From NCBI RefSeq assembly GCF_000219535.2, contig NZ_CP007806.1, forward strand, positions 2,514,501 through 2,578,500: a stretch of DNA of 64,000 nucleotides, in the 5' to 3' direction. Made by a program: the position numbers and the translations under genes. Under the pieces are notes generated by a model. The model did not search any database, was not told the DNA's origin, and saw nothing but the letters and a program-made list of their open reading frames with translations. This DNA comes from Brevibacillus laterosporus LMG 15441 (GTDB taxonomy: Bacteria; Bacillota; Bacilli; Brevibacillales; Brevibacillaceae). Shown here one piece after another: positions 1-64,000 of the stretch (position 1 is its first letter; each line of letters starts with the position of its first letter).

Positions 1-919
1 TAGTGGCTAATAGGAAAATACCTGATAGAAAAAGCATGGACACAAAAGCATTTTTTACCGTCAGTTTTTTCGTTAATAGACTCAAGGCGATCGGAGCCAT
101 GAGACTACCAGCCATGATTACTCCTTCGCTCAATCCGTACATTTGATCCGACATTTTCAAGTTTATTTTCGTGATATAAGCAATTCCAACTGTAAAAATC
201 GGCGATATGAACACATTTGCAATAAGAGTTGCAAAGATTAATTTACCAAGATATTGGCTCTTCCCTACGAATTTGAGTCCTTCTTTTAAATCATTCCCAA
301 AGTCCGAAACGATGCTGGAGGATTTGTCACGGATTGTTTGTGGGATAACCATAAACATTTCAAGAATTGCCGCCAATAAAAAACTAATTCCATTGATTAG
401 CAGAAGAGCATCCAAGCCAAAGGTCCCATATAATATTCCTGCAAGAATTGGACCTGTCATATTAGCTAGCGTCATGAACAAGCTATTAAGCGAATTGGCA
501 TTAAGAAGCTGTTTCTCCTCTACTAATGAAGGTATAGATGCTTGTACAGCCGGTTCGTAAAAGGCAGTGAAAACCGATAGTAAAATTACCCCTATGTAGA
601 TTGCTGGCAGGTCTAGTAGTCCGTTTTTAGACAAGAGTAGCATCACACCGACGATAATCGCACAAAGAATGTCCAGTACAATCATGATATTTCGGCGACT
701 AAACCGATCAGCGAATACACCAGCGATTGGTCCTAGTAGAATGGTTGGGATTAATGACATAACCAGAACAGAAGCAAATAACGTACCTGATCCAGTAATC
801 CCAAGGACATACAAGGAAAGAGCAAAACGCTGGATGATACTGCCTGTAAACGAAATAACTTGACCAATCATGAGCAAGGTAAAATTTTTATTGGTAAACA
901 ACGATTTCATTTCTCCCAT
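1..919 (-). CDS. MFS-type efflux permease, 3' end outside the window
   Basis: Integral membrane transporter of the major facilitator superfamily (drug:H+ antiporter, DHA3/MefA/EntS-like). The visible 306 residues begin MGEMKSLFTNKNFTLLMIGQ and include the loop 2-3 signature FADRFSRRN and the segment FYEPAVQASIPSLV, both typical of the DHA3 group. Hydrophobic segments alternate throughout. The ATG at 917-919 is chosen because AAGGAGAA lies 7-9 nt upstream. The frame is open to base 1, so about 100 residues of a usual 400-420 are missing. It sits 85 bp downstream of the five-module NRPS on the same strand and is probably co-transcribed with it. The inferred job is export of, or self-protection against, that lipopeptide; the substrate itself cannot be read from the sequence. 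Confidence 0.85.
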   Translation of the reverse strand, partial: MGEMKSLFTNKNFTLLMIGQVISFTGSIIQRFALSLYVLGITGSGTLFASVLVMSLIPTILLGPIAGVFADRFSRRNIMIVLDILCAIIVGVMLLLSKNGLLDLPAIYIGVILLSVFTAFYEPAVQASIPSLVEEKQLLNANSLNSLFMTLANMTGPILAGILYGTFGLDALLLINGISFLLAAILEMFMVIPQTIRDKSSSIVSDFGNDLKEGLKFVGKSQYLGKLIFATLIANVFISPIFTVGIAYITKINLKMSDQMYGLSEGVIMAGSLMAPIALSLLTKKLTVKNAFVSMLFLSGIFLLAT

Positions 920-950
920 GCTTGTTCTCCTTACATTGAGATAGAAGAAA

Positions 951-988
951 GGAACTGGGAGTATCCCATGTTATGAACCCCCAGTTCC
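951..988 (-). other. Intercistronic stem-loop between NRPS and MFS gene
   Basis: Perfect 9-bp inverted repeat GGAACTGGG (951-959) / CCCAGTTCC (980-988) with a 20-nt loop, in the 85-bp gap between the NRPS stop and the MFS start. It lacks a clear U-run on the minus strand, so a processing/stability element or leaky attenuator is more likely than a full terminator. Confidence 0.5.
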
Positions 989-1004
989 ATGTAAACGTTA
1001 CTTC

Positions 1005-1730
1005 TTAATGGGATACCTTAACCTGATGCAGCAGCAATTCCAAAATTTCATGAATGAGATAAGCATGTTGTTTGGCATATTTCTTGTCAACCATTTCATG
1101 GTGCGTAGAAAAGCCCTGGTATTCCATGTAGGTACTCATCGTCGACTCCTTCCATTTAAGTTCCTCTTCCCGTTCAATCTCTTTTGCTAAAATGAGGTGA
1201 ATGCTTGCCTCAACCATACCGTCATTGATGATAGTATTGAGCAATGCACCGTAATTCTCGATGTTTTGAACAATTTTGTTCCGTATGCTCGCTACCTTGA
1301 GTATTTCATTCTCTTCTGCTGCTTTATCAATCAGTGCTACATTTTCACGAATTTCTTCATCATTTACAAGCTGATACTCGGTCTGCCTTAGCGTATCTAA
1401 AAGAATGATTCCCTGAACGTGATGACCTTTTTCTTCTAGTACTTTGGCAACCTCGAACGCCAGATTTCCCCCTGCTGAATACCCCATCAGTAGATATGGC
1501 CCCTCTGGTTGGATATTCAAAATGTGGTCGACATATTCATTAATCAGATAGTCATGCGCGATAAAATCAAATGAATAGATCGAGTAATCAGGAAGCTCAT
1601 TTGCAATTTCTTTAAATGCAGCACCTAAACCAGCGATTGGCGGGAATGCAAAGACGATTGGTTTTCCTCCTTCATTTAGCAAGGTAACAGGAATTTCTTC
1701 ATCCACCTGCACATACTGCACGACAGTTAG
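1005..1730 (-). other. C-terminal thioesterase domain of the pentapeptide NRPS
   Basis: Type I thioesterase fused behind T5. The alpha/beta-hydrolase nucleophile elbow GYSAGG is at about residue 6234. The domain would release the acyl-pentapeptide by hydrolysis or lactonisation/lactamisation; the sequence alone does not decide which. A linear acid would fit the tauramamide comparison, whereas Ser2 could in principle serve as a macrolactone nucleophile. Confidence 0.8.
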
Positions 1731-4700
1731 CTTCTCGGCTAGTGGGCGAATGCTACGGTAGCGGAATACAAGCTGAAGTGGCATTTCTATTCCGATATCT
1801 CTACTAATAGCGGAGACAAGCTGAACTGCTTTGAGAGAGTGTCCACCTAGCTCAAAGAAATCCGACTCTACACTGATTTGTTTCATACCAAGCACTTCTT
1901 CCCAGATAACCGCAAGCTTCTCCTCCATCTCAGTCTGCGGAGCAATGTACTCATTACCGATAACCATATTTTCTTCAGGTGCCGGTAAAGCCTTTTTATC
2001 AATCTTACCGTTTACCATTAGCGGCATGTTCTCTAGTTGAATAAAATAAGAAGGAATCATATAGGCTGGTAGAGTTTTTGCCAGTTGCTCTCGCAGCTCG
2101 GAAACTGTAATTGTCCGTTTTGCTTCGAAGTATGCACATAATTGATTTTGACCTGTTAAATCCTGAGTAACAGTCACTACCGCCTCCACAATATCTTCAA
2201 GCTCTAGAATATGAGATTCAACTTCAAGCAACTCGATGCGGAATCCACGAACTTTGACTTGATCATCAATCCGGCCTAAAAACTCAATGTTTCCATCAGG
2301 AAGCCATCTAGCTAAATCACCTGTTTTGTATATCTTTTCACCTACAACAAATGGGTTCGTAATGAACTTCTCTGCTGTCAAATCAGGACGATTGAGATAA
2401 CCGCGGGCAAGCCCTATTCCTCCAATGCATAACTCTCCTGGTACTCCAATAGGCTGGAGCTGATTTGTTTGATTTAAGATATAGATTTGTGTATTTGCTA
2501 CTGGACGTCCGATCGGTAGTGCCCCATCGAGTCGTTCCTCTACAACCCACTCTGTTGATTGAATAGTAGTCTCTGTTGGTCCATATGCATTGATGAAACG
2601 AACATAATCTCTCCATGCTTTGGCTACTCCAGGTGTCAAGGCAGAGCCACCTGTTGAGACAAAGCGAAGTGAAATGAGTCTTTCTGGGTTGACTACACTA
2701 GCGAATGCTCCAGGTATTTCTGCTACTGTTATTAGGTGTTTATTGATAAATGTCTCATACAACGCAGGGTCTTGAGTTGTCTCCTTGGTAGGGATGTATA
2801 GCTGTGCCCCATTGTGTAATGCCAAGAAAATTTCCATGATGGATGGATCAAATGATTGGCTTGTATATTGAATGATACGGTCTTGCTCGCTCACACCATA
2901 TTCTGCTTGGATATGATCTAATAGGTTAACCACTCCGCGATGCTCTAGCATGACACCTTTCGGCTTACCTGTTGTGCCGGATGTATAGATGATATAGGCA
3001 AGATTCCTTGGTGAAGCTGGCAATGCTAGATTTTGTGGTTCCCCTTGGAACAGAGACTGGTCATGTAAAGAAATAATTTCAAGGCTGTCTGAAATGTTAG
3101 CTTGTACGTCTACGGTTGTGTGTGTAAGCAGGATTTGTACTTGACTATCTTCGAGAATAAAGCGAATCCGCTCCATTGGATATGCGGGATCGATTGGGAC
3201 ATAAACACCATTCGCTTTGAGAACAGCTAAAATAGCGATATACATTTCAAGAGAGCGGTCAGCCATAATTGCTACGTTATCCTCCGCCTTTATCCCTTTT
3301 GCAACAAGTACACGCGCCAATTGATTTGCTTTTTCATTCAACTCCTGATAAGTCAAAGCTTGTCCTTCATAATAGAGAGCGCTATTAGCTGGGTGTAATT
3401 CTGCTTGAGCTTCAAAGAGCTGATGAATCGTCTTATCAGATCGGAAATCCCTATTTGTATCATTGAATTTTGTTACCAATTGATGTTTTTCCCTATCTGT
3501 CACCATGTCTATATCAGCTAAAATGACGTCAGGGCTCTTACTAATTGCTCGTAGTACCTGTGTAAAATGGTCTGCGAAACGCTCCATACTTTCACGCTTA
3601 AACAATTTCGTGCAATAGTTTAGATCAACACCAATTCCTTCTTCAGATTCATGAGCAGTCATAGTAAGGTCAAAGGTCGCCATATTTTGCTTGGTTTCAT
3701 ATAACGAGACCTTGGCTTCACCAAAGGCTAAACCGCTTTCTGGACCATCCATATTTTGTAGAGTGAACATGACATCAAAGAGTTGATTACGGCTCATGTC
3801 ACGTTTGAGGTCTAGTTTTTCTATCAGCACTTCAAAAGGATAGTCTTGATTCTCATAGGCATGAAGTGCTGTATCTTTTATCTCAGCTAAGAAGCTCGAA
3901 AAACGCTTCTCGGCTTCTGGGAACCCACGCATGACTAACGTTCCTACAAACATCCCGACAATTTGTTGTAAATCAGTGTGTGGACGTCCAGCGATCGGGC
4001 TACCGATAAGAATGTCATTTTGACCACTGTATTTGGCAAGCGTAACCTGTAATGCTGCTAGTAATACCATATACATAGTCGTACCAGTTTCCATGGCCAG
4101 TTGTCGTAGAGCGCTTGAAAGTTCCTTGTCCACAGTAAATGGAACATTATCACCATCATAGCTATAAACAGGCGGTCTTGGATAATCTGTTGGCATTTGG
4201 AGAACTGGCAAGTCGCCGGACAGATTCTCAAGCCAATACATCTCTTGCTTCTGCATTTCATCCGAAGTAAACATTTTTTGTTGCCAATTAGCAAAATCCT
4301 TATATTGGATTGATAATGCGGGTAGTTCTTCTCCTGCATAAATCTTAGCTAGCTCTGTGAGTATGATACTCATGGAAACCCCGTCAGAAATGCTATGGTG
4401 CATATCAAGCAATAAAAGATGTTCCTTATCCTTATAAGTGACAAGGTGCGCTCTCAAAAGCGGTGCTTGATTCAAATCAAATGGTTGTGTAAATGTCGAG
4501 ACGATTTGATTGCACTCATCCTCTGACCCTACTGTATGAACCAAATGGAACATTGCAGATTCATGAACAATCTGTCTCATTTGTCCATCTGTCCAATCAA
4601 AAGATGTCCGCAAGCTTTCATGACGATTGATTAGTTCTCGGAATGAGCTTTCCAGTCGAGCAGCTTCAATATCACCTGAAAGCCTCAAGGCTATTGGCAT

Positions 4701-7700
4701 ATTGTAGCTCAGCTCAGCTCCTTCCAGCTGTGTTAGGATAAGTAAGCGTTTTTGAGCGGAAGAGACTGGATAACTTTCTGCTATCTCCACAGGGTGTATT
4801 TCCTCAAAGGCACTCTTCTGTCCTTGACTGATGAGTGTGGCCATTTCTTCGAGTTTTGTGTGTTTAAAAATCTCACGAAGAGATGCCTCTGTTTCGAATT
4901 CTTTATGAATCTTCGAGAGGAGTACAGTCGCTTTTAATGAATGTCCTCCCAGTGCAAAGAAGTCATCAAGGACACTAATTCGTTCTACACCCAATACCTC
5001 TTGCCAAATCGAAACCAGCTTAGATTCGATTTCATTGCGTGGGGCCACATAAACTGATCCTGTGTCAACATTTTTGTCTGGTTTTGGCAGACTACGCTTA
5101 TCGATTTTCCCGTTTAGTGTCACTGGCATTTTCTCCAATTTAATGAAGAAGGCCGGAATCATATAGGAAGGAAGGCTCTGCTCAAGATAGTGACGCAATT
5201 GGGTAATGGCTATGCTAGTCGTGCTGACAAAATAAGCGCATAAATCAGTTTGTCCTCTCTCATCTGTAAGAGCAAGGACGACCGCTTCAGTAATGTCCTC
5301 ATGTGATAGCAGGTGGGCTTCAATTTCTCCTAGCTCTATTCTAAAGCCACGAACCTTTACCTGATCATCTACGCGTCCAAGATACTCAATATTTCCATCA
5401 GGAAGCCATCTTGCTAAGTCACCTGTTCGATACATTTTTTCGTCAGGAACAAATGGATTGCCTACAAACTTTTCACGCGTTAGCTCAGGACGATTGAGAT
5501 AGCCCCGTGCCAGCCCTACTCCACTTATGCAAAGTTCTCCTGGAATGCCAATCGGCTGTAATTGGTAATCGACTCCAACAATGTAGATCTGGGTATTATC
5601 AATTGGACGCCCGATCGGTAAGAGTCCATCTGCTCTTTCTTCTGTTACCCAGCCTGTTGCTTGAATAGACGCTTCAGTTGGCCCATAAGCATTGACGTAT
5701 ACTGTTCGGTCTTTCCATGCTTGAACCAGATCGGTAGTGATTGCAGACCCACCTGTAAATAAAAGCCGCAAAGATGTTATTTTATCAGGATTTACATGTA
5801 CGAGGAAGACAGGTGGTAAGGCCGCCACAGTAATATGATGACGATTTACGTAATCTTCAAACAAGGCAGGGTCTTGAGTCGTCTCCTTCTTAGGCACGTA
5901 CAACGTTGCTCCATGTAACAAGCAAGCAAAAATTTCTTTCACAGATGCATCAAAAGAAGGACTAACGTATTGTAATACGCGATCTTCCTGATACATGCCG
6001 TAATGATCAAAAATATGCTGTTTTAGTTTAACAACCCCGTGATGCTCCAGCATTACACCTTTTGGCTTTCCTGTTGTTCCAGATGTATAGATGACATATG
6101 CTAGATCAGCTGGTGTGATTGATAGCTTCAGATTAGTAGAATCTCCCTGATACAGCCTATCATCTGAAAGCTCTACAATTTTGCCCTGATACGTAGCGAT
6201 ATCCATATGAACAGATTCAAGTAAATGACTTTGTGTTAAAAGAACCTTAGCTTGGCTATCTTCTAAGACATATGCGATTCTCTCACCTGGATAAGCTGGA
6301 TCAATTGGGACATAGGCTCCTCCAGCTTTTAGAACGGCCATAATCGCCACAATCATTTCGATGCTTTTGTCTGCCATAACTGCAACAATTTGGTCTGTTC
6401 CTATTCCAAGAGCAAGTAATTCTCGTGCCAACTGGTTTGCCTTATCATTTAACTCTTGATACGTTAGTTGATCACCCTCAAAGTAAACAGCAGGATGATG
6501 TGGATGTTTCATGACCAGCTCTTCAAAAATCTGCGGAATCGTCTTGTCTTGTTCAAACGGGACCTGCGTATGGTTAAATTTCACTAGTAATTTTTGTCTT
6601 TCTTCAGCAGAAACAATGTCTATTTCACTAACTTTACTAGATGGATCTGCTAGAATGCTTCGGGCGATTTGTTGCAGATTAGCCGCAATGCCCTCCATCA
6701 TTTGCTTGTTGTAGACATGTGCGTTGTACATAAACTTAATATAAAGCTTCTCACCAGGTCCCACTGCTATATTGAAATCGTAGTTGGTTTGCTCATGTAC
6801 CTCCATTTGCTGGAAGTCAATGTCTATCTTTTTAGCTAAATGAATATGGGTATCTTCTGCTGGAGTCGGATAATTCTCAAAAGCAATCAAATGGTCAAGC
6901 AAGCCCTGGCGTAATTCACTTGTGGATTGAATCTCGGCAAGTGAAAGATAGTCATAATCAGCAGAAGCAAGAGCATCTTCTTGTACCTGCTGCAATACTT
7001 GAGTAAATTGTGTCTCTGCATCTAGTTGGATACGAACAGGAATGGAATTGATAAATAAACCGACCATTTGCTCAATACCTGTAACATTAGCATTCCGACC
7101 AGAGACTACAGCGCCGAATACCACATCATTAGTACGATTATATCGAGCTAGCAATATCCCCCAGATCGTTTGGAATACACTGTTTAAAGTGGTTTGGTAT
7201 TGCTTGGCTATCTGCTCTAAACCACTTGTCATCGCTTTATCGAAGCAAAACTCATACAATTCTGTCTTGTATTCTACAGCTTCAACCTTTCTTTCCTTTG
7301 GTATTGTAGCCAGTTGTTCGTATCCTGCCACATATTCCTTCCAATACGAGATTGCTTCTGCTTTATCTTGTTTTTCCAGCCAATTGATGTAGTCACTATA
7401 CGGATAAACCGGACCAAGTGATAACGGAAGATCATTAAGCAGAGAATGGTACGTATGAATAAATTCTCCCATGATGATCGGTATGCTCCAACCATCTGTA
7501 AGAATATGATGGAAGCTTAAAATCATAAGATATTCCTCTGCTGCTGTTTGCAGGATAGCCAATCGAATGAGCCTATCACTAGATAGCTTAAACCCGCGTT
7601 CTTTATCCTGTTGTTTAAAGTCCTCCGTATAGTTCACTCGATCCTCTTGAGCTAAAGCAGAGATATCTTCAAAGTGAACAGTGGCTTTGCGCTCATTAAG

Positions 7701-10700
7701 AACTACTTGCAGTGGACGTGTTAGGTCTTTTTGTACAAATATGGAACGTAACACATCGTAGCGTTGGATGATCGAATTAAAGGCTTGTTCCATTTTAGAA
7801 AGATCCATATGCCCTGATATCGGCAAGCTGTATTGCTCCACATACATAGAGGTATTTGTATCTAGGTTTGCATGGAATAGCATTCCTTCTTGCATGGGAG
7901 AAAGTGGATATAATTTGCTGATTTCATTGGTTTCCAATTCAGATAGTACAAAGGTTCGAATTGTATCCCACTCTTCAATAGATAGACCTGCATAACCTAA
8001 GTCAGAAGGAGTTAATTCAGGTGTTGATTGGCTCGTGCAATGCGTGATGATGAGAAGGAGGTTTGATGTGAAGACTTCGATTAGCTTTTCAATACTCTCC
8101 TTCTGGAAGGCAAGATGGTTATATACAAATGACAATTGCAGCTTGCCTCCAACGGTTGCACCAGTAATATCGATTAATTGCTCCCGATTCATCTCTGGAT
8201 TTACAAGGCAACCTCTCGACATGTTTGAAATGGTAAATACCGCTGTTGTTACCTCCTGGTCAAACTGGCCTAAGTAATTAAAACTTATCTCTGGTTGTAT
8301 GGTAAACGACATATCTAGCTTTTGATCTTCTGGGGTCAAATACTTGAGTATTCCGTAACCAATCCCTTTATTAGGAATTTTGCGTAGGGTTTCTTTGACT
8401 TGCTTAATTCCGTATGAAATGTCTGACACCTTAGACATAGGTAGCAGGACTGGGAAAGCAGATGTGAACCATCCGATTGTTCGATTGATGTCTATCTCTT
8501 CCATGATATCCTCGCGACCGTGTCCCTCAAGTAAGATAGCTATATCATTATTTGACGTCCATTCTTTAAGCGTTATCCCAAGCGCTGTTAGCAGGATGTC
8601 GTTCATCTCAGTACGATATGCACGATGCACGTCTGTTAATAGAAGAGCTGTATCCGTCTCGGAAAGTTCCATAGATAGAGTAGAACTATCCTTCATACGG
8701 TTATGACTAGTTATGAAATCAGTTGGGATCGGATCAATGCTTGTTTGTTCTAGTTGATCCCAATAACTCTTCTCTCTAAGTAGCTCTTTACTTGTAGAGT
8801 AATCCTCTAATCGTTTTGCCCATTCTTGCAACGAAACGGTCTTCGCAGGGAAAACGATTGGCTCCCCATTTTGTGCTTGTTCATAACCTGTTGTAAAATC
8901 CTCCAGTAAGATGCGCCACGAAACACCGTCAATGACAAGATGATGAATGGCGATCAGAAGATGATCACCTTCTGTAGTTTTGAATAAGCCTAATTTGACC
9001 AACGGCCCTTGATGAAGCAAGCCCATACTGCTTTGAATACGGTTTGCCTCTTGCTCAATCCGTACAGCCACCTGTTCTTCGTTTGATTCCTCCAACAAAT
9101 CAATAACTTCTATAGTAAAAGAGGCTTCCGTTTCATTGATTCCCCGATTTACTTGTTTTGCCATATCGTTTGGAGTAAAGGAATAAGCCATGCGTAATGC
9201 ATCGTGATGATGGACAATTTGGGTAAATACCTGATGAACATGCTCTACGTTAAATCCTTCTGGTCGGTAGAGGAAGTTCGCCTGGTTAAAATGATGCAGG
9301 CTTGCACTGTGTTCCGTGAATAACCAGCGTTGGATTGGTGTAAGTGGTACGTTTCCTTCAACCGATCCTTGATCAAAGGCTTGAGTGCCTGCCTTTACAT
9401 ACGAACTTAGTTGTGCAATCGTCGGATTTTTAAACAAATCGCTAATTACTAGTCTTTGACCTTCCTTATGCAGGCGGGAGGAAATTTGAATCGCCTTGAT
9501 TGAATCCCCACCTATTTCAAAGAAGTTATCATGAATACTGATCTGTTCTACTCCTAGAACAGCTTGCCAGATACTTGCAAGTGTTGCTTCGATTTCATTT
9601 CGTGGCGCTACATATTCTCTACCAGTTGAGTTTGATGTAGCTGGCTTTGGTAATCGTTTTTTATCAACTTTTCCGTTTACCGATACCGGTATGCTTTCTA
9701 GCTGCACAAAGTAAGCTGGAATCATGTAAGAAGGTAAATGCTGTCCAATTTGCTGTCTTATATCAGCTATATTAATTTCATGATCAGCAACGATATATGC
9801 ACATAAATCGGGTTGTCCCTCTTCATTCGTAAAGGCTATTACTACTGCTGCGTGGATCTCATCAAGAGAAAGCAAATGTGCTTCAATCTCGCCTAATTCG
9901 ATACGGTAGCCGCGTATTTTTACCTGATCGTCTATCCGTCCAAAGTATTCGATCATTCCGTCAGGTAGCCATCTTACTAAATCCCCTGTTTTGTACATGC
10001 GTTCGCCTTCTGCAAATGGATGCTCAACAAACACTTTTTCGGTAAGCTCTGGTTTATTGAGATAGCCACGGGCTAGGCCTGCTCCGCTAATGCATAATTC
10101 GCCTAAGACACCAATCGGTTGCAACTGGTTCTGCTTATTAAGAACATAGGCTTTCGTATTTGGAATGGGGCTACCAATCGGTAAAGCCTCATCTTCACGA
10201 TCTGTACCAATCCATGTAGTAGCTATAACAGACGATTCAGTCGGTCCATAGGCATTCATATAGGTCGTTCGATTCTTCCAAGTAGCTACAATTTCATTAT
10301 TCGATGCAGAACCACCCGTTAGTAGAAGACGCATCGCTGATAATTTGTTTGGCTCCACGTTGCCGATATATACAGGTGGTAGTAAGCCTATCGTAATTTG
10401 GTGGGCCTCTATATAGTCCCCAAAAGCAACCGGATCGTAAATTGTATCTTGGGTTGGAATGTATAATGTTGCTCCTGTTAGTAAGCTAATCATGATTTCC
10501 CAGATAGAAACATCGAAAGAAGAGCTTGCAAATTGCACCATACGATCGCCAATGCCAATGTCAAAGTCTGATTGGTAATAGGTTTTCAAGCTAATGATTC
10601 CGTGGTGCTCAACCATAACCCCTTTTGGTTTACCGGTAGTACCTGAAGTATAGATCACGTAAGCTAGGTCTGTTGGTGAAGCTTGTATGTCTACATTAGC

Positions 10701-13700
10701 TACTTCACCCTGATAGAGTTTTTCGTCATCTATATCGAGGATACTACCATCAAAAGGAACTTTGTCCATAAGATGCTTCTGTGTAAGGAGAACCTTTGCA
10801 TTACTGTCCTCCAGCATATATTGAATCCGATCTGCCGGATAGACAGGATCAATTGGTACATACGCACCGCCAGCCTTGAGTACGGCTATAATCGATACAA
10901 TCATCTCTATTGATCGATTTGTCATGATAGCGACAATCTTGTCTTTCGCTACCCCTTTGCTCATTAACAGGCGTGCCAGTTGATTGGCTTTTTCATTTAA
11001 TTCCTGATAAGTGAGTGGTTTTCCCTCAAAATAAACAGCTACCTGCTCTGGTGACAAAGCTGCTTGTTTATCAAACAGCTGCTGGATCGTTACTTGGGTA
11101 TCGAACTCTCTGTCAGTATCATTAAATGTGAAGAGAAGCTGTTCTTTTTCTGCTGGTGTGACCATGTCAATTTGAGAAATTTGAATATCGAGATTATTGA
11201 CAATGGAACGCAATACTTGCACAAAATGTCCTGCTAAACGATCAATGGTGTCCTTTCTAAATAGTTTCGTACTGTAGTTTACGTAGCAATTGATCTCTTC
11301 TCCTACTTCAAATGCCGCTAATGTAATATCAAATTTAGCTAGATTGAAAATGGCTTCATAAGGAGTTGTTGCAACCCCATCTATTTTCAGCATTTCATTG
11401 CCGACGTTTTGTAAGGCAAACATAACGTCGAATAACGGATTGCGGCTCATGTCACGATTAACATTAAGCTTTTCCACGAGTTCTTCAAACGGATAATCTT
11501 GATTTTCAAACGCTTGCAAAGTGCTTTCTTTTACCTCTTTAAGATAGCTGGTAAATGTCTTTTCGAAAGCAGGGAATCCTCTCAGAGCAAGTGTTCCAAC
11601 AAACATTCCGACCGTTTCCTCAACATCAGCATGTTGTCTGCCTGCCACAGGGCTTCCTACAATAATTTCTTCTTGTCCGCTGTATTTAGCAAGCAAGACC
11701 TGGAACGCCGCAAGAAGAACCATATACATTGTTGTTCCCGTTTGCGAGGTGATTTGATGAAGGCTCTTGGTCAAATCAGCATCGATGTCAAACGAAAGAA
11801 TGTCTCCTTCAAAGTTTTGGATTGATGGTCTAGCATAATCTGTCGGCATTTGAAGTGTCGGTATTTCTCCTTCAAATGTTTTTAGCCAATAGGCCTCTTG
11901 CTTTTGCATCCTATCAGTCTGATATAGCTCTTGTTGCCATGCCGCAAAGTCCTTGTATTGAATTCGTTGACTTGGTAGCTGTTCCCCAGCATACAGCTTC
12001 GATAGCTCACGAAGTATGATGTTTGTGGAGACACCATCTGAGATGATATGGTGCATATCAATCATGAGGATATGCTCATCTTCTTTTATGGTGACTAATT
12101 CCACTCTAAATAACGGAGCTTGATTTAGATCAAAAGGTCTAATAAATGCCTGTACTGCACGAGCTATGGCTTTTTCATGAGTTGAATGATCAGTGGACAG
12201 CTCTTTGCAAGACATGTTGAAATCAACAGATGGATGAATAATTTGCACAGGCTCCCCATCAATCCAATCAAACGAAGTACGCAGACTTTCGTGACGTTGT
12301 ACCAGATTTTTGCATGCTTCTTCCAATCGATCCCGGTCGATATAACCACTTAATTTGTATACAACAGGCATATTGTAGGCTAATTCTGCACCTTGCATTT
12401 GGGCAATAATTAACACGCGCTTCTGTGCAGAGGACACAGAATAATACTGGCTTGGCATAACCGGTTGTATTTCCGAATAATGAGTCTTCTGTGTATTTGT
12501 AATCAGTGTTGCCAGTGACTCTATGGTTTTATATTGGAACAGATCACGTAATGCAATTTGTACATCACATTCTTTATGCAATCTAGATGCAAGAATGGTA
12601 GCCTTGAGAGAATGTCCGCCGAGTTCAAAGAAATCATCATGTATCCCGATAGGACTGATGCCAAGCAATTCCTGCCATATTACAACCAGCTTTTCTTCTA
12701 CTTTTGTGCGTGGAGCAATATATTCAGTAGTTTTTCCAATAAATTCGTCTTTGGGCAGTGCTTTTCTGTCAATTTTACCGTTTGGAGAAAGTGGCATTTT
12801 TTCAAGCTGAATAAACCGTGCTGGAATAAAGTAGCTAGGTAGATCATTTGCTAAAAAGTCCCGCAATTCAGCGGAGTCTATTTCTTTCGTACCTACAAAA
12901 TAGGCACACAAATATTTTTCCCCTTGACTATCTTCACTTGCAATCACAACGGTTTCCTTTATACCTCCAAATGCCAATATCTGGGTTTCGATCTCGCCAA
13001 GCTCTATACGGAAGCCCCGAATCTTCACCTGATGATCGATACGACCCAAATATTCAATATTTCCATCCGGCATCCATCGTGCAAGGTCTCCGGTACGATA
13101 CATTCGTTCGCCGTTTACATACGGATTCGAAACAAATTTTTCAATGGTTAGCTCCGGTCGATTCAAATAACCACGTGCTACTTGTACCCCGCCAATGCAA
13201 AGTTCACCTGCTACTCCTACAGGCTGGAGCTGATTTTCTTTACTGACAATGTATAACTGCGTATTATCAATCGGTTTTCCGATCGGTACAGTATCCATTC
13301 TCTCTTCTTCTACGGAGCATTCAAATACCGAAACGTCTACAGTAGCTTCTGTTGGTCCGTATAAATTCACTAATTTGGTCTGGTACGCATTGTGAAGAAG
13401 CGATTGGAAACGTTCTACATGTGCGACTTGCAATGCCTCTCCAGAAGCAAAGACCGTACGTAAGCTTGCCAGTCTTTCGATTTCCGCTACGTGTAAATGG
13501 ACATGCTCGAGGAAGGCATGAAGCATCGACGGTACAAAATGCATGGTCGTCACACGCCTGTGTTCAATTGCATTTACAATAGTAGACGAATCCTTTTCTC
13601 CTTCTGGTATGAGGAAGCACACCTTGGCTCCTACAAATGCCCACCAGAACATTTCCCATACAGAAACATCGAAGGTAAACGGTGTCTTTTGCAGGATGAC

Positions 13701-16700
13701 ATCATTTTCAGTGAGCGGATATGCTTTTTGCATCCAGAGCAGTCGATTAAGTACAGACGTATGTTCAATCATCGCGCCTTTTGGTTTACCAGTCGAACCA
13801 GACGTATAGATAACATAAGCCAGATCGGTCGCTTTATTCACATGTTCTAGATTGGTGCTGTCTGTGTGATAGGCAGCAGGTTGATCTATCTCGATGACAA
13901 GACCATTAAAATCGACTCGTCCATTGTATGTTGATTGGGTTAATAAGATTTGTGCCTTACTGTCTTCTAGCGTAAATTCTAAACGATCCTGTGGATGCTT
14001 CGGATCTAGTGGCAGATAGGCTCCTCCTGCCTTCAGAATCCCCAAAATACCAATTATCATCTCAAAGGAACGATCAAGCATGATTCCTACAATACTGTTC
14101 GGTGTTACACCATTCGCTCGTAATGTTCGAGCTAGCTGATTCGTACGCTCATGTAACATCCGATAGGTCAATTCTTCATTCTCAAAATAAACAGCGGTAT
14201 TGTCGGGAATTCTAGCAACAGTTTCTTCAAATAGCTGATGTATCGTCTTATGTCGTGGGTAATCTGCTGTTGTTTGATTAAATTCATAAAGGATCTGATG
14301 TTTCTCAGCCTCAGATAAGATATTGATATTGCCTAGCTTCATTTCTGGCTGGGAAACAACCGCACGTGCCAATTCTGTTAAGTGGGAAGCTATGCTTTCT
14401 ACAAGCTGAGGCGCATAGATTTGTTCGTTGTATCTAAAATTTACATATAGCTGATCATAAGGGGCAACGAGCACATTGAAATCATAGTTTGTCTGCTCAA
14501 ATACCTCCATCCTTGCAAACTCAAAATCCAATCTCTGCTGATGGGAGGAAGCTCGTTCTTTGTCAGGCGTTGGATAGTTTTCAAAGACGAGAAGATGGTC
14601 TAATAATCCTTGCTTTAAGGAGCTCATAGCCTGTATTTCGGCAAGTGATAAATAGTCGAATTGAGACGCAGCCGTTCCACGTTCTTTTACCTGTTGTAAT
14701 AACTCAGTAAAGCTTAGTTCGGCAAAAGGCTGCACACGTACAGGTATCGTATTGATAAATAATCCCACGATTTGTTCAATACCTTGTATATCTGCGTTCC
14801 GGCCAGAGACAACAGCTCCAAAAACAACATCGTCTACTCCGTTATAGCGACCTAAAAGAATGCCCCATAGGCTTTGGAAAACATTGTTTAATGTAGTATG
14901 ATGTTGTTTTGCCAATCGTTCTAGTCCAAGCGTCGTCTCGTTATCAAAATGGAAAAGATGGTTAGCTTGAACGTAGTTTCTTGTTTTCTGCGAGCGCCAT
15001 TTTGGTAGAGTAGCTAGCTGCTCATATCCGAGAAGTTCATTTTTCCAATAAGAAAGAGCATCTTCTCTGTCCTGCTTCTCTAACCATTCAATATAGTCGC
15101 TATATGGATAAACAGCATGAAGCTGAATGGCTGTATTGTTCAGCAGGGAATGGTACGTTCGTATCAGTTCATCTAATACGAGAACGAAGCACCAGCCGTC
15201 CATAATAATATGATGGAAGCTTACGAGCAATTGATAGGTGTCCTCCCCTGTTTTTAACACCGTAAGTCGTAGGAGAACGTCCTTATGGATTGCAAACCCT
15301 TCCTGCTTATCCTTCTCTTTGTAGGAATTAAGATATGATTGCTGGTTGGCCACGTCTAAATGAGAAATGTCTTCAAACTGGATGGTTGTTTTCCGCTCTT
15401 GCAGAACAACCTGTACCGGGTGTTTCAATTCCTGATGGACAAACACAGTTCGTAATACATCATAGCGAGCTAGTACCGCATTTAAGCTTTGTTCAAGAAG
15501 AGCTAGATCAAGGGTGCCATGAAGCGGAATGCTATTTTGCTCAAAATAGGCGGGACTGTCAGGCTGTAATTCAGAATGAAAGAGCATACCTTCCTGCATA
15601 GGTGACAGTGGATATATTTTGCTAATGCTTGTCTGACCAATCATCTCTTGTAATACGGCTTGAATGCTTTCGAATTCCTCGATAGAGAGATTCTGGGCCC
15701 CTACATCGGATGGAGTCAGCTCGCTTGTTGTTTTTATCACGCAATGGTCAACAAGTTGGAGCAGATTTGTCTTAAACTGATCGGCAATGTGTTGAATCGT
15801 GGATTCATGATAGGCGTGATGATTGTAGGTGAAAATCATTTGAAGCTTACCATTGAAGATTCCACCATTGCATTCTAGCAATTGATTACGCACAAAGTAT
15901 GGACTGATTGCTTCCCCGTTAGACATCTGCGAAGATGTGAACACATCTGTTGCAGTGTCTTGATCGAATTGCCCCAAATAGTTAAAGCTAATCTGTGGCT
16001 GTAACGTAAACGACATTGATTCAGTATGCTCTTTTGGGGTTATATATTGTAGGATACCGTAACCAATACCTTTATTTGGGATGCTTCTCAATGCTTCTTT
16101 CGTAAGCTTAATTTGTTTCGACAATTCATCTTCTTTGATAGGCAGAAGAACCGGATAGGCAGATGTAAACCAGCCGATCGTACGAGTAACATCCATATTC
16201 GCCATGATATCTTCACGACCATGCCCTTCGAGTAATAGGAGTACGTTCTCTTCTCCTGTCCAGTTTTTCACTGTGAGACCTAATGCAGTCAATAAGAGGT
16301 CATTGATTTCCGTGTGATAAGCATGGTGTACATCTTTTAATAGCTGTTTAGTTTGTTGTGGAGTAAGTTCTATGTGAATATCCGAGCTGTCCATTTTGAG
16401 ATTATTTGTAATAGGTCCATCAGTTGGTAAAGGCTGAATTGTAGTTTGCTCCAACTGTCTCCAATAAGGTTTTTCTTTAAGAAACGCCTTACTTGCTGCA
16501 TAGGATTGCAACTGATTCGACCATTCTTTAAACGAGACTGTTTTTGCTGGAAGCAAGAGAGCTTCTCCTCTAGCTGCTTGGCTATAACCTGTTGATAAGT
16601 CCTCCAATAAAATACGCCAGGAGACTCCATCGATAACCAAGTGATGAATCACGATCAATAAATGATCTCCTGAAGTAGTTTTAAACAAACCTATCTTAAC

Positions 16701-19700
16701 CAACGGCCCTTGATTTTCGAGATCGATGCTTGTTTGAAGACGATCGGCATGCTGTTTCATTTGATCTTTTATGACTGATTCGTTTGTTTCATCGGTCAAA
16801 TCAATTATTTCAAAATCAAAACGATCAGTAGTGAATGCTTGATTTACCTGCTGAATGCTTTCATTTTCTAGAGTAGAATAGGTCATTCGTAATGCATCAT
16901 GGTGCTCGATGATGCGCTCAAACACCTGTCTAATTATTTCAGCATCAAATCCCTCTGCCCGATACAGCATATTAGCTTGATTAAAATGATGTCTATTGTT
17001 TCTTTGATTCTGGAAGAACCAATGCTGAATAGGAGTAAGCGGAATATCACCTACCACCATGCCCTGATCATAGGAGTTTTTCACTACCTTGACGTATTTG
17101 CTTAGCTCGGCAATAGATAGATGCTTAAATATATCGCGCATTTCTACTTTTAAGCCATCTTTATGCAGACGTGCTGAAATTTGAATTGCTTTAATCGAGT
17201 CTCCACCGATCTCGAAAAAGTTGTCCATAATACTGATGCGCTCTACGCCGAGCACTTTTTCCCATGCGCTGGCGAGTAATTCCTCGACCTCATTTCGCGG
17301 TGCCACATATGGCAAGCCAGTATGGAGCGTTCCCTCTGGTTTTGGAAGAGCCTTCTTGTCAATCTTGCCGTTTACAGTAAGCGGCATTTCGTCAAGCTGC
17401 ATAAAAGTAGAAGGAATCATGTAAGCTGGTAGGTTTTTCCCAATAGATTGGCGCAGCTCCAGGACGCTCATTTCTCGTGTCGCCACAAAGTAGGCACATA
17501 GGTCAGTCTGTCCATTATCGTTGGTAAACGGGATGACGGTAGTTTGAACAACCTCTTCGATTTCTAGCATTTGTGCTTCGATCTCTAGTAATTCAATACG
17601 GTAACCACGAATTTTTACCTGATCGTCCATACGTCCCAGATATTCGATGTTGCCATCTGGCATCCACCTTACCAGGTCACCTGTTCTGTAGATTTTCTCA
17701 CCAGTTTTAAATGGATGAGCGATAAATTTTTCTTGGGTTAACTCAGGGCGGTTAAGGTAACCACGCGCTAGTCCCACACCGCCTATGCATAGTTCTCCGG
17801 CTACACCTACAGGCTGTAGCTGATACTCGGAGTTAAGAACATACACCTGAACATTATCAATCGGCTTACCAATCGAGATCATGCCGTCTTCTCGCTCTTC
17901 AGCAAGCCATGCCGTTGCCTGAACGGATGCCTCTGTGGGACCGTATGCATTTACATACATCACACGATCTTTCCAAGTGCGTACCATTTCTAATGTCGTT
18001 GCAGATCCGCCCGTAAATAAGAGACGTAAGGAACGGAGCTTGTCTGCATTTACATGAACAGCAAAAACAGGCGGTAATACGGCCACTGTGATTTGATGAT
18101 TACTTAAATAGCTTTCATATAGGGCTGGATCTTGTGTTGTTTCCTTGGTCGGAATATACAAGGTAGCACCGTGTAGCAAGCACATGAAGATTTCTTTTAC
18201 AGATACGTCAAAAGAGGAGCTAGCGTATTGAACGACTCGATCCTGTTTGCAGAGCCCGTATTGTGTAGAAAGGAATTGTTGTAAATTGATAATTCCACGA
18301 TGCTCAACCATAACCCCCTTTGGCTTACCTGTTGTTCCGGAAGTGTAGATGACATAAGCAAGATCAGTCGCTTGCACTGACCATGTAGGATTTGCAGTAT
18401 CTCCAACGAAAAGCTTCTCATCCTCTAGCTCTAGGATGTGTCCGTCAAACGATATATCTTTTACAAATTGTTGTTGAGCCAACAGAATATTGGCCTCACT
18501 ATCCTGTAGCATATAAGAAATACGCTCTGATGGATGTACAGGATCTATGGCAACATAGGCTCCTCCTGCCTTAAGAATAGCTAACATGGAAACAATCATT
18601 TCCACAGAACGATCTGCGAGTATGGCTACTAGCTGATCAGTAGTGACTCCCATATCACGAAGGCAATGGGATAGTTGGTTTGCCTTTTCATTTAATTCTT
18701 GGTACGTGAGCCTTGAACCCTCAAAGTAGACAGCTATCTGCTCAGGGTTCATTGCCACCTGCTCTTCAAAGAGTTGATGAATCGTTTTCTCTTGTGGGAA
18801 TGGCTTCACAGTTTGATTGGATAAAGCAATAAGATTATGTTTTTCCCTTTCCGAGAGCATTTCTAGCTCAGCTATCTTCTTCTCAGGGAATGAGATTGAA
18901 TCTTGGGTTATGCGTAATAGATGATCAGCCAGTCTATTGATCTCATCTTCTGTATACATTTCCGCTACATAATCTATTTCAATAGTTAATAAGTCCTTAT
19001 CTTTATGTTCTTGAATATGTAAAGCGATCTCTTCTGTCATATGACCTACAAACAACTGTTCTACTGTATAACAAACCCCTGCTATTTGTTCAAAATCGAG
19101 GATTTGATACCCGGCAAAAAGGCGAAACAGACTATTTACATGAGGATGCTTGTCACGAACCTTTTGCATGACTTGATCATATGGATATTTCTGGTGACGA
19201 AATAATTTATTCTGCTTCTTGGCTACATCCCGAATAAACGTAAGAACATCTTGTGCGGGATTGCCTTGAAACCTAAACGGCATCGTACTAACTAGCATAC
19301 CAACCATATCTTTTTCTTTACGCTGTGTCCGATTATTGCAGGTTGTACCGATGGTGATGTCTGTTTGTCCTGTCAAACGATACACATAGGCATGAAACAT
19401 CGACATGAATAGTGTGAAAATACTAATATTATTTTCTGCGCAAAATTGTTGTGCCTGATCTCGTAATTCCTGTGGTACTATGATTCTTTTTCTTTTTGCT
19501 TTCGTACTTACAGAATAAGCGTCATAGGCTTTAAACCCAGTAAATTCTGGTAAAGTAGCAAACTCCTCATGCCAAAATTCTCGATCTTTTTGGAAACGCA
19601 CTGAGCTTATGTACTTTTCCTCATCGTGAATAAAATCGATAAAAGAAGCTGGTATATGCATGTTTTGGGAGTTTAATACATCTGTACCGGCAAGCAATTC

Positions 19701-20183
19701 TGTATAAATGGAAATGATATGATTCACAATGTGAACATAAGCCATGCCGTCCGTAATGATGTGATGAGTTTTTAGGTAAATATACCCTTCCTGTTCATTA
19801 CACTTAATGACGGAACATTCAAACAATTGTTTGTTTATAAGTTCAAATGGTATTGCAAATCTTTCATTAGCCCAAGAGTAGAGCTCATCCTCAGTCGTTT
19901 TGTCACTAAAATCTATGATGGGCAGTGCCTCTTTACGATAAGGTGCAATATACTGCCTTGGTTCATTGGTCTGAGAATCCACCATAATGCGTAGGCGAAT
20001 CGAATCATTCATTTGAATAAATGTTTGGATTGCTTTTTGCAAAAGGGCATAGTCTAGCTTTTCTGCTTGTAGCCTAATAAGACCTCCAATGTTTGAAATA
20101 CTGGTATTGGGAAAAAATTCCTCTGTAAACCAGATACGTTTCTGGGAGTGAGTGAGCGGGTAAATCTGTTCGTGGTTGAGCAT
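1005..20183 (-). CDS. Five-module lipopeptide NRPS with lipoinitiation C domain, two E domains and TE
   Basis: Single 6392-residue synthetase predicted to make an N-acylated pentapeptide. Domains with approximate motif residues: starter C (HHIITDG ~141), A1 (FDVSVKEI ~661), T1 (GGDS ~992), E (HHLVIDG ~1182); DCL C2 (HHIIMDG ~1659), A2 (~2176), T2 (GGHS); LCL C3 (~2714), A3 (~3224), T3 (GGDS ~3559), E (~3749); DCL C4 (HHILTDG ~4229), A4 (~4746), T4; LCL C5 (HHSISDG ~5262), A5 (~5781), T5 (~6112); TE (GYSAGG ~6234). Pocket residues read at the ten Stachelhaus positions: A1 DVKVFGAVQK, A2 DVWHFSLVDK (serine), A3 DVWLLGAVIK, A4 DAKAFGAIQK, A5 DPMESGAIQK. Hence acyl-D-X1-Ser-D-X3-X4-X5. E278 in A5 suggests a basic residue. 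The architecture fits tauramamide (as I recall it, an acylated D-Tyr/Ser/Leu/Trp/Arg pentapeptide), which is an inference. The start ATG has GGAGG 10 nt upstream. All catalytic motifs look intact. Confidence 0.95.
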   Translation of the reverse strand: MLNHEQIYPLTHSQKRIWFTEEFFPNTSISNIGGLIRLQAEKLDYALLQKAIQTFIQMNDSIRLRIMVDSQTNEPRQYIAPYRKEALPIIDFSDKTTEDELYSWANERFAIPFELINKQLFECSVIKCNEQEGYIYLKTHHIITDGMAYVHIVNHIISIYTELLAGTDVLNSQNMHIPASFIDFIHDEEKYISSVRFQKDREFWHEEFATLPEFTGFKAYDAYSVSTKAKRKRIIVPQELRDQAQQFCAENNISIFTLFMSMFHAYVYRLTGQTDITIGTTCNNRTQRKEKDMVGMLVSTMPFRFQGNPAQDVLTFIRDVAKKQNKLFRHQKYPYDQVMQKVRDKHPHVNSLFRLFAGYQILDFEQIAGVCYTVEQLFVGHMTEEIALHIQEHKDKDLLTIEIDYVAEMYTEDEINRLADHLLRITQDSISFPEKKIAELEMLSEREKHNLIALSNQTVKPFPQEKTIHQLFEEQVAMNPEQIAVYFEGSRLTYQELNEKANQLSHCLRDMGVTTDQLVAILADRSVEMIVSMLAILKAGGAYVAIDPVHPSERISYMLQDSEANILLAQQQFVKDISFDGHILELEDEKLFVGDTANPTWSVQATDLAYVIYTSGTTGKPKGVMVEHRGIINLQQFLSTQYGLCKQDRVVQYASSSFDVSVKEIFMCLLHGATLYIPTKETTQDPALYESYLSNHQITVAVLPPVFAVHVNADKLRSLRLLFTGGSATTLEMVRTWKDRVMYVNAYGPTEASVQATAWLAEEREDGMISIGKPIDNVQVYVLNSEYQLQPVGVAGELCIGGVGLARGYLNRPELTQEKFIAHPFKTGEKIYRTGDLVRWMPDGNIEYLGRMDDQVKIRGYRIELLEIEAQMLEIEEVVQTTVIPFTNDNGQTDLCAYFVATREMSVLELRQSIGKNLPAYMIPSTFMQLDEMPLTVNGKIDKKALPKPEGTLHTGLPYVAPRNEVEELLASAWEKVLGVERISIMDNFFEIGGDSIKAIQISARLHKDGLKVEMRDIFKHLSIAELSKYVKVVKNSYDQGMVVGDIPLTPIQHWFFQNQRNNRHHFNQANMLYRAEGFDAEIIRQVFERIIEHHDALRMTYSTLENESIQQVNQAFTTDRFDFEIIDLTDETNESVIKDQMKQHADRLQTSIDLENQGPLVKIGLFKTTSGDHLLIVIHHLVIDGVSWRILLEDLSTGYSQAARGEALLLPAKTVSFKEWSNQLQSYAASKAFLKEKPYWRQLEQTTIQPLPTDGPITNNLKMDSSDIHIELTPQQTKQLLKDVHHAYHTEINDLLLTALGLTVKNWTGEENVLLLLEGHGREDIMANMDVTRTIGWFTSAYPVLLPIKEDELSKQIKLTKEALRSIPNKGIGYGILQYITPKEHTESMSFTLQPQISFNYLGQFDQDTATDVFTSSQMSNGEAISPYFVRNQLLECNGGIFNGKLQMIFTYNHHAYHESTIQHIADQFKTNLLQLVDHCVIKTTSELTPSDVGAQNLSIEEFESIQAVLQEMIGQTSISKIYPLSPMQEGMLFHSELQPDSPAYFEQNSIPLHGTLDLALLEQSLNAVLARYDVLRTVFVHQELKHPVQVVLQERKTTIQFEDISHLDVANQQSYLNSYKEKDKQEGFAIHKDVLLRLTVLKTGEDTYQLLVSFHHIIMDGWCFVLVLDELIRTYHSLLNNTAIQLHAVYPYSDYIEWLEKQDREDALSYWKNELLGYEQLATLPKWRSQKTRNYVQANHLFHFDNETTLGLERLAKQHHTTLNNVFQSLWGILLGRYNGVDDVVFGAVVSGRNADIQGIEQIVGLFINTIPVRVQPFAELSFTELLQQVKERGTAASQFDYLSLAEIQAMSSLKQGLLDHLLVFENYPTPDKERASSHQQRLDFEFARMEVFEQTNYDFNVLVAPYDQLYVNFRYNEQIYAPQLVESIASHLTELARAVVSQPEMKLGNINILSEAEKHQILYEFNQTTADYPRHKTIHQLFEETVARIPDNTAVYFENEELTYRMLHERTNQLARTLRANGVTPNSIVGIMLDRSFEMIIGILGILKAGGAYLPLDPKHPQDRLEFTLEDSKAQILLTQSTYNGRVDFNGLVIEIDQPAAYHTDSTNLEHVNKATDLAYVIYTSGSTGKPKGAMIEHTSVLNRLLWMQKAYPLTENDVILQKTPFTFDVSVWEMFWWAFVGAKVCFLIPEGEKDSSTIVNAIEHRRVTTMHFVPSMLHAFLEHVHLHVAEIERLASLRTVFASGEALQVAHVERFQSLLHNAYQTKLVNLYGPTEATVDVSVFECSVEEERMDTVPIGKPIDNTQLYIVSKENQLQPVGVAGELCIGGVQVARGYLNRPELTIEKFVSNPYVNGERMYRTGDLARWMPDGNIEYLGRIDHQVKIRGFRIELGEIETQILAFGGIKETVVIASEDSQGEKYLCAYFVGTKEIDSAELRDFLANDLPSYFIPARFIQLEKMPLSPNGKIDRKALPKDEFIGKTTEYIAPRTKVEEKLVVIWQELLGISPIGIHDDFFELGGHSLKATILASRLHKECDVQIALRDLFQYKTIESLATLITNTQKTHYSEIQPVMPSQYYSVSSAQKRVLIIAQMQGAELAYNMPVVYKLSGYIDRDRLEEACKNLVQRHESLRTSFDWIDGEPVQIIHPSVDFNMSCKELSTDHSTHEKAIARAVQAFIRPFDLNQAPLFRVELVTIKEDEHILMIDMHHIISDGVSTNIILRELSKLYAGEQLPSQRIQYKDFAAWQQELYQTDRMQKQEAYWLKTFEGEIPTLQMPTDYARPSIQNFEGDILSFDIDADLTKSLHQITSQTGTTMYMVLLAAFQVLLAKYSGQEEIIVGSPVAGRQHADVEETVGMFVGTLALRGFPAFEKTFTSYLKEVKESTLQAFENQDYPFEELVEKLNVNRDMSRNPLFDVMFALQNVGNEMLKIDGVATTPYEAIFNLAKFDITLAAFEVGEEINCYVNYSTKLFRKDTIDRLAGHFVQVLRSIVNNLDIQISQIDMVTPAEKEQLLFTFNDTDREFDTQVTIQQLFDKQAALSPEQVAVYFEGKPLTYQELNEKANQLARLLMSKGVAKDKIVAIMTNRSIEMIVSIIAVLKAGGAYVPIDPVYPADRIQYMLEDSNAKVLLTQKHLMDKVPFDGSILDIDDEKLYQGEVANVDIQASPTDLAYVIYTSGTTGKPKGVMVEHHGIISLKTYYQSDFDIGIGDRMVQFASSSFDVSIWEIMISLLTGATLYIPTQDTIYDPVAFGDYIEAHQITIGLLPPVYIGNVEPNKLSAMRLLLTGGSASNNEIVATWKNRTTYMNAYGPTESSVIATTWIGTDREDEALPIGSPIPNTKAYVLNKQNQLQPIGVLGELCISGAGLARGYLNKPELTEKVFVEHPFAEGERMYKTGDLVRWLPDGMIEYFGRIDDQVKIRGYRIELGEIEAHLLSLDEIHAAVVIAFTNEEGQPDLCAYIVADHEINIADIRQQIGQHLPSYMIPAYFVQLESIPVSVNGKVDKKRLPKPATSNSTGREYVAPRNEIEATLASIWQAVLGVEQISIHDNFFEIGGDSIKAIQISSRLHKEGQRLVISDLFKNPTIAQLSSYVKAGTQAFDQGSVEGNVPLTPIQRWLFTEHSASLHHFNQANFLYRPEGFNVEHVHQVFTQIVHHHDALRMAYSFTPNDMAKQVNRGINETEASFTIEVIDLLEESNEEQVAVRIEQEANRIQSSMGLLHQGPLVKLGLFKTTEGDHLLIAIHHLVIDGVSWRILLEDFTTGYEQAQNGEPIVFPAKTVSLQEWAKRLEDYSTSKELLREKSYWDQLEQTSIDPIPTDFITSHNRMKDSSTLSMELSETDTALLLTDVHRAYRTEMNDILLTALGITLKEWTSNNDIAILLEGHGREDIMEEIDINRTIGWFTSAFPVLLPMSKVSDISYGIKQVKETLRKIPNKGIGYGILKYLTPEDQKLDMSFTIQPEISFNYLGQFDQEVTTAVFTISNMSRGCLVNPEMNREQLIDITGATVGGKLQLSFVYNHLAFQKESIEKLIEVFTSNLLLIITHCTSQSTPELTPSDLGYAGLSIEEWDTIRTFVLSELETNEISKLYPLSPMQEGMLFHANLDTNTSMYVEQYSLPISGHMDLSKMEQAFNSIIQRYDVLRSIFVQKDLTRPLQVVLNERKATVHFEDISALAQEDRVNYTEDFKQQDKERGFKLSSDRLIRLAILQTAAEEYLMILSFHHILTDGWSIPIIMGEFIHTYHSLLNDLPLSLGPVYPYSDYINWLEKQDKAEAISYWKEYVAGYEQLATIPKERKVEAVEYKTELYEFCFDKAMTSGLEQIAKQYQTTLNSVFQTIWGILLARYNRTNDVVFGAVVSGRNANVTGIEQMVGLFINSIPVRIQLDAETQFTQVLQQVQEDALASADYDYLSLAEIQSTSELRQGLLDHLIAFENYPTPAEDTHIHLAKKIDIDFQQMEVHEQTNYDFNIAVGPGEKLYIKFMYNAHVYNKQMMEGIAANLQQIARSILADPSSKVSEIDIVSAEERQKLLVKFNHTQVPFEQDKTIPQIFEELVMKHPHHPAVYFEGDQLTYQELNDKANQLARELLALGIGTDQIVAVMADKSIEMIVAIMAVLKAGGAYVPIDPAYPGERIAYVLEDSQAKVLLTQSHLLESVHMDIATYQGKIVELSDDRLYQGDSTNLKLSITPADLAYVIYTSGTTGKPKGVMLEHHGVVKLKQHIFDHYGMYQEDRVLQYVSPSFDASVKEIFACLLHGATLYVPKKETTQDPALFEDYVNRHHITVAALPPVFLVHVNPDKITSLRLLFTGGSAITTDLVQAWKDRTVYVNAYGPTEASIQATGWVTEERADGLLPIGRPIDNTQIYIVGVDYQLQPIGIPGELCISGVGLARGYLNRPELTREKFVGNPFVPDEKMYRTGDLARWLPDGNIEYLGRVDDQVKVRGFRIELGEIEAHLLSHEDITEAVVLALTDERGQTDLCAYFVSTTSIAITQLRHYLEQSLPSYMIPAFFIKLEKMPVTLNGKIDKRSLPKPDKNVDTGSVYVAPRNEIESKLVSIWQEVLGVERISVLDDFFALGGHSLKATVLLSKIHKEFETEASLREIFKHTKLEEMATLISQGQKSAFEEIHPVEIAESYPVSSAQKRLLILTQLEGAELSYNMPIALRLSGDIEAARLESSFRELINRHESLRTSFDWTDGQMRQIVHESAMFHLVHTVGSEDECNQIVSTFTQPFDLNQAPLLRAHLVTYKDKEHLLLLDMHHSISDGVSMSIILTELAKIYAGEELPALSIQYKDFANWQQKMFTSDEMQKQEMYWLENLSGDLPVLQMPTDYPRPPVYSYDGDNVPFTVDKELSSALRQLAMETGTTMYMVLLAALQVTLAKYSGQNDILIGSPIAGRPHTDLQQIVGMFVGTLVMRGFPEAEKRFSSFLAEIKDTALHAYENQDYPFEVLIEKLDLKRDMSRNQLFDVMFTLQNMDGPESGLAFGEAKVSLYETKQNMATFDLTMTAHESEEGIGVDLNYCTKLFKRESMERFADHFTQVLRAISKSPDVILADIDMVTDREKHQLVTKFNDTNRDFRSDKTIHQLFEAQAELHPANSALYYEGQALTYQELNEKANQLARVLVAKGIKAEDNVAIMADRSLEMYIAILAVLKANGVYVPIDPAYPMERIRFILEDSQVQILLTHTTVDVQANISDSLEIISLHDQSLFQGEPQNLALPASPRNLAYIIYTSGTTGKPKGVMLEHRGVVNLLDHIQAEYGVSEQDRIIQYTSQSFDPSIMEIFLALHNGAQLYIPTKETTQDPALYETFINKHLITVAEIPGAFASVVNPERLISLRFVSTGGSALTPGVAKAWRDYVRFINAYGPTETTIQSTEWVVEERLDGALPIGRPVANTQIYILNQTNQLQPIGVPGELCIGGIGLARGYLNRPDLTAEKFITNPFVVGEKIYKTGDLARWLPDGNIEFLGRIDDQVKVRGFRIELLEVESHILELEDIVEAVVTVTQDLTGQNQLCAYFEAKRTITVSELREQLAKTLPAYMIPSYFIQLENMPLMVNGKIDKKALPAPEENMVIGNEYIAPQTEMEEKLAVIWEEVLGMKQISVESDFFELGGHSLKAVQLVSAISRDIGIEMPLQLVFRYRSIRPLAEKLTVVQYVQVDEEIPVTLLNEGGKPIVFAFPPIAGLGAAFKEIANELPDYSIYSFDFIAHDYLINEYVDHILNIQPEGPYLLMGYSAGGNLAFEVAKVLEEKGHHVQGIILLDTLRQTEYQLVNDEEIRENVALIDKAAEENEILKVASIRNKIVQNIENYGALLNTIINDGMVEASIHLILAKEIEREEELKWKESTMSTYMEYQGFSTHHEMVDKKYAKQHAYLIHEILELLLHQVKVSH
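18863..20183 (-). other. Lipoinitiation (starter) condensation domain
   Basis: Residues 1 to about 440 of the five-module NRPS. The opening IYPLTHSQKRIWFTEEFFP... followed by TSISN and GGLIRL closely resembles the start of surfactin synthetase SrfAA, whose first C domain joins a fatty acyl-CoA to the first amino acid. The catalytic HHIITDG is present near residue 141. It lies directly before A1 with no preceding T domain, as expected for N-acylation. No acyl-CoA ligase or ACP gene is nearby, so acyl-CoA would come from general metabolism as in surfactin synthesis. Confidence 0.75.
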
Positions 20184-20909
20184 CCCAATTTTTCCTCCTA
20201 ATAGAATTTAGTGTAAGTATTTGTTAATAAGTTGTGTTTTTACAATTGTAGCATTATTTTTTAAAGTGAAATTATCAATATTCTGTCTTTTCATTCTGTT
20301 TTTTATTGCCATTTTATCAATTAAAAGTAATAAATAAAACCGAAAATAGCAGAAAAGTTAAAAAATAAAAATCTTAAAATACGAAATAACGAAGGTTAAT
20401 TGTGCATGTTTACATTACAAATTTATAACTAGTAAAAGAGTTATTTGCTACTTTAGAGCATAAAACAATCAAAGTCCTCATTATATCTATCAATGTTTGT
20501 AAAGCTTACAAGCTAATTCTGATTCGATTCTCTCCCCCATCTTCTTGATTTGTAAATGATAGGGTTTTCTTTACAATAATCAAACAGGCTATGCTAATGA
20601 ACCTTTTGCAAAATAGTAGACTAAAAAACAAGAATCCTATTTATTCTTGAAAATGTAAAATAGTTACATATAATTACATGTAAAAATTAACCAATAACAG
20701 ACTGGCGAAGGAGATTTTTTCCTGATCAGATCCAAAGATGCTAGTTTGCAGCATTTACTGTTTCAAAGAAATAATATATAATACTTTAATTATTTAGATT
20801 TCAATGTATCCTCCAAACGATCCCTTGAGGCGTAAAACCGCAAAAAAGAAAAGCCAATTCCTTTTTAATGAAGGAATCGACTTATTGATTGCTCTCTTTT
20901 CTAAGAGAC
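20184..20909 (-). other. Gene-less AT-rich region upstream of the pentapeptide NRPS
   Basis: 726 bp with no credible ORF on either strand. It must hold the NRPS promoter (minus strand) and the end of the Rieske oxidoreductase transcript. A TATAAT occurs at 20480-20485 on the minus strand without a good -35 partner. Short inverted repeats include TACAATTGTA (20251-20260) and CAAGAAT/ATTCTTG around 20628-20649. The high A+T content is of the kind bound by AbrB-type regulators at peptide antibiotic promoters, but no specific operator can be claimed. Confidence 0.5.
20844..20877 (-). terminator. Putative terminator of the FAD/Rieske oxidoreductase gene
   Basis: On the minus strand ATTCCTT-cattaaa-AAGGAAT (20857-20877) is followed by a T-rich tract (tggcttttctttttt), 33 bp past the stop codon at 20910. 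The stem is only 7 bp and A/T-heavy. Confidence 0.5.
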
Positions 20910-22445
20910 CTAATGTAATCTTTTTAAAGGAAGCTCTGCTGGACCCTCAAGAACTTCGCCCGTATGTGAAAATCTTGAGCCGTGGCAAGGACAATCCCAG
21001 GTCCGATCGCCATGATTCCACTCTGTTTCACATCCTAAATGTGTACATGTCGTATCTACGACGAATAATTGACCTTTTTCATTCTTATAAGCACCCGCAC
21101 GTTCTCCATTATATAGAACAACACAGCCTTCCCCATCCGCTAAATCTTCTATTTTTCGATCAGGGACTTCAAGTTTCCCACTAATTAAATGCTTAGCGAC
21201 ATCAAGATTTACTGCAAAGAATTCCCTCAAACTAGGATTTATATAAAACCGTGAAGGACGATATAGCTCAAGAAAAGGGTTGTCTCTTTTTAGTACCATA
21301 TCTCGAAGAAGCTGTGCTGCGGCAGTACTATTTGTCATTCCCCATTTTCTGTAGCCCGTTGCCACTAGAACATTGTGATGATTGGCAGTGATCTCTCCAA
21401 TATATGGAACCTTATCTAAGGTGACGAGATCCTGAGTTGACCAGCGATAAAGGATTTCCTTTACATCAAATACTTCATGAGCAAATGCTTCTAATGCTTT
21501 GTAATGTTCAAGAGTGTCCTTTCCTTGCCCGGTTTTATGACCATCTCCTCCGATCAGCACAAGATCTTCTCCATTCATGCTTACGGATCGTAGAGATCGC
21601 GTTGGCTGATCTGCGCTAATATACATACCACCTGGAAACTCTTTTTTCGTTTTAATGGCAATTACATATGATCTTTGCGCTTGCAATCTTGTAAAATAAA
21701 AACCCATCCCATCGTAAAAAGGAAAATGGGAACACGAAAGAACATAATTTGCTGTGACGCGTTGACCTTCGCGGGTAATTACAGTTGGCTGATCGCCTTC
21801 TTCGAGATCGATGGCCATCGAATTTTCAAAAATGAGGCCTCCATTTTCAACAATCAATTGTACAAGCTTGTCTAAATAAGCTAAGGGATGGAATTGTGCT
21901 TGATCTTTCATTGATAACGCATTATGAATGTTAATATCAAAGGGGATGTCATTGACGAGCTCCCCAGGAATACGAAGCTGTTGATAGGCCGAATACTCTT
22001 GCTCCAGCTTATGGGCATACTCTTTGGTAGTAGCATAAATATAGGCATCCTGTTGACTAAAATCACAGTTGATTTGATGCTCCGAAACAGTCTGCTTAAT
22101 AAATTGGAGTGCTTCTGAATTGGCTTCATAATACAGTCTTGCTTTTGTTTGTCCCATATGGCTGATTAATTCATCATAAATCAAATCGTGCTGGGCTGTA
22201 ATTTTAGCTGTTGTATGCCCAGTAGTTCCATTTACTAACCGATTGGCTTCTAGTAATGCTACCTTCAAGCCTTCCTTTACGAGAAGATAGGCAGCTGTGA
22301 TGCCAGTTATTCCTCCACCAATAATAACCACATCTACCTTTAGGTCTTCTTGCAAGGCCGGAAATGTCGGCAATTGAATGAAATCTTTCCAGTATGGGTC
22401 AGGAAAGCGTGGTAGGTCTTCCCTTCCTATGTCATTACGTGTCAT
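20910..22445 (-). CDS. FAD-dependent oxidoreductase with C-terminal Rieske [2Fe-2S] domain (YhfW-like)
   Basis: 511 residues. The N-terminal part is a D-amino-acid-oxidase-type flavoprotein: the dinucleotide-binding motif VVIIGGGITGITAAY lies at about residues 39-53, followed by the TTGHTTAKIT segment typical of this group. The last ~80 residues form a Rieske domain with CTHLGC and CPCHGSRF (ligands C-x-H and C-x2-H plus the two disulfide cysteines), ending GEVLEGPAELPLK. Length and layout match Bacillus subtilis YhfW, whose substrate is not known to me. GGAGG lies 8 nt before the ATG. It is followed by a putative terminator and appears monocistronic. It has no evident link to the NRPS locus other than adjacency, and no tailoring role can be assigned. 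Confidence 0.85.
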   Translation of the reverse strand: MTRNDIGREDLPRFPDPYWKDFIQLPTFPALQEDLKVDVVIIGGGITGITAAYLLVKEGLKVALLEANRLVNGTTGHTTAKITAQHDLIYDELISHMGQTKARLYYEANSEALQFIKQTVSEHQINCDFSQQDAYIYATTKEYAHKLEQEYSAYQQLRIPGELVNDIPFDINIHNALSMKDQAQFHPLAYLDKLVQLIVENGGLIFENSMAIDLEEGDQPTVITREGQRVTANYVLSCSHFPFYDGMGFYFTRLQAQRSYVIAIKTKKEFPGGMYISADQPTRSLRSVSMNGEDLVLIGGDGHKTGQGKDTLEHYKALEAFAHEVFDVKEILYRWSTQDLVTLDKVPYIGEITANHHNVLVATGYRKWGMTNSTAAAQLLRDMVLKRDNPFLELYRPSRFYINPSLREFFAVNLDVAKHLISGKLEVPDRKIEDLADGEGCVVLYNGERAGAYKNEKGQLFVVDTTCTHLGCETEWNHGDRTWDCPCHGSRFSHTGEVLEGPAELPLKRLH

Positions 22446-22677
22446 TCGTTATCCTCCGTTTTTCAATCCTTGTTGAAAACAGTTGTTTCCAAAAACCATA
22501 GGTTCTTATACCTTGTAAGAGTATTTGGAAGTAATCTTTTTCACGTTTTGAATCTCTAGAAAGGAAATACAAGAAGAATAGCATGTTTCGTCATACTGGT
22601 TCGGTTGATTTGATTTTGACTTTTAAAGGTAATCATGTAAGAAGGCTCCTTTGGTTCAGTTCTTGGTCATGATCTTC

Positions 22678-23055
22678 TTAATAATTATCTGCAACTGCTT
22701 TTCGCAATATTTTGATACATCTGTCTAAATCCGTTTTTACGTTTGCCTTATAACGCATCGCTGCTTCATATCCGCCGTCCGAAACAAAATGATAATAAAC
22801 AACTTCCTTATGCTTCGAATTCATATTAGGCTGAAGCTTTTTTACACGATACAAAATTCCATCCTCTACAAGATCATCAAGAGAACGATAAATCTCCGCG
22901 TGATTCGGTCGATAACCAAGATTTTTAAAGTCATGCTGTAAAATATCAAGCATTTGTAGGGCATATCCTTTTTTCATTTCCACCATAGTAATCAAATATA
23001 ACTTAAGAAAGGCTCTTTGTTTCATTAAAAACCCAGTGCTTTCTCGTTCTGACAT
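22678..23055 (-). CDS. rtp: Replication terminator protein (fork-arrest protein)
   Basis: 125 residues, aligning along its whole length with B. subtilis RTP as I recall it: STGFL.KQRAFLKLY.ITM near the N-terminus, then PNH.E.YRSL, DDGIL and LDRC at the C-terminal dimerisation helix. RTP is a winged-helix dimer that binds Ter sites in pairs and stops the replisome with polarity. The ATG at 23053-23055 has AAGGTGA about 9 nt upstream. Two inverted Ter-like sites lie directly upstream (23081-23106 and 23243-23268), the same arrangement as IRI/IRII upstream of rtp in B. subtilis, where RTP also represses its own gene. The gene marks this part of the chromosome as the replication terminus. It could be confused with PadR-type regulators, but the named motifs favour RTP. 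Confidence 0.92.
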   Translation of the reverse strand: MSERESTGFLMKQRAFLKLYLITMVEMKKGYALQMLDILQHDFKNLGYRPNHAEIYRSLDDLVEDGILYRVKKLQPNMNSKHKEVVYYHFVSDGGYEAAMRYKANVKTDLDRCIKILRKAVADNY

Positions 23056-23080
23056 AGTGGAGTGTCACCTTCTTTCTATT

Positions 23081-23106
23081 ATTGTACTATGTACTAATTG
23101 TACATA
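23081..23106 (+). other. Ter-like RTP-binding site, copy 1
   Basis: First arm of a perfect 26-bp inverted repeat; core TTGTACTATGTACTAATTG. The CTATGTACTAA core matches the B. subtilis Ter consensus around CTATGTACYAAAT. It lies 26 bp upstream of the rtp start codon and covers the -10 of the putative rtp promoter, so occupancy should both arrest forks and repress rtp. Confidence 0.75.
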
Positions 23107-23124
23107 AAAGGAAAAAATATACAA
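23097..23124 (-). promoter_or_regulatory. Candidate rtp promoter overlapping Ter copy 1
   Basis: Minus strand TTGTAT (19-24 of the 23100 block) and TACAAT (23097-23102) with a 16-nt spacer. The -10 is within Ter copy 1, which would explain autorepression as known for B. subtilis rtp. The call rests on hexamers only. Confidence 0.4.
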
Positions 23125-23242
23125 TGGTTTCTTTTTCTTTCCTCCTTTTGGTAAAAGGAATAAGTACTTTCGTTTAAACTGATAAGCAGTGAGCTATAAG
23201 AGGAAAAGGAGCTATTACAAACCACAATGTTTCTAAAATATA

Positions 23243-23268
23243 TATGTACAATTAGTACATAGTACAAT
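23243..23268 (-). other. Ter-like RTP-binding site, copy 2 (inverted)
   Basis: Exact reverse complement of the 26 bp at 23081-23106, separated from it by 136 bp. Opposite orientation means the two sites should block forks arriving from opposite directions, as TerI/TerII do in B. subtilis. The 136 bp between them contain no ORF; a short hairpin CCTTTTGGTAAAAGG is at about 23143-23157. Confidence 0.75.
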
Positions 23269-23358
23269 TTGTTTTTGATACTTTTTATTAACCATCAGAC
23301 TCTATCTATGCCATTTATATGTACCTTCTATTTTCTACTCATCATAATACAAACACAC

Positions 23359-23378
23359 TTGTTCTTGATCAAGAACAA
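23359..23378. repeat. Perfect 20-bp palindrome near the Ter sites
   Basis: TTGTTCTTGATCAAGAACAA is self-complementary with no spacer. It lies 53 bp after the HTH-DUF1232 stop codon and 90 bp from Ter copy 2. There is no U-run beside it, so a dimeric DNA-binding-protein site is more likely than a terminator. I do not recognise it as dif, Noc, LexA or cre. Confidence 0.5.
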
Positions 23379-23431
23379 CTCTTACGTTTATATCTGAACA
23401 AGCCTCCCTGTTATTAATCAGTTAAAAAGTT

Positions 23432-24106
23432 TTATTCCCTATCCTCATTCCTCCTTTGCTCTTCTAGCATCTCTAGTTTTTGCAAGGTCAGTTGAACTGC
23501 AATCGCATCATCCAGATATCCAATGGGAAAGACATAATCAGGAATGATGTCAACTGACAAAATAAAATATAGCAGCGCACTGCCAATCACAGCCTTCTCT
23601 AGTGGTTGAATCTCCTCATGGCAAAATCGCCCATACATTTCTTTTAATTGCTCAATAAACGGCCCTTCTCCATTCACATTCTCCACTTTCTCTTGAAACT
23701 CTTCTTTAATGATTCTACTACCTTCATTCGTTTGTGCATGCTTTTCATATTTTTCTAATTCTTGTTGTACCTGCTTCGTTGTATATTTCCAGTCGAATAA
23801 ACCTGATGATTCAAGAACCTTTTGGATGTGGTCAATGGAGGTATGAATATCAGATGGTAGAGGCTCTCTAGAGATTGTTAAAGGATATCCAGCCGCTACA
23901 TATAAAAGGTCCATTGATACTTCAAGACACTTACTGATTTGCTCCAAATGCCTTGGGCGAGCAGCTTGTTTCCCATTTATAATTCGAGAAATGGTTGCCA
24001 CATTGATTCTAGACTGCTTGCTTAGTTTGCGCATGGACATTGTCCGTTCTTGAAGTAATTTCTTAATGAGAATTCCTAATTCTGTCTCTTTTGACTGGTT
24101 TCCCAT
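23432..24106 (-). CDS. XRE-family HTH protein with C-terminal DUF1232 domain
   Basis: 224 residues. A lambda-repressor-like helix-turn-helix occupies residues ~10-65 (MRKLSKQSRINVATISRIINGK), then a linker with charged helices, then a DUF1232/YkvA-type hydrophobic segment (LLYFILSVDIIPDYVFPIGYLDD, given in part: IIPDYVFPIGYLDD) near residues 175-200. DUF1232 is a small membrane-associated domain of unknown role. The start MGNQSKE at 24104-24106 is preferred over an upstream in-frame ATG because GGGGGAGG lies 7 nt before it. It is divergent from the small membrane protein at 24303 across a 196-bp shared promoter region, which it may regulate. The target is not known. Confidence 0.75.
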   Translation of the reverse strand: MGNQSKETELGILIKKLLQERTMSMRKLSKQSRINVATISRIINGKQAARPRHLEQISKCLEVSMDLLYVAAGYPLTISREPLPSDIHTSIDHIQKVLESSGLFDWKYTTKQVQQELEKYEKHAQTNEGSRIIKEEFQEKVENVNGEGPFIEQLKEMYGRFCHEEIQPLEKAVIGSALLYFILSVDIIPDYVFPIGYLDDAIAVQLTLQKLEMLEEQRRNEDRE

Positions 24107-24302
24107 TACCCATCCTCCCCCATTTACATTTATGAATGCAAACCTGTTTAGATAAAGTAAACATTGGGCACTGGCAATACGCACATTTTCTAAACGTTTT
24201 CGTAACATACAAGTAAGAAAAAGCTTTTTCATGATATAGATAGCTTTCACGTAGGAAAAGTAACTAACAACTAAGTTCATTATCAAAAAGGAGTGTATTC
24301 CA

Positions 24303-24899
24303 ATGAATGCATTGTTATTAGTTGGTCTTGCCTCATCATCTAGTCTGGATCAATTAAGTGCTACCTTAGCTCATAGCTTAAGAGAACTTCATAATTTAAA
24401 TGTAACTGCGATATGGATCCCTCTGATCTATTTACTCGTTAGCTTAAGCAGCATTTATTTTGGTCAGTGGATTTCCCTTCTCGTCGTTGGCTTCTTAGTA
24501 AGTGTAATTGTTAGTCAAATTATTTTATTAGCGATCGATCGAAAAAATGTGATCGTTCTTGAAAACATTTTTTCCAAACAGCTTACACACATGCTAAGCA
24601 CTGCTGAATGCTCCTATTGTCATAAATCTGCTCCACTAAAAATAGGAGAAGCAACGATTCTGCTACTTGCTTTTTCGATTCATGCCTTATCAAATAAAGT
24701 AATTGCTTTTTTTCATAAACTCCCAGCGATTACGATCACTTTCACAGTATCTCTCTCCAGCTTTTTCACTCTGTGGATGAGTCTAGCCTTTGGAGAAAAA
24801 GTAAGAAAGATCAAAATTTGCTCCTTTCATCTTGGCAAATTTGGGACCCTCATCAGCGGCACAATCATCCTATTATGCGTGCTTGAAATGTTTCTGTAA
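24303..24899 (+). CDS. Small polytopic membrane protein, YtaF/MntP-like
   Basis: 198 residues with about six hydrophobic segments. The N-terminal LLLVGLASSSSLDQLSATL followed by SLRELH resembles the SLDSF...GLR helix of sporulation membrane protein YtaF and the related MntP manganese exporters, including an Asp in the first transmembrane helix. The length fits YtaF (~210). An unusual CSYCH motif lies in the central loop near residue 100. AAGGAG is 10 nt before the ATG. It is divergent from the HTH-DUF1232 gene. The family call is tentative because the second conserved Asp motif is poorly preserved; function is not claimed. Confidence 0.5.
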   Translation: MNALLLVGLASSSSLDQLSATLAHSLRELHNLNVTAIWIPLIYLLVSLSSIYFGQWISLLVVGFLVSVIVSQIILLAIDRKNVIVLENIFSKQLTHMLSTAECSYCHKSAPLKIGEATILLLAFSIHALSNKVIAFFHKLPAITITFTVSLSSFFTLWMSLAFGEKVRKIKICSFHLGKFGTLISGTIILLCVLEMFL

Positions 24900-24933
24900 G
24901 TGAGATGTCTGTTCCACTCATCACCAACACGTA

Positions 24934-24985
24934 AATAGACCGGCTTCCCCTCTTACATCAAGGAGACGGTCTATTGTTAAAACAA
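24934..24985 (+). terminator. Hairpin after the YtaF-like gene
   Basis: Inverted repeat AATAGACCG (24934-24942) / CGGTCTATT (24967-24975), with additional pairing inside (CTCTT/AAGGAG), 35 bp downstream of the stop codon. The T-tract is weak, so it is a probable but not textbook terminator. Confidence 0.5.
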
Positions 24986-25035
24986 ACGGATGTAAAAATA
25001 GGATTGCTGTAACTTGCAAAAATCCAAAAACTATC

Positions 25036-25170
25036 ATGAGGAGAAGAGGTCTTTTGGAAGATACTGTAGATAAAAGAAATCATCCTGAACCGTTTTTTCG
25101 TGCAGGCTTTGATAAGAATAGGAGTAATGGCCAAAGATATGCATACAGATCAGGACTTGAAAGGATTTAA
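25036..25170 (+). CDS. Possible 44-residue peptide gene, unrecognised
   Basis: ATG at 25036 opens a 44-codon frame rich in Arg, Asp and Asn (MRRRGLLEDTVDKRN..., ending GLERI). Its TAA coincides with the first base of a strong + strand terminator hairpin. I see no good Shine-Dalgarno sequence, and the frame is also open upstream of the ATG, so this could equally be the 3' end of a decayed gene. The only support is the position of the stop codon against the terminator. Confidence 0.2.
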   Translation: MRRRGLLEDTVDKRNHPEPFFRAGFDKNRSNGQRYAYRSGLERI

Positions 25171-25208
25171 AACCCTCGGGATTTTTTAGCCCTAAGGGTT
25201 TTTATTTG
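25168..25208 (+). terminator. Rho-independent terminator
   Basis: AAACCCTCGGG - attttttag - CCCTAAGGGTTT (stem 25170-25201, one small internal mismatch) followed by TTTATTT. The upstream transcript is unknown; the nearest + strand candidate is the 44-codon frame or an unannotated small RNA. Confidence 0.75.
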
Positions 25209-25400
25209 CTTTCTTATGATAGCTAAGCCTTTTTTCATGCTATGCCTTTTTCTCACCAGTCAATCATTCAGCAAGCTCTTCGGTCTATGACAAAGTGGCA
25301 ATAGGATCAAAATACCAGGATTTATCGTGTTTTATGCTATTCAGCACACTTATATTGTGTTGAACTAACGGATACGATAGTTGAATACTATACATTGTTG

Positions 25401-25434
25401 AGCAGACTACCGCAGTCTGCTTATTTTATTGTTT
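25401..25434 (+). terminator. Rho-independent terminator without an evident gene
   Basis: AGCAGACT - accgc - AGTCTGCT (25401-25421) followed by TATTTTATTGTT. No ORF of note lies between this and the preceding terminator 200 bp away. Confidence 0.65.
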
Positions 25435-25471
25435 TGTTGAACAAGTTGTAAATTTAACATTTTAAAGTAAG

Positions 25472-25512
25472 AGCATTTCTTTGTAATGAGAAATGCTTTT
25501 TATTTTTTTGCT
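25472..25512 (+). terminator. Strong Rho-independent terminator
   Basis: AGCATTTCT - ttgtaatg - AGAAATGCT (25472-25497) followed by TTTTATTTTTTT. It is the third + strand terminator-like hairpin in 340 bp and insulates the DUF2975 operon from upstream transcription. Confidence 0.75.
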
Positions 25513-25565
25513 TAAAATAAAAAGGATATTCCATTAACAATAACAATGTAATAAAAAACGATATA

Positions 25566-25611
25566 AATTTATTGTAAAACAATAAATTGCGTGTTAAAGT
25601 CATTTTATAAT
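25566..25611 (+). promoter_or_regulatory. Candidate operator and -10 of the DUF2975/HTH operon
   Basis: Perfect inverted repeat AATTTATTG (25566-25574) / CAATAAATT (25580-25588) with a 5-nt spacer. Its right arm lies where a -35 would be, for a TATAAT at 25606-25611. The position suits autoregulation by the HTH protein encoded second in the operon; no experiment or family precedent for this exact site is claimed. Confidence 0.4.
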
Positions 25612-25632
25612 TAAATTAGCGAGGTGCTCTTT

Positions 25633-26115
25633 ATGAAACGGGGAACAACACTCTTTTTGAAGATAGCTAATATTCTTATTGGAATCCCAGTTCTTGCATT
25701 CTGCATATTTTTGGTGCCTAAGATCGGGAATTTTGCTGGAGAATTGTATCCAGATATTGCTTATATGAAATCCCTCGTTTTAATCGATATGTACGCGGCA
25801 GCGATACCTTTTTACTTTGCTCTGTATCAAGCTTTTAAACTTTTAAGCTATATTGATAAGAACCAAGCGTTCTCGGAATTATCCGTAAAGGCTTTAAAGA
25901 ATATAAAATACTGTGCCATCACAATCAGTACCTTGTATCTGCTAGGTATGCCACTCTACTATCTCATGGCGGAGAGAGTTGACCCTCCAAGTTTCAGACC
26001 AATCGGATTGGCTATTATTTTCGCCTCTATGGTGATCGCCGTTTTTGCTGCTGTTCTCCAAAGACTTTTACAAGAAGCTATTAATATAAAATCAGAAAAT
26101 GATTTAACGATCTGA
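25633..26115 (+). CDS. DUF2975 membrane protein (YoaS-like)
   Basis: 160 residues with four predicted membrane helices (about residues 8-30, 45-68, 92-112 and 122-145), including VLIDMYAAAIPFYFALYQAF and LLSYIDKNQAFSELSVKALK, the typical DUF2975 core. The function of the family is unknown. The ATG at 25633 is preferred to an in-frame GTG at 25624, because GAGGTG (25621-25626) then has a 6-nt spacing. The stop codon is followed within 11 bp by an HTH gene, a pairing very common in Bacilli and suggestive of a regulator with its membrane partner. Confidence 0.8.
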   Translation: MKRGTTLFLKIANILIGIPVLAFCIFLVPKIGNFAGELYPDIAYMKSLVLIDMYAAAIPFYFALYQAFKLLSYIDKNQAFSELSVKALKNIKYCAITISTLYLLGMPLYYLMAERVDPPSFRPIGLAIIFASMVIAVFAAVLQRLLQEAINIKSENDLTI

Positions 26116-26125
26116 GGTGTATATC

Positions 26126-26344
26126 ATGGCGATTATCATCAATCTTGATGTAATGTTGGCAAAAAGGAAAATGAGCGTAACAGAACTTTCGGAGAGGGTT
26201 GGAATTACTATGGCGAATCTTTCCATTCTGAAAAACAGGAAAGCAAAAGCGGTTCGTTTTTCAACATTAGAAGCGATATGTATGACTTTGGATTGTCAGC
26301 CGGGTGATATTTTGGAGTACAAAAGCGACGAAGACACTCAATAA
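26126..26344 (+). CDS. Small Cro/CI-type HTH regulator (YozG-like)
   Basis: 72 residues consisting almost entirely of one XRE/Cro-type helix-turn-helix: LDVMLAKRKMSVTELSERVG, then ITMANLSILKNRK as the recognition region, ending CQPGDILEY. The ATG at 26126 has GAGGTG 6 nt upstream; that Shine-Dalgarno sequence overlaps the TGA of the DUF2975 gene, so translation is probably coupled. It likely represses its own operon; the inverted repeat at 25566-25588 is the candidate site. Confidence 0.8.
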   Translation: MAIIINLDVMLAKRKMSVTELSERVGITMANLSILKNRKAKAVRFSTLEAICMTLDCQPGDILEYKSDEDTQ

Positions 26345-26391
26345 AAACAGACAACAAATTTATTTAACTAACGGGTTCGATAGTATATTAA

Positions 26392-26446
26392 AAAGAGGTA
26401 ATTCAGAAACATGTTATTTTGTTCCTGAATTACCTCTTTAGATTTT
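26392..26446 (+). terminator. Terminator of the DUF2975/HTH operon
   Basis: 15-bp perfect inverted repeat AAAGAGGTAATTCAG (26392-26406) / CTGAATTACCTCTTT (26425-26439), 48 bp after the HTH stop codon, followed by AGATTTT. Confidence 0.75.
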
Positions 26447-26908
26447 CCAATTAGATTTCTAAGCACATATGCGATAAACATGTAGTTCTTTAAATTTGTA
26501 ATAAAGAGCTACAGAAGACTTTATTTTCAAGTTTTAGACTGCATTTATTTATATTAGTTAACACAGTTTAAAACATATTTATTAGAGACAGAAGCTATTA
26601 AAGTTTGAGAACCCGCACCAGTTTTGGAGTGCGAGTCTAAAACCTTATTTTTCGTGAACGTCTGATAAAACTTTAGTATAACGACAATTCATGTTATAAA
26701 AAACAAAGTTAATGACAAAATATATTATAATTCGTGTCAAAATTACACTAAATAAAGACGAAAAAAACAAGTATTTAGTGACAACAGTAAGTAAAACTCA
26801 CAAACTCCCTTTCTTTTTCTCACCAGATTCTCAGGAATAGCCATGGATTTTCCACAACGATGAATGGATTGGAGAACACGGCGCTCAAACAGTTCCCTTA
26901 TCCCGTTG
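26447..26908. other. Gene-less AT-rich stretch with weak hairpins
   Basis: No credible ORF. A near-perfect 12-bp hairpin TGTAGTTCTTTA / TAAAGAGCTACA lies at 26481-26513. A second weaker one (GAACCCGCAC / GTGCGAGTCT, around 26608-26636) is followed by an A/T tract. Nothing else is supported. Confidence 0.5.
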
Positions 26909-26956
26909 ATTACTAAAAACTCTGCATCGAGAATGTGATGCAGAGTTTTTAGTAGT
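26909..26956. terminator. Bidirectional terminator
   Basis: An 18-bp perfect inverted repeat (26911-26928 / 26937-26954), extendable by a G-U and an A-T pair, loop gagaatgt. The inner stem CTCTGCATC/GATGCAGAG is flanked by A-tract and T-tract, so either strand forms a hairpin followed by TTTTT. It separates the plus-strand region on the left from minus-strand brnQ. Confidence 0.8.
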
Positions 26957-26983
26957 GGTCACTATAACATTACCATAAGGATG

Positions 26984-27033
26984 CCAAGGAAAAACAGCCG
27001 TTCTCACCCTCATGCTCGTGAGATCGACTGTTT
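26984..27033 (-). terminator. Putative terminator downstream of brnQ
   Basis: Minus strand: AAACAG and TCTCAC-type arms (27028-27033, 27018-27023) pair with 27002-27007 and 26992-26997, with a 4-nt internal loop on each side, and the structure ends in CTGTTTTTCC. It is 93 bp past the brnQ stop codon. Confidence 0.5.
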
Positions 27034-27125
27034 GCTTATGATTGTTCCACAGGGTAGCAATATTAAATAAGGATTGATATGGCACAGATGATATAGGGCG
27101 ATTTATTCAGCAACGCCTTATCTAT

Positions 27126-28496
27126 TTACTGGCTCTCCTCTATTTGTGAAAAGGAAGTATGGGATGTTTTCCCTAGCTGCAACTGATTTTCTTTTCCTTT
27201 CCCCCATAAAAATCCAATGCATGCACCAATTAAGGCTGGTAGCACCCACCCTATTCCTTGCTCATACAACGGAAGGTAACGATATATGTTTGTAATGAAC
27301 GAAACATCTATGAATTTACTTTGCTGTAAGGCGTCTACTAAACTAATCATAGCCGTTCCCAGCAAGCTCATTTTATAAACTGACTTGTATCCTTTAAAAA
27401 GGGAATGTCCAAAGGATAAAATGATTAAAACAATTGTTAATGGGTAAATCACTAACAGAATGGGTACTGAAAAAACAATAATTTGATTAAGTCCCAAATT
27501 AGCAATAATCATACTCGTAAAGCACACGATTCCCGTCCACACCGTATAAGAAAAACGTGGCATAAGCTTTGCGAAATACTGTCCGCAGGAGGTTATCAGG
27601 CCAACCGATGTTGTAATACAAGCAAGAGTAAATACTGTTCCTAGTAAGATTGTTCCGTATTGTCCAAATAAATTGGTGGAAACAGCCGTCAAAATTTCTC
27701 CTCCATTTTGATAAGAAGGCAATAAGCTTTGGCTAACCGCCCCTAAATACCCCAGCATAAGATAGATTATAGCTAGTAGGAATCCAGCAAATACCCCTGT
27801 TCTCATCGTAAGACGGGCAATTTGCTTTTTATTCGAGATATTTTTTCTCTCAAAGGCTGCAACGATTACTCCTCCAAATAGTAATGCAGCTAATGTATCC
27901 ATTGTCATATAGCCTTCCATAAAGCCTTTGAAGGTAGCGGACTGTTGGTACGCCTCAACTGCTTTCCCAAAATCACCAATCGGATAAAACTGGCTTTGTA
28001 TAAAAATGATTGTAATCATGCTAAGTAAAATAGGGGTTAAAATTTTTCCAATACGTGCAAACATCTTAGAAGGATTGAGACAGAGCCAAAAATTGATGAC
28101 AAAATAAATAACTGTATACACTGTTAATGTCAATGAATTAGCACGTAAAAAATCAGGTAAAAAGGGAACAACACCCATTTCAAATGCAACGTTACCTGCA
28201 CGCGGTATAACTAAAAAGGGCCCCAAGCATAAGTAAGTCGTCAAGGTAAATACGATAGCAAAAATAGGATGCACCCGATTCGTTAAGACATCTAAGCCCC
28301 CACTTTTCGCAATCGCAGTTACCCCTAAGATTGGTAGGCCAACAGCAGTAATGAGAAAGCCAAGCATAGCCTGCCATAAATTTTCGCCTGCCGAAAAGCC
28401 CAGTGCAGGGGGAAATACTAGATTACCTGCTCCAAAAAATAAAGCGAATAACATAAGTCCAATATACAACTGTTCCTTCCATGATAGCTGTTTCAT
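27126..28496 (-). CDS. brnQ: Branched-chain amino acid:cation symporter BrnQ
   Basis: 456 residues, about 12 membrane helices, LIVCS family. The N-terminal signature LFFGAGNLVFPPALG is diagnostic; further matches are GGLDVLTNR and GPFLVIPR-like segments. It imports leucine, isoleucine and valine with Na+ or H+. The start MKQLSWKEQ at 28494-28496 is chosen over a longer in-frame ORF because AAGGAGAAG lies just upstream and because the longer reading would translate through the T-box terminator. Expression appears controlled by two tandem T-box elements (28514-29118) after a consensus promoter. It is next to, and on the same strand as, an NRPS operon that consumes Val and Leu, so it may help feed that pathway, though it is primarily a housekeeping transporter. 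Confidence 0.92.
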   Translation of the reverse strand: MKQLSWKEQLYIGLMLFALFFGAGNLVFPPALGFSAGENLWQAMLGFLITAVGLPILGVTAIAKSGGLDVLTNRVHPIFAIVFTLTTYLCLGPFLVIPRAGNVAFEMGVVPFLPDFLRANSLTLTVYTVIYFVINFWLCLNPSKMFARIGKILTPILLSMITIIFIQSQFYPIGDFGKAVEAYQQSATFKGFMEGYMTMDTLAALLFGGVIVAAFERKNISNKKQIARLTMRTGVFAGFLLAIIYLMLGYLGAVSQSLLPSYQNGGEILTAVSTNLFGQYGTILLGTVFTLACITTSVGLITSCGQYFAKLMPRFSYTVWTGIVCFTSMIIANLGLNQIIVFSVPILLVIYPLTIVLIILSFGHSLFKGYKSVYKMSLLGTAMISLVDALQQSKFIDVSFITNIYRYLPLYEQGIGWVLPALIGACIGFLWGKGKENQLQLGKTSHTSFSQIEESQ

Positions 28497-28513
28497 TTTT
28501 CTTCTCCTTTTTC

Positions 28514-28795
28514 TCAAAAAAATAAAACCTCTCGCCTTATCATCGTAAAAATGATGACTGAGGCGAGAGGTTCGCGGTACCACCCAGTTTTCTCTAATTC
28601 ACTCACGAGAATTAGACATTATGAAGTCATAGACTTTCATCCTATAACGTGGATCACTCGGTGTATATTACTTGGGCATTTGCTTTTCACATACACTGCT
28701 CATAGGCGACTTCGGAAAAAGATAGTGACCGTTCTCTCAGCCGTGGAACGGATTTCTGTACATCTAGAGCTTCTTTCTACTACTCCTATTCATTG
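28514..28795 (-). promoter_or_regulatory. T-box riboswitch 1 (brnQ-proximal), probable Val specifier
   Basis: The conserved T-box GGGTGGTACCGCG is at 28573-28585. The terminator (28514-28570) is CCTCTCGCCT / AGGCGAGAGG with a T-rich tail and competes with the antiterminator formed by the T-box. Stem I closes with ATAGG/CCTAT; the loop above has AGTA on its 5' side and GAAGTCG on the 3' side, giving specifier GUC (28708-28710), a valine codon followed by a purine. Uncharged tRNA would allow read-through into brnQ, whose ribosome-binding site follows the terminator directly. Confidence 0.88.
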
Positions 28796-28829
28796 CAAGT
28801 AATGAAGATATGAAATTTTACATCATTTA

Positions 28830-29118
28830 TAAAAAAATAAAAAACCTCAGAACGAAATGACATTTATCATCTCATTCTGAGGTGTATATTTTACACGGTA
28901 CCACTCAGCTTTCTTGCTTTTTCACAAAAACAAGCTCTGTAAGTCAATTATCATGACTCGGGTCTATTAACGAGACCAACCGTTACTCACTACTCGATCT
29001 TACTCAATCTTTGGCGAGTAAAGCTCAAAGGTGACATTCGATAATCAGTCCGTCACCACCCTTCCAGCCAAGGGGCAGCTCTCTAATCACACACTTGATT
29101 ATCTACTATCCTTTTCAA
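28830..29118 (-). promoter_or_regulatory. T-box riboswitch 2 (promoter-proximal), probable Val specifier
   Basis: The T-box variant GAGTGGTACCGTG is at 28894-28906. The terminator (28830-28882) has CCTCAGAA/TTCTGAGG arms and a long T-tract. Stem I: base AAAGG/CCTTT, then a loop with AGTA and GAATGTCA, then a perfect GATAATC/GATTATC helix; the apical part contains the AGAGAG...GGGTGG elements. The specifier aligned with the one in the downstream element is GUC (29033-29035). It lies wholly 5' of the first T-box on the same transcript, so both must be read through for brnQ to be expressed. Confidence 0.85.
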
Positions 29119-29170
29119 TGCCTTTTATATGTAAATGTTAACAAGCAGGAAACATAGTTGCTTTTTATTA

Positions 29171-29198
29171 ATTATAGTCAGCTTTTTGCTACTGTCAA
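29171..29198 (-). promoter_or_regulatory. Sigma-A promoter of the tandem T-box/brnQ transcript
   Basis: TTGACA (29193-29198) and TATAAT (29171-29176), both perfect consensus, spacer 16 nt, on the minus strand. Transcription would begin near 29164, giving a leader of about 670 nt before brnQ. No terminator is visible between the ABC exporter stop (29237) and this promoter, so some read-through from the NRPS operon is possible. Confidence 0.8.
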
Positions 29199-29236
29199 GC
29201 GGTACGTTGTTATTTTTGCTATGAGAGAAAAAATGG

Positions 29237-31021
29237 TTAAACAGAAGATGCTTTAAGCCCATGCTCCTCTGAAAGGCTTGTTTGCATCTTATACAAGGTA
29301 GAGTAAAACCCATTTTTCGAAAGAAGTTCTTGATGGCGCCCGTTCTCAACCACCTTTCCTTGATCTACAACATAAATCATATCAGCTTCCTCTACTGTAG
29401 AAAGACGATGTGCGACGATTAAGGTTGTTCGATCTTTCATGAGTTCGGCTAAGGCTTTTTGCACCCAATATTCTGATCCAGAATCCAACGCTGAGGTGGC
29501 TTCATCCAATAAAAGGATAGGTGCATTTTTTATAATGGCCCGAGCAATCGCTATTCGTTGACGCTGACCACCAGACAGCATGGCGCCACGCTCCCCTACA
29601 CGGGTTTCATAGCCATTTGGAAGACCCATGATAAAATCATGCGCGTATGCTGCTCTAGTAGCTTCAACGATTTCCTCATGAGTAGCGTCTAGCTTTCCAT
29701 AGCGAATATTCTCTTCAATTGTTCCCTCAAATAAATAAGCATCCTGTGGAACATAAGCGATCAGGCTTCTCATTTCTTGAAGGCTATATTCTCCAATTGT
29801 TTTGCCAAACATGAGGATAGACCCGCTTTTAGCTGGATAGTACCCCAGTAATAATTTAATCACTGTGCTTTTTCCACTGCCACTGGCTCCTACAAGAGCA
29901 GCCGTTTCTCCTTCTACAATCGAGAATGAAAAATCATCTAATACTTTCGCGTCAGAATCATATTCAAAAACAATCTGATTCATTTCTAACACCTTATCCT
30001 TCTGATAAGGTAGCTCATCGGGTAAGGGGATATAACGTTCAGGTTCAGTTGGTTCTGAAAGGAGCTCAATAACACGAGAAGCACCTGAAAGAGAACTTTG
30101 TAGAATCGATAAAACCTGGCCCAGGTGAAGAAATCCTACTGTTACTAATAGTTGCTGTTGAATGATTGCTACAAGAGAGCCTACACCGATTACGTCTTGA
30201 GCAACCATGATAATCCCAAAAACCAGCATCCCACCAAAGCTTAAAAAGTTAATGAAAAAGTTGGTTCCTTCTAACAATGCATTCTTATGACCTTGTTTAA
30301 TTGTTGAAGAGGTTACATGTTCATTCATCTCGATGTAGCGTTGTGTGACAACATGTTTTAAATGGAATATTTTAATAATAGGTAGCCCGGCTAAAAAATC
30401 ATTCAATCTTTCCGTCAAAACTCCTTGTTGTAGTTGTGTTTTATCACTTATCTTACGCACTGATTTAGCAAATCGTGTATTAATATAAAGAGTTACTGCA
30501 CTCAGGCCAACCAGTACTGAAGCAAATCTCCAATCTAATAAAAACATACCTGTCAAGGAACCTAGTAAAGAAATGAGAACGATCGCAATCGTCTTGATAT
30601 GTTCTGAATACGTCCGCTCCATCGTCAGTAAATCATTACTCAATCTGGACATAATATCGCCGGAATGATGCTGTTCATAGTAGCGGGATGGCAATCTCCC
30701 TACTTGTTTAAATAAGATTAGCCTCACATCAGCCATTACCTCTTTGACCGTACGACGATACATATAGCTAAACGTTGGGGACAAGATACTCACTAGCAGC
30801 AGAGTTCCACTAATCATGAGTACCGCACGAATTAACAAAGCGGTATCCCTGCCGCTGCCGCTAGCAAAATCAGTTACATCTTTAAATACAAACGGTAAAA
30901 CGATCACAATACCAGCTTGAATAAATCCGTCACCTAGCATACCAAAAATATATTTCTTCTTTCTAGAACCCATAAAAGATAGCAGATATACAAGTTCGTC
31001 GAGCCATTTTTTTAAGAACAT
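29237..31021 (-). CDS. ABC exporter half-transporter, TycE-like
   Basis: 594 residues: an N-terminal type IV exporter membrane domain (six helices, residues ~20-310) followed by an ATPase domain with Walker A GASGSGKST (~377), Q-loop region YVPQDAYLF, signature LSGGQRQR (~484), Walker B ILLLDEATSALD (~504) and H-loop VAHRLS (~534). It lies last in the decapeptide operon and its start codon overlaps the 3' end of the preceding exporter gene by 10 bp (GAGGAGG 7 nt upstream), so the two are translationally coupled and very probably form a heterodimer. In the tyrocidine operon, tycD and tycE occupy the same place and are thought to export the peptide. No sign of degeneration. Confidence 0.9.
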   Translation of the reverse strand: MFLKKWLDELVYLLSFMGSRKKKYIFGMLGDGFIQAGIVIVLPFVFKDVTDFASGSGRDTALLIRAVLMISGTLLLVSILSPTFSYMYRRTVKEVMADVRLILFKQVGRLPSRYYEQHHSGDIMSRLSNDLLTMERTYSEHIKTIAIVLISLLGSLTGMFLLDWRFASVLVGLSAVTLYINTRFAKSVRKISDKTQLQQGVLTERLNDFLAGLPIIKIFHLKHVVTQRYIEMNEHVTSSTIKQGHKNALLEGTNFFINFLSFGGMLVFGIIMVAQDVIGVGSLVAIIQQQLLVTVGFLHLGQVLSILQSSLSGASRVIELLSEPTEPERYIPLPDELPYQKDKVLEMNQIVFEYDSDAKVLDDFSFSIVEGETAALVGASGSGKSTVIKLLLGYYPAKSGSILMFGKTIGEYSLQEMRSLIAYVPQDAYLFEGTIEENIRYGKLDATHEEIVEATRAAYAHDFIMGLPNGYETRVGERGAMLSGGQRQRIAIARAIIKNAPILLLDEATSALDSGSEYWVQKALAELMKDRTTLIVAHRLSTVEEADMIYVVDQGKVVENGRHQELLSKNGFYSTLYKMQTSLSEEHGLKASSV

Positions 31022-32814
31022 GAGTATACCTCCTCGTCTGCCAACCTTTTATTTTCCCCCTCAATAAATTGCTTTTTATAAAGTCTCGCATATACTCCAT
31101 GTTTCGTGAGTAATTCCGTATGTGTTCCACGCTCGACAATATGTCCCCTATCTAATACCAGCAATTCGTCGGCTTCCTTAATCGTTGAGAGACGGTGAGC
31201 AACAACAAGAACCGAACGATTTCTTATCATCTGTTCAAGTGCTTCTTGCACCAGTGCTTCGGATTGGGTGTCTAATGCGGAGGTTGGTTCGTCTAATAGC
31301 AGAATAGGTGCATCTTTTAAAATAGCCCGAGCAATTGCAATGCGTTGTTTTTGTCCCCCGGATAAGCGTGATCCTCTTTCCCCAGCGATAGTTTCGTAGC
31401 CTTCAGGAAGCTGCATAATGAATTGATGGGCATTTGCTGCCTTTGCTGCGGCAATGATCTCATCTCTTGTAGCATCTGTTTTTCCGAATCCTATATTTTC
31501 GGCAATAGATACGGGGAAAAGATAGGTGTCTTGAGATACTAGGGAAATATACTTACGCATGTCGCTTAGGTTCCATTCCTGTAGAGTGTGTCCATAAACA
31601 GTGATGCTGCTGCCTTCCTTCTCATCTGTCGCGGAGTAAAAACCACATAATAGTTTTAAGATTGTGCTTTTTCCACTTCCACTAGCCCCTACTAATGCAA
31701 TTGTTTTGTTCTCAGATAAAGTAAAGCTAACCCGATCCAATATTTTTTCATGACCATCATAAGCAAATGATACGTTGTTAAAAACAACTGGTTGTGTGTT
31801 TGCTCCCATGTCCAAGCAAGGCTTGTCCTCTTGTTCAATTGGCTGCTCCAGAATATCGAACATACGTTTAGATGCACCCGAAACCTCTTGAACTTGTGCA
31901 AATAATACAGGCATGAGAGAAAGTGGCTCTATAATGTAGGTAAGCAAATAACTAAACAAGACCAAATTTCCTAAATCTAACTCCCCTGTTTGAATTAAAT
32001 ATCCTCCGTATGCGATAAAAAACACGATTGGTGCAGAGAAAAGCAACATACCAGGTGCAGTCATCCATGCCCGCTTCTTTTCTACCAAAATTCCTTTCTG
32101 CAAAACGAGAGCCATAGTAGAAGAATATTTCCCAAATAACACATCTGTTAAATTAAAAGCTTTGACCATATGTATCCCTGCCAGCGTATCTTGAGCGATG
32201 GAGTTAGCTTTCCCGAGGTTCTGTTGTAATTCTTCCGTATGTTTTTGTAAAGGTTTACTCAAAAAATTTATAATCAAAATTGCTACTGGCAAAATGGAGA
32301 TGCTTAACACAACCAATTTCCAATTAGTAGAAACAAGTAAGCAAAGTGCTCCAATAAAAATAATTGGCATATAAAAAATTTGGTAGAAATGCTGCTGCAA
32401 AAAATTCTGTAATACCGTAGCATCGTTTGTTAAGCGAGAGGTAATATCTCCAGAGTGATATTTTTCAACCGCCGAAATAGGCATTTTTTCGATATGATCA
32501 GTAACATTATTTTTTAAATCTCGGAGAGCGTTTGCGCTAAATTTTACGGCTGAAAATTTTATGAAATATTTTGAAACAAAGCCGACAATCGTTAATCCGA
32601 AAATCAGGGTAGCAAAGCTTATTAGCTTCTGATAGTCATTTGTGCTTTCAACCATCGTTCTAATTAAGATGCCCATCCAAATTTCGACTGTCGCTACGAT
32701 AAGAGAAGTAACGATACAGAGAAAAACCCAAAAACGATATGGTTTTACATGTGTTAATACCCACTGGAATACAGGTTTTTTTAGGGGTGCTTGCTCTTGT
32801 TTTTGAAAATTCAT
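31012..32814 (-). CDS. ABC exporter half-transporter, TycD-like
   Basis: 600 residues with the same build as its partner: membrane domain (~25-320), then Walker A GASGSGKST (~378), YLFPVSIAENI after the Q-loop, signature LSGGQKQR (~488), Walker B ILLLDEPTSALD (~508) and H-loop VAHRLSTI (~540). The Walker B Glu is present in both partners, so both nucleotide sites look capable of hydrolysis. The ATG has AGGAG 6 nt upstream. It begins 98 bp after the TE-terminated NRPS, across a stem-loop. It is inferred to export the cyclic decapeptide and give self-protection. Confidence 0.9.
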   Translation of the reverse strand: MNFQKQEQAPLKKPVFQWVLTHVKPYRFWVFLCIVTSLIVATVEIWMGILIRTMVESTNDYQKLISFATLIFGLTIVGFVSKYFIKFSAVKFSANALRDLKNNVTDHIEKMPISAVEKYHSGDITSRLTNDATVLQNFLQQHFYQIFYMPIIFIGALCLLVSTNWKLVVLSISILPVAILIINFLSKPLQKHTEELQQNLGKANSIAQDTLAGIHMVKAFNLTDVLFGKYSSTMALVLQKGILVEKKRAWMTAPGMLLFSAPIVFFIAYGGYLIQTGELDLGNLVLFSYLLTYIIEPLSLMPVLFAQVQEVSGASKRMFDILEQPIEQEDKPCLDMGANTQPVVFNNVSFAYDGHEKILDRVSFTLSENKTIALVGASGSGKSTILKLLCGFYSATDEKEGSSITVYGHTLQEWNLSDMRKYISLVSQDTYLFPVSIAENIGFGKTDATRDEIIAAAKAANAHQFIMQLPEGYETIAGERGSRLSGGQKQRIAIARAILKDAPILLLDEPTSALDTQSEALVQEALEQMIRNRSVLVVAHRLSTIKEADELLVLDRGHIVERGTHTELLTKHGVYARLYKKQFIEGENKRLADEEVYSCS

Positions 32815-32841
32815 CTGCTGCTCCTCTCGAAAAGATAGATA

Positions 32842-32884
32842 GTGATTTCCCCTACAAATTCAAATTCTTTATAGGGGAAATCAC
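32842..32884 (-). other. Intercistronic stem-loop between NRPS-TE and exporter gene
   Basis: Perfect 13-bp inverted repeat GTGATTTCCCCTA (32842-32854) / TAGGGGAAATCAC (32872-32884), loop 17 nt, filling most of the 98-bp gap. On the minus strand it is followed by TATCTATCTTTTC, not a clean U-run. It may act as a partial attenuator or mRNA-stability element setting the ratio of synthetase to exporter. Confidence 0.6.
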
Positions 32885-32912
32885 GAAAACGAAACTTTCA
32901 TCGGTACAACAT

Positions 32913-33660
32913 TTACTTCAGGACAAAAATCTCTTGAAGAATACTTTCGAGCATGGAAGCATTTTTAGGAATCTGTTCACCGCTAAGCATTTTCGAATGT
33001 TCCCCATGGCCACGATAGTTTATAAATTGCTCAGATGCTTGTGCCCACACTTCCTCATTCCATTTCTCAGCCTCATAGGCCGCTATGTTTTCTGATTCAT
33101 ACTCGGATTGGATAAGATGAATGGGAGCCTTTATCCTGCCTTCATTTACCAATTGGTTGTAAAACATCAGATAGCTGAGCATGTTTTGAATAAAGCTTTG
33201 TTTGACAAAATCGTTGGTTACGAACAGCTCAAGATCCTCTCTTGTCATATTAAACATCTCGTTATGAGTTCCTATTTCTGTGAAGAAGGCTTCTATTTCT
33301 TTTCTTGCTTCAATAGCTGTTTGCTCGATTTCTTTCTCCTTCCAATAAGAATCAAATAGTATAATGCTTGACACCTGATGTCCTCGGTTTTCCAACTCTT
33401 TAGCTACTTCAAAAGCTAAGTTACCGCCAGAGGAATACCCCATCAACGTGTACGGGCCCTCAGAATCAATCTGTATCATGGCATTGATATACTGCTCGAT
33501 GCGATTCTCGGCCTCTATGAAGTCAAAGCTATACAAAGAAACATCATGGATTTCTTTAGCAAGCTTTTGATAGAAGGTGCTGTGGGCTCCAATCGGTGTA
33601 AAGCTAAATACAGATCGAATTGTTTCGTTATTTAATAGAATGGGGTGACCCGCGTTTTGC
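32913..33660 (-). other. C-terminal cyclising thioesterase domain of the decapeptide NRPS
   Basis: Type I TE with nucleophile motif GYSSGG (~residue 6312), downstream of T6 and close in sequence pattern to the tyrocidine TE (GYSSGGNLAFEV). Tyrocidine-type TEs perform head-to-tail macrolactamisation of a decapeptide beginning with a D-aromatic residue, which is the expected reaction here. Confidence 0.8.
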
Positions 33661-36600
33661 TCGTACTGCTTATGCAAGATAAATTCTGCCATTTTTTGAA
33701 TCGTTGGTTGCTGAAATACGAGATGCAAAGGCAACTCTTCCTGCATGTACTCATACACCTTTGATATGAGAAGCATTGCTTTTAAGGAATGTCCCCCGAT
33801 TTCAAAGAAATGATCGGTGATGCCAATTTGCTCTACTTCTAATACTTCTTGCCAAATAGCGGCCAATTGTTCCTCTATCATGCTGCTAGGAGCAACATAT
33901 TCTCTTCCTACAACGCCTACATTTTGAGGCATTGGCAATGCTCTCTTATCTACTTTTCCATTAGCAGTAGTCGGTAGATTCATAAGCTGTACGAAATAGG
34001 TAGGAACCATATATGCAGGCAGTGCCTTGGAAACAAATTTTCTCAAATCAGCCAGAACAACTTCCGTGTCAGCTACAAAGTATGCACATAAATATTGCTG
34101 TGCATGTTGATCCTCTTGAGCAGTGACCACTACCTCTCCAACACCTTGATACTGGAGGATGGTAGATTCAATCTCTCCTATCTCAATGCGGAAACCTCGT
34201 ACCTTGACTTGCTCATCTACACGGCCAACATACTCTATCGTTCCATCTGGACGCCATTTGGCTAAGTCACCTGTTTTGTACATGCGTTCCCCAGGTACGA
34301 ATGGATTACGAACGAACTTCTCTTCTGTTAATTCTGGTCGATTTAAATAACCTCTGGCTAGGCCACGTCCTGCTATGCATAGCTCACCTACTACACCGAT
34401 AGGCTGCAAATGATGCTCGGCATTAACAATATAGACAGCTACATTGGCAAGCGGACGACCAATTGTAATCGGTTGGTCTACTTCAATTGCTCTTTGAATA
34501 GTCGTAACTACACTATTCTCGGTAGGTCCATACTCATTGTTAATCTCTATAGCAGGATTTTTTTGTTTAATCTTTTGTACAAGTTGAAAAGATAATTTCT
34601 CTCCCCCAAGAGTGACACAACGTAACTTGCTAAGATCCTCTGTTATAGCGCTATCCACAATGGCATTAAATAGACTTGGAACGCCATAGTAATGAGTGAT
34701 CGATTCAGAAGCAATCAATTTTCGCAGAGCAAATGGATCTTTTGCTTCTTCTTCTCTTGGTAAGATCGAAGTAGCTCCTCCAAGCATGGGGGCAAACAGA
34801 CTGGCAACAAATCCATCAAAAGCAAATGAGAAGATCTGCAACGCTTTATCCTTTGGAGTAAAGGCATACTCGTCTCTTCTCCATTGCAGGCAGTTCACAA
34901 TGGACCGATGTTCAATCATAACGCCTTTAGGCTGTCCCGTTGTACCTGAGGTATAGATTACGTAGGCCAGGTCTATTGGTTTGCTAATCGCTTTTACATT
35001 CGTCCCGTCGGATACATAATTCTTCTGCACGTCTAAATCCAGCCTCGTTATATTAGCTGATGAGCTATAGCTCAAATGGGACTGTGTCAGCAAGAGAGTT
35101 GCACCGCTATCCTGTAAGACATATTCAATCCGGTCAATAGGATAAGCTGGATCAATAGGAACATACGCCGCCCCAGCTTTCAAGATTCCCAATACACCAA
35201 TAATCATTTCAACGGAACGTTCTGCCATAATCGCTACTAGCTGATTAGCAACGACTCCTTTATTGCGTAATGTACGCGCTAATTGATTGGCTTTTTCATT
35301 TAGCTTTTGATATGTTACTTTCTGCTTGTTCCAAATAAGTGCTACTTGATCAGGTGTTTTTCTTACCTGTTCTTCAAAAAGCTGATGAATTGTTGTATCC
35401 TGCTGGTCGTTTTTCTCTGTGTTAGTAAACTCTAGTAAAAGTCGGTTTTTCTCTTCATTCGTCAGCATTTCGATAGAAGCTAATTTCACATCAGGATTAT
35501 CTATGATGGCTCTCATGATCTGGAGGAAATTAGTCAGGAATCGTTCAATCGTTTCCGACTGGTACAATTTCGTGCAATATTCCACACTAATCAGGATTTG
35601 GTCACTTTCTTCAGTAGCGATTAAGGTTAGATCGAATTTAGAGTGCTTTGATTTATTGTCTCCTTCATAGCCGACAAATCGTAGCTCGTCTACTTCTATT
35701 GCCTCTTCGCCTCTGTTTTGGAGAGTAAACATGGTATCAAACATTGGATTTCTACTTACTTCACGTTGTAGTTTCAGTTTCTCCACTAGCTCTTCAAATG
35801 GATAATCCTGATTCTCATAGGCTCGCAATGCATTTCGTTTTACTTCTAATAAAAACTCCCTAAAGGATTTTGATCTAACTGGTTTATTTCGCATGGCCAA
35901 TGTATTGACAAACATCCCAACAGTGCTCTGTAAATCAACATGCGACCGGCCTGTAACCGGAGTACCCACAATCAGATCCTCTTGACCGGAATATTTGGAA
36001 AGCAGCACATTATATGCCGCTAACAAGACCATATAGAGAGTGGTACCTGTATCGGTAGCTATTTTATACAAGCCTTCCATGAGCTCTTTGCCTGTTCCCA
36101 TTGTGATTAAATTACCTTCAAAGCTTTGTGTAGTAGGTCTTGGAAAATCTGTCGGTAAATTTAACACAGGGATTTCATCTGCAAATGTTTGCACCCAGTG
36201 CTCTTCCTGTTTTTTATACATAGCTGTCTGAGACTGTTCATGCTGCCATACAGAAAAGTCCTTATATTGAATCGCAAGCGCTGGTAACATATGCCCCTGA
36301 TACAATTCGATTAATTCATTGATGATGATCCCAGATGATACTCCATCAGAAATGATGTGATGCGTATCTACCAGTAACAAATAACGATCCAATCGGGTTT
36401 GAACAAGCTTGACGCGAAGCAATGGTGCCATATTCAACTGGAATGGTTTAATAAACTCGTCAATGATCTCTTCCAGTTCTTCGTCAACAGCTACCTGATG
36501 GGTAATAGCAAAATCAACTGCTGTATGAATTTTCTGTACAGGAGAACCATTCACTAACTCGAAGGATGTGCGTAGGCTCTCATGACGGTTGATTAACCCT

Positions 36601-39600
36601 TTAAACGCTGTTTCTAGTTTTGCTAAATCGAGTTTTCCTTCCAGCAATATGATAGAAGGCATGTTATAGCTGATATCTACCCCATCAAACTGAGTAAGAA
36701 TAAACATTCTTCGTTGTGCTGCTGAGACTGGATAGTAGTCTTGCTTTGTAGCAGGTGGGATCGAAATGATCTGCTTCGTGCGCTCTCTTTCTAAGTATTG
36801 CGCTATTTCTTCAATCGTTGGTTTTTCAAATAGAATACGTAAAGGAATATCGAGTTGATACTCTTTATGCATGTGAGAAATAACCATCATAGCACGTAGG
36901 GAATGACCACCAAGTGCGAAGAAATCATCCTTGCTTCCAACTCGTTCGATGCCTAAAACTTGTTGCCAAACCGTAGCAAGCTGTAATTCCAGTGGTGTTC
37001 GAGGAGCCACGTAAGTGCTAGTAAGTAAAGCATGATGTGGATCTGGTAAGGAACGCTTATCAATTTTTCCATTTGCGGTTAATGGCATCGCCTCAAGTGA
37101 AATAAACGTAGTAGGAATCATCGCGATCGGTAGCTGAGTTGTTAAATGGGCACGTATTTCCGCTGTACTTACCTCTCTATCTGTGACCATATATGCGCAG
37201 AGGAATTTTTCCTTTGCTTGATCTTCCTTCGCTACAACGACTACTTCTCTGAGGCCATCAAGCTTCCGCATTTGTGACTCAATCTCACCAAGCTCGATCC
37301 TAACTCCCCTGATCTTTACTTGATGATCGATTCGGCCAAGGAACTCTATATTTCCATCAGGTAACCACTTTGCTACATCTCCTGACCGATATAGCTTCTC
37401 TCTAGGTACAAACGGATTCTCCACAAATTTCTCAGCAGTAAGCTCTGGTCGATTTAGATATTCTCGGGCAACCCCCGCTCCTCCAATGCATAATTCCCCT
37501 ACTACTCCGATTGGTACCAGCCCTCCATTGTGATCCATGATATACATTGTGGTGTTAGGAAGTGGTTTACCAATTGGTGCGGTTCCCACTGAAGGCAGAA
37601 GTTCTAACGGTTGTTCAAAATAACTAGAATCGATGCAGGCCTCTGTAACACCATAGCTGTTAATGATTCGAATGGAGTGACCAAATTTACCAAGTAGCGA
37701 GCTGTAATCCTCCATTGAGCAGCTATCTGCTCCGATAATTAAGAGTTTCATATGACTGATATCAAGCTTGTGTTCATAAATATATTCCATCAAAGGTACA
37801 GCTAGAGCTGGTGTTGATTCAAAAATTGTTATTTGGTATCTATTTAACATGTCATAAAGGGAAGCTGGATCAAATTTTACCTCATTTGGGCATATCACCA
37901 ATTGTCCGCCATGAAGGAAAGCTCTAGCAAAATCGCCAGCAGATACGTCAAAAGAGAAGCTGGCCATCTGAAGCAACCGAACAGGGAATGTCTCTAGGTG
38001 ATACTTCTCTCTCCATGCAAATGCTATGTTGATATAACTCTGATGCTCGATTACGACTCCTTTTGGTTTACCCGTTGTCCCAGAAGTATAAATAATGTAA
38101 GCCATATGATGTTTTTCAGTGACATTCAGTAAATTAGTATCATCACCTTGGTAATTTTCAGCTTGATCCAAATACAAGATCTCATTTGCAAATGCAAGCT
38201 GCTCTGCTAGATTTTGCAAGGTAAGCAACAGCATCGCATTGCTATCCTTGAGCATAAATTCCGTACGATCTTGAGGATAATCCATATCAATTGGGACATA
38301 AGCTCCACCTGCTTTTAATACGGCTAACATACCAACGACCATATGCAGCGATCGATCTACCATAATGCCTACAGTCCGCTCGGGCTTAACTCCCTTTTGT
38401 CGTAATACGCGTGCTAGTTGGTTTGCTTTCGTATTTAACTCCTGATAGGTTAGCTGTTCATTTTCACAAATAACAGCAAGATTGTTAGGAGTTTTCTCAA
38501 CCTGCTCCTCGAATAACTGGTGGAACATTTTATTCATTGGATAAGACGCCTTGGTTGCATTGAAGTCAAAAATAATTTGATTTTTTTCTGACTCTGACAA
38601 TATGCTGATTTCCGAAAGCTGTTTATCTGGATTCGTAACGATAGACTGTAAAATTTGAGTATAGTGGATTGCCCAACGCTCGATGGTATCTTTTCTGAAT
38701 AATTTGGTGCAATAGCTAAATTGAAGCTGAATGTCATCCTGCATTTCAAAGGCATCCAATGAGATATCAAATTTAGCTATTTCTCCTTTCATTTTATAAG
38801 GGATATAGTGGAGTCCATCTAGCTCAAATCCAATTGAGTCTGTTTTACCCAAGCTAAACATAGTGTCAAACACTGGATTTCTACTTAAATCACGTCGGAT
38901 TTGTAGCTTATCTACAAGGCTTTCAAAGGGATAATCTTGATTTTGGTAAGCCTCTAGTGCATTTTCTTTCACTTGGGCTATAAATTCACGGAATGTTAAC
39001 TCACTGAATGGTCTGTTTTTCAGGGCTAACGTATTGACAAACATACCCACAATATTTTCTACATCTGCGTGTGATCTACCAGCAATCGGTGTACCAATGA
39101 CAATCTCTTCTTGACCCGTGTATTTGGACAATAGCACGTTGTAAGCTGCCAACAAAAGCATATACAAGGTTGCTTTCGTCTCATTAGACAAATTCTGCAA
39201 TTCAGCCATTAGCTGTTTTCCAGTGCCAAAAAGAATATGGTCACCTTCAAAGCTTTGCACGGAAGGTCTCTGGAAATCAGTTTCAAGATTTAGAATTGGC
39301 AATTCGCCTGCAAATGTATCGAGCCAAAACGCTTCTTGCTTCTGAATCACTCCAGATTGGAACAGCTCATTTTGCCATACAGCAAAGTCTTTATACTGAA
39401 TCTTAGAGTCAGGCAGATGCTGTCCATTATACAACTGGGCGAATTCCTTGATGATAATCTGCATAGATACACCGTCAGAAATGATATGATGCATATCCAT
39501 TAAGAAGAGATGTCGTTTTTCTGATAGACGAACAAGACTTATTCTAAATAATGGAGCTATTTCCAAATCAAATGGTTGAATAAATTCATCCACGATTTGT

Positions 39601-42600
39601 TCGACTTGATCCTCAGTCGCCTCTTGATAAGCAACGGAAAAGTCTACATGATCATGAATAATCTGAACAGGATCACCATTGATCGTTTTAAAGGATGTCC
39701 GCAGTGCCTCATGTCGGTCGACCAAACCTCTCATCGCATAGTCAAAACGCTTGTCATCCAAGCTACCCTCGATGAACAGCACGCCTGGAACGTTATAACT
39801 GATACCAGAGCCTTCAAATTGATGAAGGATATACATCCGTTTTTGTGCAGAGGAAACGGGATAAAAATCAGCTTTGACAGCTTGCTGAATGGCTACGTAC
39901 TTTCCTTTTTCTACGCCAGTAATATAGGCGGCTAGTGCATAAATTGTCGGTGATTCAAAAAGAATTTTTAAAGGTAATTCAGCATGAAACACCTTATGCA
40001 CAAAGGAAATTACGGTCATAGCTTTTAAGGAATGTCCTCCCAATTCAAAGAAATTGTCCATAACTCCGATCTTGGAGACACCTAATACATTTTTCCAAAT
40101 CTCAACTAATTTTTCCTCGATCTGATTGCTTGGAGCTACATATTCTACCCCTGCACGTAGGTCACCATCTGGTATCGGTAATGCTCTGCGATCTACCTTT
40201 CCATTTCTTGTAAGCGGCATTTTCTCCAGATGGACAAAAAAAGTAGGAACCATATAGGATGGCAGCTCTTGAGCTAGCTCTTCACGCAATTGTGGTATAA
40301 CAGCAGCATTCTCTGAAACGTAATAGGCACATAATACTTTTTGACCAAGCTTGTCCTCTACTACAGTTATGACAGACTCCTTCACCTTATCTTGTCTAGC
40401 AAGAACAGATTCAATCTCACCAATTTCAATTCGGAATCCTCTAATTTTTACCTGTTGATCAATTCGTCCTAAATATTCAATTGTTCCATTAGGCAACCAT
40501 CTAGCCAAATCGCCTGTCCGATACATTCGCTCTCCTGGAACAAATGGGTTAGATACGAATTTTTCGGCTGTTAACTCAGGCTTGTTCATGTATCCCCTAG
40601 CAACGCCTTCTCCTCCTACACATAGCTCTCCTGGAACCCCGATTGGTTGCAGGTGATTATAGTTATCAAGGATATAGGCAGTCGAGTTGCTTATTGGTTT
40701 ACCAATCGGTATGTTATCGAGGAATTCCTCATCAATTCTAAAGCATGTTGAGAAGGTGGTGTTCTCCGTTGGCCCATAGCCATTCCAAATTACAAGCTGG
40801 GGATTGATTTGTTTTACCTTGTTGATGTGTTTAGGCGATAGGACATCTCCCCCGACAATTAAATCTGTAAGACTGGCAAACATGCTCTCATTGTCTTGTG
40901 ATAATTGATTGAATAACGGCGATGTAAGCCACATCGTTGTTATTTGATTAGCTTGTAGGAAGCCAGCTAATAACGCTGAATCCAACAAGATATCCTTATG
41001 AACAAGGTATAAACGCGCTCCATGCAGCAATGCTCCAAAAATTTCGAATGTCATAGCATCAAATCCTATAGCACCTGTTTGAATCATTCGATCTTCTGGT
41101 CTCACCTGAACATAATTAGCATGTATTACAAGACGAATTACATTTCGATGTTCGACCATTACACCTTTTGGCTTACCAGTCGAACCAGACGTGTACATGA
41201 TATAAGCTAAATCACCTGGACGTGTAATATTTAGAAGATTAGTCAGCTTTCCTTGATACAAGCTCTCATCATCTAGTAAAATTATGTCCGCTTCTTCCTG
41301 AAGCCGCGAAGCCAGATGACGCAGGGAAAGAACAATGCTAACTTGGCAATCTTCCATCATGTAAGAAATTCGTTCAGATGGATACTCAGGATCAATGCCG
41401 AGATAAGCTCCTCCTGCTTTAAGGATTCCCATGATTCCTACAATCATCTCATGTGATCGGTCAGCTAAAAGACCGACAACGTCATTTGCCACAACACCCT
41501 TTTGGCGAAGTATACGTGCAATTTGATTAGCCCTATTATTCAATTCTCGATACGTTAATGTATTGCCCTCTGCTACAACAGCTATATGATCTGGATACTT
41601 CTCTACTTGCTCCTCGAACCATTGATGAATGGTGAGCATTCTCGGATAGTCTGTTGATGTTTCGTTAAATTCACCAAGAATTTGGTGCTTTTCTTCTTCA
41701 GATAACAAACTGACCTCTGACAAGGCTAATTCTGGTTGTTTCGTAATAGTATCGAGTATTTGCAGGAAATGACCAGCCATTCTTTCGATGCTTTCCTTCT
41801 TGAACAACCTCGTACTAAATACGAGCGAGAACTGTAAGCCAGATGACTCTTCGTTTGCTTCTAATGTCAAATCGAATTTTGAATAGCCCCTTTGTGTAAC
41901 ATGAGGTGTTATTTGTAGATCATCTAGTACAAACGCTTTTTTCTCCATATTTTGCAAAATAAACATAATGTCAAACAAAGGATTTCGCCCTAAGTCCCTT
42001 TGGATTTCTAATTTTTCGACAAGTGATTCAAATGGATAATCCTGATTTTCATAGGCTTCCAACGTATTTTGTTTTACTTCTGTTAAAAATGCTTTGAAAG
42101 ACTTCTGAGCACTTGGATTGTTTTTCAACGCTAATGTATTTACGAACATACCCATTACTTTTTCTGTATCAGGATGAACTCTACCAGCAATGGGCGAACC
42201 TATCACGATTTCTTCTTGACCAGAGTACTTTGAGAGTAGGACATGAAATGCAGCTAACAGTACCATAAACAATGTTGTTGAAGTTTCATTCGCCAGCTTG
42301 TATAAATCCTCCGTTACTTTCTTACCGGTATGAAAAATAACTTGGTCCCCATCAAAGCTCTGTACAGTAGGTCTAGAATAATCGGTTGGTAAATGGAGAA
42401 CAGGGATTTCACCTGCAAATGTGTTTGTCCAGTAGGATTCCTGTTTTTTGATGGCGTCCGACGCGAATAATTCATTTTGCCAAACAGCGAAGTCCTTATA
42501 TTGAATCTGAAGTTCTGGCAAACTCTCCCTACGATATAGCGTTGCAAATTCCTCAAATAAGATTCCTGCTGATACCCCATCTGAGATAATATGGTGCATA

Positions 42601-45600
42601 TCCATTACGAAAAGATGTTTTTCTTCCTCTAATTTGATGAGCCCAATCCGTAATAAAGGAGCTACTTCAAGATCAAACATTTGAATGAATTCATCTACAA
42701 GCTGATCTACTTGATCTATCGAGGCTTCGTTATAGAAAATGGGAAGTTCAACTGACTGATGTACACGTTGCATTGGTTCACCGTTTACAGGGTGGAAGGA
42801 GGTTCGCAATGCCTCATGTCGGTTTATTAATTGCTGTAGAGTCTCTTCAAAGCGTAAATAGTCTAGCTTGCCCTCCATGTAAAGCGCATTTGGCATGTTG
42901 TAAATGGTTCCTGCTCCATCAAACTGACGAAGGATATACATCCTTTTTTGCGCAGATGACACCGGGTAATACTCTTTTGGCGACACAGCTTGAATAGGGA
43001 CATACCTACTTTTCGCAGCCTGATCAATGAATGTAGCTAATTGGGCAATTGTAGATTTTTCAAATAACACCTTCAAAGGCAATTCTACGCCACATTCCTT
43101 ATGCACAAGCGACATCACTGTCATAGCTCTTAATGAATGACCGCCTATATCAAAAAAGCTATCATTCACACCAATTCTCGCAAGTCCCAGCACATTCTGC
43201 CAAATCTCTACTAACCTGGATTCAGTTGCATTTCTAGCAGCTACATAGATTGTCCCTAGTATCGGATCACCTTCTGGCTTGGGTAATCCCCTACGATCCA
43301 TTTTTCCATTTGGAGTTGTAGGGAAAGCCTCTAGCTGCACAAAATAGGTTGGAATCATGTAATCAGGTAATTCCTTTGCTAGATGCGCTCTCAGTTCAGC
43401 TAATGTGATCTCCTCTTCTGCTGTAAAGTAGGCTATTAATAACTGTTGCTCGGTTGAATCCTCTGAAACGACAACAACTGCCTCATTGATCAGATCGAAT
43501 GTCAGAATAGCATTTTCGATTTCGCCAATCTCAATTCGATAGCCCCTAATTTTAACCTGTTCATCCATCCTGCCAATATATTCAATCGTGCCATCTGGTA
43601 ACCATTTCGCATAATCACCTGTTTTATACATTTGTTCACCTGGCACGAATGGATTAGGCACAAATTTTTCTTCTGTAAGGTCTGGGCGATTTAAATAACC
43701 TCTTGCTAAGCCTCGGCCGCCGATGCACAATTCACCGATTACCCCAACTGGCTGTAACAGATGATTGGTACCAAGAATATACACCGCTACATTGGCAATA
43801 GGGCAGCCAATTGTAATTGTTTCCCCTACCTCAATTGAGCGCTTAATTGTTGTGATAACACTATTCTCTGTTGGACCATATTCATTATTAATTTCGATTG
43901 CAGGATTTATTTGCTGGACCTTTTGTACAAGCTGAGGAGTTATTTTTTCTCCCCCTAGCGAAACGTTACCCAACGAATCTAGATCCCCGGCTGTTGAGCA
44001 ATCCAGAATGGCATGAAACAAACTAGGCACGCCATGGTAATGCGTTATATTTTCACCTGCTATTACATTTCTAAGAGCAAATGGGTCTTTGGCCTCTTCC
44101 TCTCTAGGTAAGACAGAAATCGCTCCTCCCATCATAGGAGGGAACAGACTAGCAACGAATCCATCAAAGGCAAATGAGAAAATCTGCAAAATCTTATCAT
44201 TAGGGCTAAAATCATACTCCTCTTTTCGATACAGCAAGCAATTGATAACAGACTGGTGTTCTATCATAACTCCTTTTGGTTTGCCTGTCGTACCGGATGT
44301 GTAAATGAGATAAGCCAGGTCAGATGCTTGATTTACGTTGAATAGATTCTCGCCACTTCCTACATAAATGTGCTCATCCCCAAGGTCTATCCATTCGATA
44401 TCAGTTGGGAGTTGTTTCATCAGATGCGATTGAATCAAAAGTATGGAAGCACCGCTATCCTCAAGCAAATATTGGATACGATCTTGTGGATAAGCTGGAT
44501 CAATAGGCAAATAAGCTGCTCCTGCTTTTAACACCCCATAAATCGCGAAAATCATTTCAAAGGATCGTTCTGCCATGATCCCTACAATTTGATTAGGTTG
44601 TACTCCTTTATTTCGCAAAAACATTGCCAGTTGGTTAGCTTTCTCATTTAACTGACGATATGTCAATGTTTGGCCTGCATAACAAAGTGCGATATGGTCA
44701 GGTGTTCGTTCTACCTGTTCTTCAAAGAAGCTCTGAATTGTTCCTGTAGGATATGACACGTGATTATCATTAAAATCAACAAGTACCTGTTGTTGTTCTT
44801 CTAATGAAAGCATATTGATTTCAGATAAAGTGACCTCTGGATTCTCAGTTACTGCTCGTATAATTTGTAAGAAATGAGACGCCATACGTTCAATGGTTTC
44901 CCTCTTGAAGAGCTTAGAGCAATATTCGAGGCAGAATACGATTTCCCTATTCTCTTCTGTTGCTTCTAAAGTGAGATCGAATTTTGCTTGGGTAACATCT
45001 GTAATATAGGGATGGAAAGTTAACTTATCAATCTCAAAGATCTTTTTGTCCGTATTTTGTAAAATGAAAAGCGTGTCAAATAATGGGTTTCGACCCAATT
45101 CACGATGTACATCCAATTTTTCGACTAACACCTCAAATGGGTAGTCCTGATTTTCATAGGCCTGTAAGGTATTATGCTTTACTTCCTCGATAAATTCTCT
45201 AAACGTTTTTGTTCCAACCGGATAATTTCGTAAAGCCAAAGTATTTACAAACATTCCTACTATTTGATCTACATCAGCATGAGTTCTGCCGGCAATAGGC
45301 GAACCAACAATAATATCCTCTTGACCAGAATACCTAGAAAGGAAGATGTTATAGGCTGCTAATAAGACCATGTACAGAGTTGTCCCTGTCTCATTTGCAA
45401 CTCGATATAAATCCTGCATCAGGTTCGTGTCTGTACCAAAAATAAATCGATCCCCCTCAAAGCTTTTCACAAGCGGACGAGGAAAATCAGTCGACAAATT
45501 CAGAAGAGGGACTTCTCCTGCAAAAGTAGTAAGCCAATACGTCTCCTGTTTATTTAATACACCTGTTTCAAACCATTCATTCTGCCAAGCAGCAAAATCC

Positions 45601-48600
45601 TTATACTGCAAACGAAGCTCCGTCAATTCCTCTCCTTGGTATAGTTGAACAAATTCCTTGATAAAAATTCCTAAGGAAACACCGTCCGCTATAATATGAT
45701 GCATATCTACTAAGAAAAGATGACGTTCTTCTGTTAATTTAACTAGTTCAGCACGTAATAGCGGTGCAAGTGAAAGTTCGAATGGCTGCATAAAGTTTGT
45801 AATCAGGGTATCTAGTTGATCTTCAGTTGATGACGAGTAAGACATGGAAAAGTCGATCTCTTCATGTATACGTTGAACAATTTCACCATTAACGGAGTGG
45901 AAGGAAGTTCGTAGCGATTCATGCCGTTGAACGAGTGCCTTCATTGCTAGCTCAAGCCGTTGTACATCCAGTTTCCCGTCAATATACATTACACCTGGCA
46001 TATTATAGCTAAGATCAGCTCCGGCTAACTGACGAAGGATATACATTCTCTTTTGGGCCGAAGATACAGGATAATATTCTTGCAGCGGAGCCGGTTGAAT
46101 ATCCACATAATCGCTTTTTTCAGCTTGGGAAATGTATGTAGCCAATGTAGCAATTGTCGGATTTTCAAAAATTGTTTTAAACGGTACCTCTATCTGAAAT
46201 GCCTTGTTTAATTTAGAAATCATGCTCATTGCTTTTAACGAATGTCCGCCTAATGCAAAAAAGTTATCTTCTACCCCAAATTTGGTAACAGAAAGGACTT
46301 CACCCCAAATGTCACTTATTTTCATTTCTATATGATTTCTCGGAGCTACGAATTCTGCGCCTGTAATAATGGTTCCTGTAGGCTTCGGAAGAGCTTTGCG
46401 GTCTACCTTGCCATTTGGTGTAAGTGGAATTTTATCCATGCGAACAAAATAAGAAGGAATCATATAGGTGGGTAACATGCTACCCACATGCTCTCGCAAA
46501 TTAGATACTGTAATTTCTTGTTCAGAAACAAAGTAAGCATATAGTGAGTGAGACTCTTCTTCTTGCACAGCAATAACAACTGCCTCTTTGATGAATGTAT
46601 GCTGTAATAATTGTTTTTCAATTTCACCCAGCTCAATGCGATACCCGGCAATTTTAACTTGCTGATCTGCTCTTCCTACAAATTCTATATTTCCATTTGA
46701 GAAATATCTCGCAAGATCACCTGTACGATACATAATCGTCCCGGGGTTAAATGGATTTGAAACAAATTTTTCATCTGTTAAACTAGGCTGGTTCAAATAT
46801 CCTTTAGATACACCTTCACCACTAATACATAGCTCTCCAACAATGCCAGGCGGGACTATCTGAGATCTTCCGTCAAGAATGTATACCTGTGTATTAGCAA
46901 TTGGACTACCTATAAACGGTCGATTTGCAAATTCCTTACAATTACCTGCATGCAATATAGAAGTGATGCACCCAATGGTTGTCTCTGTTGGACCATAGTG
47001 ATTCATTATCTGTGCAGAAGGGTATTGATCAACATATGCCATCACATCGGTCACTCGAATTGGCTCTCCCCCCATTACAATCAAACGTAGGGAATCGCAA
47101 TCTTTTGTCTTCATGAATGACTCGCTTTGAACGACTACACTAAAAAGAGAAGGAGTCAATTTAACATAAGTGATCTGATTTTCACTGATATACGATAGTA
47201 AGCGTTCGGTATTGATATATTCATCCTTTGTTAATAAATGTAATTGACTGCCTGACAAAAGAGCAGAGAAAATCCCTGTATAGCCTAAGTCAAATGCGTA
47301 GGAAGATACGAGCACTGTCTTGTCTTGCCATGTTACATTAGCCTGACGCGAAAATGCGAAAACATAGTTTATTACGTTACGATGAGTAATTTGCACTCCT
47401 TTTGGCATTCCGGTCGTACCGGATGTGTAGATTACATAAGCCAAATCCTCTGAACTCACCTTCGTTGTAGCAGGTAGCTGTAGCTCATGATCCAGCATCG
47501 CTTTATCCAGCGCAAGGGTGCTTACTGATGCTGGAAGAGCATTTGACAAATCGGTCAATGTTACAACAACGTCTACCTTGCTGTCTTCTAGCATATAAGT
47601 AATTCTCTCTATTGGAGCATCCGGATCGATTGGTAGGTAAGCTCCACCTGCTCTCCAAATCCCCATGATCCCAACCATCATTTCTAACGATGGAGGAGTC
47701 ATAATTCCAACGATCTTATTGGGACGTACCCCTTTTGCCTGTAATAGAGCTGCAACATGGTTTGCCTTTTCATGTAGGTCCTGATAAGTCAGTTTATCGT
47801 TTCCGAACACGACAGCATTTTGTACAGGGTATTTCTTTACGCATGCTTTAAACAAATCATACATCGTTATATCACGTGGAGGATCTGCTTTTATTCTAGA
47901 TGTTCTTGTCAGGAGGTCAGCTTGTTCTTCTTTTGTTAATAAAGGAATTTCGGCTAGCTTGATCCCGATATTTTCCGTAAAGACACGCATGATCATTCGG
48001 AAATGCTTGGCGAACTGCTCAATGGTCTCGCGCTTAAATAACGCTGTGCTGTATTGTAATTTACAATGAATTTCTCCGTCTGCCTCGGAAGCGAAGAGCG
48101 TCATATCTACTTTCGAAATGGAATGGACAAAATCATATGGTGTGATTCTTAATTGATCTAGCTCCAATGTGGTTTGGTCCATGTTTTGTAGGACAAGCAT
48201 CGTATCAAATAACGGATTTCGACTAAAATCACGAGGTACATCTAATTTATCTACTAAGGCTTCAAATGGATAATCTTGATGCTCGAATGCACCCAATGTC
48301 ATTTGCTTCACTTCAGCAATGAACTCGTCTACTGTCTTACCTGCCTCAGGATAGGTTCGCATCGCTAGCGTATTAATGAAGCTTCCCATCATTCGTTCAA
48401 CATCAGCATGTCTTCGTCCAGCGATGGGTGAACCAATAACGATTTCTTCCTGTCCCGCATATTTGGATAAAAGAACACTATAAGCCGACAACAACACCAT
48501 ATACAGGGTAGCTCCTGATCTTGCTGCTATTTCATAGAGCCCTGAAGTCAACTGTTTTGAAATAACAAAGTCAACCCCATCCCCTTCAAAGTTCTGGGTA

Positions 48601-51600
48601 GCGGGTCTGGGTGAATCCGTAGGTAGCTGAAGTACCGGTATTTCACCTTTTAATGTGTTGATCCAATAGTTTTCTTGCTTTACAAACATCTCGGATCGGA
48701 ACAGCTCATTTTGCCAAACTGCAAAATCCTTATAATGGATACGTAGCTCAGGCAAGCTCTCACCACGATAGAGCTTCATAAACTCCTCGATAAATACAGA
48801 AATAGATACTCCATCGGATACGATATGGTGGATATCTAACAGGAAGAGATGCTTTTGCTCTTCTAATGTAAGTAAGCCGACTCGAAGCAATGGTGCCATT
48901 GATAAATCAAATGGTTGAATAAAATCGCTAATAATTTGCTCTATTTGATCTGCCTTTGAATTCATTCTCATGATTTCTACTTGCACAGATGGATGTACCT
49001 TTTGTGAAGGTTCACCTTCTATCGAATGAAAGGAAGTGCGTAACGCTTCATGCCGGTCTACTATGCTTTGCATTGCATATTCAAAGCGTTGTATATCTAA
49101 ATTCCCTTCCATGATGAGCGCACCTGGCATGTTATAGCTAACGCTCTCCTCATTAAGCTGATGAAGAATAAACATTCTCTTTTGAGCAGAGGAGACCGGA
49201 TAATACTCCTGCAATGCCGCTGGTTCTATTGCTGAGTACATTCCGCTTTCTGTGTTAGCTATATAATGAGAAAGGGCAGCAATCGTAGGTGTATCAAATA
49301 ATACTTTTAAAGGTAAATCAACATGGAATGCTTTCGAGATTTGAGAAATAACCGTCATTGCCTTCAGAGAATGTCCGCCTAACTCAAAAAAGTTATCTAA
49401 AACACTAATGTTATCTACGTTTAATATTCCCTTCCAGATCGTTACCAATTGGTCTTCGATAAGGTTGCGTGGTGCTACAAATTCAACTCCTGTACGGATT
49501 GAGCCATCAGGTTTTGGCAATTTTTTTCTCTCCACTTTACCATTGGCTGTTAAAGGGATTTCTTCCAGTCGAATAAAGTAAGAAGGGATCATATAAGATG
49601 GCAAAGTACTTCCTATATGTTCGCGCAGTTCAGATACAGACAGTTCAGCATCAGAGACAATGTAAGCATAGAGAACATTCTGCGCTGATTCATCTTTTTC
49701 GACAATGACGACAGCTTCTTTGATCATTTCATGCTGGACTAATTTTGCTTCAATTTCTCCCATCTCTATGCGATGACCCCGTATTTTTACCTGATGATCC
49801 ACTCTTCCCATATATTCCATATTGCCATCTGGCAACCATCTCGCAAGGTCCCCGGTTCGATACATTCTCTCTTGGGGTTTAAAGGGATTTTCTATAAATT
49901 TTTCTGTAGTCAATTCAGCTCGATGTAAATAGCCTCTAGCAACACCATCACCAGCAATGTATATTTCTCCAATCGAACCAACTGGCACTGGCTGTAAGGC
50001 TGTGTCTAATAAGTAGATCTCTACATTGTCTGCTGGGACCCCGATTGGTACAGAATCTTGAAAGGTATGATTTGGATCAAATGTATAGAGCATGCAACCT
50101 ACTACTGTTTCCGTAGGCCCATATTCATTCATAATTTGTACAGTTCCACCAAAATTGCGAGCTATTTTGCTAGCAAGCTGTGTTTGTAAATTTTCGCCTC
50201 CCACTATAAATCTCCTGATGTTACTATTCGTACCATCGAATTCTTCTATTAGTTTTAGATGTGTAGGGGTTAATTTTATGATTCCAACTTTATTATCTCT
50301 GAGGATGTCTTGAATAACCTGTACCTTATCTTCTCCTCCATAAATATAGATCGTATTGCCAGAAACTAATGGGGTAAAAATAGATGTGACGGTCAAATCA
50401 AACGAAATGGACGAGTAAAGCGGAAAATGAATGATTTCATTTTGTACATACACTTTTTTAGCCCACCAAATATAATTGACAAGCCCTTGATGAGTGATCA
50501 TTGCTCCCTTCGGATTTCCAGTCGAGCCTGAGGTATAAATGATATAGGCCAGATCGTTCACGCTGCTTTTATTAATCAGATTAGCAGTACTTCCCTGATA
50601 CAGCTCTTGATTGTCTAGATAGAGGCTCTCTATATTGTGGTCAACAATTTTATTGGAAAACGTTTGTTGGGTTAGCAATAAAGTGCTTTGACTATCCACT
50701 AGCAAATACCGAATTCGATCTTCTGGATAATCTGGATCAATCGGCAAATAAGCAGCTCCAGATTTTAAAATAGCGAGTATCCCTACAACTAATTCCAAGG
50801 AGTGCTCTGCCATGATGGAAACAACGCTACTAGCAGTAACCCCTCTCTCTCTTAGAACATGCGCGAGTTGATTGGCGGATTCGTTTACTTCCTGATAAGT
50901 TAGCTGTTTTTCTCGACATACGGCTGCTACTTGATGTGGCGTTTTAACAACCTGCTCCTCGAATAGCTCATAGATTGTTTTTGTTTTTGGATAGTCAGAA
51001 GCTGTGTTATTATACTCTACTACTAGCTGTTGTTTTTCCTGTTCTGTTAGAATTGTTATATCCTTGAGGAGTATATCAGGGGTGTTTATGACCTGTGCCA
51101 CAATGTTTTGAAGATGATCTTGCATTCTAGTAATAAAAGCTGAGTCATAAACATTAGCATTATAGCTGAATTTAATCATCATCTCGTACCAAGGTGCTAC
51201 CGCTACCACTACGTTTAAGTCATAGGTGGTTTGTTCTTCTCCATTATCAATACGGATACGAAATCCCAAGGCTTCCTCCAAAGAATCCATGTTGTTGTCT
51301 GGGTAATTTTCGAACGTAACCAGATGGTCAATTAGCTCTTGTTTTACCAATGACTGACTTTGTATCTCATATAAAGGAGCATAGTCATACTTCGTAGATT
51401 GAATTGCATTTTCTCGTGCCTTGTTTATTACTTCTTGAAAAGACAGCAAGGGGTTGACAGATAATCGAGTCGGAATGGTATTGATGAACAGGCCTACCAT
51501 ATTTTCAATGCCTTGGATTCCAGGAGGCCTACCTGAGACGACTGAACCAAATACAACATCTTCCGTATTTTTATATTTACTTACCAAAACGCTCCAAACG

Positions 51601-52376
51601 GCATGGAATACATTGCTTAACGTTGCCTGATTACGGTTCGCGATCTGTTGAAGATTTTTGGTTGTTTCCTGATCTAACGTAAAAAGTGTCTCCTTTAGCT
51701 CATAGCTTCTCTGACCAGTCTGAGGCTTGTTTTTAGGAAATTCCGTATGCAGTTCATAACCTTCCAAATACTGATTCCAATACTTTAGTGCCTCTTCTTT
51801 ATTTTGCTTCTCTAGCCATTTTATATATTCGCTGTAAGGCTTAGACACTTCACGTGGAATTGATTTATTTGCCTTCAAGACAGCATAATAGCTAAGAAGC
51901 TTATGAATAAGAATTCCTAATCCCCAACCATCTATGATGATATGATGAAAAGCCCAAACAAATTGATAGCTGTGATCACCGGTTTTAAAAATGGCGGCCC
52001 TCATTAGCACGTCCTTCGTTACATGAAAGCCTTGGTCTTTCCCTTTGTTTTTATAAGTTTCAATATATTCTTTTTGTTCATCATCTGCAAAACGCGTGAT
52101 ATCCTCAAAATATACCTGCATTTTTCTCTCTTTAAACACTACTTGTCTAGCACGTTGTAAATTTTGATATACAAATGCTGTCCGGAGAACCTCATAGTTT
52201 TCGATTAGCTTATTCATGCTTTGTTGAAACAATGGAAGATCGAAATCACCCTGAATCGTGGCGGTCATCTGGAGATAATAGGCACTTGTTTGTTCATCCA
52301 AAATAGAATGAAATAACATGCCCTCTTGGAGCGGAGTTAATGGATACACTTTTGCAATATTATCTTGTTTTTTCAT
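32913..52376 (-). CDS. Six-module NRPS with TE, TycC-like (Asn-Asp-X-Val-Orn-Leu)
   Basis: 6487 residues, nearly the same length as tyrocidine synthetase TycC. Six C-A-T modules and a TE (GYSSGG ~6312), no E domains. C1 is of the DCL type (HHIIIDG ~143), matching a preceding D-residue; C2-C6 are LCL (HH...DG at ~1185, 2225, 3262, 4297, 5340). All T domains read GGHS. Pocket codes: A1 DLTKIGEVGK (Asn), A2 DLTKVGHIGK (Asp), A3 DGAHSGEVIK (not recognised), A4 DAFWIGGTFK (Val), A5 DVGEIGSIDK (Orn), A6 DGAYTGEVVK (Leu). Tyrocidine has Gln at the second of these positions; Asp there, with Val-Orn-Leu, points to the loloatins, cyclic decapeptides of B. laterosporus. The TE would close the ring onto the first residue. 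GAGGTG is 5 nt before the ATG. The N-terminus MKKQDNIAKVYPLTPLQEGM is an acceptor docking segment. Confidence 0.95.
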   Translation of the reverse strand: MKKQDNIAKVYPLTPLQEGMLFHSILDEQTSAYYLQMTATIQGDFDLPLFQQSMNKLIENYEVLRTAFVYQNLQRARQVVFKERKMQVYFEDITRFADDEQKEYIETYKNKGKDQGFHVTKDVLMRAAIFKTGDHSYQFVWAFHHIIIDGWGLGILIHKLLSYYAVLKANKSIPREVSKPYSEYIKWLEKQNKEEALKYWNQYLEGYELHTEFPKNKPQTGQRSYELKETLFTLDQETTKNLQQIANRNQATLSNVFHAVWSVLVSKYKNTEDVVFGSVVSGRPPGIQGIENMVGLFINTIPTRLSVNPLLSFQEVINKARENAIQSTKYDYAPLYEIQSQSLVKQELIDHLVTFENYPDNNMDSLEEALGFRIRIDNGEEQTTYDLNVVVAVAPWYEMMIKFSYNANVYDSAFITRMQDHLQNIVAQVINTPDILLKDITILTEQEKQQLVVEYNNTASDYPKTKTIYELFEEQVVKTPHQVAAVCREKQLTYQEVNESANQLAHVLRERGVTASSVVSIMAEHSLELVVGILAILKSGAAYLPIDPDYPEDRIRYLLVDSQSTLLLTQQTFSNKIVDHNIESLYLDNQELYQGSTANLINKSSVNDLAYIIYTSGSTGNPKGAMITHQGLVNYIWWAKKVYVQNEIIHFPLYSSISFDLTVTSIFTPLVSGNTIYIYGGEDKVQVIQDILRDNKVGIIKLTPTHLKLIEEFDGTNSNIRRFIVGGENLQTQLASKIARNFGGTVQIMNEYGPTETVVGCMLYTFDPNHTFQDSVPIGVPADNVEIYLLDTALQPVPVGSIGEIYIAGDGVARGYLHRAELTTEKFIENPFKPQERMYRTGDLARWLPDGNMEYMGRVDHQVKIRGHRIEMGEIEAKLVQHEMIKEAVVIVEKDESAQNVLYAYIVSDAELSVSELREHIGSTLPSYMIPSYFIRLEEIPLTANGKVERKKLPKPDGSIRTGVEFVAPRNLIEDQLVTIWKGILNVDNISVLDNFFELGGHSLKAMTVISQISKAFHVDLPLKVLFDTPTIAALSHYIANTESGMYSAIEPAALQEYYPVSSAQKRMFILHQLNEESVSYNMPGALIMEGNLDIQRFEYAMQSIVDRHEALRTSFHSIEGEPSQKVHPSVQVEIMRMNSKADQIEQIISDFIQPFDLSMAPLLRVGLLTLEEQKHLFLLDIHHIVSDGVSISVFIEEFMKLYRGESLPELRIHYKDFAVWQNELFRSEMFVKQENYWINTLKGEIPVLQLPTDSPRPATQNFEGDGVDFVISKQLTSGLYEIAARSGATLYMVLLSAYSVLLSKYAGQEEIVIGSPIAGRRHADVERMMGSFINTLAMRTYPEAGKTVDEFIAEVKQMTLGAFEHQDYPFEALVDKLDVPRDFSRNPLFDTMLVLQNMDQTTLELDQLRITPYDFVHSISKVDMTLFASEADGEIHCKLQYSTALFKRETIEQFAKHFRMIMRVFTENIGIKLAEIPLLTKEEQADLLTRTSRIKADPPRDITMYDLFKACVKKYPVQNAVVFGNDKLTYQDLHEKANHVAALLQAKGVRPNKIVGIMTPPSLEMMVGIMGIWRAGGAYLPIDPDAPIERITYMLEDSKVDVVVTLTDLSNALPASVSTLALDKAMLDHELQLPATTKVSSEDLAYVIYTSGTTGMPKGVQITHRNVINYVFAFSRQANVTWQDKTVLVSSYAFDLGYTGIFSALLSGSQLHLLTKDEYINTERLLSYISENQITYVKLTPSLFSVVVQSESFMKTKDCDSLRLIVMGGEPIRVTDVMAYVDQYPSAQIMNHYGPTETTIGCITSILHAGNCKEFANRPFIGSPIANTQVYILDGRSQIVPPGIVGELCISGEGVSKGYLNQPSLTDEKFVSNPFNPGTIMYRTGDLARYFSNGNIEFVGRADQQVKIAGYRIELGEIEKQLLQHTFIKEAVVIAVQEEESHSLYAYFVSEQEITVSNLREHVGSMLPTYMIPSYFVRMDKIPLTPNGKVDRKALPKPTGTIITGAEFVAPRNHIEMKISDIWGEVLSVTKFGVEDNFFALGGHSLKAMSMISKLNKAFQIEVPFKTIFENPTIATLATYISQAEKSDYVDIQPAPLQEYYPVSSAQKRMYILRQLAGADLSYNMPGVMYIDGKLDVQRLELAMKALVQRHESLRTSFHSVNGEIVQRIHEEIDFSMSYSSSTEDQLDTLITNFMQPFELSLAPLLRAELVKLTEERHLFLVDMHHIIADGVSLGIFIKEFVQLYQGEELTELRLQYKDFAAWQNEWFETGVLNKQETYWLTTFAGEVPLLNLSTDFPRPLVKSFEGDRFIFGTDTNLMQDLYRVANETGTTLYMVLLAAYNIFLSRYSGQEDIIVGSPIAGRTHADVDQIVGMFVNTLALRNYPVGTKTFREFIEEVKHNTLQAYENQDYPFEVLVEKLDVHRELGRNPLFDTLFILQNTDKKIFEIDKLTFHPYITDVTQAKFDLTLEATEENREIVFCLEYCSKLFKRETIERMASHFLQIIRAVTENPEVTLSEINMLSLEEQQQVLVDFNDNHVSYPTGTIQSFFEEQVERTPDHIALCYAGQTLTYRQLNEKANQLAMFLRNKGVQPNQIVGIMAERSFEMIFAIYGVLKAGAAYLPIDPAYPQDRIQYLLEDSGASILLIQSHLMKQLPTDIEWIDLGDEHIYVGSGENLFNVNQASDLAYLIYTSGTTGKPKGVMIEHQSVINCLLYRKEEYDFSPNDKILQIFSFAFDGFVASLFPPMMGGAISVLPREEEAKDPFALRNVIAGENITHYHGVPSLFHAILDCSTAGDLDSLGNVSLGGEKITPQLVQKVQQINPAIEINNEYGPTENSVITTIKRSIEVGETITIGCPIANVAVYILGTNHLLQPVGVIGELCIGGRGLARGYLNRPDLTEEKFVPNPFVPGEQMYKTGDYAKWLPDGTIEYIGRMDEQVKIRGYRIEIGEIENAILTFDLINEAVVVVSEDSTEQQLLIAYFTAEEEITLAELRAHLAKELPDYMIPTYFVQLEAFPTTPNGKMDRRGLPKPEGDPILGTIYVAARNATESRLVEIWQNVLGLARIGVNDSFFDIGGHSLRAMTVMSLVHKECGVELPLKVLFEKSTIAQLATFIDQAAKSRYVPIQAVSPKEYYPVSSAQKRMYILRQFDGAGTIYNMPNALYMEGKLDYLRFEETLQQLINRHEALRTSFHPVNGEPMQRVHQSVELPIFYNEASIDQVDQLVDEFIQMFDLEVAPLLRIGLIKLEEEKHLFVMDMHHIISDGVSAGILFEEFATLYRRESLPELQIQYKDFAVWQNELFASDAIKKQESYWTNTFAGEIPVLHLPTDYSRPTVQSFDGDQVIFHTGKKVTEDLYKLANETSTTLFMVLLAAFHVLLSKYSGQEEIVIGSPIAGRVHPDTEKVMGMFVNTLALKNNPSAQKSFKAFLTEVKQNTLEAYENQDYPFESLVEKLEIQRDLGRNPLFDIMFILQNMEKKAFVLDDLQITPHVTQRGYSKFDLTLEANEESSGLQFSLVFSTRLFKKESIERMAGHFLQILDTITKQPELALSEVSLLSEEEKHQILGEFNETSTDYPRMLTIHQWFEEQVEKYPDHIAVVAEGNTLTYRELNNRANQIARILRQKGVVANDVVGLLADRSHEMIVGIMGILKAGGAYLGIDPEYPSERISYMMEDCQVSIVLSLRHLASRLQEEADIILLDDESLYQGKLTNLLNITRPGDLAYIMYTSGSTGKPKGVMVEHRNVIRLVIHANYVQVRPEDRMIQTGAIGFDAMTFEIFGALLHGARLYLVHKDILLDSALLAGFLQANQITTMWLTSPLFNQLSQDNESMFASLTDLIVGGDVLSPKHINKVKQINPQLVIWNGYGPTENTTFSTCFRIDEEFLDNIPIGKPISNSTAYILDNYNHLQPIGVPGELCVGGEGVARGYMNKPELTAEKFVSNPFVPGERMYRTGDLARWLPNGTIEYLGRIDQQVKIRGFRIEIGEIESVLARQDKVKESVITVVEDKLGQKVLCAYYVSENAAVIPQLREELAQELPSYMVPTFFVHLEKMPLTRNGKVDRRALPIPDGDLRAGVEYVAPSNQIEEKLVEIWKNVLGVSKIGVMDNFFELGGHSLKAMTVISFVHKVFHAELPLKILFESPTIYALAAYITGVEKGKYVAIQQAVKADFYPVSSAQKRMYILHQFEGSGISYNVPGVLFIEGSLDDKRFDYAMRGLVDRHEALRTSFKTINGDPVQIIHDHVDFSVAYQEATEDQVEQIVDEFIQPFDLEIAPLFRISLVRLSEKRHLFLMDMHHIISDGVSMQIIIKEFAQLYNGQHLPDSKIQYKDFAVWQNELFQSGVIQKQEAFWLDTFAGELPILNLETDFQRPSVQSFEGDHILFGTGKQLMAELQNLSNETKATLYMLLLAAYNVLLSKYTGQEEIVIGTPIAGRSHADVENIVGMFVNTLALKNRPFSELTFREFIAQVKENALEAYQNQDYPFESLVDKLQIRRDLSRNPVFDTMFSLGKTDSIGFELDGLHYIPYKMKGEIAKFDISLDAFEMQDDIQLQFSYCTKLFRKDTIERWAIHYTQILQSIVTNPDKQLSEISILSESEKNQIIFDFNATKASYPMNKMFHQLFEEQVEKTPNNLAVICENEQLTYQELNTKANQLARVLRQKGVKPERTVGIMVDRSLHMVVGMLAVLKAGGAYVPIDMDYPQDRTEFMLKDSNAMLLLTLQNLAEQLAFANEILYLDQAENYQGDDTNLLNVTEKHHMAYIIYTSGTTGKPKGVVIEHQSYINIAFAWREKYHLETFPVRLLQMASFSFDVSAGDFARAFLHGGQLVICPNEVKFDPASLYDMLNRYQITIFESTPALAVPLMEYIYEHKLDISHMKLLIIGADSCSMEDYSSLLGKFGHSIRIINSYGVTEACIDSSYFEQPLELLPSVGTAPIGKPLPNTTMYIMDHNGGLVPIGVVGELCIGGAGVAREYLNRPELTAEKFVENPFVPREKLYRSGDVAKWLPDGNIEFLGRIDHQVKIRGVRIELGEIESQMRKLDGLREVVVVAKEDQAKEKFLCAYMVTDREVSTAEIRAHLTTQLPIAMIPTTFISLEAMPLTANGKIDKRSLPDPHHALLTSTYVAPRTPLELQLATVWQQVLGIERVGSKDDFFALGGHSLRAMMVISHMHKEYQLDIPLRILFEKPTIEEIAQYLERERTKQIISIPPATKQDYYPVSAAQRRMFILTQFDGVDISYNMPSIILLEGKLDLAKLETAFKGLINRHESLRTSFELVNGSPVQKIHTAVDFAITHQVAVDEELEEIIDEFIKPFQLNMAPLLRVKLVQTRLDRYLLLVDTHHIISDGVSSGIIINELIELYQGHMLPALAIQYKDFSVWQHEQSQTAMYKKQEEHWVQTFADEIPVLNLPTDFPRPTTQSFEGNLITMGTGKELMEGLYKIATDTGTTLYMVLLAAYNVLLSKYSGQEDLIVGTPVTGRSHVDLQSTVGMFVNTLAMRNKPVRSKSFREFLLEVKRNALRAYENQDYPFEELVEKLKLQREVSRNPMFDTMFTLQNRGEEAIEVDELRFVGYEGDNKSKHSKFDLTLIATEESDQILISVEYCTKLYQSETIERFLTNFLQIMRAIIDNPDVKLASIEMLTNEEKNRLLLEFTNTEKNDQQDTTIHQLFEEQVRKTPDQVALIWNKQKVTYQKLNEKANQLARTLRNKGVVANQLVAIMAERSVEMIIGVLGILKAGAAYVPIDPAYPIDRIEYVLQDSGATLLLTQSHLSYSSSANITRLDLDVQKNYVSDGTNVKAISKPIDLAYVIYTSGTTGQPKGVMIEHRSIVNCLQWRRDEYAFTPKDKALQIFSFAFDGFVASLFAPMLGGATSILPREEEAKDPFALRKLIASESITHYYGVPSLFNAIVDSAITEDLSKLRCVTLGGEKLSFQLVQKIKQKNPAIEINNEYGPTENSVVTTIQRAIEVDQPITIGRPLANVAVYIVNAEHHLQPIGVVGELCIAGRGLARGYLNRPELTEEKFVRNPFVPGERMYKTGDLAKWRPDGTIEYVGRVDEQVKVRGFRIEIGEIESTILQYQGVGEVVVTAQEDQHAQQYLCAYFVADTEVVLADLRKFVSKALPAYMVPTYFVQLMNLPTTANGKVDKRALPMPQNVGVVGREYVAPSSMIEEQLAAIWQEVLEVEQIGITDHFFEIGGHSLKAMLLISKVYEYMQEELPLHLVFQQPTIQKMAEFILHKQYEQNAGHPILLNNETIRSVFSFTPIGAHSTFYQKLAKEIHDVSLYSFDFIEAENRIEQYINAMIQIDSEGPYTLMGYSSGGNLAFEVAKELENRGHQVSSIILFDSYWKEKEIEQTAIEARKEIEAFFTEIGTHNEMFNMTREDLELFVTNDFVKQSFIQNMLSYLMFYNQLVNEGRIKAPIHLIQSEYESENIAAYEAEKWNEEVWAQASEQFINYRGHGEHSKMLSGEQIPKNASMLESILQEIFVLK
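43019..46070 (-). other. Module 3 (C-A-T) of the six-module NRPS, unassigned pocket
   Basis: The A domain of this module closely resembles that of module 6 along its whole length (shared FDGFVASLF, PREEEAKDPFALR, GVPSLF, EINNEYGPTEN), but pocket positions 278 and 299 read His and Ser instead of Tyr and Thr. Smaller side chains should enlarge the pocket. In loloatins this ring position carries an aromatic residue (Trp or Tyr), in tyrocidine Tyr. Boundaries are approximate. Confidence 0.6.
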
Positions 52377-52415
52377 ATTGGCACCTCAGCTATGTGATAT
52401 GAAAAGAGAAAAATG

Positions 52416-52464
52416 TTGTTCCTCCAACGAAACTATAGCCTGTGATCCTCTATTGGAGGAACAA
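52416..52464 (-). other. Intercistronic stem-loop between the two large NRPS genes
   Basis: Perfect 12-bp inverted repeat TTGTTCCTCCAA (52416-52427) / TTGGAGGAACAA (52453-52464) with a 25-nt loop in the 104-bp gap. On the minus strand it is followed by CATTTTTCTCTTTT, so it resembles a weak intrinsic terminator. Confidence 0.6.
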
Positions 52465-52480
52465 TCGCATGAATCATGTA

Positions 52481-55400
52481 TTAAATGAGCTCAAGTATGT
52501 TTTCTAAATCCTCAAATGAAAGATCATCATCGCCCAAATCACTTGGGGTTAATTCTCCTCCTTCCTTGGACATGCAATGCTCAATGATTAGCAACAAATA
52601 CTTTTTATAGGTTTCTGCTAATGTGGCAATTGTCTCTTCCTTGTATTGGAGCTTATTGTATCCAATACTAATTTGCAATTTTCGTCCTTCAACAACAGAT
52701 GAAATATCTAATAAAAATGGTCTTTCAGATTCTGGACTAAACAAATTGCCTGTATTGGTTTGCGAAAGTGCAAATACACCGTCTTTTCCATCAGAATCAA
52801 ATTGCCCTAAATAATTAAAGCTGACCTCTGGTTGTAAACCAAACGATAGGGAAGGTCGCAACTCCTTAATCGTTAGATAACGCAGGATGTCATATCCGAC
52901 CCCTTTCTTTGGAATATGCCGCAGGTTTTCTTTTACAAGCTTAATTTGAAGCGAAATGTCCTCCGACTCGTCCAAATCTAATACAACTGGATATTGGGAG
53001 GTGAACCAGCCTACGGTTCTAGAAATATTCATATCATTTCCAATATCCTCGCGTCCGTGTCCCTCTAGGTTAATAATCACTTGATTGGTATGAGCCCAGT
53101 CTTTAAAGGCTAATCCTACCGCAGTCAGTAAAATATCATTAACTTCCGTGTGATACGCATGATTTACATTTCTTAATAGATTCTCTGTTTGTTCGCTCGT
53201 AAGCTCAGTTTTAAGAAGATGGGTGTTCTTCTGCGTATTTTCTACTTCGTTAAAGTCTCTTGGGAGCATCGTCATCTTTGCTGTTTTCTCTAGATTCTCC
53301 CAGTACTCCATTTCTTTGATGATTGTTTCACTATTGGCATACTTTTGCATTTGAATAGCCCAGTCTTTCACTGAATCTGTTTTATCCGGCAAGGTAATGT
53401 CCTGATGTAAAAGTGCCTGCGAATAAGCGGTAGAAAAGTCTTCGAACAAAATTCTCCACGATACACCATCAATCACTAAATGATGGATAACAATCAGCAA
53501 ATAATCTCCTGTGCCTGTTTGAAAAATCGCTACTTTCACCAATGGACCTTCTGTAAGATCAATACTGCTTTGAATCTCATTGGCTAACTCCAAGATTTTA
53601 TTGTCTACATTGATTTCTTCTTCCAAATCAAACCTGTAAAGATCAAATAAATGATTCTCAATGCCCCGATTCCATTGAATGATTTTATTATTTTGACGTT
53701 TATACACCATACGTAGGGCATCGTGATGTTCTACTATTTTTTGGAATGCGAGTGCTACTGCCTCTTGATCAAAGCCTTTTTCTCTGTGTAGCATAACGGC
53801 TTGATTCCATTGATGCATACCCGTAAATTGATTTGTGAAGAACCAACTCTGGATCGGCGTGAGATCTATTTCTCCTTCTACTACACCCTGATCGCTTTTT
53901 TTACGGCTAGGTGTGACATAAGAAATGACATGCTCGATGGCTGGATTTTGGAACAAATCTTTCATTTCTAATTTCCAACCAGCAGTAGTCAGACGAGTCA
54001 GCACTTGAATGGCCTTAATTGAGTCTCCGCCTAATTCAAAGAAATTGTCTCGAATTCCAATTTTCTCTATACCTAAAACGTCTTGCCAAATCTCTGTTAC
54101 CAATTGCTCTAATTCGTTTCGAGGAGCGTCGTATGCTTTTTTTGTATCAGAATTTTTATTTGGTTCAGGCAATGCTCTGCGGTCAATCTTATCGTTTGGT
54201 GTCAGCGGCATTTTAGCGAGCTGTACAACATAGGATGGAATCATATAGCTGGGCAAATCATCTGCTAGATATCCCCTTATCTCGGCTACAGACAATGCTT
54301 CGTCAGAAACCAAGTAGGCACATAAATAAGATTGTCCTTGCTCATCCTCACGCGCTAATACTGCTGCCTCTTTGATCTGATGATGCAATAACAGAAGACT
54401 TTCGATCTCACCAAGCTCTACTCGATGTCCACGTATCTTCACCTGATGATCGATTCTACCAAGATACTCGATGGTACCATCGGGAAGCCATCGTGCTAAA
54501 TCCCCCGTTTTGTACATTTTTTGACTTGGGTTAAAAGGATTCGCAACAAATTTCTCAGCAGTTAGTTCTGGTCGGTTCCAATATCCTCTGGCTAGACCTA
54601 CACCTGCTACACACATTTCTCCTGCTATACCAATGCCCTGTAGCTGATGGCGCTGATTTAGAATATAGACTTGTGCATTTTGAACAGGAGCACCTATCGG
54701 AACAGACTGAGCTATGCTTGATCTTTCAGAGGCTTTCCAGTACGTAGCACAAATAGATGTTTCAGTAGGGCCATACCCATTGATATAGGTTACCTTGTCT
54801 TTCCATTTATCGACCAGGCCAAACGATGTAGCAGAACCTGCCGTGATCAGTATTCGTAATGTAGAAAGATGTTCTGGATGAAGATGGATAGCATACGTTG
54901 GCGGTAAGGTAAGAACTGAAATCCTTTGTTGGTTCAGAAATTCCTCGAATTTGACAAAATCGTTAATGGTGTCCCTTGAAATGATAACGAGCCTTGCCCC
55001 GGTTACTAAAGCCATGAACATTTCCCAAACAGAGGCATCAAATGACTGGCTGGCAAACTGACCGATATGATCTTTTTTAGTTACGCCCAAATTCTCCTCA
55101 AAGAACGTTTTTAAATTTGCTATTCCGGTGTGCTCTAACATAACTCCTTTTGGTTTCCCTGTCGTACCAGAGGTATAAATTACATACGCTAAATCGGTTG
55201 GTTGACTGATAGAAACTAGATTGGTAGGAGCAATGGTAGCTGGTAGCTGCGTGGAGACATTGATAAATTCTGCATCTGAATCTACACCGTTCATCAAATG
55301 AGGCTGTGCAAGCACCCATCTCGTCCGACTATCTTCTAGCATGTACCGTATCCGATCCTTTGGATAATCTGGGTCGATTGGTAAGAAGGCCGCGCCTGAT

Positions 55401-58400
55401 TTTAAAATCGCTAAGGTACCTATCACCATGTCTAGAGACCGTTCAACCATGATGCCCACTAATTGATTGGGTTGTACGCCCTTTTCTCGGAGTAGCCTTG
55501 CAAGCTGATTCGCTTTAGCGTTTAATTCCTGATACGTCAATTGGACCTGTTCATTAACAACAGCTATTTCATGCGGATGCTTTTCTACTTGCTCTTCAAA
55601 CAATTGATGAATCGTTTGATCTGATGAGAACACGGCTGAATTGTCATTAAATTGGACTAGCAACAGTTGTTTTTCCTCTTCCGTTAGCATGTCAATATCA
55701 GACAAAGTAACCTCTGTGTTAGCAATAATGGTCCGTATAATTTGCAGGAAATGGCCTGCCATTCTCTCAACAGTCTTATGGGTAAATAGCTTTGTACTAT
55801 ACTCAATGCGGAATACAATCTCGTCTTGTCCTTCCGTCATATGAAACGCCATATCAAATTTTGATACTCCTAGGGTATCCCCTTGTTCATATGGGCGCAT
55901 CACAAGCTGATCAAAGACTCTTGTTTCCACATCGCCATTTTGAAGAATAAACATCGTATCAAAAAGTGGATTTCTGCTTGGGTCTCTTTCCAAATGCAAT
56001 TTTTCTACGAGCTCATCAAATGGATAATCCTGATTTTCGTAGGCTTGTAGGGCATTCTGTCTTACTTCTTTAAGAAAATCTTGAAAGGTTTTATTCCCTA
56101 CCGGCTTATTTCTCATCGCCAGTGTATTAACAAACATCCCAACCATATTTTCTACATCAGCATGTGACCGACCAGCAATAGGGGTACCAACAATAATATC
56201 CTCCTGCTCAGAATACTTGGAGAGTAGAACATTATACGCTGCTAACAAAACCATATAACGCGTTGTACCTGCCCGAGCCGCTACCTTTTGCAGACCATCA
56301 AATATCTCTTTTCCCGTTCTCATCATGAACTGATCGCCATCGAAGCTTTTTACGGCTGGTCTGGTATAATCTGTCGGTACATTCACTACAGGTATCTCGC
56401 CAGCAAACCTGTTCAACCAATATTCTTCTTGTTTTTTTATGGCATCCGTTAAGAAAAATTCATTTTGCCAAGAAGAGAAGTCTTTATACGTTATAGGCAG
56501 TTGAGGAAGCTGTTTGCCCTCATAAATATCAGCAATCTCTCTCAGAATTATTCCAATCGAAGTACCATCTGAAGCAATATGGTGAACATCGAACAGGAAC
56601 AAATGTCGTTCCTCTTCTAGCTTGACGAGACGGCTCCTACATAATGGGGAGACAACAAGATCAAATGGCCTTACAAACGATTGGAAAATTTCACTTATTT
56701 CCTGTTGTTGGGCTTGCATATACTCCATGTCAAACTCTACATGCTCCTGAATGCTCTGAACGATTTGATCTTGCACCACCCGATAGCTAGTTCTCAGGCT
56801 CTCATGCCGATTCATTACTTCTTGCAATGCCCGTTTGAAGCGATCCTTATCTAAAGCTCCTTCAATTACCATCATTCCGGGCATATTGTAGCTAATGCCT
56901 GTCCCCTCAAGCTGATGAAGAACGTACATCCGTTTCTGAGCTGACGATACGGGGTAGTATTCTTGGCGCGAAACAATTGGGATAGGCGTGTAGAGCTGTT
57001 TTTCAGATAAAGAGATATACTCTGAAAGAGCTTCAATTATTTGAGCTTCAAAAAAGATTTGTAAAGATAGCTCAATTTGGAATGCTTTATGGACTTGTGT
57101 GATCACCGACATTGCTTTGAGTGAGTCACCACCTAATTCAAAGAAATTATCCCTTATACCTATCTTTTCAATCCCTAAAACAGCTTGCCACATATCTACT
57201 AGTGATTCCTCTATCTTGTTTCGTGGGGCATCAAATGATTTTCCTGAATCCTGATTTTTATCAGGCTCGGGTAAAGCCCTACGATCAATCTTATCGTTTG
57301 GAGTTAACGGCATTTTATCTAGTTGCACAAAATAGGACGGGATCATATAGTTTGGCAATTCATTTGCTACATACTCCCTTACCTCAGTTACCGTGACTTG
57401 TTCCTTTGAAACGATATAAGCACATAAATATGATTGTCCTTGATGGTCATCACGTGCTAGAACAACAGCCTCTCGTATGGCAGGATGCTGTAATAAAAGA
57501 CTCTCGATTTCACCTAGCTCTACTCGATGTCCACGTATTTTGACTTGATGGTCCATTCTCCCCAAGTATTCAATGTTTCCATCAGGTAGCCATTTTGCTA
57601 AATCTCCGGTTTTATACATTTTTTCGCCGGGTATAAATGGGTTATCCACAAATTTTTCAGCAGTTAGTTCTGGTCGATTCCAATATCCTCTCGCAAGCCC
57701 TACCCCACTAACGCACATCTCGCCTACCTCGCCAATACCCTGAAGCTGTAGATATTGATCTACGATATAAACGTGAGCGTTTTGCATAGGAATACCAATC
57801 GGAACTGATGTTCTTTCACTCTCTGCTTCTGCCTTCCAATATGTCGCGCAAACAGAGGTTTCAGTGGGACCGTATCCATTGATGTAGTTCACCTTATCCT
57901 TCCATTTATCCACTAAGCCAAATGAGGTAGCAGACCCTGCAGTGATAAGAGTACGTAGAGTAGGTAAATGTTTTGGTTCAAGATGAATGGCATAGGTTGG
58001 TGGTAAAGTAAGTATGCTAACTCCTTTGCAAGTAATATAATCTTCGAATCTCATAAAATCGGAAATCTTCTCTTTGGAAATGATTGCTAGTCTAGCACCT
58101 GTAGTTAGAGCCATGAACATTTCCCAAACAGAAGCATCAAATGAATGGCTAGCAAATTGGCCAATGCAATCCTGTTCACTGATGCCTAGGCTATTTTCAA
58201 AAAATGCTTGAAGGTTGGCTATACCAGTATGCTCTAGCATAACTCCTTTTGGTTTCCCTGTTGTACCTGACGTATAAATCACATATGCTAAATCAGTTGG
58301 TTGGCTGTTAGGAGGAAGGTTAGTGCTAGCGAAACCAGCTAAAATAGGTTCCGAGACATTAATATACGCAGCATCGCATGCAACCTTATTCATCAAGTGT

Positions 58401-61400
58401 GGTTGAGCAATCACCCATTTTGCCTGACTATCCTCAAGCATGTAGCGGATACGATCTTCTGGATATTCAGGGTCAATTGGTAGGAAAGCTGCTCCTGATT
58501 TTAAAATCGCTAACGTGCCTATCACCATATCAAATGATCGTTCAACCATAATGCCAACTAGTTGATTAGGCCGAACCCCTTTTTGGCATAGTAATCTCGC
58601 AAGCCGATTTGCTTTTTCATTTACTTCTTGATAGGTCAACTGATCCTGCTCGAAAATAACAGCCACCCCAGTAGATCGCCTTTCTACCTGGTGTTCAAAT
58701 AGTTGTTGGATCGTATGCTCCGAAGAAAATACAGCTTGCGTATCATTAAATTGCTTGATCACTTTCTGTTTCTCGTCTTCTGTTAACATATCGATGTCAG
58801 ACAGGCTAATCTCTGAATTCTGCACTACTGTACGGATGATTTGAAGCCAATGACCTGCCATTCTTTCTATTGTTTCTTTCTTATATAAACTCGTGGAGTA
58901 CTCTAGGCAGCACTTCAATGTATTGTTACCTTCACTTACCTCTAAAGAGACATCAAATTTAGCGTGCTTTCCTTTTGGAACATATGGCGTACATTTTAGT
59001 TCGTCTAATTCAAAAATGGTATGCTCCGTGTTTTGCAGAATAAACATGGTATCAAACAAGGGATTTCGACTTAAATCCCTCGGGAGCTTTATTTTTTCTA
59101 CCAGAAGCTCAAACGGATAATCAGCATGTTCAAAGGCAAGCAAAGCATTATTTTTTACGTCCGCTAGAAACTTAGAGAATGTTTTGCTTCCTACAGGCTT
59201 ATTTCTCATCACCAATGTATTGACAAACATGCCTAACAGACTTTTCGTATCTGCATGTGATCTTCCCGCTATTGGCGTTCCTATCATAACCTCTTCTTGA
59301 TCTGAATATTTTGAAACCAGCACATTATAAATCGCTAGTAAAACCATGTAGAGAGTTGTTTGCGTCTCTTGAGCAATTCGATACAAGCCATCTACTAGCT
59401 CCTTTTCCATTTCAAAAGAGTAGCGATCACCTTCAAAGCTTTGAATCATAGGCCTTGGATAATCTGTCGGTAAATTCAAAGGTGCTACTTCTCCTGAAAA
59501 TCCAGTCAACCAGAACTCTTCTTGCTTGTGAAAAGCTTCCGTTTGGAAGAAGTCCTTTTCCCACACAGCATAATCCTTATATTGGATTCGTTGCTCAGGA
59601 AGTGTTTCAGCTTGATATAATTTGGTTAATTCATGTATAAAGATATTTGCAGATACACCATCTGAAATAATATGATGCATATCCACAAGTAAATAATGGC
59701 GCTCTTCCGTCACCTTAACTAAACCTACTCGTATTAACGGAGCTGATTCAAGAGGGAACGGCTGAATAAATTGCTCAATCATGAGGTCAATATGCTCTTC
59801 TTTTGACTCCAAAAACATTACTTTCATGTTGACAGTTGGATTCACTCGTTGGACAGACTCGCCATTTACGGTATGAAAAGAAGACCGTAGAATTTCATGG
59901 CGATCCACTAATCTCTCAACTGCCCATTCAAGACGTTTATATTGTAGAGGGCCCTCTATCATCATGACGGTTGGAATATTGTATCCCGTACCTTCCTTTG
60001 AGAGCTGGTGTAAAATAATCATACGCTTTTGTGCAGATGATACTGGATAAAATTCCCTGACTGAAACTGGTGGTATAGAAATATACCTCTCGTCTACCTC
60101 TTTACCGCCATTTTCCAAGTATCTAGCAATGGCTTGGATCGTTGGAGTTTTAAACAATATTTGTAACGGAAGATCAATCCCACACTCTTTCTGGATGAGA
60201 GAGATAAGACTCATTGCCTTTAAAGAATGGCCGCCGAGTGAAAAGAACTGATCATGGACGCCAATCCTGGGAACACCTAGTACACCCTGCCAAATAATAG
60301 CTAGCTTTTGTTCTAATTCAGTGGATGGAGCCACATAGGCTACATCTGCTCCAATCGTTCCCTCAGGTTTTGGCAAGGATCTTCTATCAATTTTTCCGTT
60401 AGGAGTTAGAGGAATTTTGTCTACTGACACAAAGAATGAAGGAACCATATAGTCAGGAAGAGTTTTCCCCATATAGTTGCGCAGATCCATAATACTTACT
60501 TTTTTGCTTAAAACAAGATATGCGACTATATGCTTTGTCAGTTTTTCATCCATTTGATCCATGACAACTGCTTCTTTAATATCCTTATGATTGAGCAGGT
60601 GGGACTCGATTTCGCCAAGCTCGATCCGATGACCGCGTATTTTTACTTGCTGATCGATTCGACCTAAATATTCAATATTGCCGTCTGGCAACCAACGGGC
60701 TAAATCTCCCGTTCGATACATCCTTTCCTTTGGTTTAAAAGGATTGGTACTAAATTTTTCAGCAGTCAGCTCCGAATTGTGAATATATCCTCGGCCTACA
60801 TTGGCACCTGATATAAATAATTCCCCTGCGATACCGTGTGGCTGTAGCTTCTTTTCTTTATCTAAAATATAAACGCCAGTGTTTGAGATTGGTTTACCAA
60901 TCGACGGGATTTCAGGAATCTCATGGTTAGGATCAATCGTATAGGTTGTTACAACATGGGTTTCTGAAGGGCCATAATGATTATGCAAATATACCTGATT
61001 GTTACGTAAATATCGCTTCAGCTCATGGGTCACTACTAATTGCTCACCGGCTGTAATGATATGTTTCACACAAGTTGGAAATATCTTAGAAAAGCTTTTA
61101 TCGTTAAAAATGAATTTTAAAAAGGCGCCAGGCAGTGATAAAATACTTATTTTTTCCCGTTCAATAAAAGTGAACAGCTTCTCTACATTACGTCTGGTAT
61201 CTTCGGTAATGAGATACAGCTCTCCCCCACTTAATAGTGTAGAGAATATTTCCTGATAGCATACATCAAAACTACAAGTCGTATATTGTAATACCTTTTC
61301 CTTATATGCAATATTGGTTGTTGCAAAGGTAAATTGCATTAAGTTAACCATATTCTTATGCTCTAGCATTACCCCTTTTGGTTTACCTGTTGTTCCAGAT

Positions 61401-63247
61401 GTGTAGATAATATAAAACAGGTCATGAGAGGAATTCAGGTTTGCAACATCGTCCATGCTTTCTGACCAAATGCTACTAGCTTGGATATCTACTGTTTCTA
61501 TTGAAGAAGGGTTTTTATGCATGAGATGTTGCTGTGTCAGAAGGATTTGCACGCCGCTATGCTCCAGCGTATAGCTAATTCTTTCGGCTGGATATGCAGG
61601 ATCAATCGGTACAAATGCTCCTCCCGCCTTTAGAATTCCTAGTATACCGATCATCATCTCTATCGAGCGATCCATTATAAGTCCGACAAGCCGATCTGGA
61701 CCAATTCCCTTGTTTCTCAAAAATCGAGCTAATTGGTTTGATTTTGCATCTAGCTGTCTATATGTGAGGCGTTTATTTTCCAAAACAACAGCAATCTGAT
61801 CAGGGGTTTTCTCTACTTGTTCTGCAAACAACTCATGAATGGTCTTATCTGGATACGGAGTCTCTGTGTCGTTTAACTCAACAACTACTTGCTGATATTC
61901 CTCCTGCGTAAGCATCGTAATATCCTTTACAGCCACATTTGGATTATTTGCCACGCATGCTGCTATTTGCTTCAAATGTCCTTCCATTTTTTTTATAAAC
62001 GCTGTAGTAAAAACGAAAGCATTATAATCTAATCGAACATGAAGTTCTTCTCTTGGCTGAACCATAATGGTTAAATCATAATTGGTTGGCTCAAACATTT
62101 CGACCGAAAGAATCGAAAAACCAATCTTTTGCATGATACTGTTCTTTTTCAATTCTTCCACTAATGGATAATTTTCAATAACAACAATATGATCAAACAG
62201 GTTTTGTTTTAATTCAGAATGATTTTGAATCTCGTACAGAGGAACATGTTCGTATTGTTGGAAGCTTAGCGTTCTTTGATGAACATCTTTTACTACTTCA
62301 CAAAAGGCTTGCTCTGCACTTGTTTGAACGCGGAAAGGAAGAGTATTAATGAATAAACCAACCATTCTCTCGATTCCTTGTAAATCAGTTGGACGACCCG
62401 ACACAACTGAGCCGAAAATTACATCGTTTGACGAATTATACCTTTGCAGTGCTAGTCCCCAAATGGTTTGAAAAATAACAGGTAGGGTCACCTGATTATT
62501 TTTAGCGATTTGCTGTAACTGCTGCGTTAGCACACGATCAAATGAAAAATGATATTGCTTTGGCAAAAACGCTGTCTTTTCTCCAGAAGAACCTTTTTTC
62601 GGCAATACAGCCTGATGCTCATAATCTTTTATATATTCCGCCCAATACTGAAGCGATGTCTCTTGATCTTGTTTCTCCAACCATGCAATAAAGGTGCTGT
62701 ATGCTTGTACTGGTTGTAGTGACAAAGGCTTATTTTCGACTAAAGAATCATACATCTGGATGAGTTCATCAAAAATAATACTGAAGCACCAGCCATCCAT
62801 AATAATATGATGAAAGCTCCAAATGACCTGATACTCATTTTCCTTCATTTGTAGGATGATCACTCTCATGAGTGGATCTTTGGTTATATGAAACGTAGCT
62901 TCTTGGTCTTTTCTTTTCATTTGATCCGCTTGTTCCATTTTTGTCCACTCGTCAAAGGAACTCAAATCATGAAATTGAATGGGAATGGCGCGTTCCTTCA
63001 AAACGACTTGGACTGGCTTTTTCATTTTCTCATGCAAAAACGTTGTTCGAAATACGTCATATCTGGATACCAGCATTTGTAAACTTTTTGCAAACAAATC
63101 AACATCCATTTTTCCTTGAATGTGGATCGTCATCTGTACCAAATGAGAGTTATTATCCCCGTTTAGTAAGGAATGAAACAGCATCCCTTCTTGCATAGGA
63201 GATAGTATATACATATCCTGAACCAGTTCTCTCCTAAAAGTACTCAC
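52481..63247 (-). CDS. Three-module NRPS, TycB-like (Pro-Phe-D-Phe)
   Basis: 3588 residues from a GTG start, almost the length of TycB. Order: DCL C1 (HHIIMDG ~149), A1 (~659), T1 (GGHS), C2 (~1194), A2 (~1704), T2 (GGDS ~2039), C3 (HHIASDG ~2225), A3 (~2737), T3 (GGDS ~3074), E (HHLVIDG ~3260). Codes: A1 DVQSIAHVVK (Pro), A2 DAWTIAGVCK (Phe), A3 DAWTIAGICK (Phe, epimerised). The GTG at 63245-63247 is chosen over an upstream in-frame GTG because it gives the N-terminus MSTFRRELVQDMYILSPMQE, near identical to TycB/GrsB, and has GAGG 8 nt upstream. The C-terminus TPSDLG...LENILELI is a donor docking segment for the next protein. T2 carries GGDS although no E domain follows it, which is unusual. 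Confidence 0.94.
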   Translation of the reverse strand: MSTFRRELVQDMYILSPMQEGMLFHSLLNGDNNSHLVQMTIHIQGKMDVDLFAKSLQMLVSRYDVFRTTFLHEKMKKPVQVVLKERAIPIQFHDLSSFDEWTKMEQADQMKRKDQEATFHITKDPLMRVIILQMKENEYQVIWSFHHIIMDGWCFSIIFDELIQMYDSLVENKPLSLQPVQAYSTFIAWLEKQDQETSLQYWAEYIKDYEHQAVLPKKGSSGEKTAFLPKQYHFSFDRVLTQQLQQIAKNNQVTLPVIFQTIWGLALQRYNSSNDVIFGSVVSGRPTDLQGIERMVGLFINTLPFRVQTSAEQAFCEVVKDVHQRTLSFQQYEHVPLYEIQNHSELKQNLFDHIVVIENYPLVEELKKNSIMQKIGFSILSVEMFEPTNYDLTIMVQPREELHVRLDYNAFVFTTAFIKKMEGHLKQIAACVANNPNVAVKDITMLTQEEYQQVVVELNDTETPYPDKTIHELFAEQVEKTPDQIAVVLENKRLTYRQLDAKSNQLARFLRNKGIGPDRLVGLIMDRSIEMMIGILGILKAGGAFVPIDPAYPAERISYTLEHSGVQILLTQQHLMHKNPSSIETVDIQASSIWSESMDDVANLNSSHDLFYIIYTSGTTGKPKGVMLEHKNMVNLMQFTFATTNIAYKEKVLQYTTCSFDVCYQEIFSTLLSGGELYLITEDTRRNVEKLFTFIEREKISILSLPGAFLKFIFNDKSFSKIFPTCVKHIITAGEQLVVTHELKRYLRNNQVYLHNHYGPSETHVVTTYTIDPNHEIPEIPSIGKPISNTGVYILDKEKKLQPHGIAGELFISGANVGRGYIHNSELTAEKFSTNPFKPKERMYRTGDLARWLPDGNIEYLGRIDQQVKIRGHRIELGEIESHLLNHKDIKEAVVMDQMDEKLTKHIVAYLVLSKKVSIMDLRNYMGKTLPDYMVPSFFVSVDKIPLTPNGKIDRRSLPKPEGTIGADVAYVAPSTELEQKLAIIWQGVLGVPRIGVHDQFFSLGGHSLKAMSLISLIQKECGIDLPLQILFKTPTIQAIARYLENGGKEVDERYISIPPVSVREFYPVSSAQKRMIILHQLSKEGTGYNIPTVMMIEGPLQYKRLEWAVERLVDRHEILRSSFHTVNGESVQRVNPTVNMKVMFLESKEEHIDLMIEQFIQPFPLESAPLIRVGLVKVTEERHYLLVDMHHIISDGVSANIFIHELTKLYQAETLPEQRIQYKDYAVWEKDFFQTEAFHKQEEFWLTGFSGEVAPLNLPTDYPRPMIQSFEGDRYSFEMEKELVDGLYRIAQETQTTLYMVLLAIYNVLVSKYSDQEEVMIGTPIAGRSHADTKSLLGMFVNTLVMRNKPVGSKTFSKFLADVKNNALLAFEHADYPFELLVEKIKLPRDLSRNPLFDTMFILQNTEHTIFELDELKCTPYVPKGKHAKFDVSLEVSEGNNTLKCCLEYSTSLYKKETIERMAGHWLQIIRTVVQNSEISLSDIDMLTEDEKQKVIKQFNDTQAVFSSEHTIQQLFEHQVERRSTGVAVIFEQDQLTYQEVNEKANRLARLLCQKGVRPNQLVGIMVERSFDMVIGTLAILKSGAAFLPIDPEYPEDRIRYMLEDSQAKWVIAQPHLMNKVACDAAYINVSEPILAGFASTNLPPNSQPTDLAYVIYTSGTTGKPKGVMLEHTGIANLQAFFENSLGISEQDCIGQFASHSFDASVWEMFMALTTGARLAIISKEKISDFMRFEDYITCKGVSILTLPPTYAIHLEPKHLPTLRTLITAGSATSFGLVDKWKDKVNYINGYGPTETSVCATYWKAEAESERTSVPIGIPMQNAHVYIVDQYLQLQGIGEVGEMCVSGVGLARGYWNRPELTAEKFVDNPFIPGEKMYKTGDLAKWLPDGNIEYLGRMDHQVKIRGHRVELGEIESLLLQHPAIREAVVLARDDHQGQSYLCAYIVSKEQVTVTEVREYVANELPNYMIPSYFVQLDKMPLTPNDKIDRRALPEPDKNQDSGKSFDAPRNKIEESLVDMWQAVLGIEKIGIRDNFFELGGDSLKAMSVITQVHKAFQIELSLQIFFEAQIIEALSEYISLSEKQLYTPIPIVSRQEYYPVSSAQKRMYVLHQLEGTGISYNMPGMMVIEGALDKDRFKRALQEVMNRHESLRTSYRVVQDQIVQSIQEHVEFDMEYMQAQQQEISEIFQSFVRPFDLVVSPLCRSRLVKLEEERHLFLFDVHHIASDGTSIGIILREIADIYEGKQLPQLPITYKDFSSWQNEFFLTDAIKKQEEYWLNRFAGEIPVVNVPTDYTRPAVKSFDGDQFMMRTGKEIFDGLQKVAARAGTTRYMVLLAAYNVLLSKYSEQEDIIVGTPIAGRSHADVENMVGMFVNTLAMRNKPVGNKTFQDFLKEVRQNALQAYENQDYPFDELVEKLHLERDPSRNPLFDTMFILQNGDVETRVFDQLVMRPYEQGDTLGVSKFDMAFHMTEGQDEIVFRIEYSTKLFTHKTVERMAGHFLQIIRTIIANTEVTLSDIDMLTEEEKQLLLVQFNDNSAVFSSDQTIHQLFEEQVEKHPHEIAVVNEQVQLTYQELNAKANQLARLLREKGVQPNQLVGIMVERSLDMVIGTLAILKSGAAFLPIDPDYPKDRIRYMLEDSRTRWVLAQPHLMNGVDSDAEFINVSTQLPATIAPTNLVSISQPTDLAYVIYTSGTTGKPKGVMLEHTGIANLKTFFEENLGVTKKDHIGQFASQSFDASVWEMFMALVTGARLVIISRDTINDFVKFEEFLNQQRISVLTLPPTYAIHLHPEHLSTLRILITAGSATSFGLVDKWKDKVTYINGYGPTETSICATYWKASERSSIAQSVPIGAPVQNAQVYILNQRHQLQGIGIAGEMCVAGVGLARGYWNRPELTAEKFVANPFNPSQKMYKTGDLARWLPDGTIEYLGRIDHQVKIRGHRVELGEIESLLLLHHQIKEAAVLAREDEQGQSYLCAYLVSDEALSVAEIRGYLADDLPSYMIPSYVVQLAKMPLTPNDKIDRRALPEPNKNSDTKKAYDAPRNELEQLVTEIWQDVLGIEKIGIRDNFFELGGDSIKAIQVLTRLTTAGWKLEMKDLFQNPAIEHVISYVTPSRKKSDQGVVEGEIDLTPIQSWFFTNQFTGMHQWNQAVMLHREKGFDQEAVALAFQKIVEHHDALRMVYKRQNNKIIQWNRGIENHLFDLYRFDLEEEINVDNKILELANEIQSSIDLTEGPLVKVAIFQTGTGDYLLIVIHHLVIDGVSWRILFEDFSTAYSQALLHQDITLPDKTDSVKDWAIQMQKYANSETIIKEMEYWENLEKTAKMTMLPRDFNEVENTQKNTHLLKTELTSEQTENLLRNVNHAYHTEVNDILLTAVGLAFKDWAHTNQVIINLEGHGREDIGNDMNISRTVGWFTSQYPVVLDLDESEDISLQIKLVKENLRHIPKKGVGYDILRYLTIKELRPSLSFGLQPEVSFNYLGQFDSDGKDGVFALSQTNTGNLFSPESERPFLLDISSVVEGRKLQISIGYNKLQYKEETIATLAETYKKYLLLIIEHCMSKEGGELTPSDLGDDDLSFEDLENILELI

Positions 63248-63332
63248 CCAGCATTCCTCATTTCTATTTTTTACTTTTATTAAAAAAATAATAGCAGGAA
63301 AGTGTAAGTACACCTCGTTTCATTCGTCACCT

Positions 63333-63346
63333 ATCCTTCTAAGGAT
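63333..63346 (-). other. Small hairpin at the first NRPS gene junction
   Basis: ATCCTT-CT-AAGGAT, 6-bp stem overlapping the stop codon of the upstream NRPS gene, within the 98-bp gap to the GTG start of the three-module NRPS. Weak, but in line with hairpins at the other junctions. Confidence 0.3.
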
Positions 63347-64000
63347 TACTTCATGGATTCTTCTAGTAACCCAAAAATATCGTCCACATCTTCCAGTTCA
63401 AGACCTTTTATACTAAAATCACTGGGTGTACGTTCAGTTTCCTCCTTCTCCATACAGTGTCTAATCAAGCGTAGAAGGTGATATTTGTATTTATCGCCAA
63501 GCTGTTTAATCGACTCTTCCTTATATTGTTGGTCACTATATGAAAAAGATAGATTCATCCTGCCTTTCTCAATCACCCCAGTGATATGTAAAACCATATT
63601 GCTTTCCATTTCCGGACTGATATTGTTCTTCCCATCCGCACCAAGAGAATTTCCCTGACTATATGGTGAACGGGTAAAACCTTGACCCTCCAGATCAGAA
63701 TCGAATTGTCCCAGATAATTGAAAGTAATCGAAGGTTGAAGAGAAAAGGAAAGAGAAGTGTTTATTTCTTTTGCAGTTTTATATTTTAAGATTTCATAAC
63801 CGATCCCTTTGTTCGGAATCTTCCGCAAATTCTCTTTAACACTCTTTATGTGATAAGACAAATCATCTGATTTATCCATCTTTACTAGAACAGGATATTG
63901 GCAAGTAAACCAGCCTACTGTTCGTGCTATATTAGCTTGTTCGATAATATCCTCTCGTCCATGCCCCTCTACATTTATGAGGATTTGATCTACTTTAGCC
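63346..64000 (-). CDS. NRPS, C-terminal part of an epimerisation domain, TycA-like (5' end outside the window)
   Basis: The last ~217 residues of a synthetase continuing beyond the right edge. Visible E-domain motifs: [31 protein letters not shown] and [10 protein letters not shown]. The C-terminus [20 protein letters not shown] closely resembles the TycA donor docking segment, and the following gene has the matching TycB-type acceptor. By analogy this is the one-module A-T-E starter that activates and epimerises the first residue (D-Phe in tyrocidine, D-Tyr in loloatins). Its A domain is not in the window, so its substrate cannot be read. No thioesterase or further domain follows. Confidence 0.88.

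Follow-up and report, generated by a model that had tools for sequence, protein, structure and literature searches.

The brnQ gene for a branched-chain amino acid carrier in Brevibacillus laterosporus LMG 15441 (here brnQ1) is preceded by two complete T-box elements in tandem, both of which carry the valine specifier GUC. They lie on the minus strand of the window, i.e., the whole 64,000-nt stretch of contig NZ_CP007806.1 that was analyzed (positions 2,514,501 to 2,578,500). Our reading, to which we assign a probability of roughly 90%, is that the two form a homotypic tandem of T-box riboswitches, both attenuating transcription, within a single predicted leader of ~670 nt, with each element reading tRNAVal(GAC) through its GUC.

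Architecture of the brnQ1 leader

Followed on the minus strand from 29198 to 28496, the order of parts is promoter, T-box 1, terminator, spacer, T-box 2, terminator, GGAG, and the brnQ1 ATG, which starts at 28496 (Table 1). The spacer is ~40 nt long and AT-rich. A sequence-only reading of this DNA had described two complete T-boxes ahead of brnQ, and this description stands: both elements match the Rfam T-box model (RF00230) over all 219 positions, and the boundaries proposed for the two leaders are right to within ~10 nt. The consensus promoter that it named is also there, with both hexamers exact; these hexamers are kept in the two other genomes of the genus that carry the tandem (G003 and G004). 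A CodY site near the promoter was considered and rejected, given that the best matches in 28401-29400 have 5 mismatches in 15 positions to the CodY motif (by the same motif, the 64-kb window contains 44 CodY-like sites with 3 or 4 mismatches).

Table 1. Features of the brnQ1 region (positions in the window)
Feature	Positions	Strand	Basis
ABC exporter-like gene, end of the NRPS-ABC-ABC string upstream of brnQ1	29237..31021	-	ORFs, ABC family matches
Sigma-A type promoter, TTGACA-16-TATAAT	29171..29198	-	12/12 consensus matches
T-box element 1 (aptamer, stem II, antiterminator, terminator)	28844..29127	-	RF00230 and terminator scan
Specifier, element 1: GUC (Val), context CGAAU-GUC-ACC	29033..29035	-	Rfam alignment
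T-box sequence, element 1: GAGUGGUACCGUG	28894..28906	-	Rfam alignment
Intrinsic terminator, element 1, with T-rich tail	28844..28883	-	Consensus terminator scan
T-box element 2 (aptamer, stem II, antiterminator, terminator)	28516..28802	-	RF00230
Specifier, element 2: GUC (Val), context CCGAA-GUC-GCC	28708..28710	-	Rfam alignment
T-box sequence, element 2: GGGUGGUACCGCG	28573..28585	-	Rfam alignment
Intrinsic terminator stem, element 2 (U-rich tail 28527-28516)	28528..28570	-	Sequence, folding
Ribosome-binding site GGAG	28504..28507	-	Sequence
brnQ (brnQ1), LIVCS branched-chain amino acid carrier, 456 aa	27126..28496	-	NCBIfam TIGR00796, 457.3 bits (cut-off 243.4)

In the Rfam covariance search, element 1 scores 113.2 bits (28875-29127, minus strand, model positions 1-219) and element 2 scores 90.5 bits with an E-value of 2.9e-20 (28556-28802, minus strand, model positions 1-219). 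The latter lies 2.5 bits under the RF00230 gathering score of 93; the default Rfam scan shows element 1 alone, and element 2 surfaces in E-value mode. The orthologues of element 2 in G003 and G004 (92.6 and 92.7 bits) are likewise below 93. Given the E-value, the complete anatomy, and the conservation of element 2, we consider its score to be a threshold matter rather than a failure of the model. The AGTA-containing specifier loop and the T-box sequence, which had been reported for both elements, are seen in the Rfam alignments of each, together with a GAA-specifier stretch, stem II, and a CGTTA F-box. The AGTA and the GAA-specifier stretch recur unchanged in all three genomes that carry the pair. 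A chance origin of the two elements is excluded by the E-values combined with conservation in two other genomes.

Each element ends in a U-tailed terminator, as the sequence-only reading had it. That of element 2 is absent from the five sites of the consensus terminator scan (shuffled sequences gave 2.5 +/- 1.6 sites). When each element is folded alone, the terminator is predicted to be more stable than the antiterminator (-26.4 vs. -7.8 kcal/mol for element 1 and -29.2 vs. -8.6 kcal/mol for element 2), and the two share a strand in each element, so that the pairings are mutually exclusive by prediction. A terminator stronger than the antiterminator is the usual T-box balance, in which the tRNA must pay for the antiterminator. 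The minimum-energy fold beats shuffled sequences less in element 2 (z -2.69) than in element 1 (z -6.46), and the full T-box shape is absent from both folds. At equilibrium, the 668-nt leader is expected to form ~30 pairs between the elements vs. 81.5 and 61.6 within them. We assume that the two elements fold independently; inter-element pairs at equilibrium tell little about cotranscriptional folding.

The distal end of stem I typically carries a double T-loop with the consensus AGAGA / UGxRA (PMC7583486), which element 1 fits (AGAGA and UGGAA). In element 2, the distal T-loop (28735-28757, minus strand) reads AGAAA instead of AGAGA in all three genomes, and the second distal loop is UGAGA (UGAAA in G003). 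The AGAAA loop may alter or weaken the contact with the tRNA elbow.

Conservation and origin of the two elements

The brnQ1 tandem occurs in three of the five genus genomes compared (G000, which is the genome studied here, G003, and G004) and was not found in the other two (G001 and G002). RF00230 matches both elements in G003 and G004 as well. Identity between orthologous elements is 92-97%, but the two elements within one leader share 52-54%. It follows that both were kept through speciation and that there was no fresh duplication; two unlike valine T-boxes have been maintained side by side. Recent duplication of one T-box was considered as a source of the pair and rejected, as the two elements are 54% identical vs. 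90-96% for the three T-boxes of an ilvB leader in G002.

Specifiers and the expected response to valine

No amino acid had been named in the sequence-only reading. Both specifiers are GUC in the Rfam alignments, so uncharged tRNAVal(GAC) should be what the leader reads, and this codon is kept in each element in all three genomes that carry the brnQ1 tandem. Leucine or isoleucine specificity is rejected by the same specifier alignment. A tRNAVal with anticodon GAC is encoded in the genome (L122:1393-1468); its 3' end is ACCA, which can pair with the UGGU present in each T-box sequence. Among the 11 typed of 30 tRNA loci (the genome has 97 tRNA matches, and typing covered these 11 loci), there is one tRNAVal gene with GAC and there are five with UAC. 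GAC may therefore be the rarer valine isoacceptor. The T-box of valS in the same genome also has the specifier GUC, as read by eye. We infer that valine is the amino acid that matters for brnQ1. In general, specifiers hint at which amino acid each BrnQ transporter should supply, with the caveat for any such assignment that carriers of the LIVCS type are often unspecific (PMC2494555).

In the mechanism that we propose, charged tRNA would be unable to stabilize the antiterminator when valine is plentiful, and RNA polymerase would stop at one of the two terminators. Under valine shortage, uncharged tRNAVal would have to rescue the two elements in turn for the brnQ importer to be transcribed. Compared with a single T-box, the expected effect is less leak and a steeper and later response. 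Co-transcription, tRNA binding, antitermination, and multiplicative behavior of the two elements are predicted. That a requirement for both elements to bind sharpens the response is a sound inference, and one published for tandem T-boxes, yet the gain would be moderate in the simplest model: with independent gates, the 10-90% range shrinks from 81-fold for one element to 40-fold for two, and the leak is squared.

Genomic neighborhood

Directly upstream of brnQ1, two ABC exporter-like genes and nonribosomal peptide synthetase (NRPS) genes of 6487 and 3610 aa share its orientation. The minus strand of the window has a further NRPS gene (6392 aa, within 1005-20183), separate from the string that includes the 3610- and 6487-aa genes (within 32913-63313). 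By motif, the 6487-aa NRPS has five adenylation domains, of which the fourth reads DAFWIGGT (by eye); we take this to be a valine code of tyrocidine and gramicidin synthetases. By its domain codes, the NRPS-ABC-ABC string with its 3610- and 6487-aa NRPS looks tyrocidine/loloatin-like. Loloatin appears in the literature on B. laterosporus. The product of the string appears to contain valine, and a brnQ1 tandem placed after a peptide synthetase string of this type would be an unusual, although unproven, setting. In G003, brnQ1 likewise follows the two exporters and the NRPS (87% identical), and in G004 both exporters adjoin brnQ1, with the contig ending after the exporters. Neither G001 nor G002 has a close relative of the exporter (best identity 33%).

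Alternative readings

One alternative is that a single element works while its partner survives by chance as a weakened relic, which would leave regulation effectively to a single T-box. We consider this distinctly unlikely. It would account for the score of element 2 below the Rfam cut-off and for its non-consensus distal T-loop, but both elements retain specifier, T-box bulge, stem II, F-box, and terminator, are 92-97% conserved across three genomes, and the variant loop itself is kept in all three, unlike what decay would produce. Very unlikely, in our view, is a second transcript from an additional promoter between the elements, by which element 2 could sometimes work on its own. It was noted from the outset that a promoter of this kind would make the elements independent, and the ~40-nt AT-rich gap does contain promoter-like matches. 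A looser scan of 28500-29260 gave one 12/12 site (the upstream promoter), one 9/12 site at the start of element 1 (29135, with a 19-nt spacer), and otherwise 8/12 matches; none of at least 9/12 was found between the elements. The 8/12 matches there (-10-like hexamers ending at 28834, 28815, and 28805) are weak, each overlapping either the terminator hairpin or the tail behind it, and the upstream promoter is perfect by comparison. With 8/12 matches alone in the region, a separate promoter for element 2 was rejected.

The tandem could also serve mainly as a gate on read-through from the NRPS and exporter genes, with the local promoter secondary, which we hold to be unlikely. The gene order is kept in G003 and, up to the contig end, in G004, and from the exporter stop (29237) to terminator 1 the consensus scan found no terminator-like site on the minus strand. 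That scan is crude, however, and missed terminator 2 as well; moreover, a perfect promoter sits between exporter and leader, and a tandem built in a similar way precedes brnQ2 (see below), the neighbors of which differ. An extended version would make the tandem a conditional end of a peptide-antibiotic operon. In this proposal, NRPS-ABC-ABC transcripts would run into the leader and meet the T-box terminators as their first terminators; a drain on valine by peptide synthesis would then let uncharged tRNAVal open both gates, and the operon would extend into the valine importer. If true, antibiotic production would call in its own building block, valine. We give this operon a low probability, as the case for it comes from three related genomes and a missing terminator, and a perfect promoter stands in between.

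brnQ genes and T-boxes in the genome and family

The whole genome has 21 matches to RF00230. They include a second close T-box pair, ahead of a paralogous gene, brnQ2 (L027; G000:C1:1922313-1922878, plus strand), the protein of which is 53% identical to the brnQ1 product. As in the brnQ1 leader, two T-boxes with terminators precede a brnQ; unlike there, both specifiers are AUC (Ile) and both distal T-loops are AGAGA. The AUC specifiers are found in both elements in all three genomes (G000, G003, and G004). One genome thus offers a natural matched pair of brnQ paralogues, one under a Val-Val and the other under an Ile-Ile tandem.

A BrnQ query of 39 genomes of the family yielded 81 matches in 34 genomes. 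On the genome's own 21 T-boxes, the sensitivity of our T-box motif was 15/21 (strict) or 19/21 (loose), and the census upstream of brnQ was consequently redone with Rfam, with locus L150 (see below) as a positive control, which was detected. T-boxes are present upstream of six of the 81 matches, two in each case, and these six are brnQ1 and brnQ2 of the three genomes. For the remaining 75, which include one short fragment, scanning of stretches of 1.0-4.4 kb gave no T-box at E-values up to 0.001. Within this 39-genome sample, only three genomes, all from the genus, have T-boxes ahead of a brnQ.

Tandem T-boxes elsewhere in Bacilli

By pattern, close-spaced pairs of T-box motifs occur in 26 of 398 Bacilli genomes, a sample that includes the five genus genomes and most of the family. 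There are at least 31 pairs, 30 of which are given as loci; variant motifs and arrangements with a different spacing, e.g., the triplet in G002, escape the pattern. The earlier statement that tandem T-boxes are known but uncommon agrees with this count and with the survey in PMC12452182. A brnQ lies downstream of eight of the 30 pair loci (tblastn), six in this genus and two (L170 and L171, in G131 and G315) in another family. In these two, the brnQ tandem has AUC in both elements (by eye and Rfam) and the copies are nearly identical, which points to a recent duplication.

The downstream genes of the other 22 loci were named from their translations alone. Eighteen of these loci precede leuA-like (13), DAHP synthase-like (three), or ilvB-like (two) genes, and of the remaining four, L150 precedes a branched-chain aminotransferase-like gene, L152 an NSS symporter-like gene, L169 an aromatic amino acid hydroxylase-like gene, and L172 an ilvE-like gene with an ilvB-like gene behind it. 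Several have unusual arrangements. At L150 (1280-1830, in G329, same class), a mixed tandem of AUC (Ile) followed by GUC (Val), with scores of 132.4 and 121.5 bits, precedes the branched-chain aminotransferase-like gene; if both elements work, this would be a natural two-amino-acid AND gate. Locus L172 (G158, same class) has three T-boxes (99.7, 97.1, and 88.9 bits), with AUC in all three by motif, before an ilvE-like and then an ilvB-like gene. In the G002 triplet (L024:621-1686), three T-boxes, all with AUC and 90-96% identical, precede an ilvB-like and then an ilvA-like gene. The tandem at L152 (1283-1832, in G030; 89.7 and 102.8 bits) is followed by an NSS-family sodium symporter-like gene, and the stretch GAA-UUC-CCU, read by eye, suggests a Phe specifier in both elements. 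At L169 (in G141, also of this class), the aromatic amino acid hydroxylase-like gene comes after three successive T-box motifs (1217, 1501, and 1789; motif only).

Comparison with known systems

Tandem T-boxes are enriched in Bacillota, and the logic of two uncharged tRNAs has been stated for branched-chain operons (PMC12452182). The examples treated there (the trp, ilv/leu, and thrS leaders) likewise have two complete sensor-plus-terminator units per leader, and a need for both to open has been proposed for them. The brnQ1 tandem differs from them in that its target is an LIVCS importer and its specifiers are for valine; the term "brnQ" has no occurrences in the main text of that survey. According to a 2020 review, how tandem T-boxes act is not known (PMC7583486). 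Pseudo-cooperative tandem riboswitches (PMC9481103) are similar in that two switches of the same class, each with its own expression platform, are expected to work as two gates in series, each independent of the other. That source also has T boxes paired with other riboswitch classes, from which the brnQ1 tandem, with tRNA as ligand, differs.

T-box control of the LIVCS family has been described elsewhere as well, for the family (PMC2494555), for the brnQ of Bacillus methanolicus (PMC4342826), where the table gives one T-box vs. the two before brnQ1, and for brnQ6 of B. anthracis, a member of the same transporter family with a Leu T-box (PMC8787487). Two T-boxes before a brnQ were not found in the literature passages searched, which are mostly from outside the subscription journals. 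Comparative studies exist (Vitreschak 2008, Gutierrez-Preciado 2009), and we do not claim that two T-boxes before a brnQ are an unpublished arrangement.

Double T-box switches are already known, and the brnQ1 pair is a good-quality, ordinary example of them. What is added is the valine reading of both its elements, along with the isoleucine pair in front of a paralogous brnQ. The brnQ1 leader is thus a clear, conserved valine case among tandem T-boxes, and the Val-Val and Ile-Ile brnQ pair could be used to measure what a second T-box buys.
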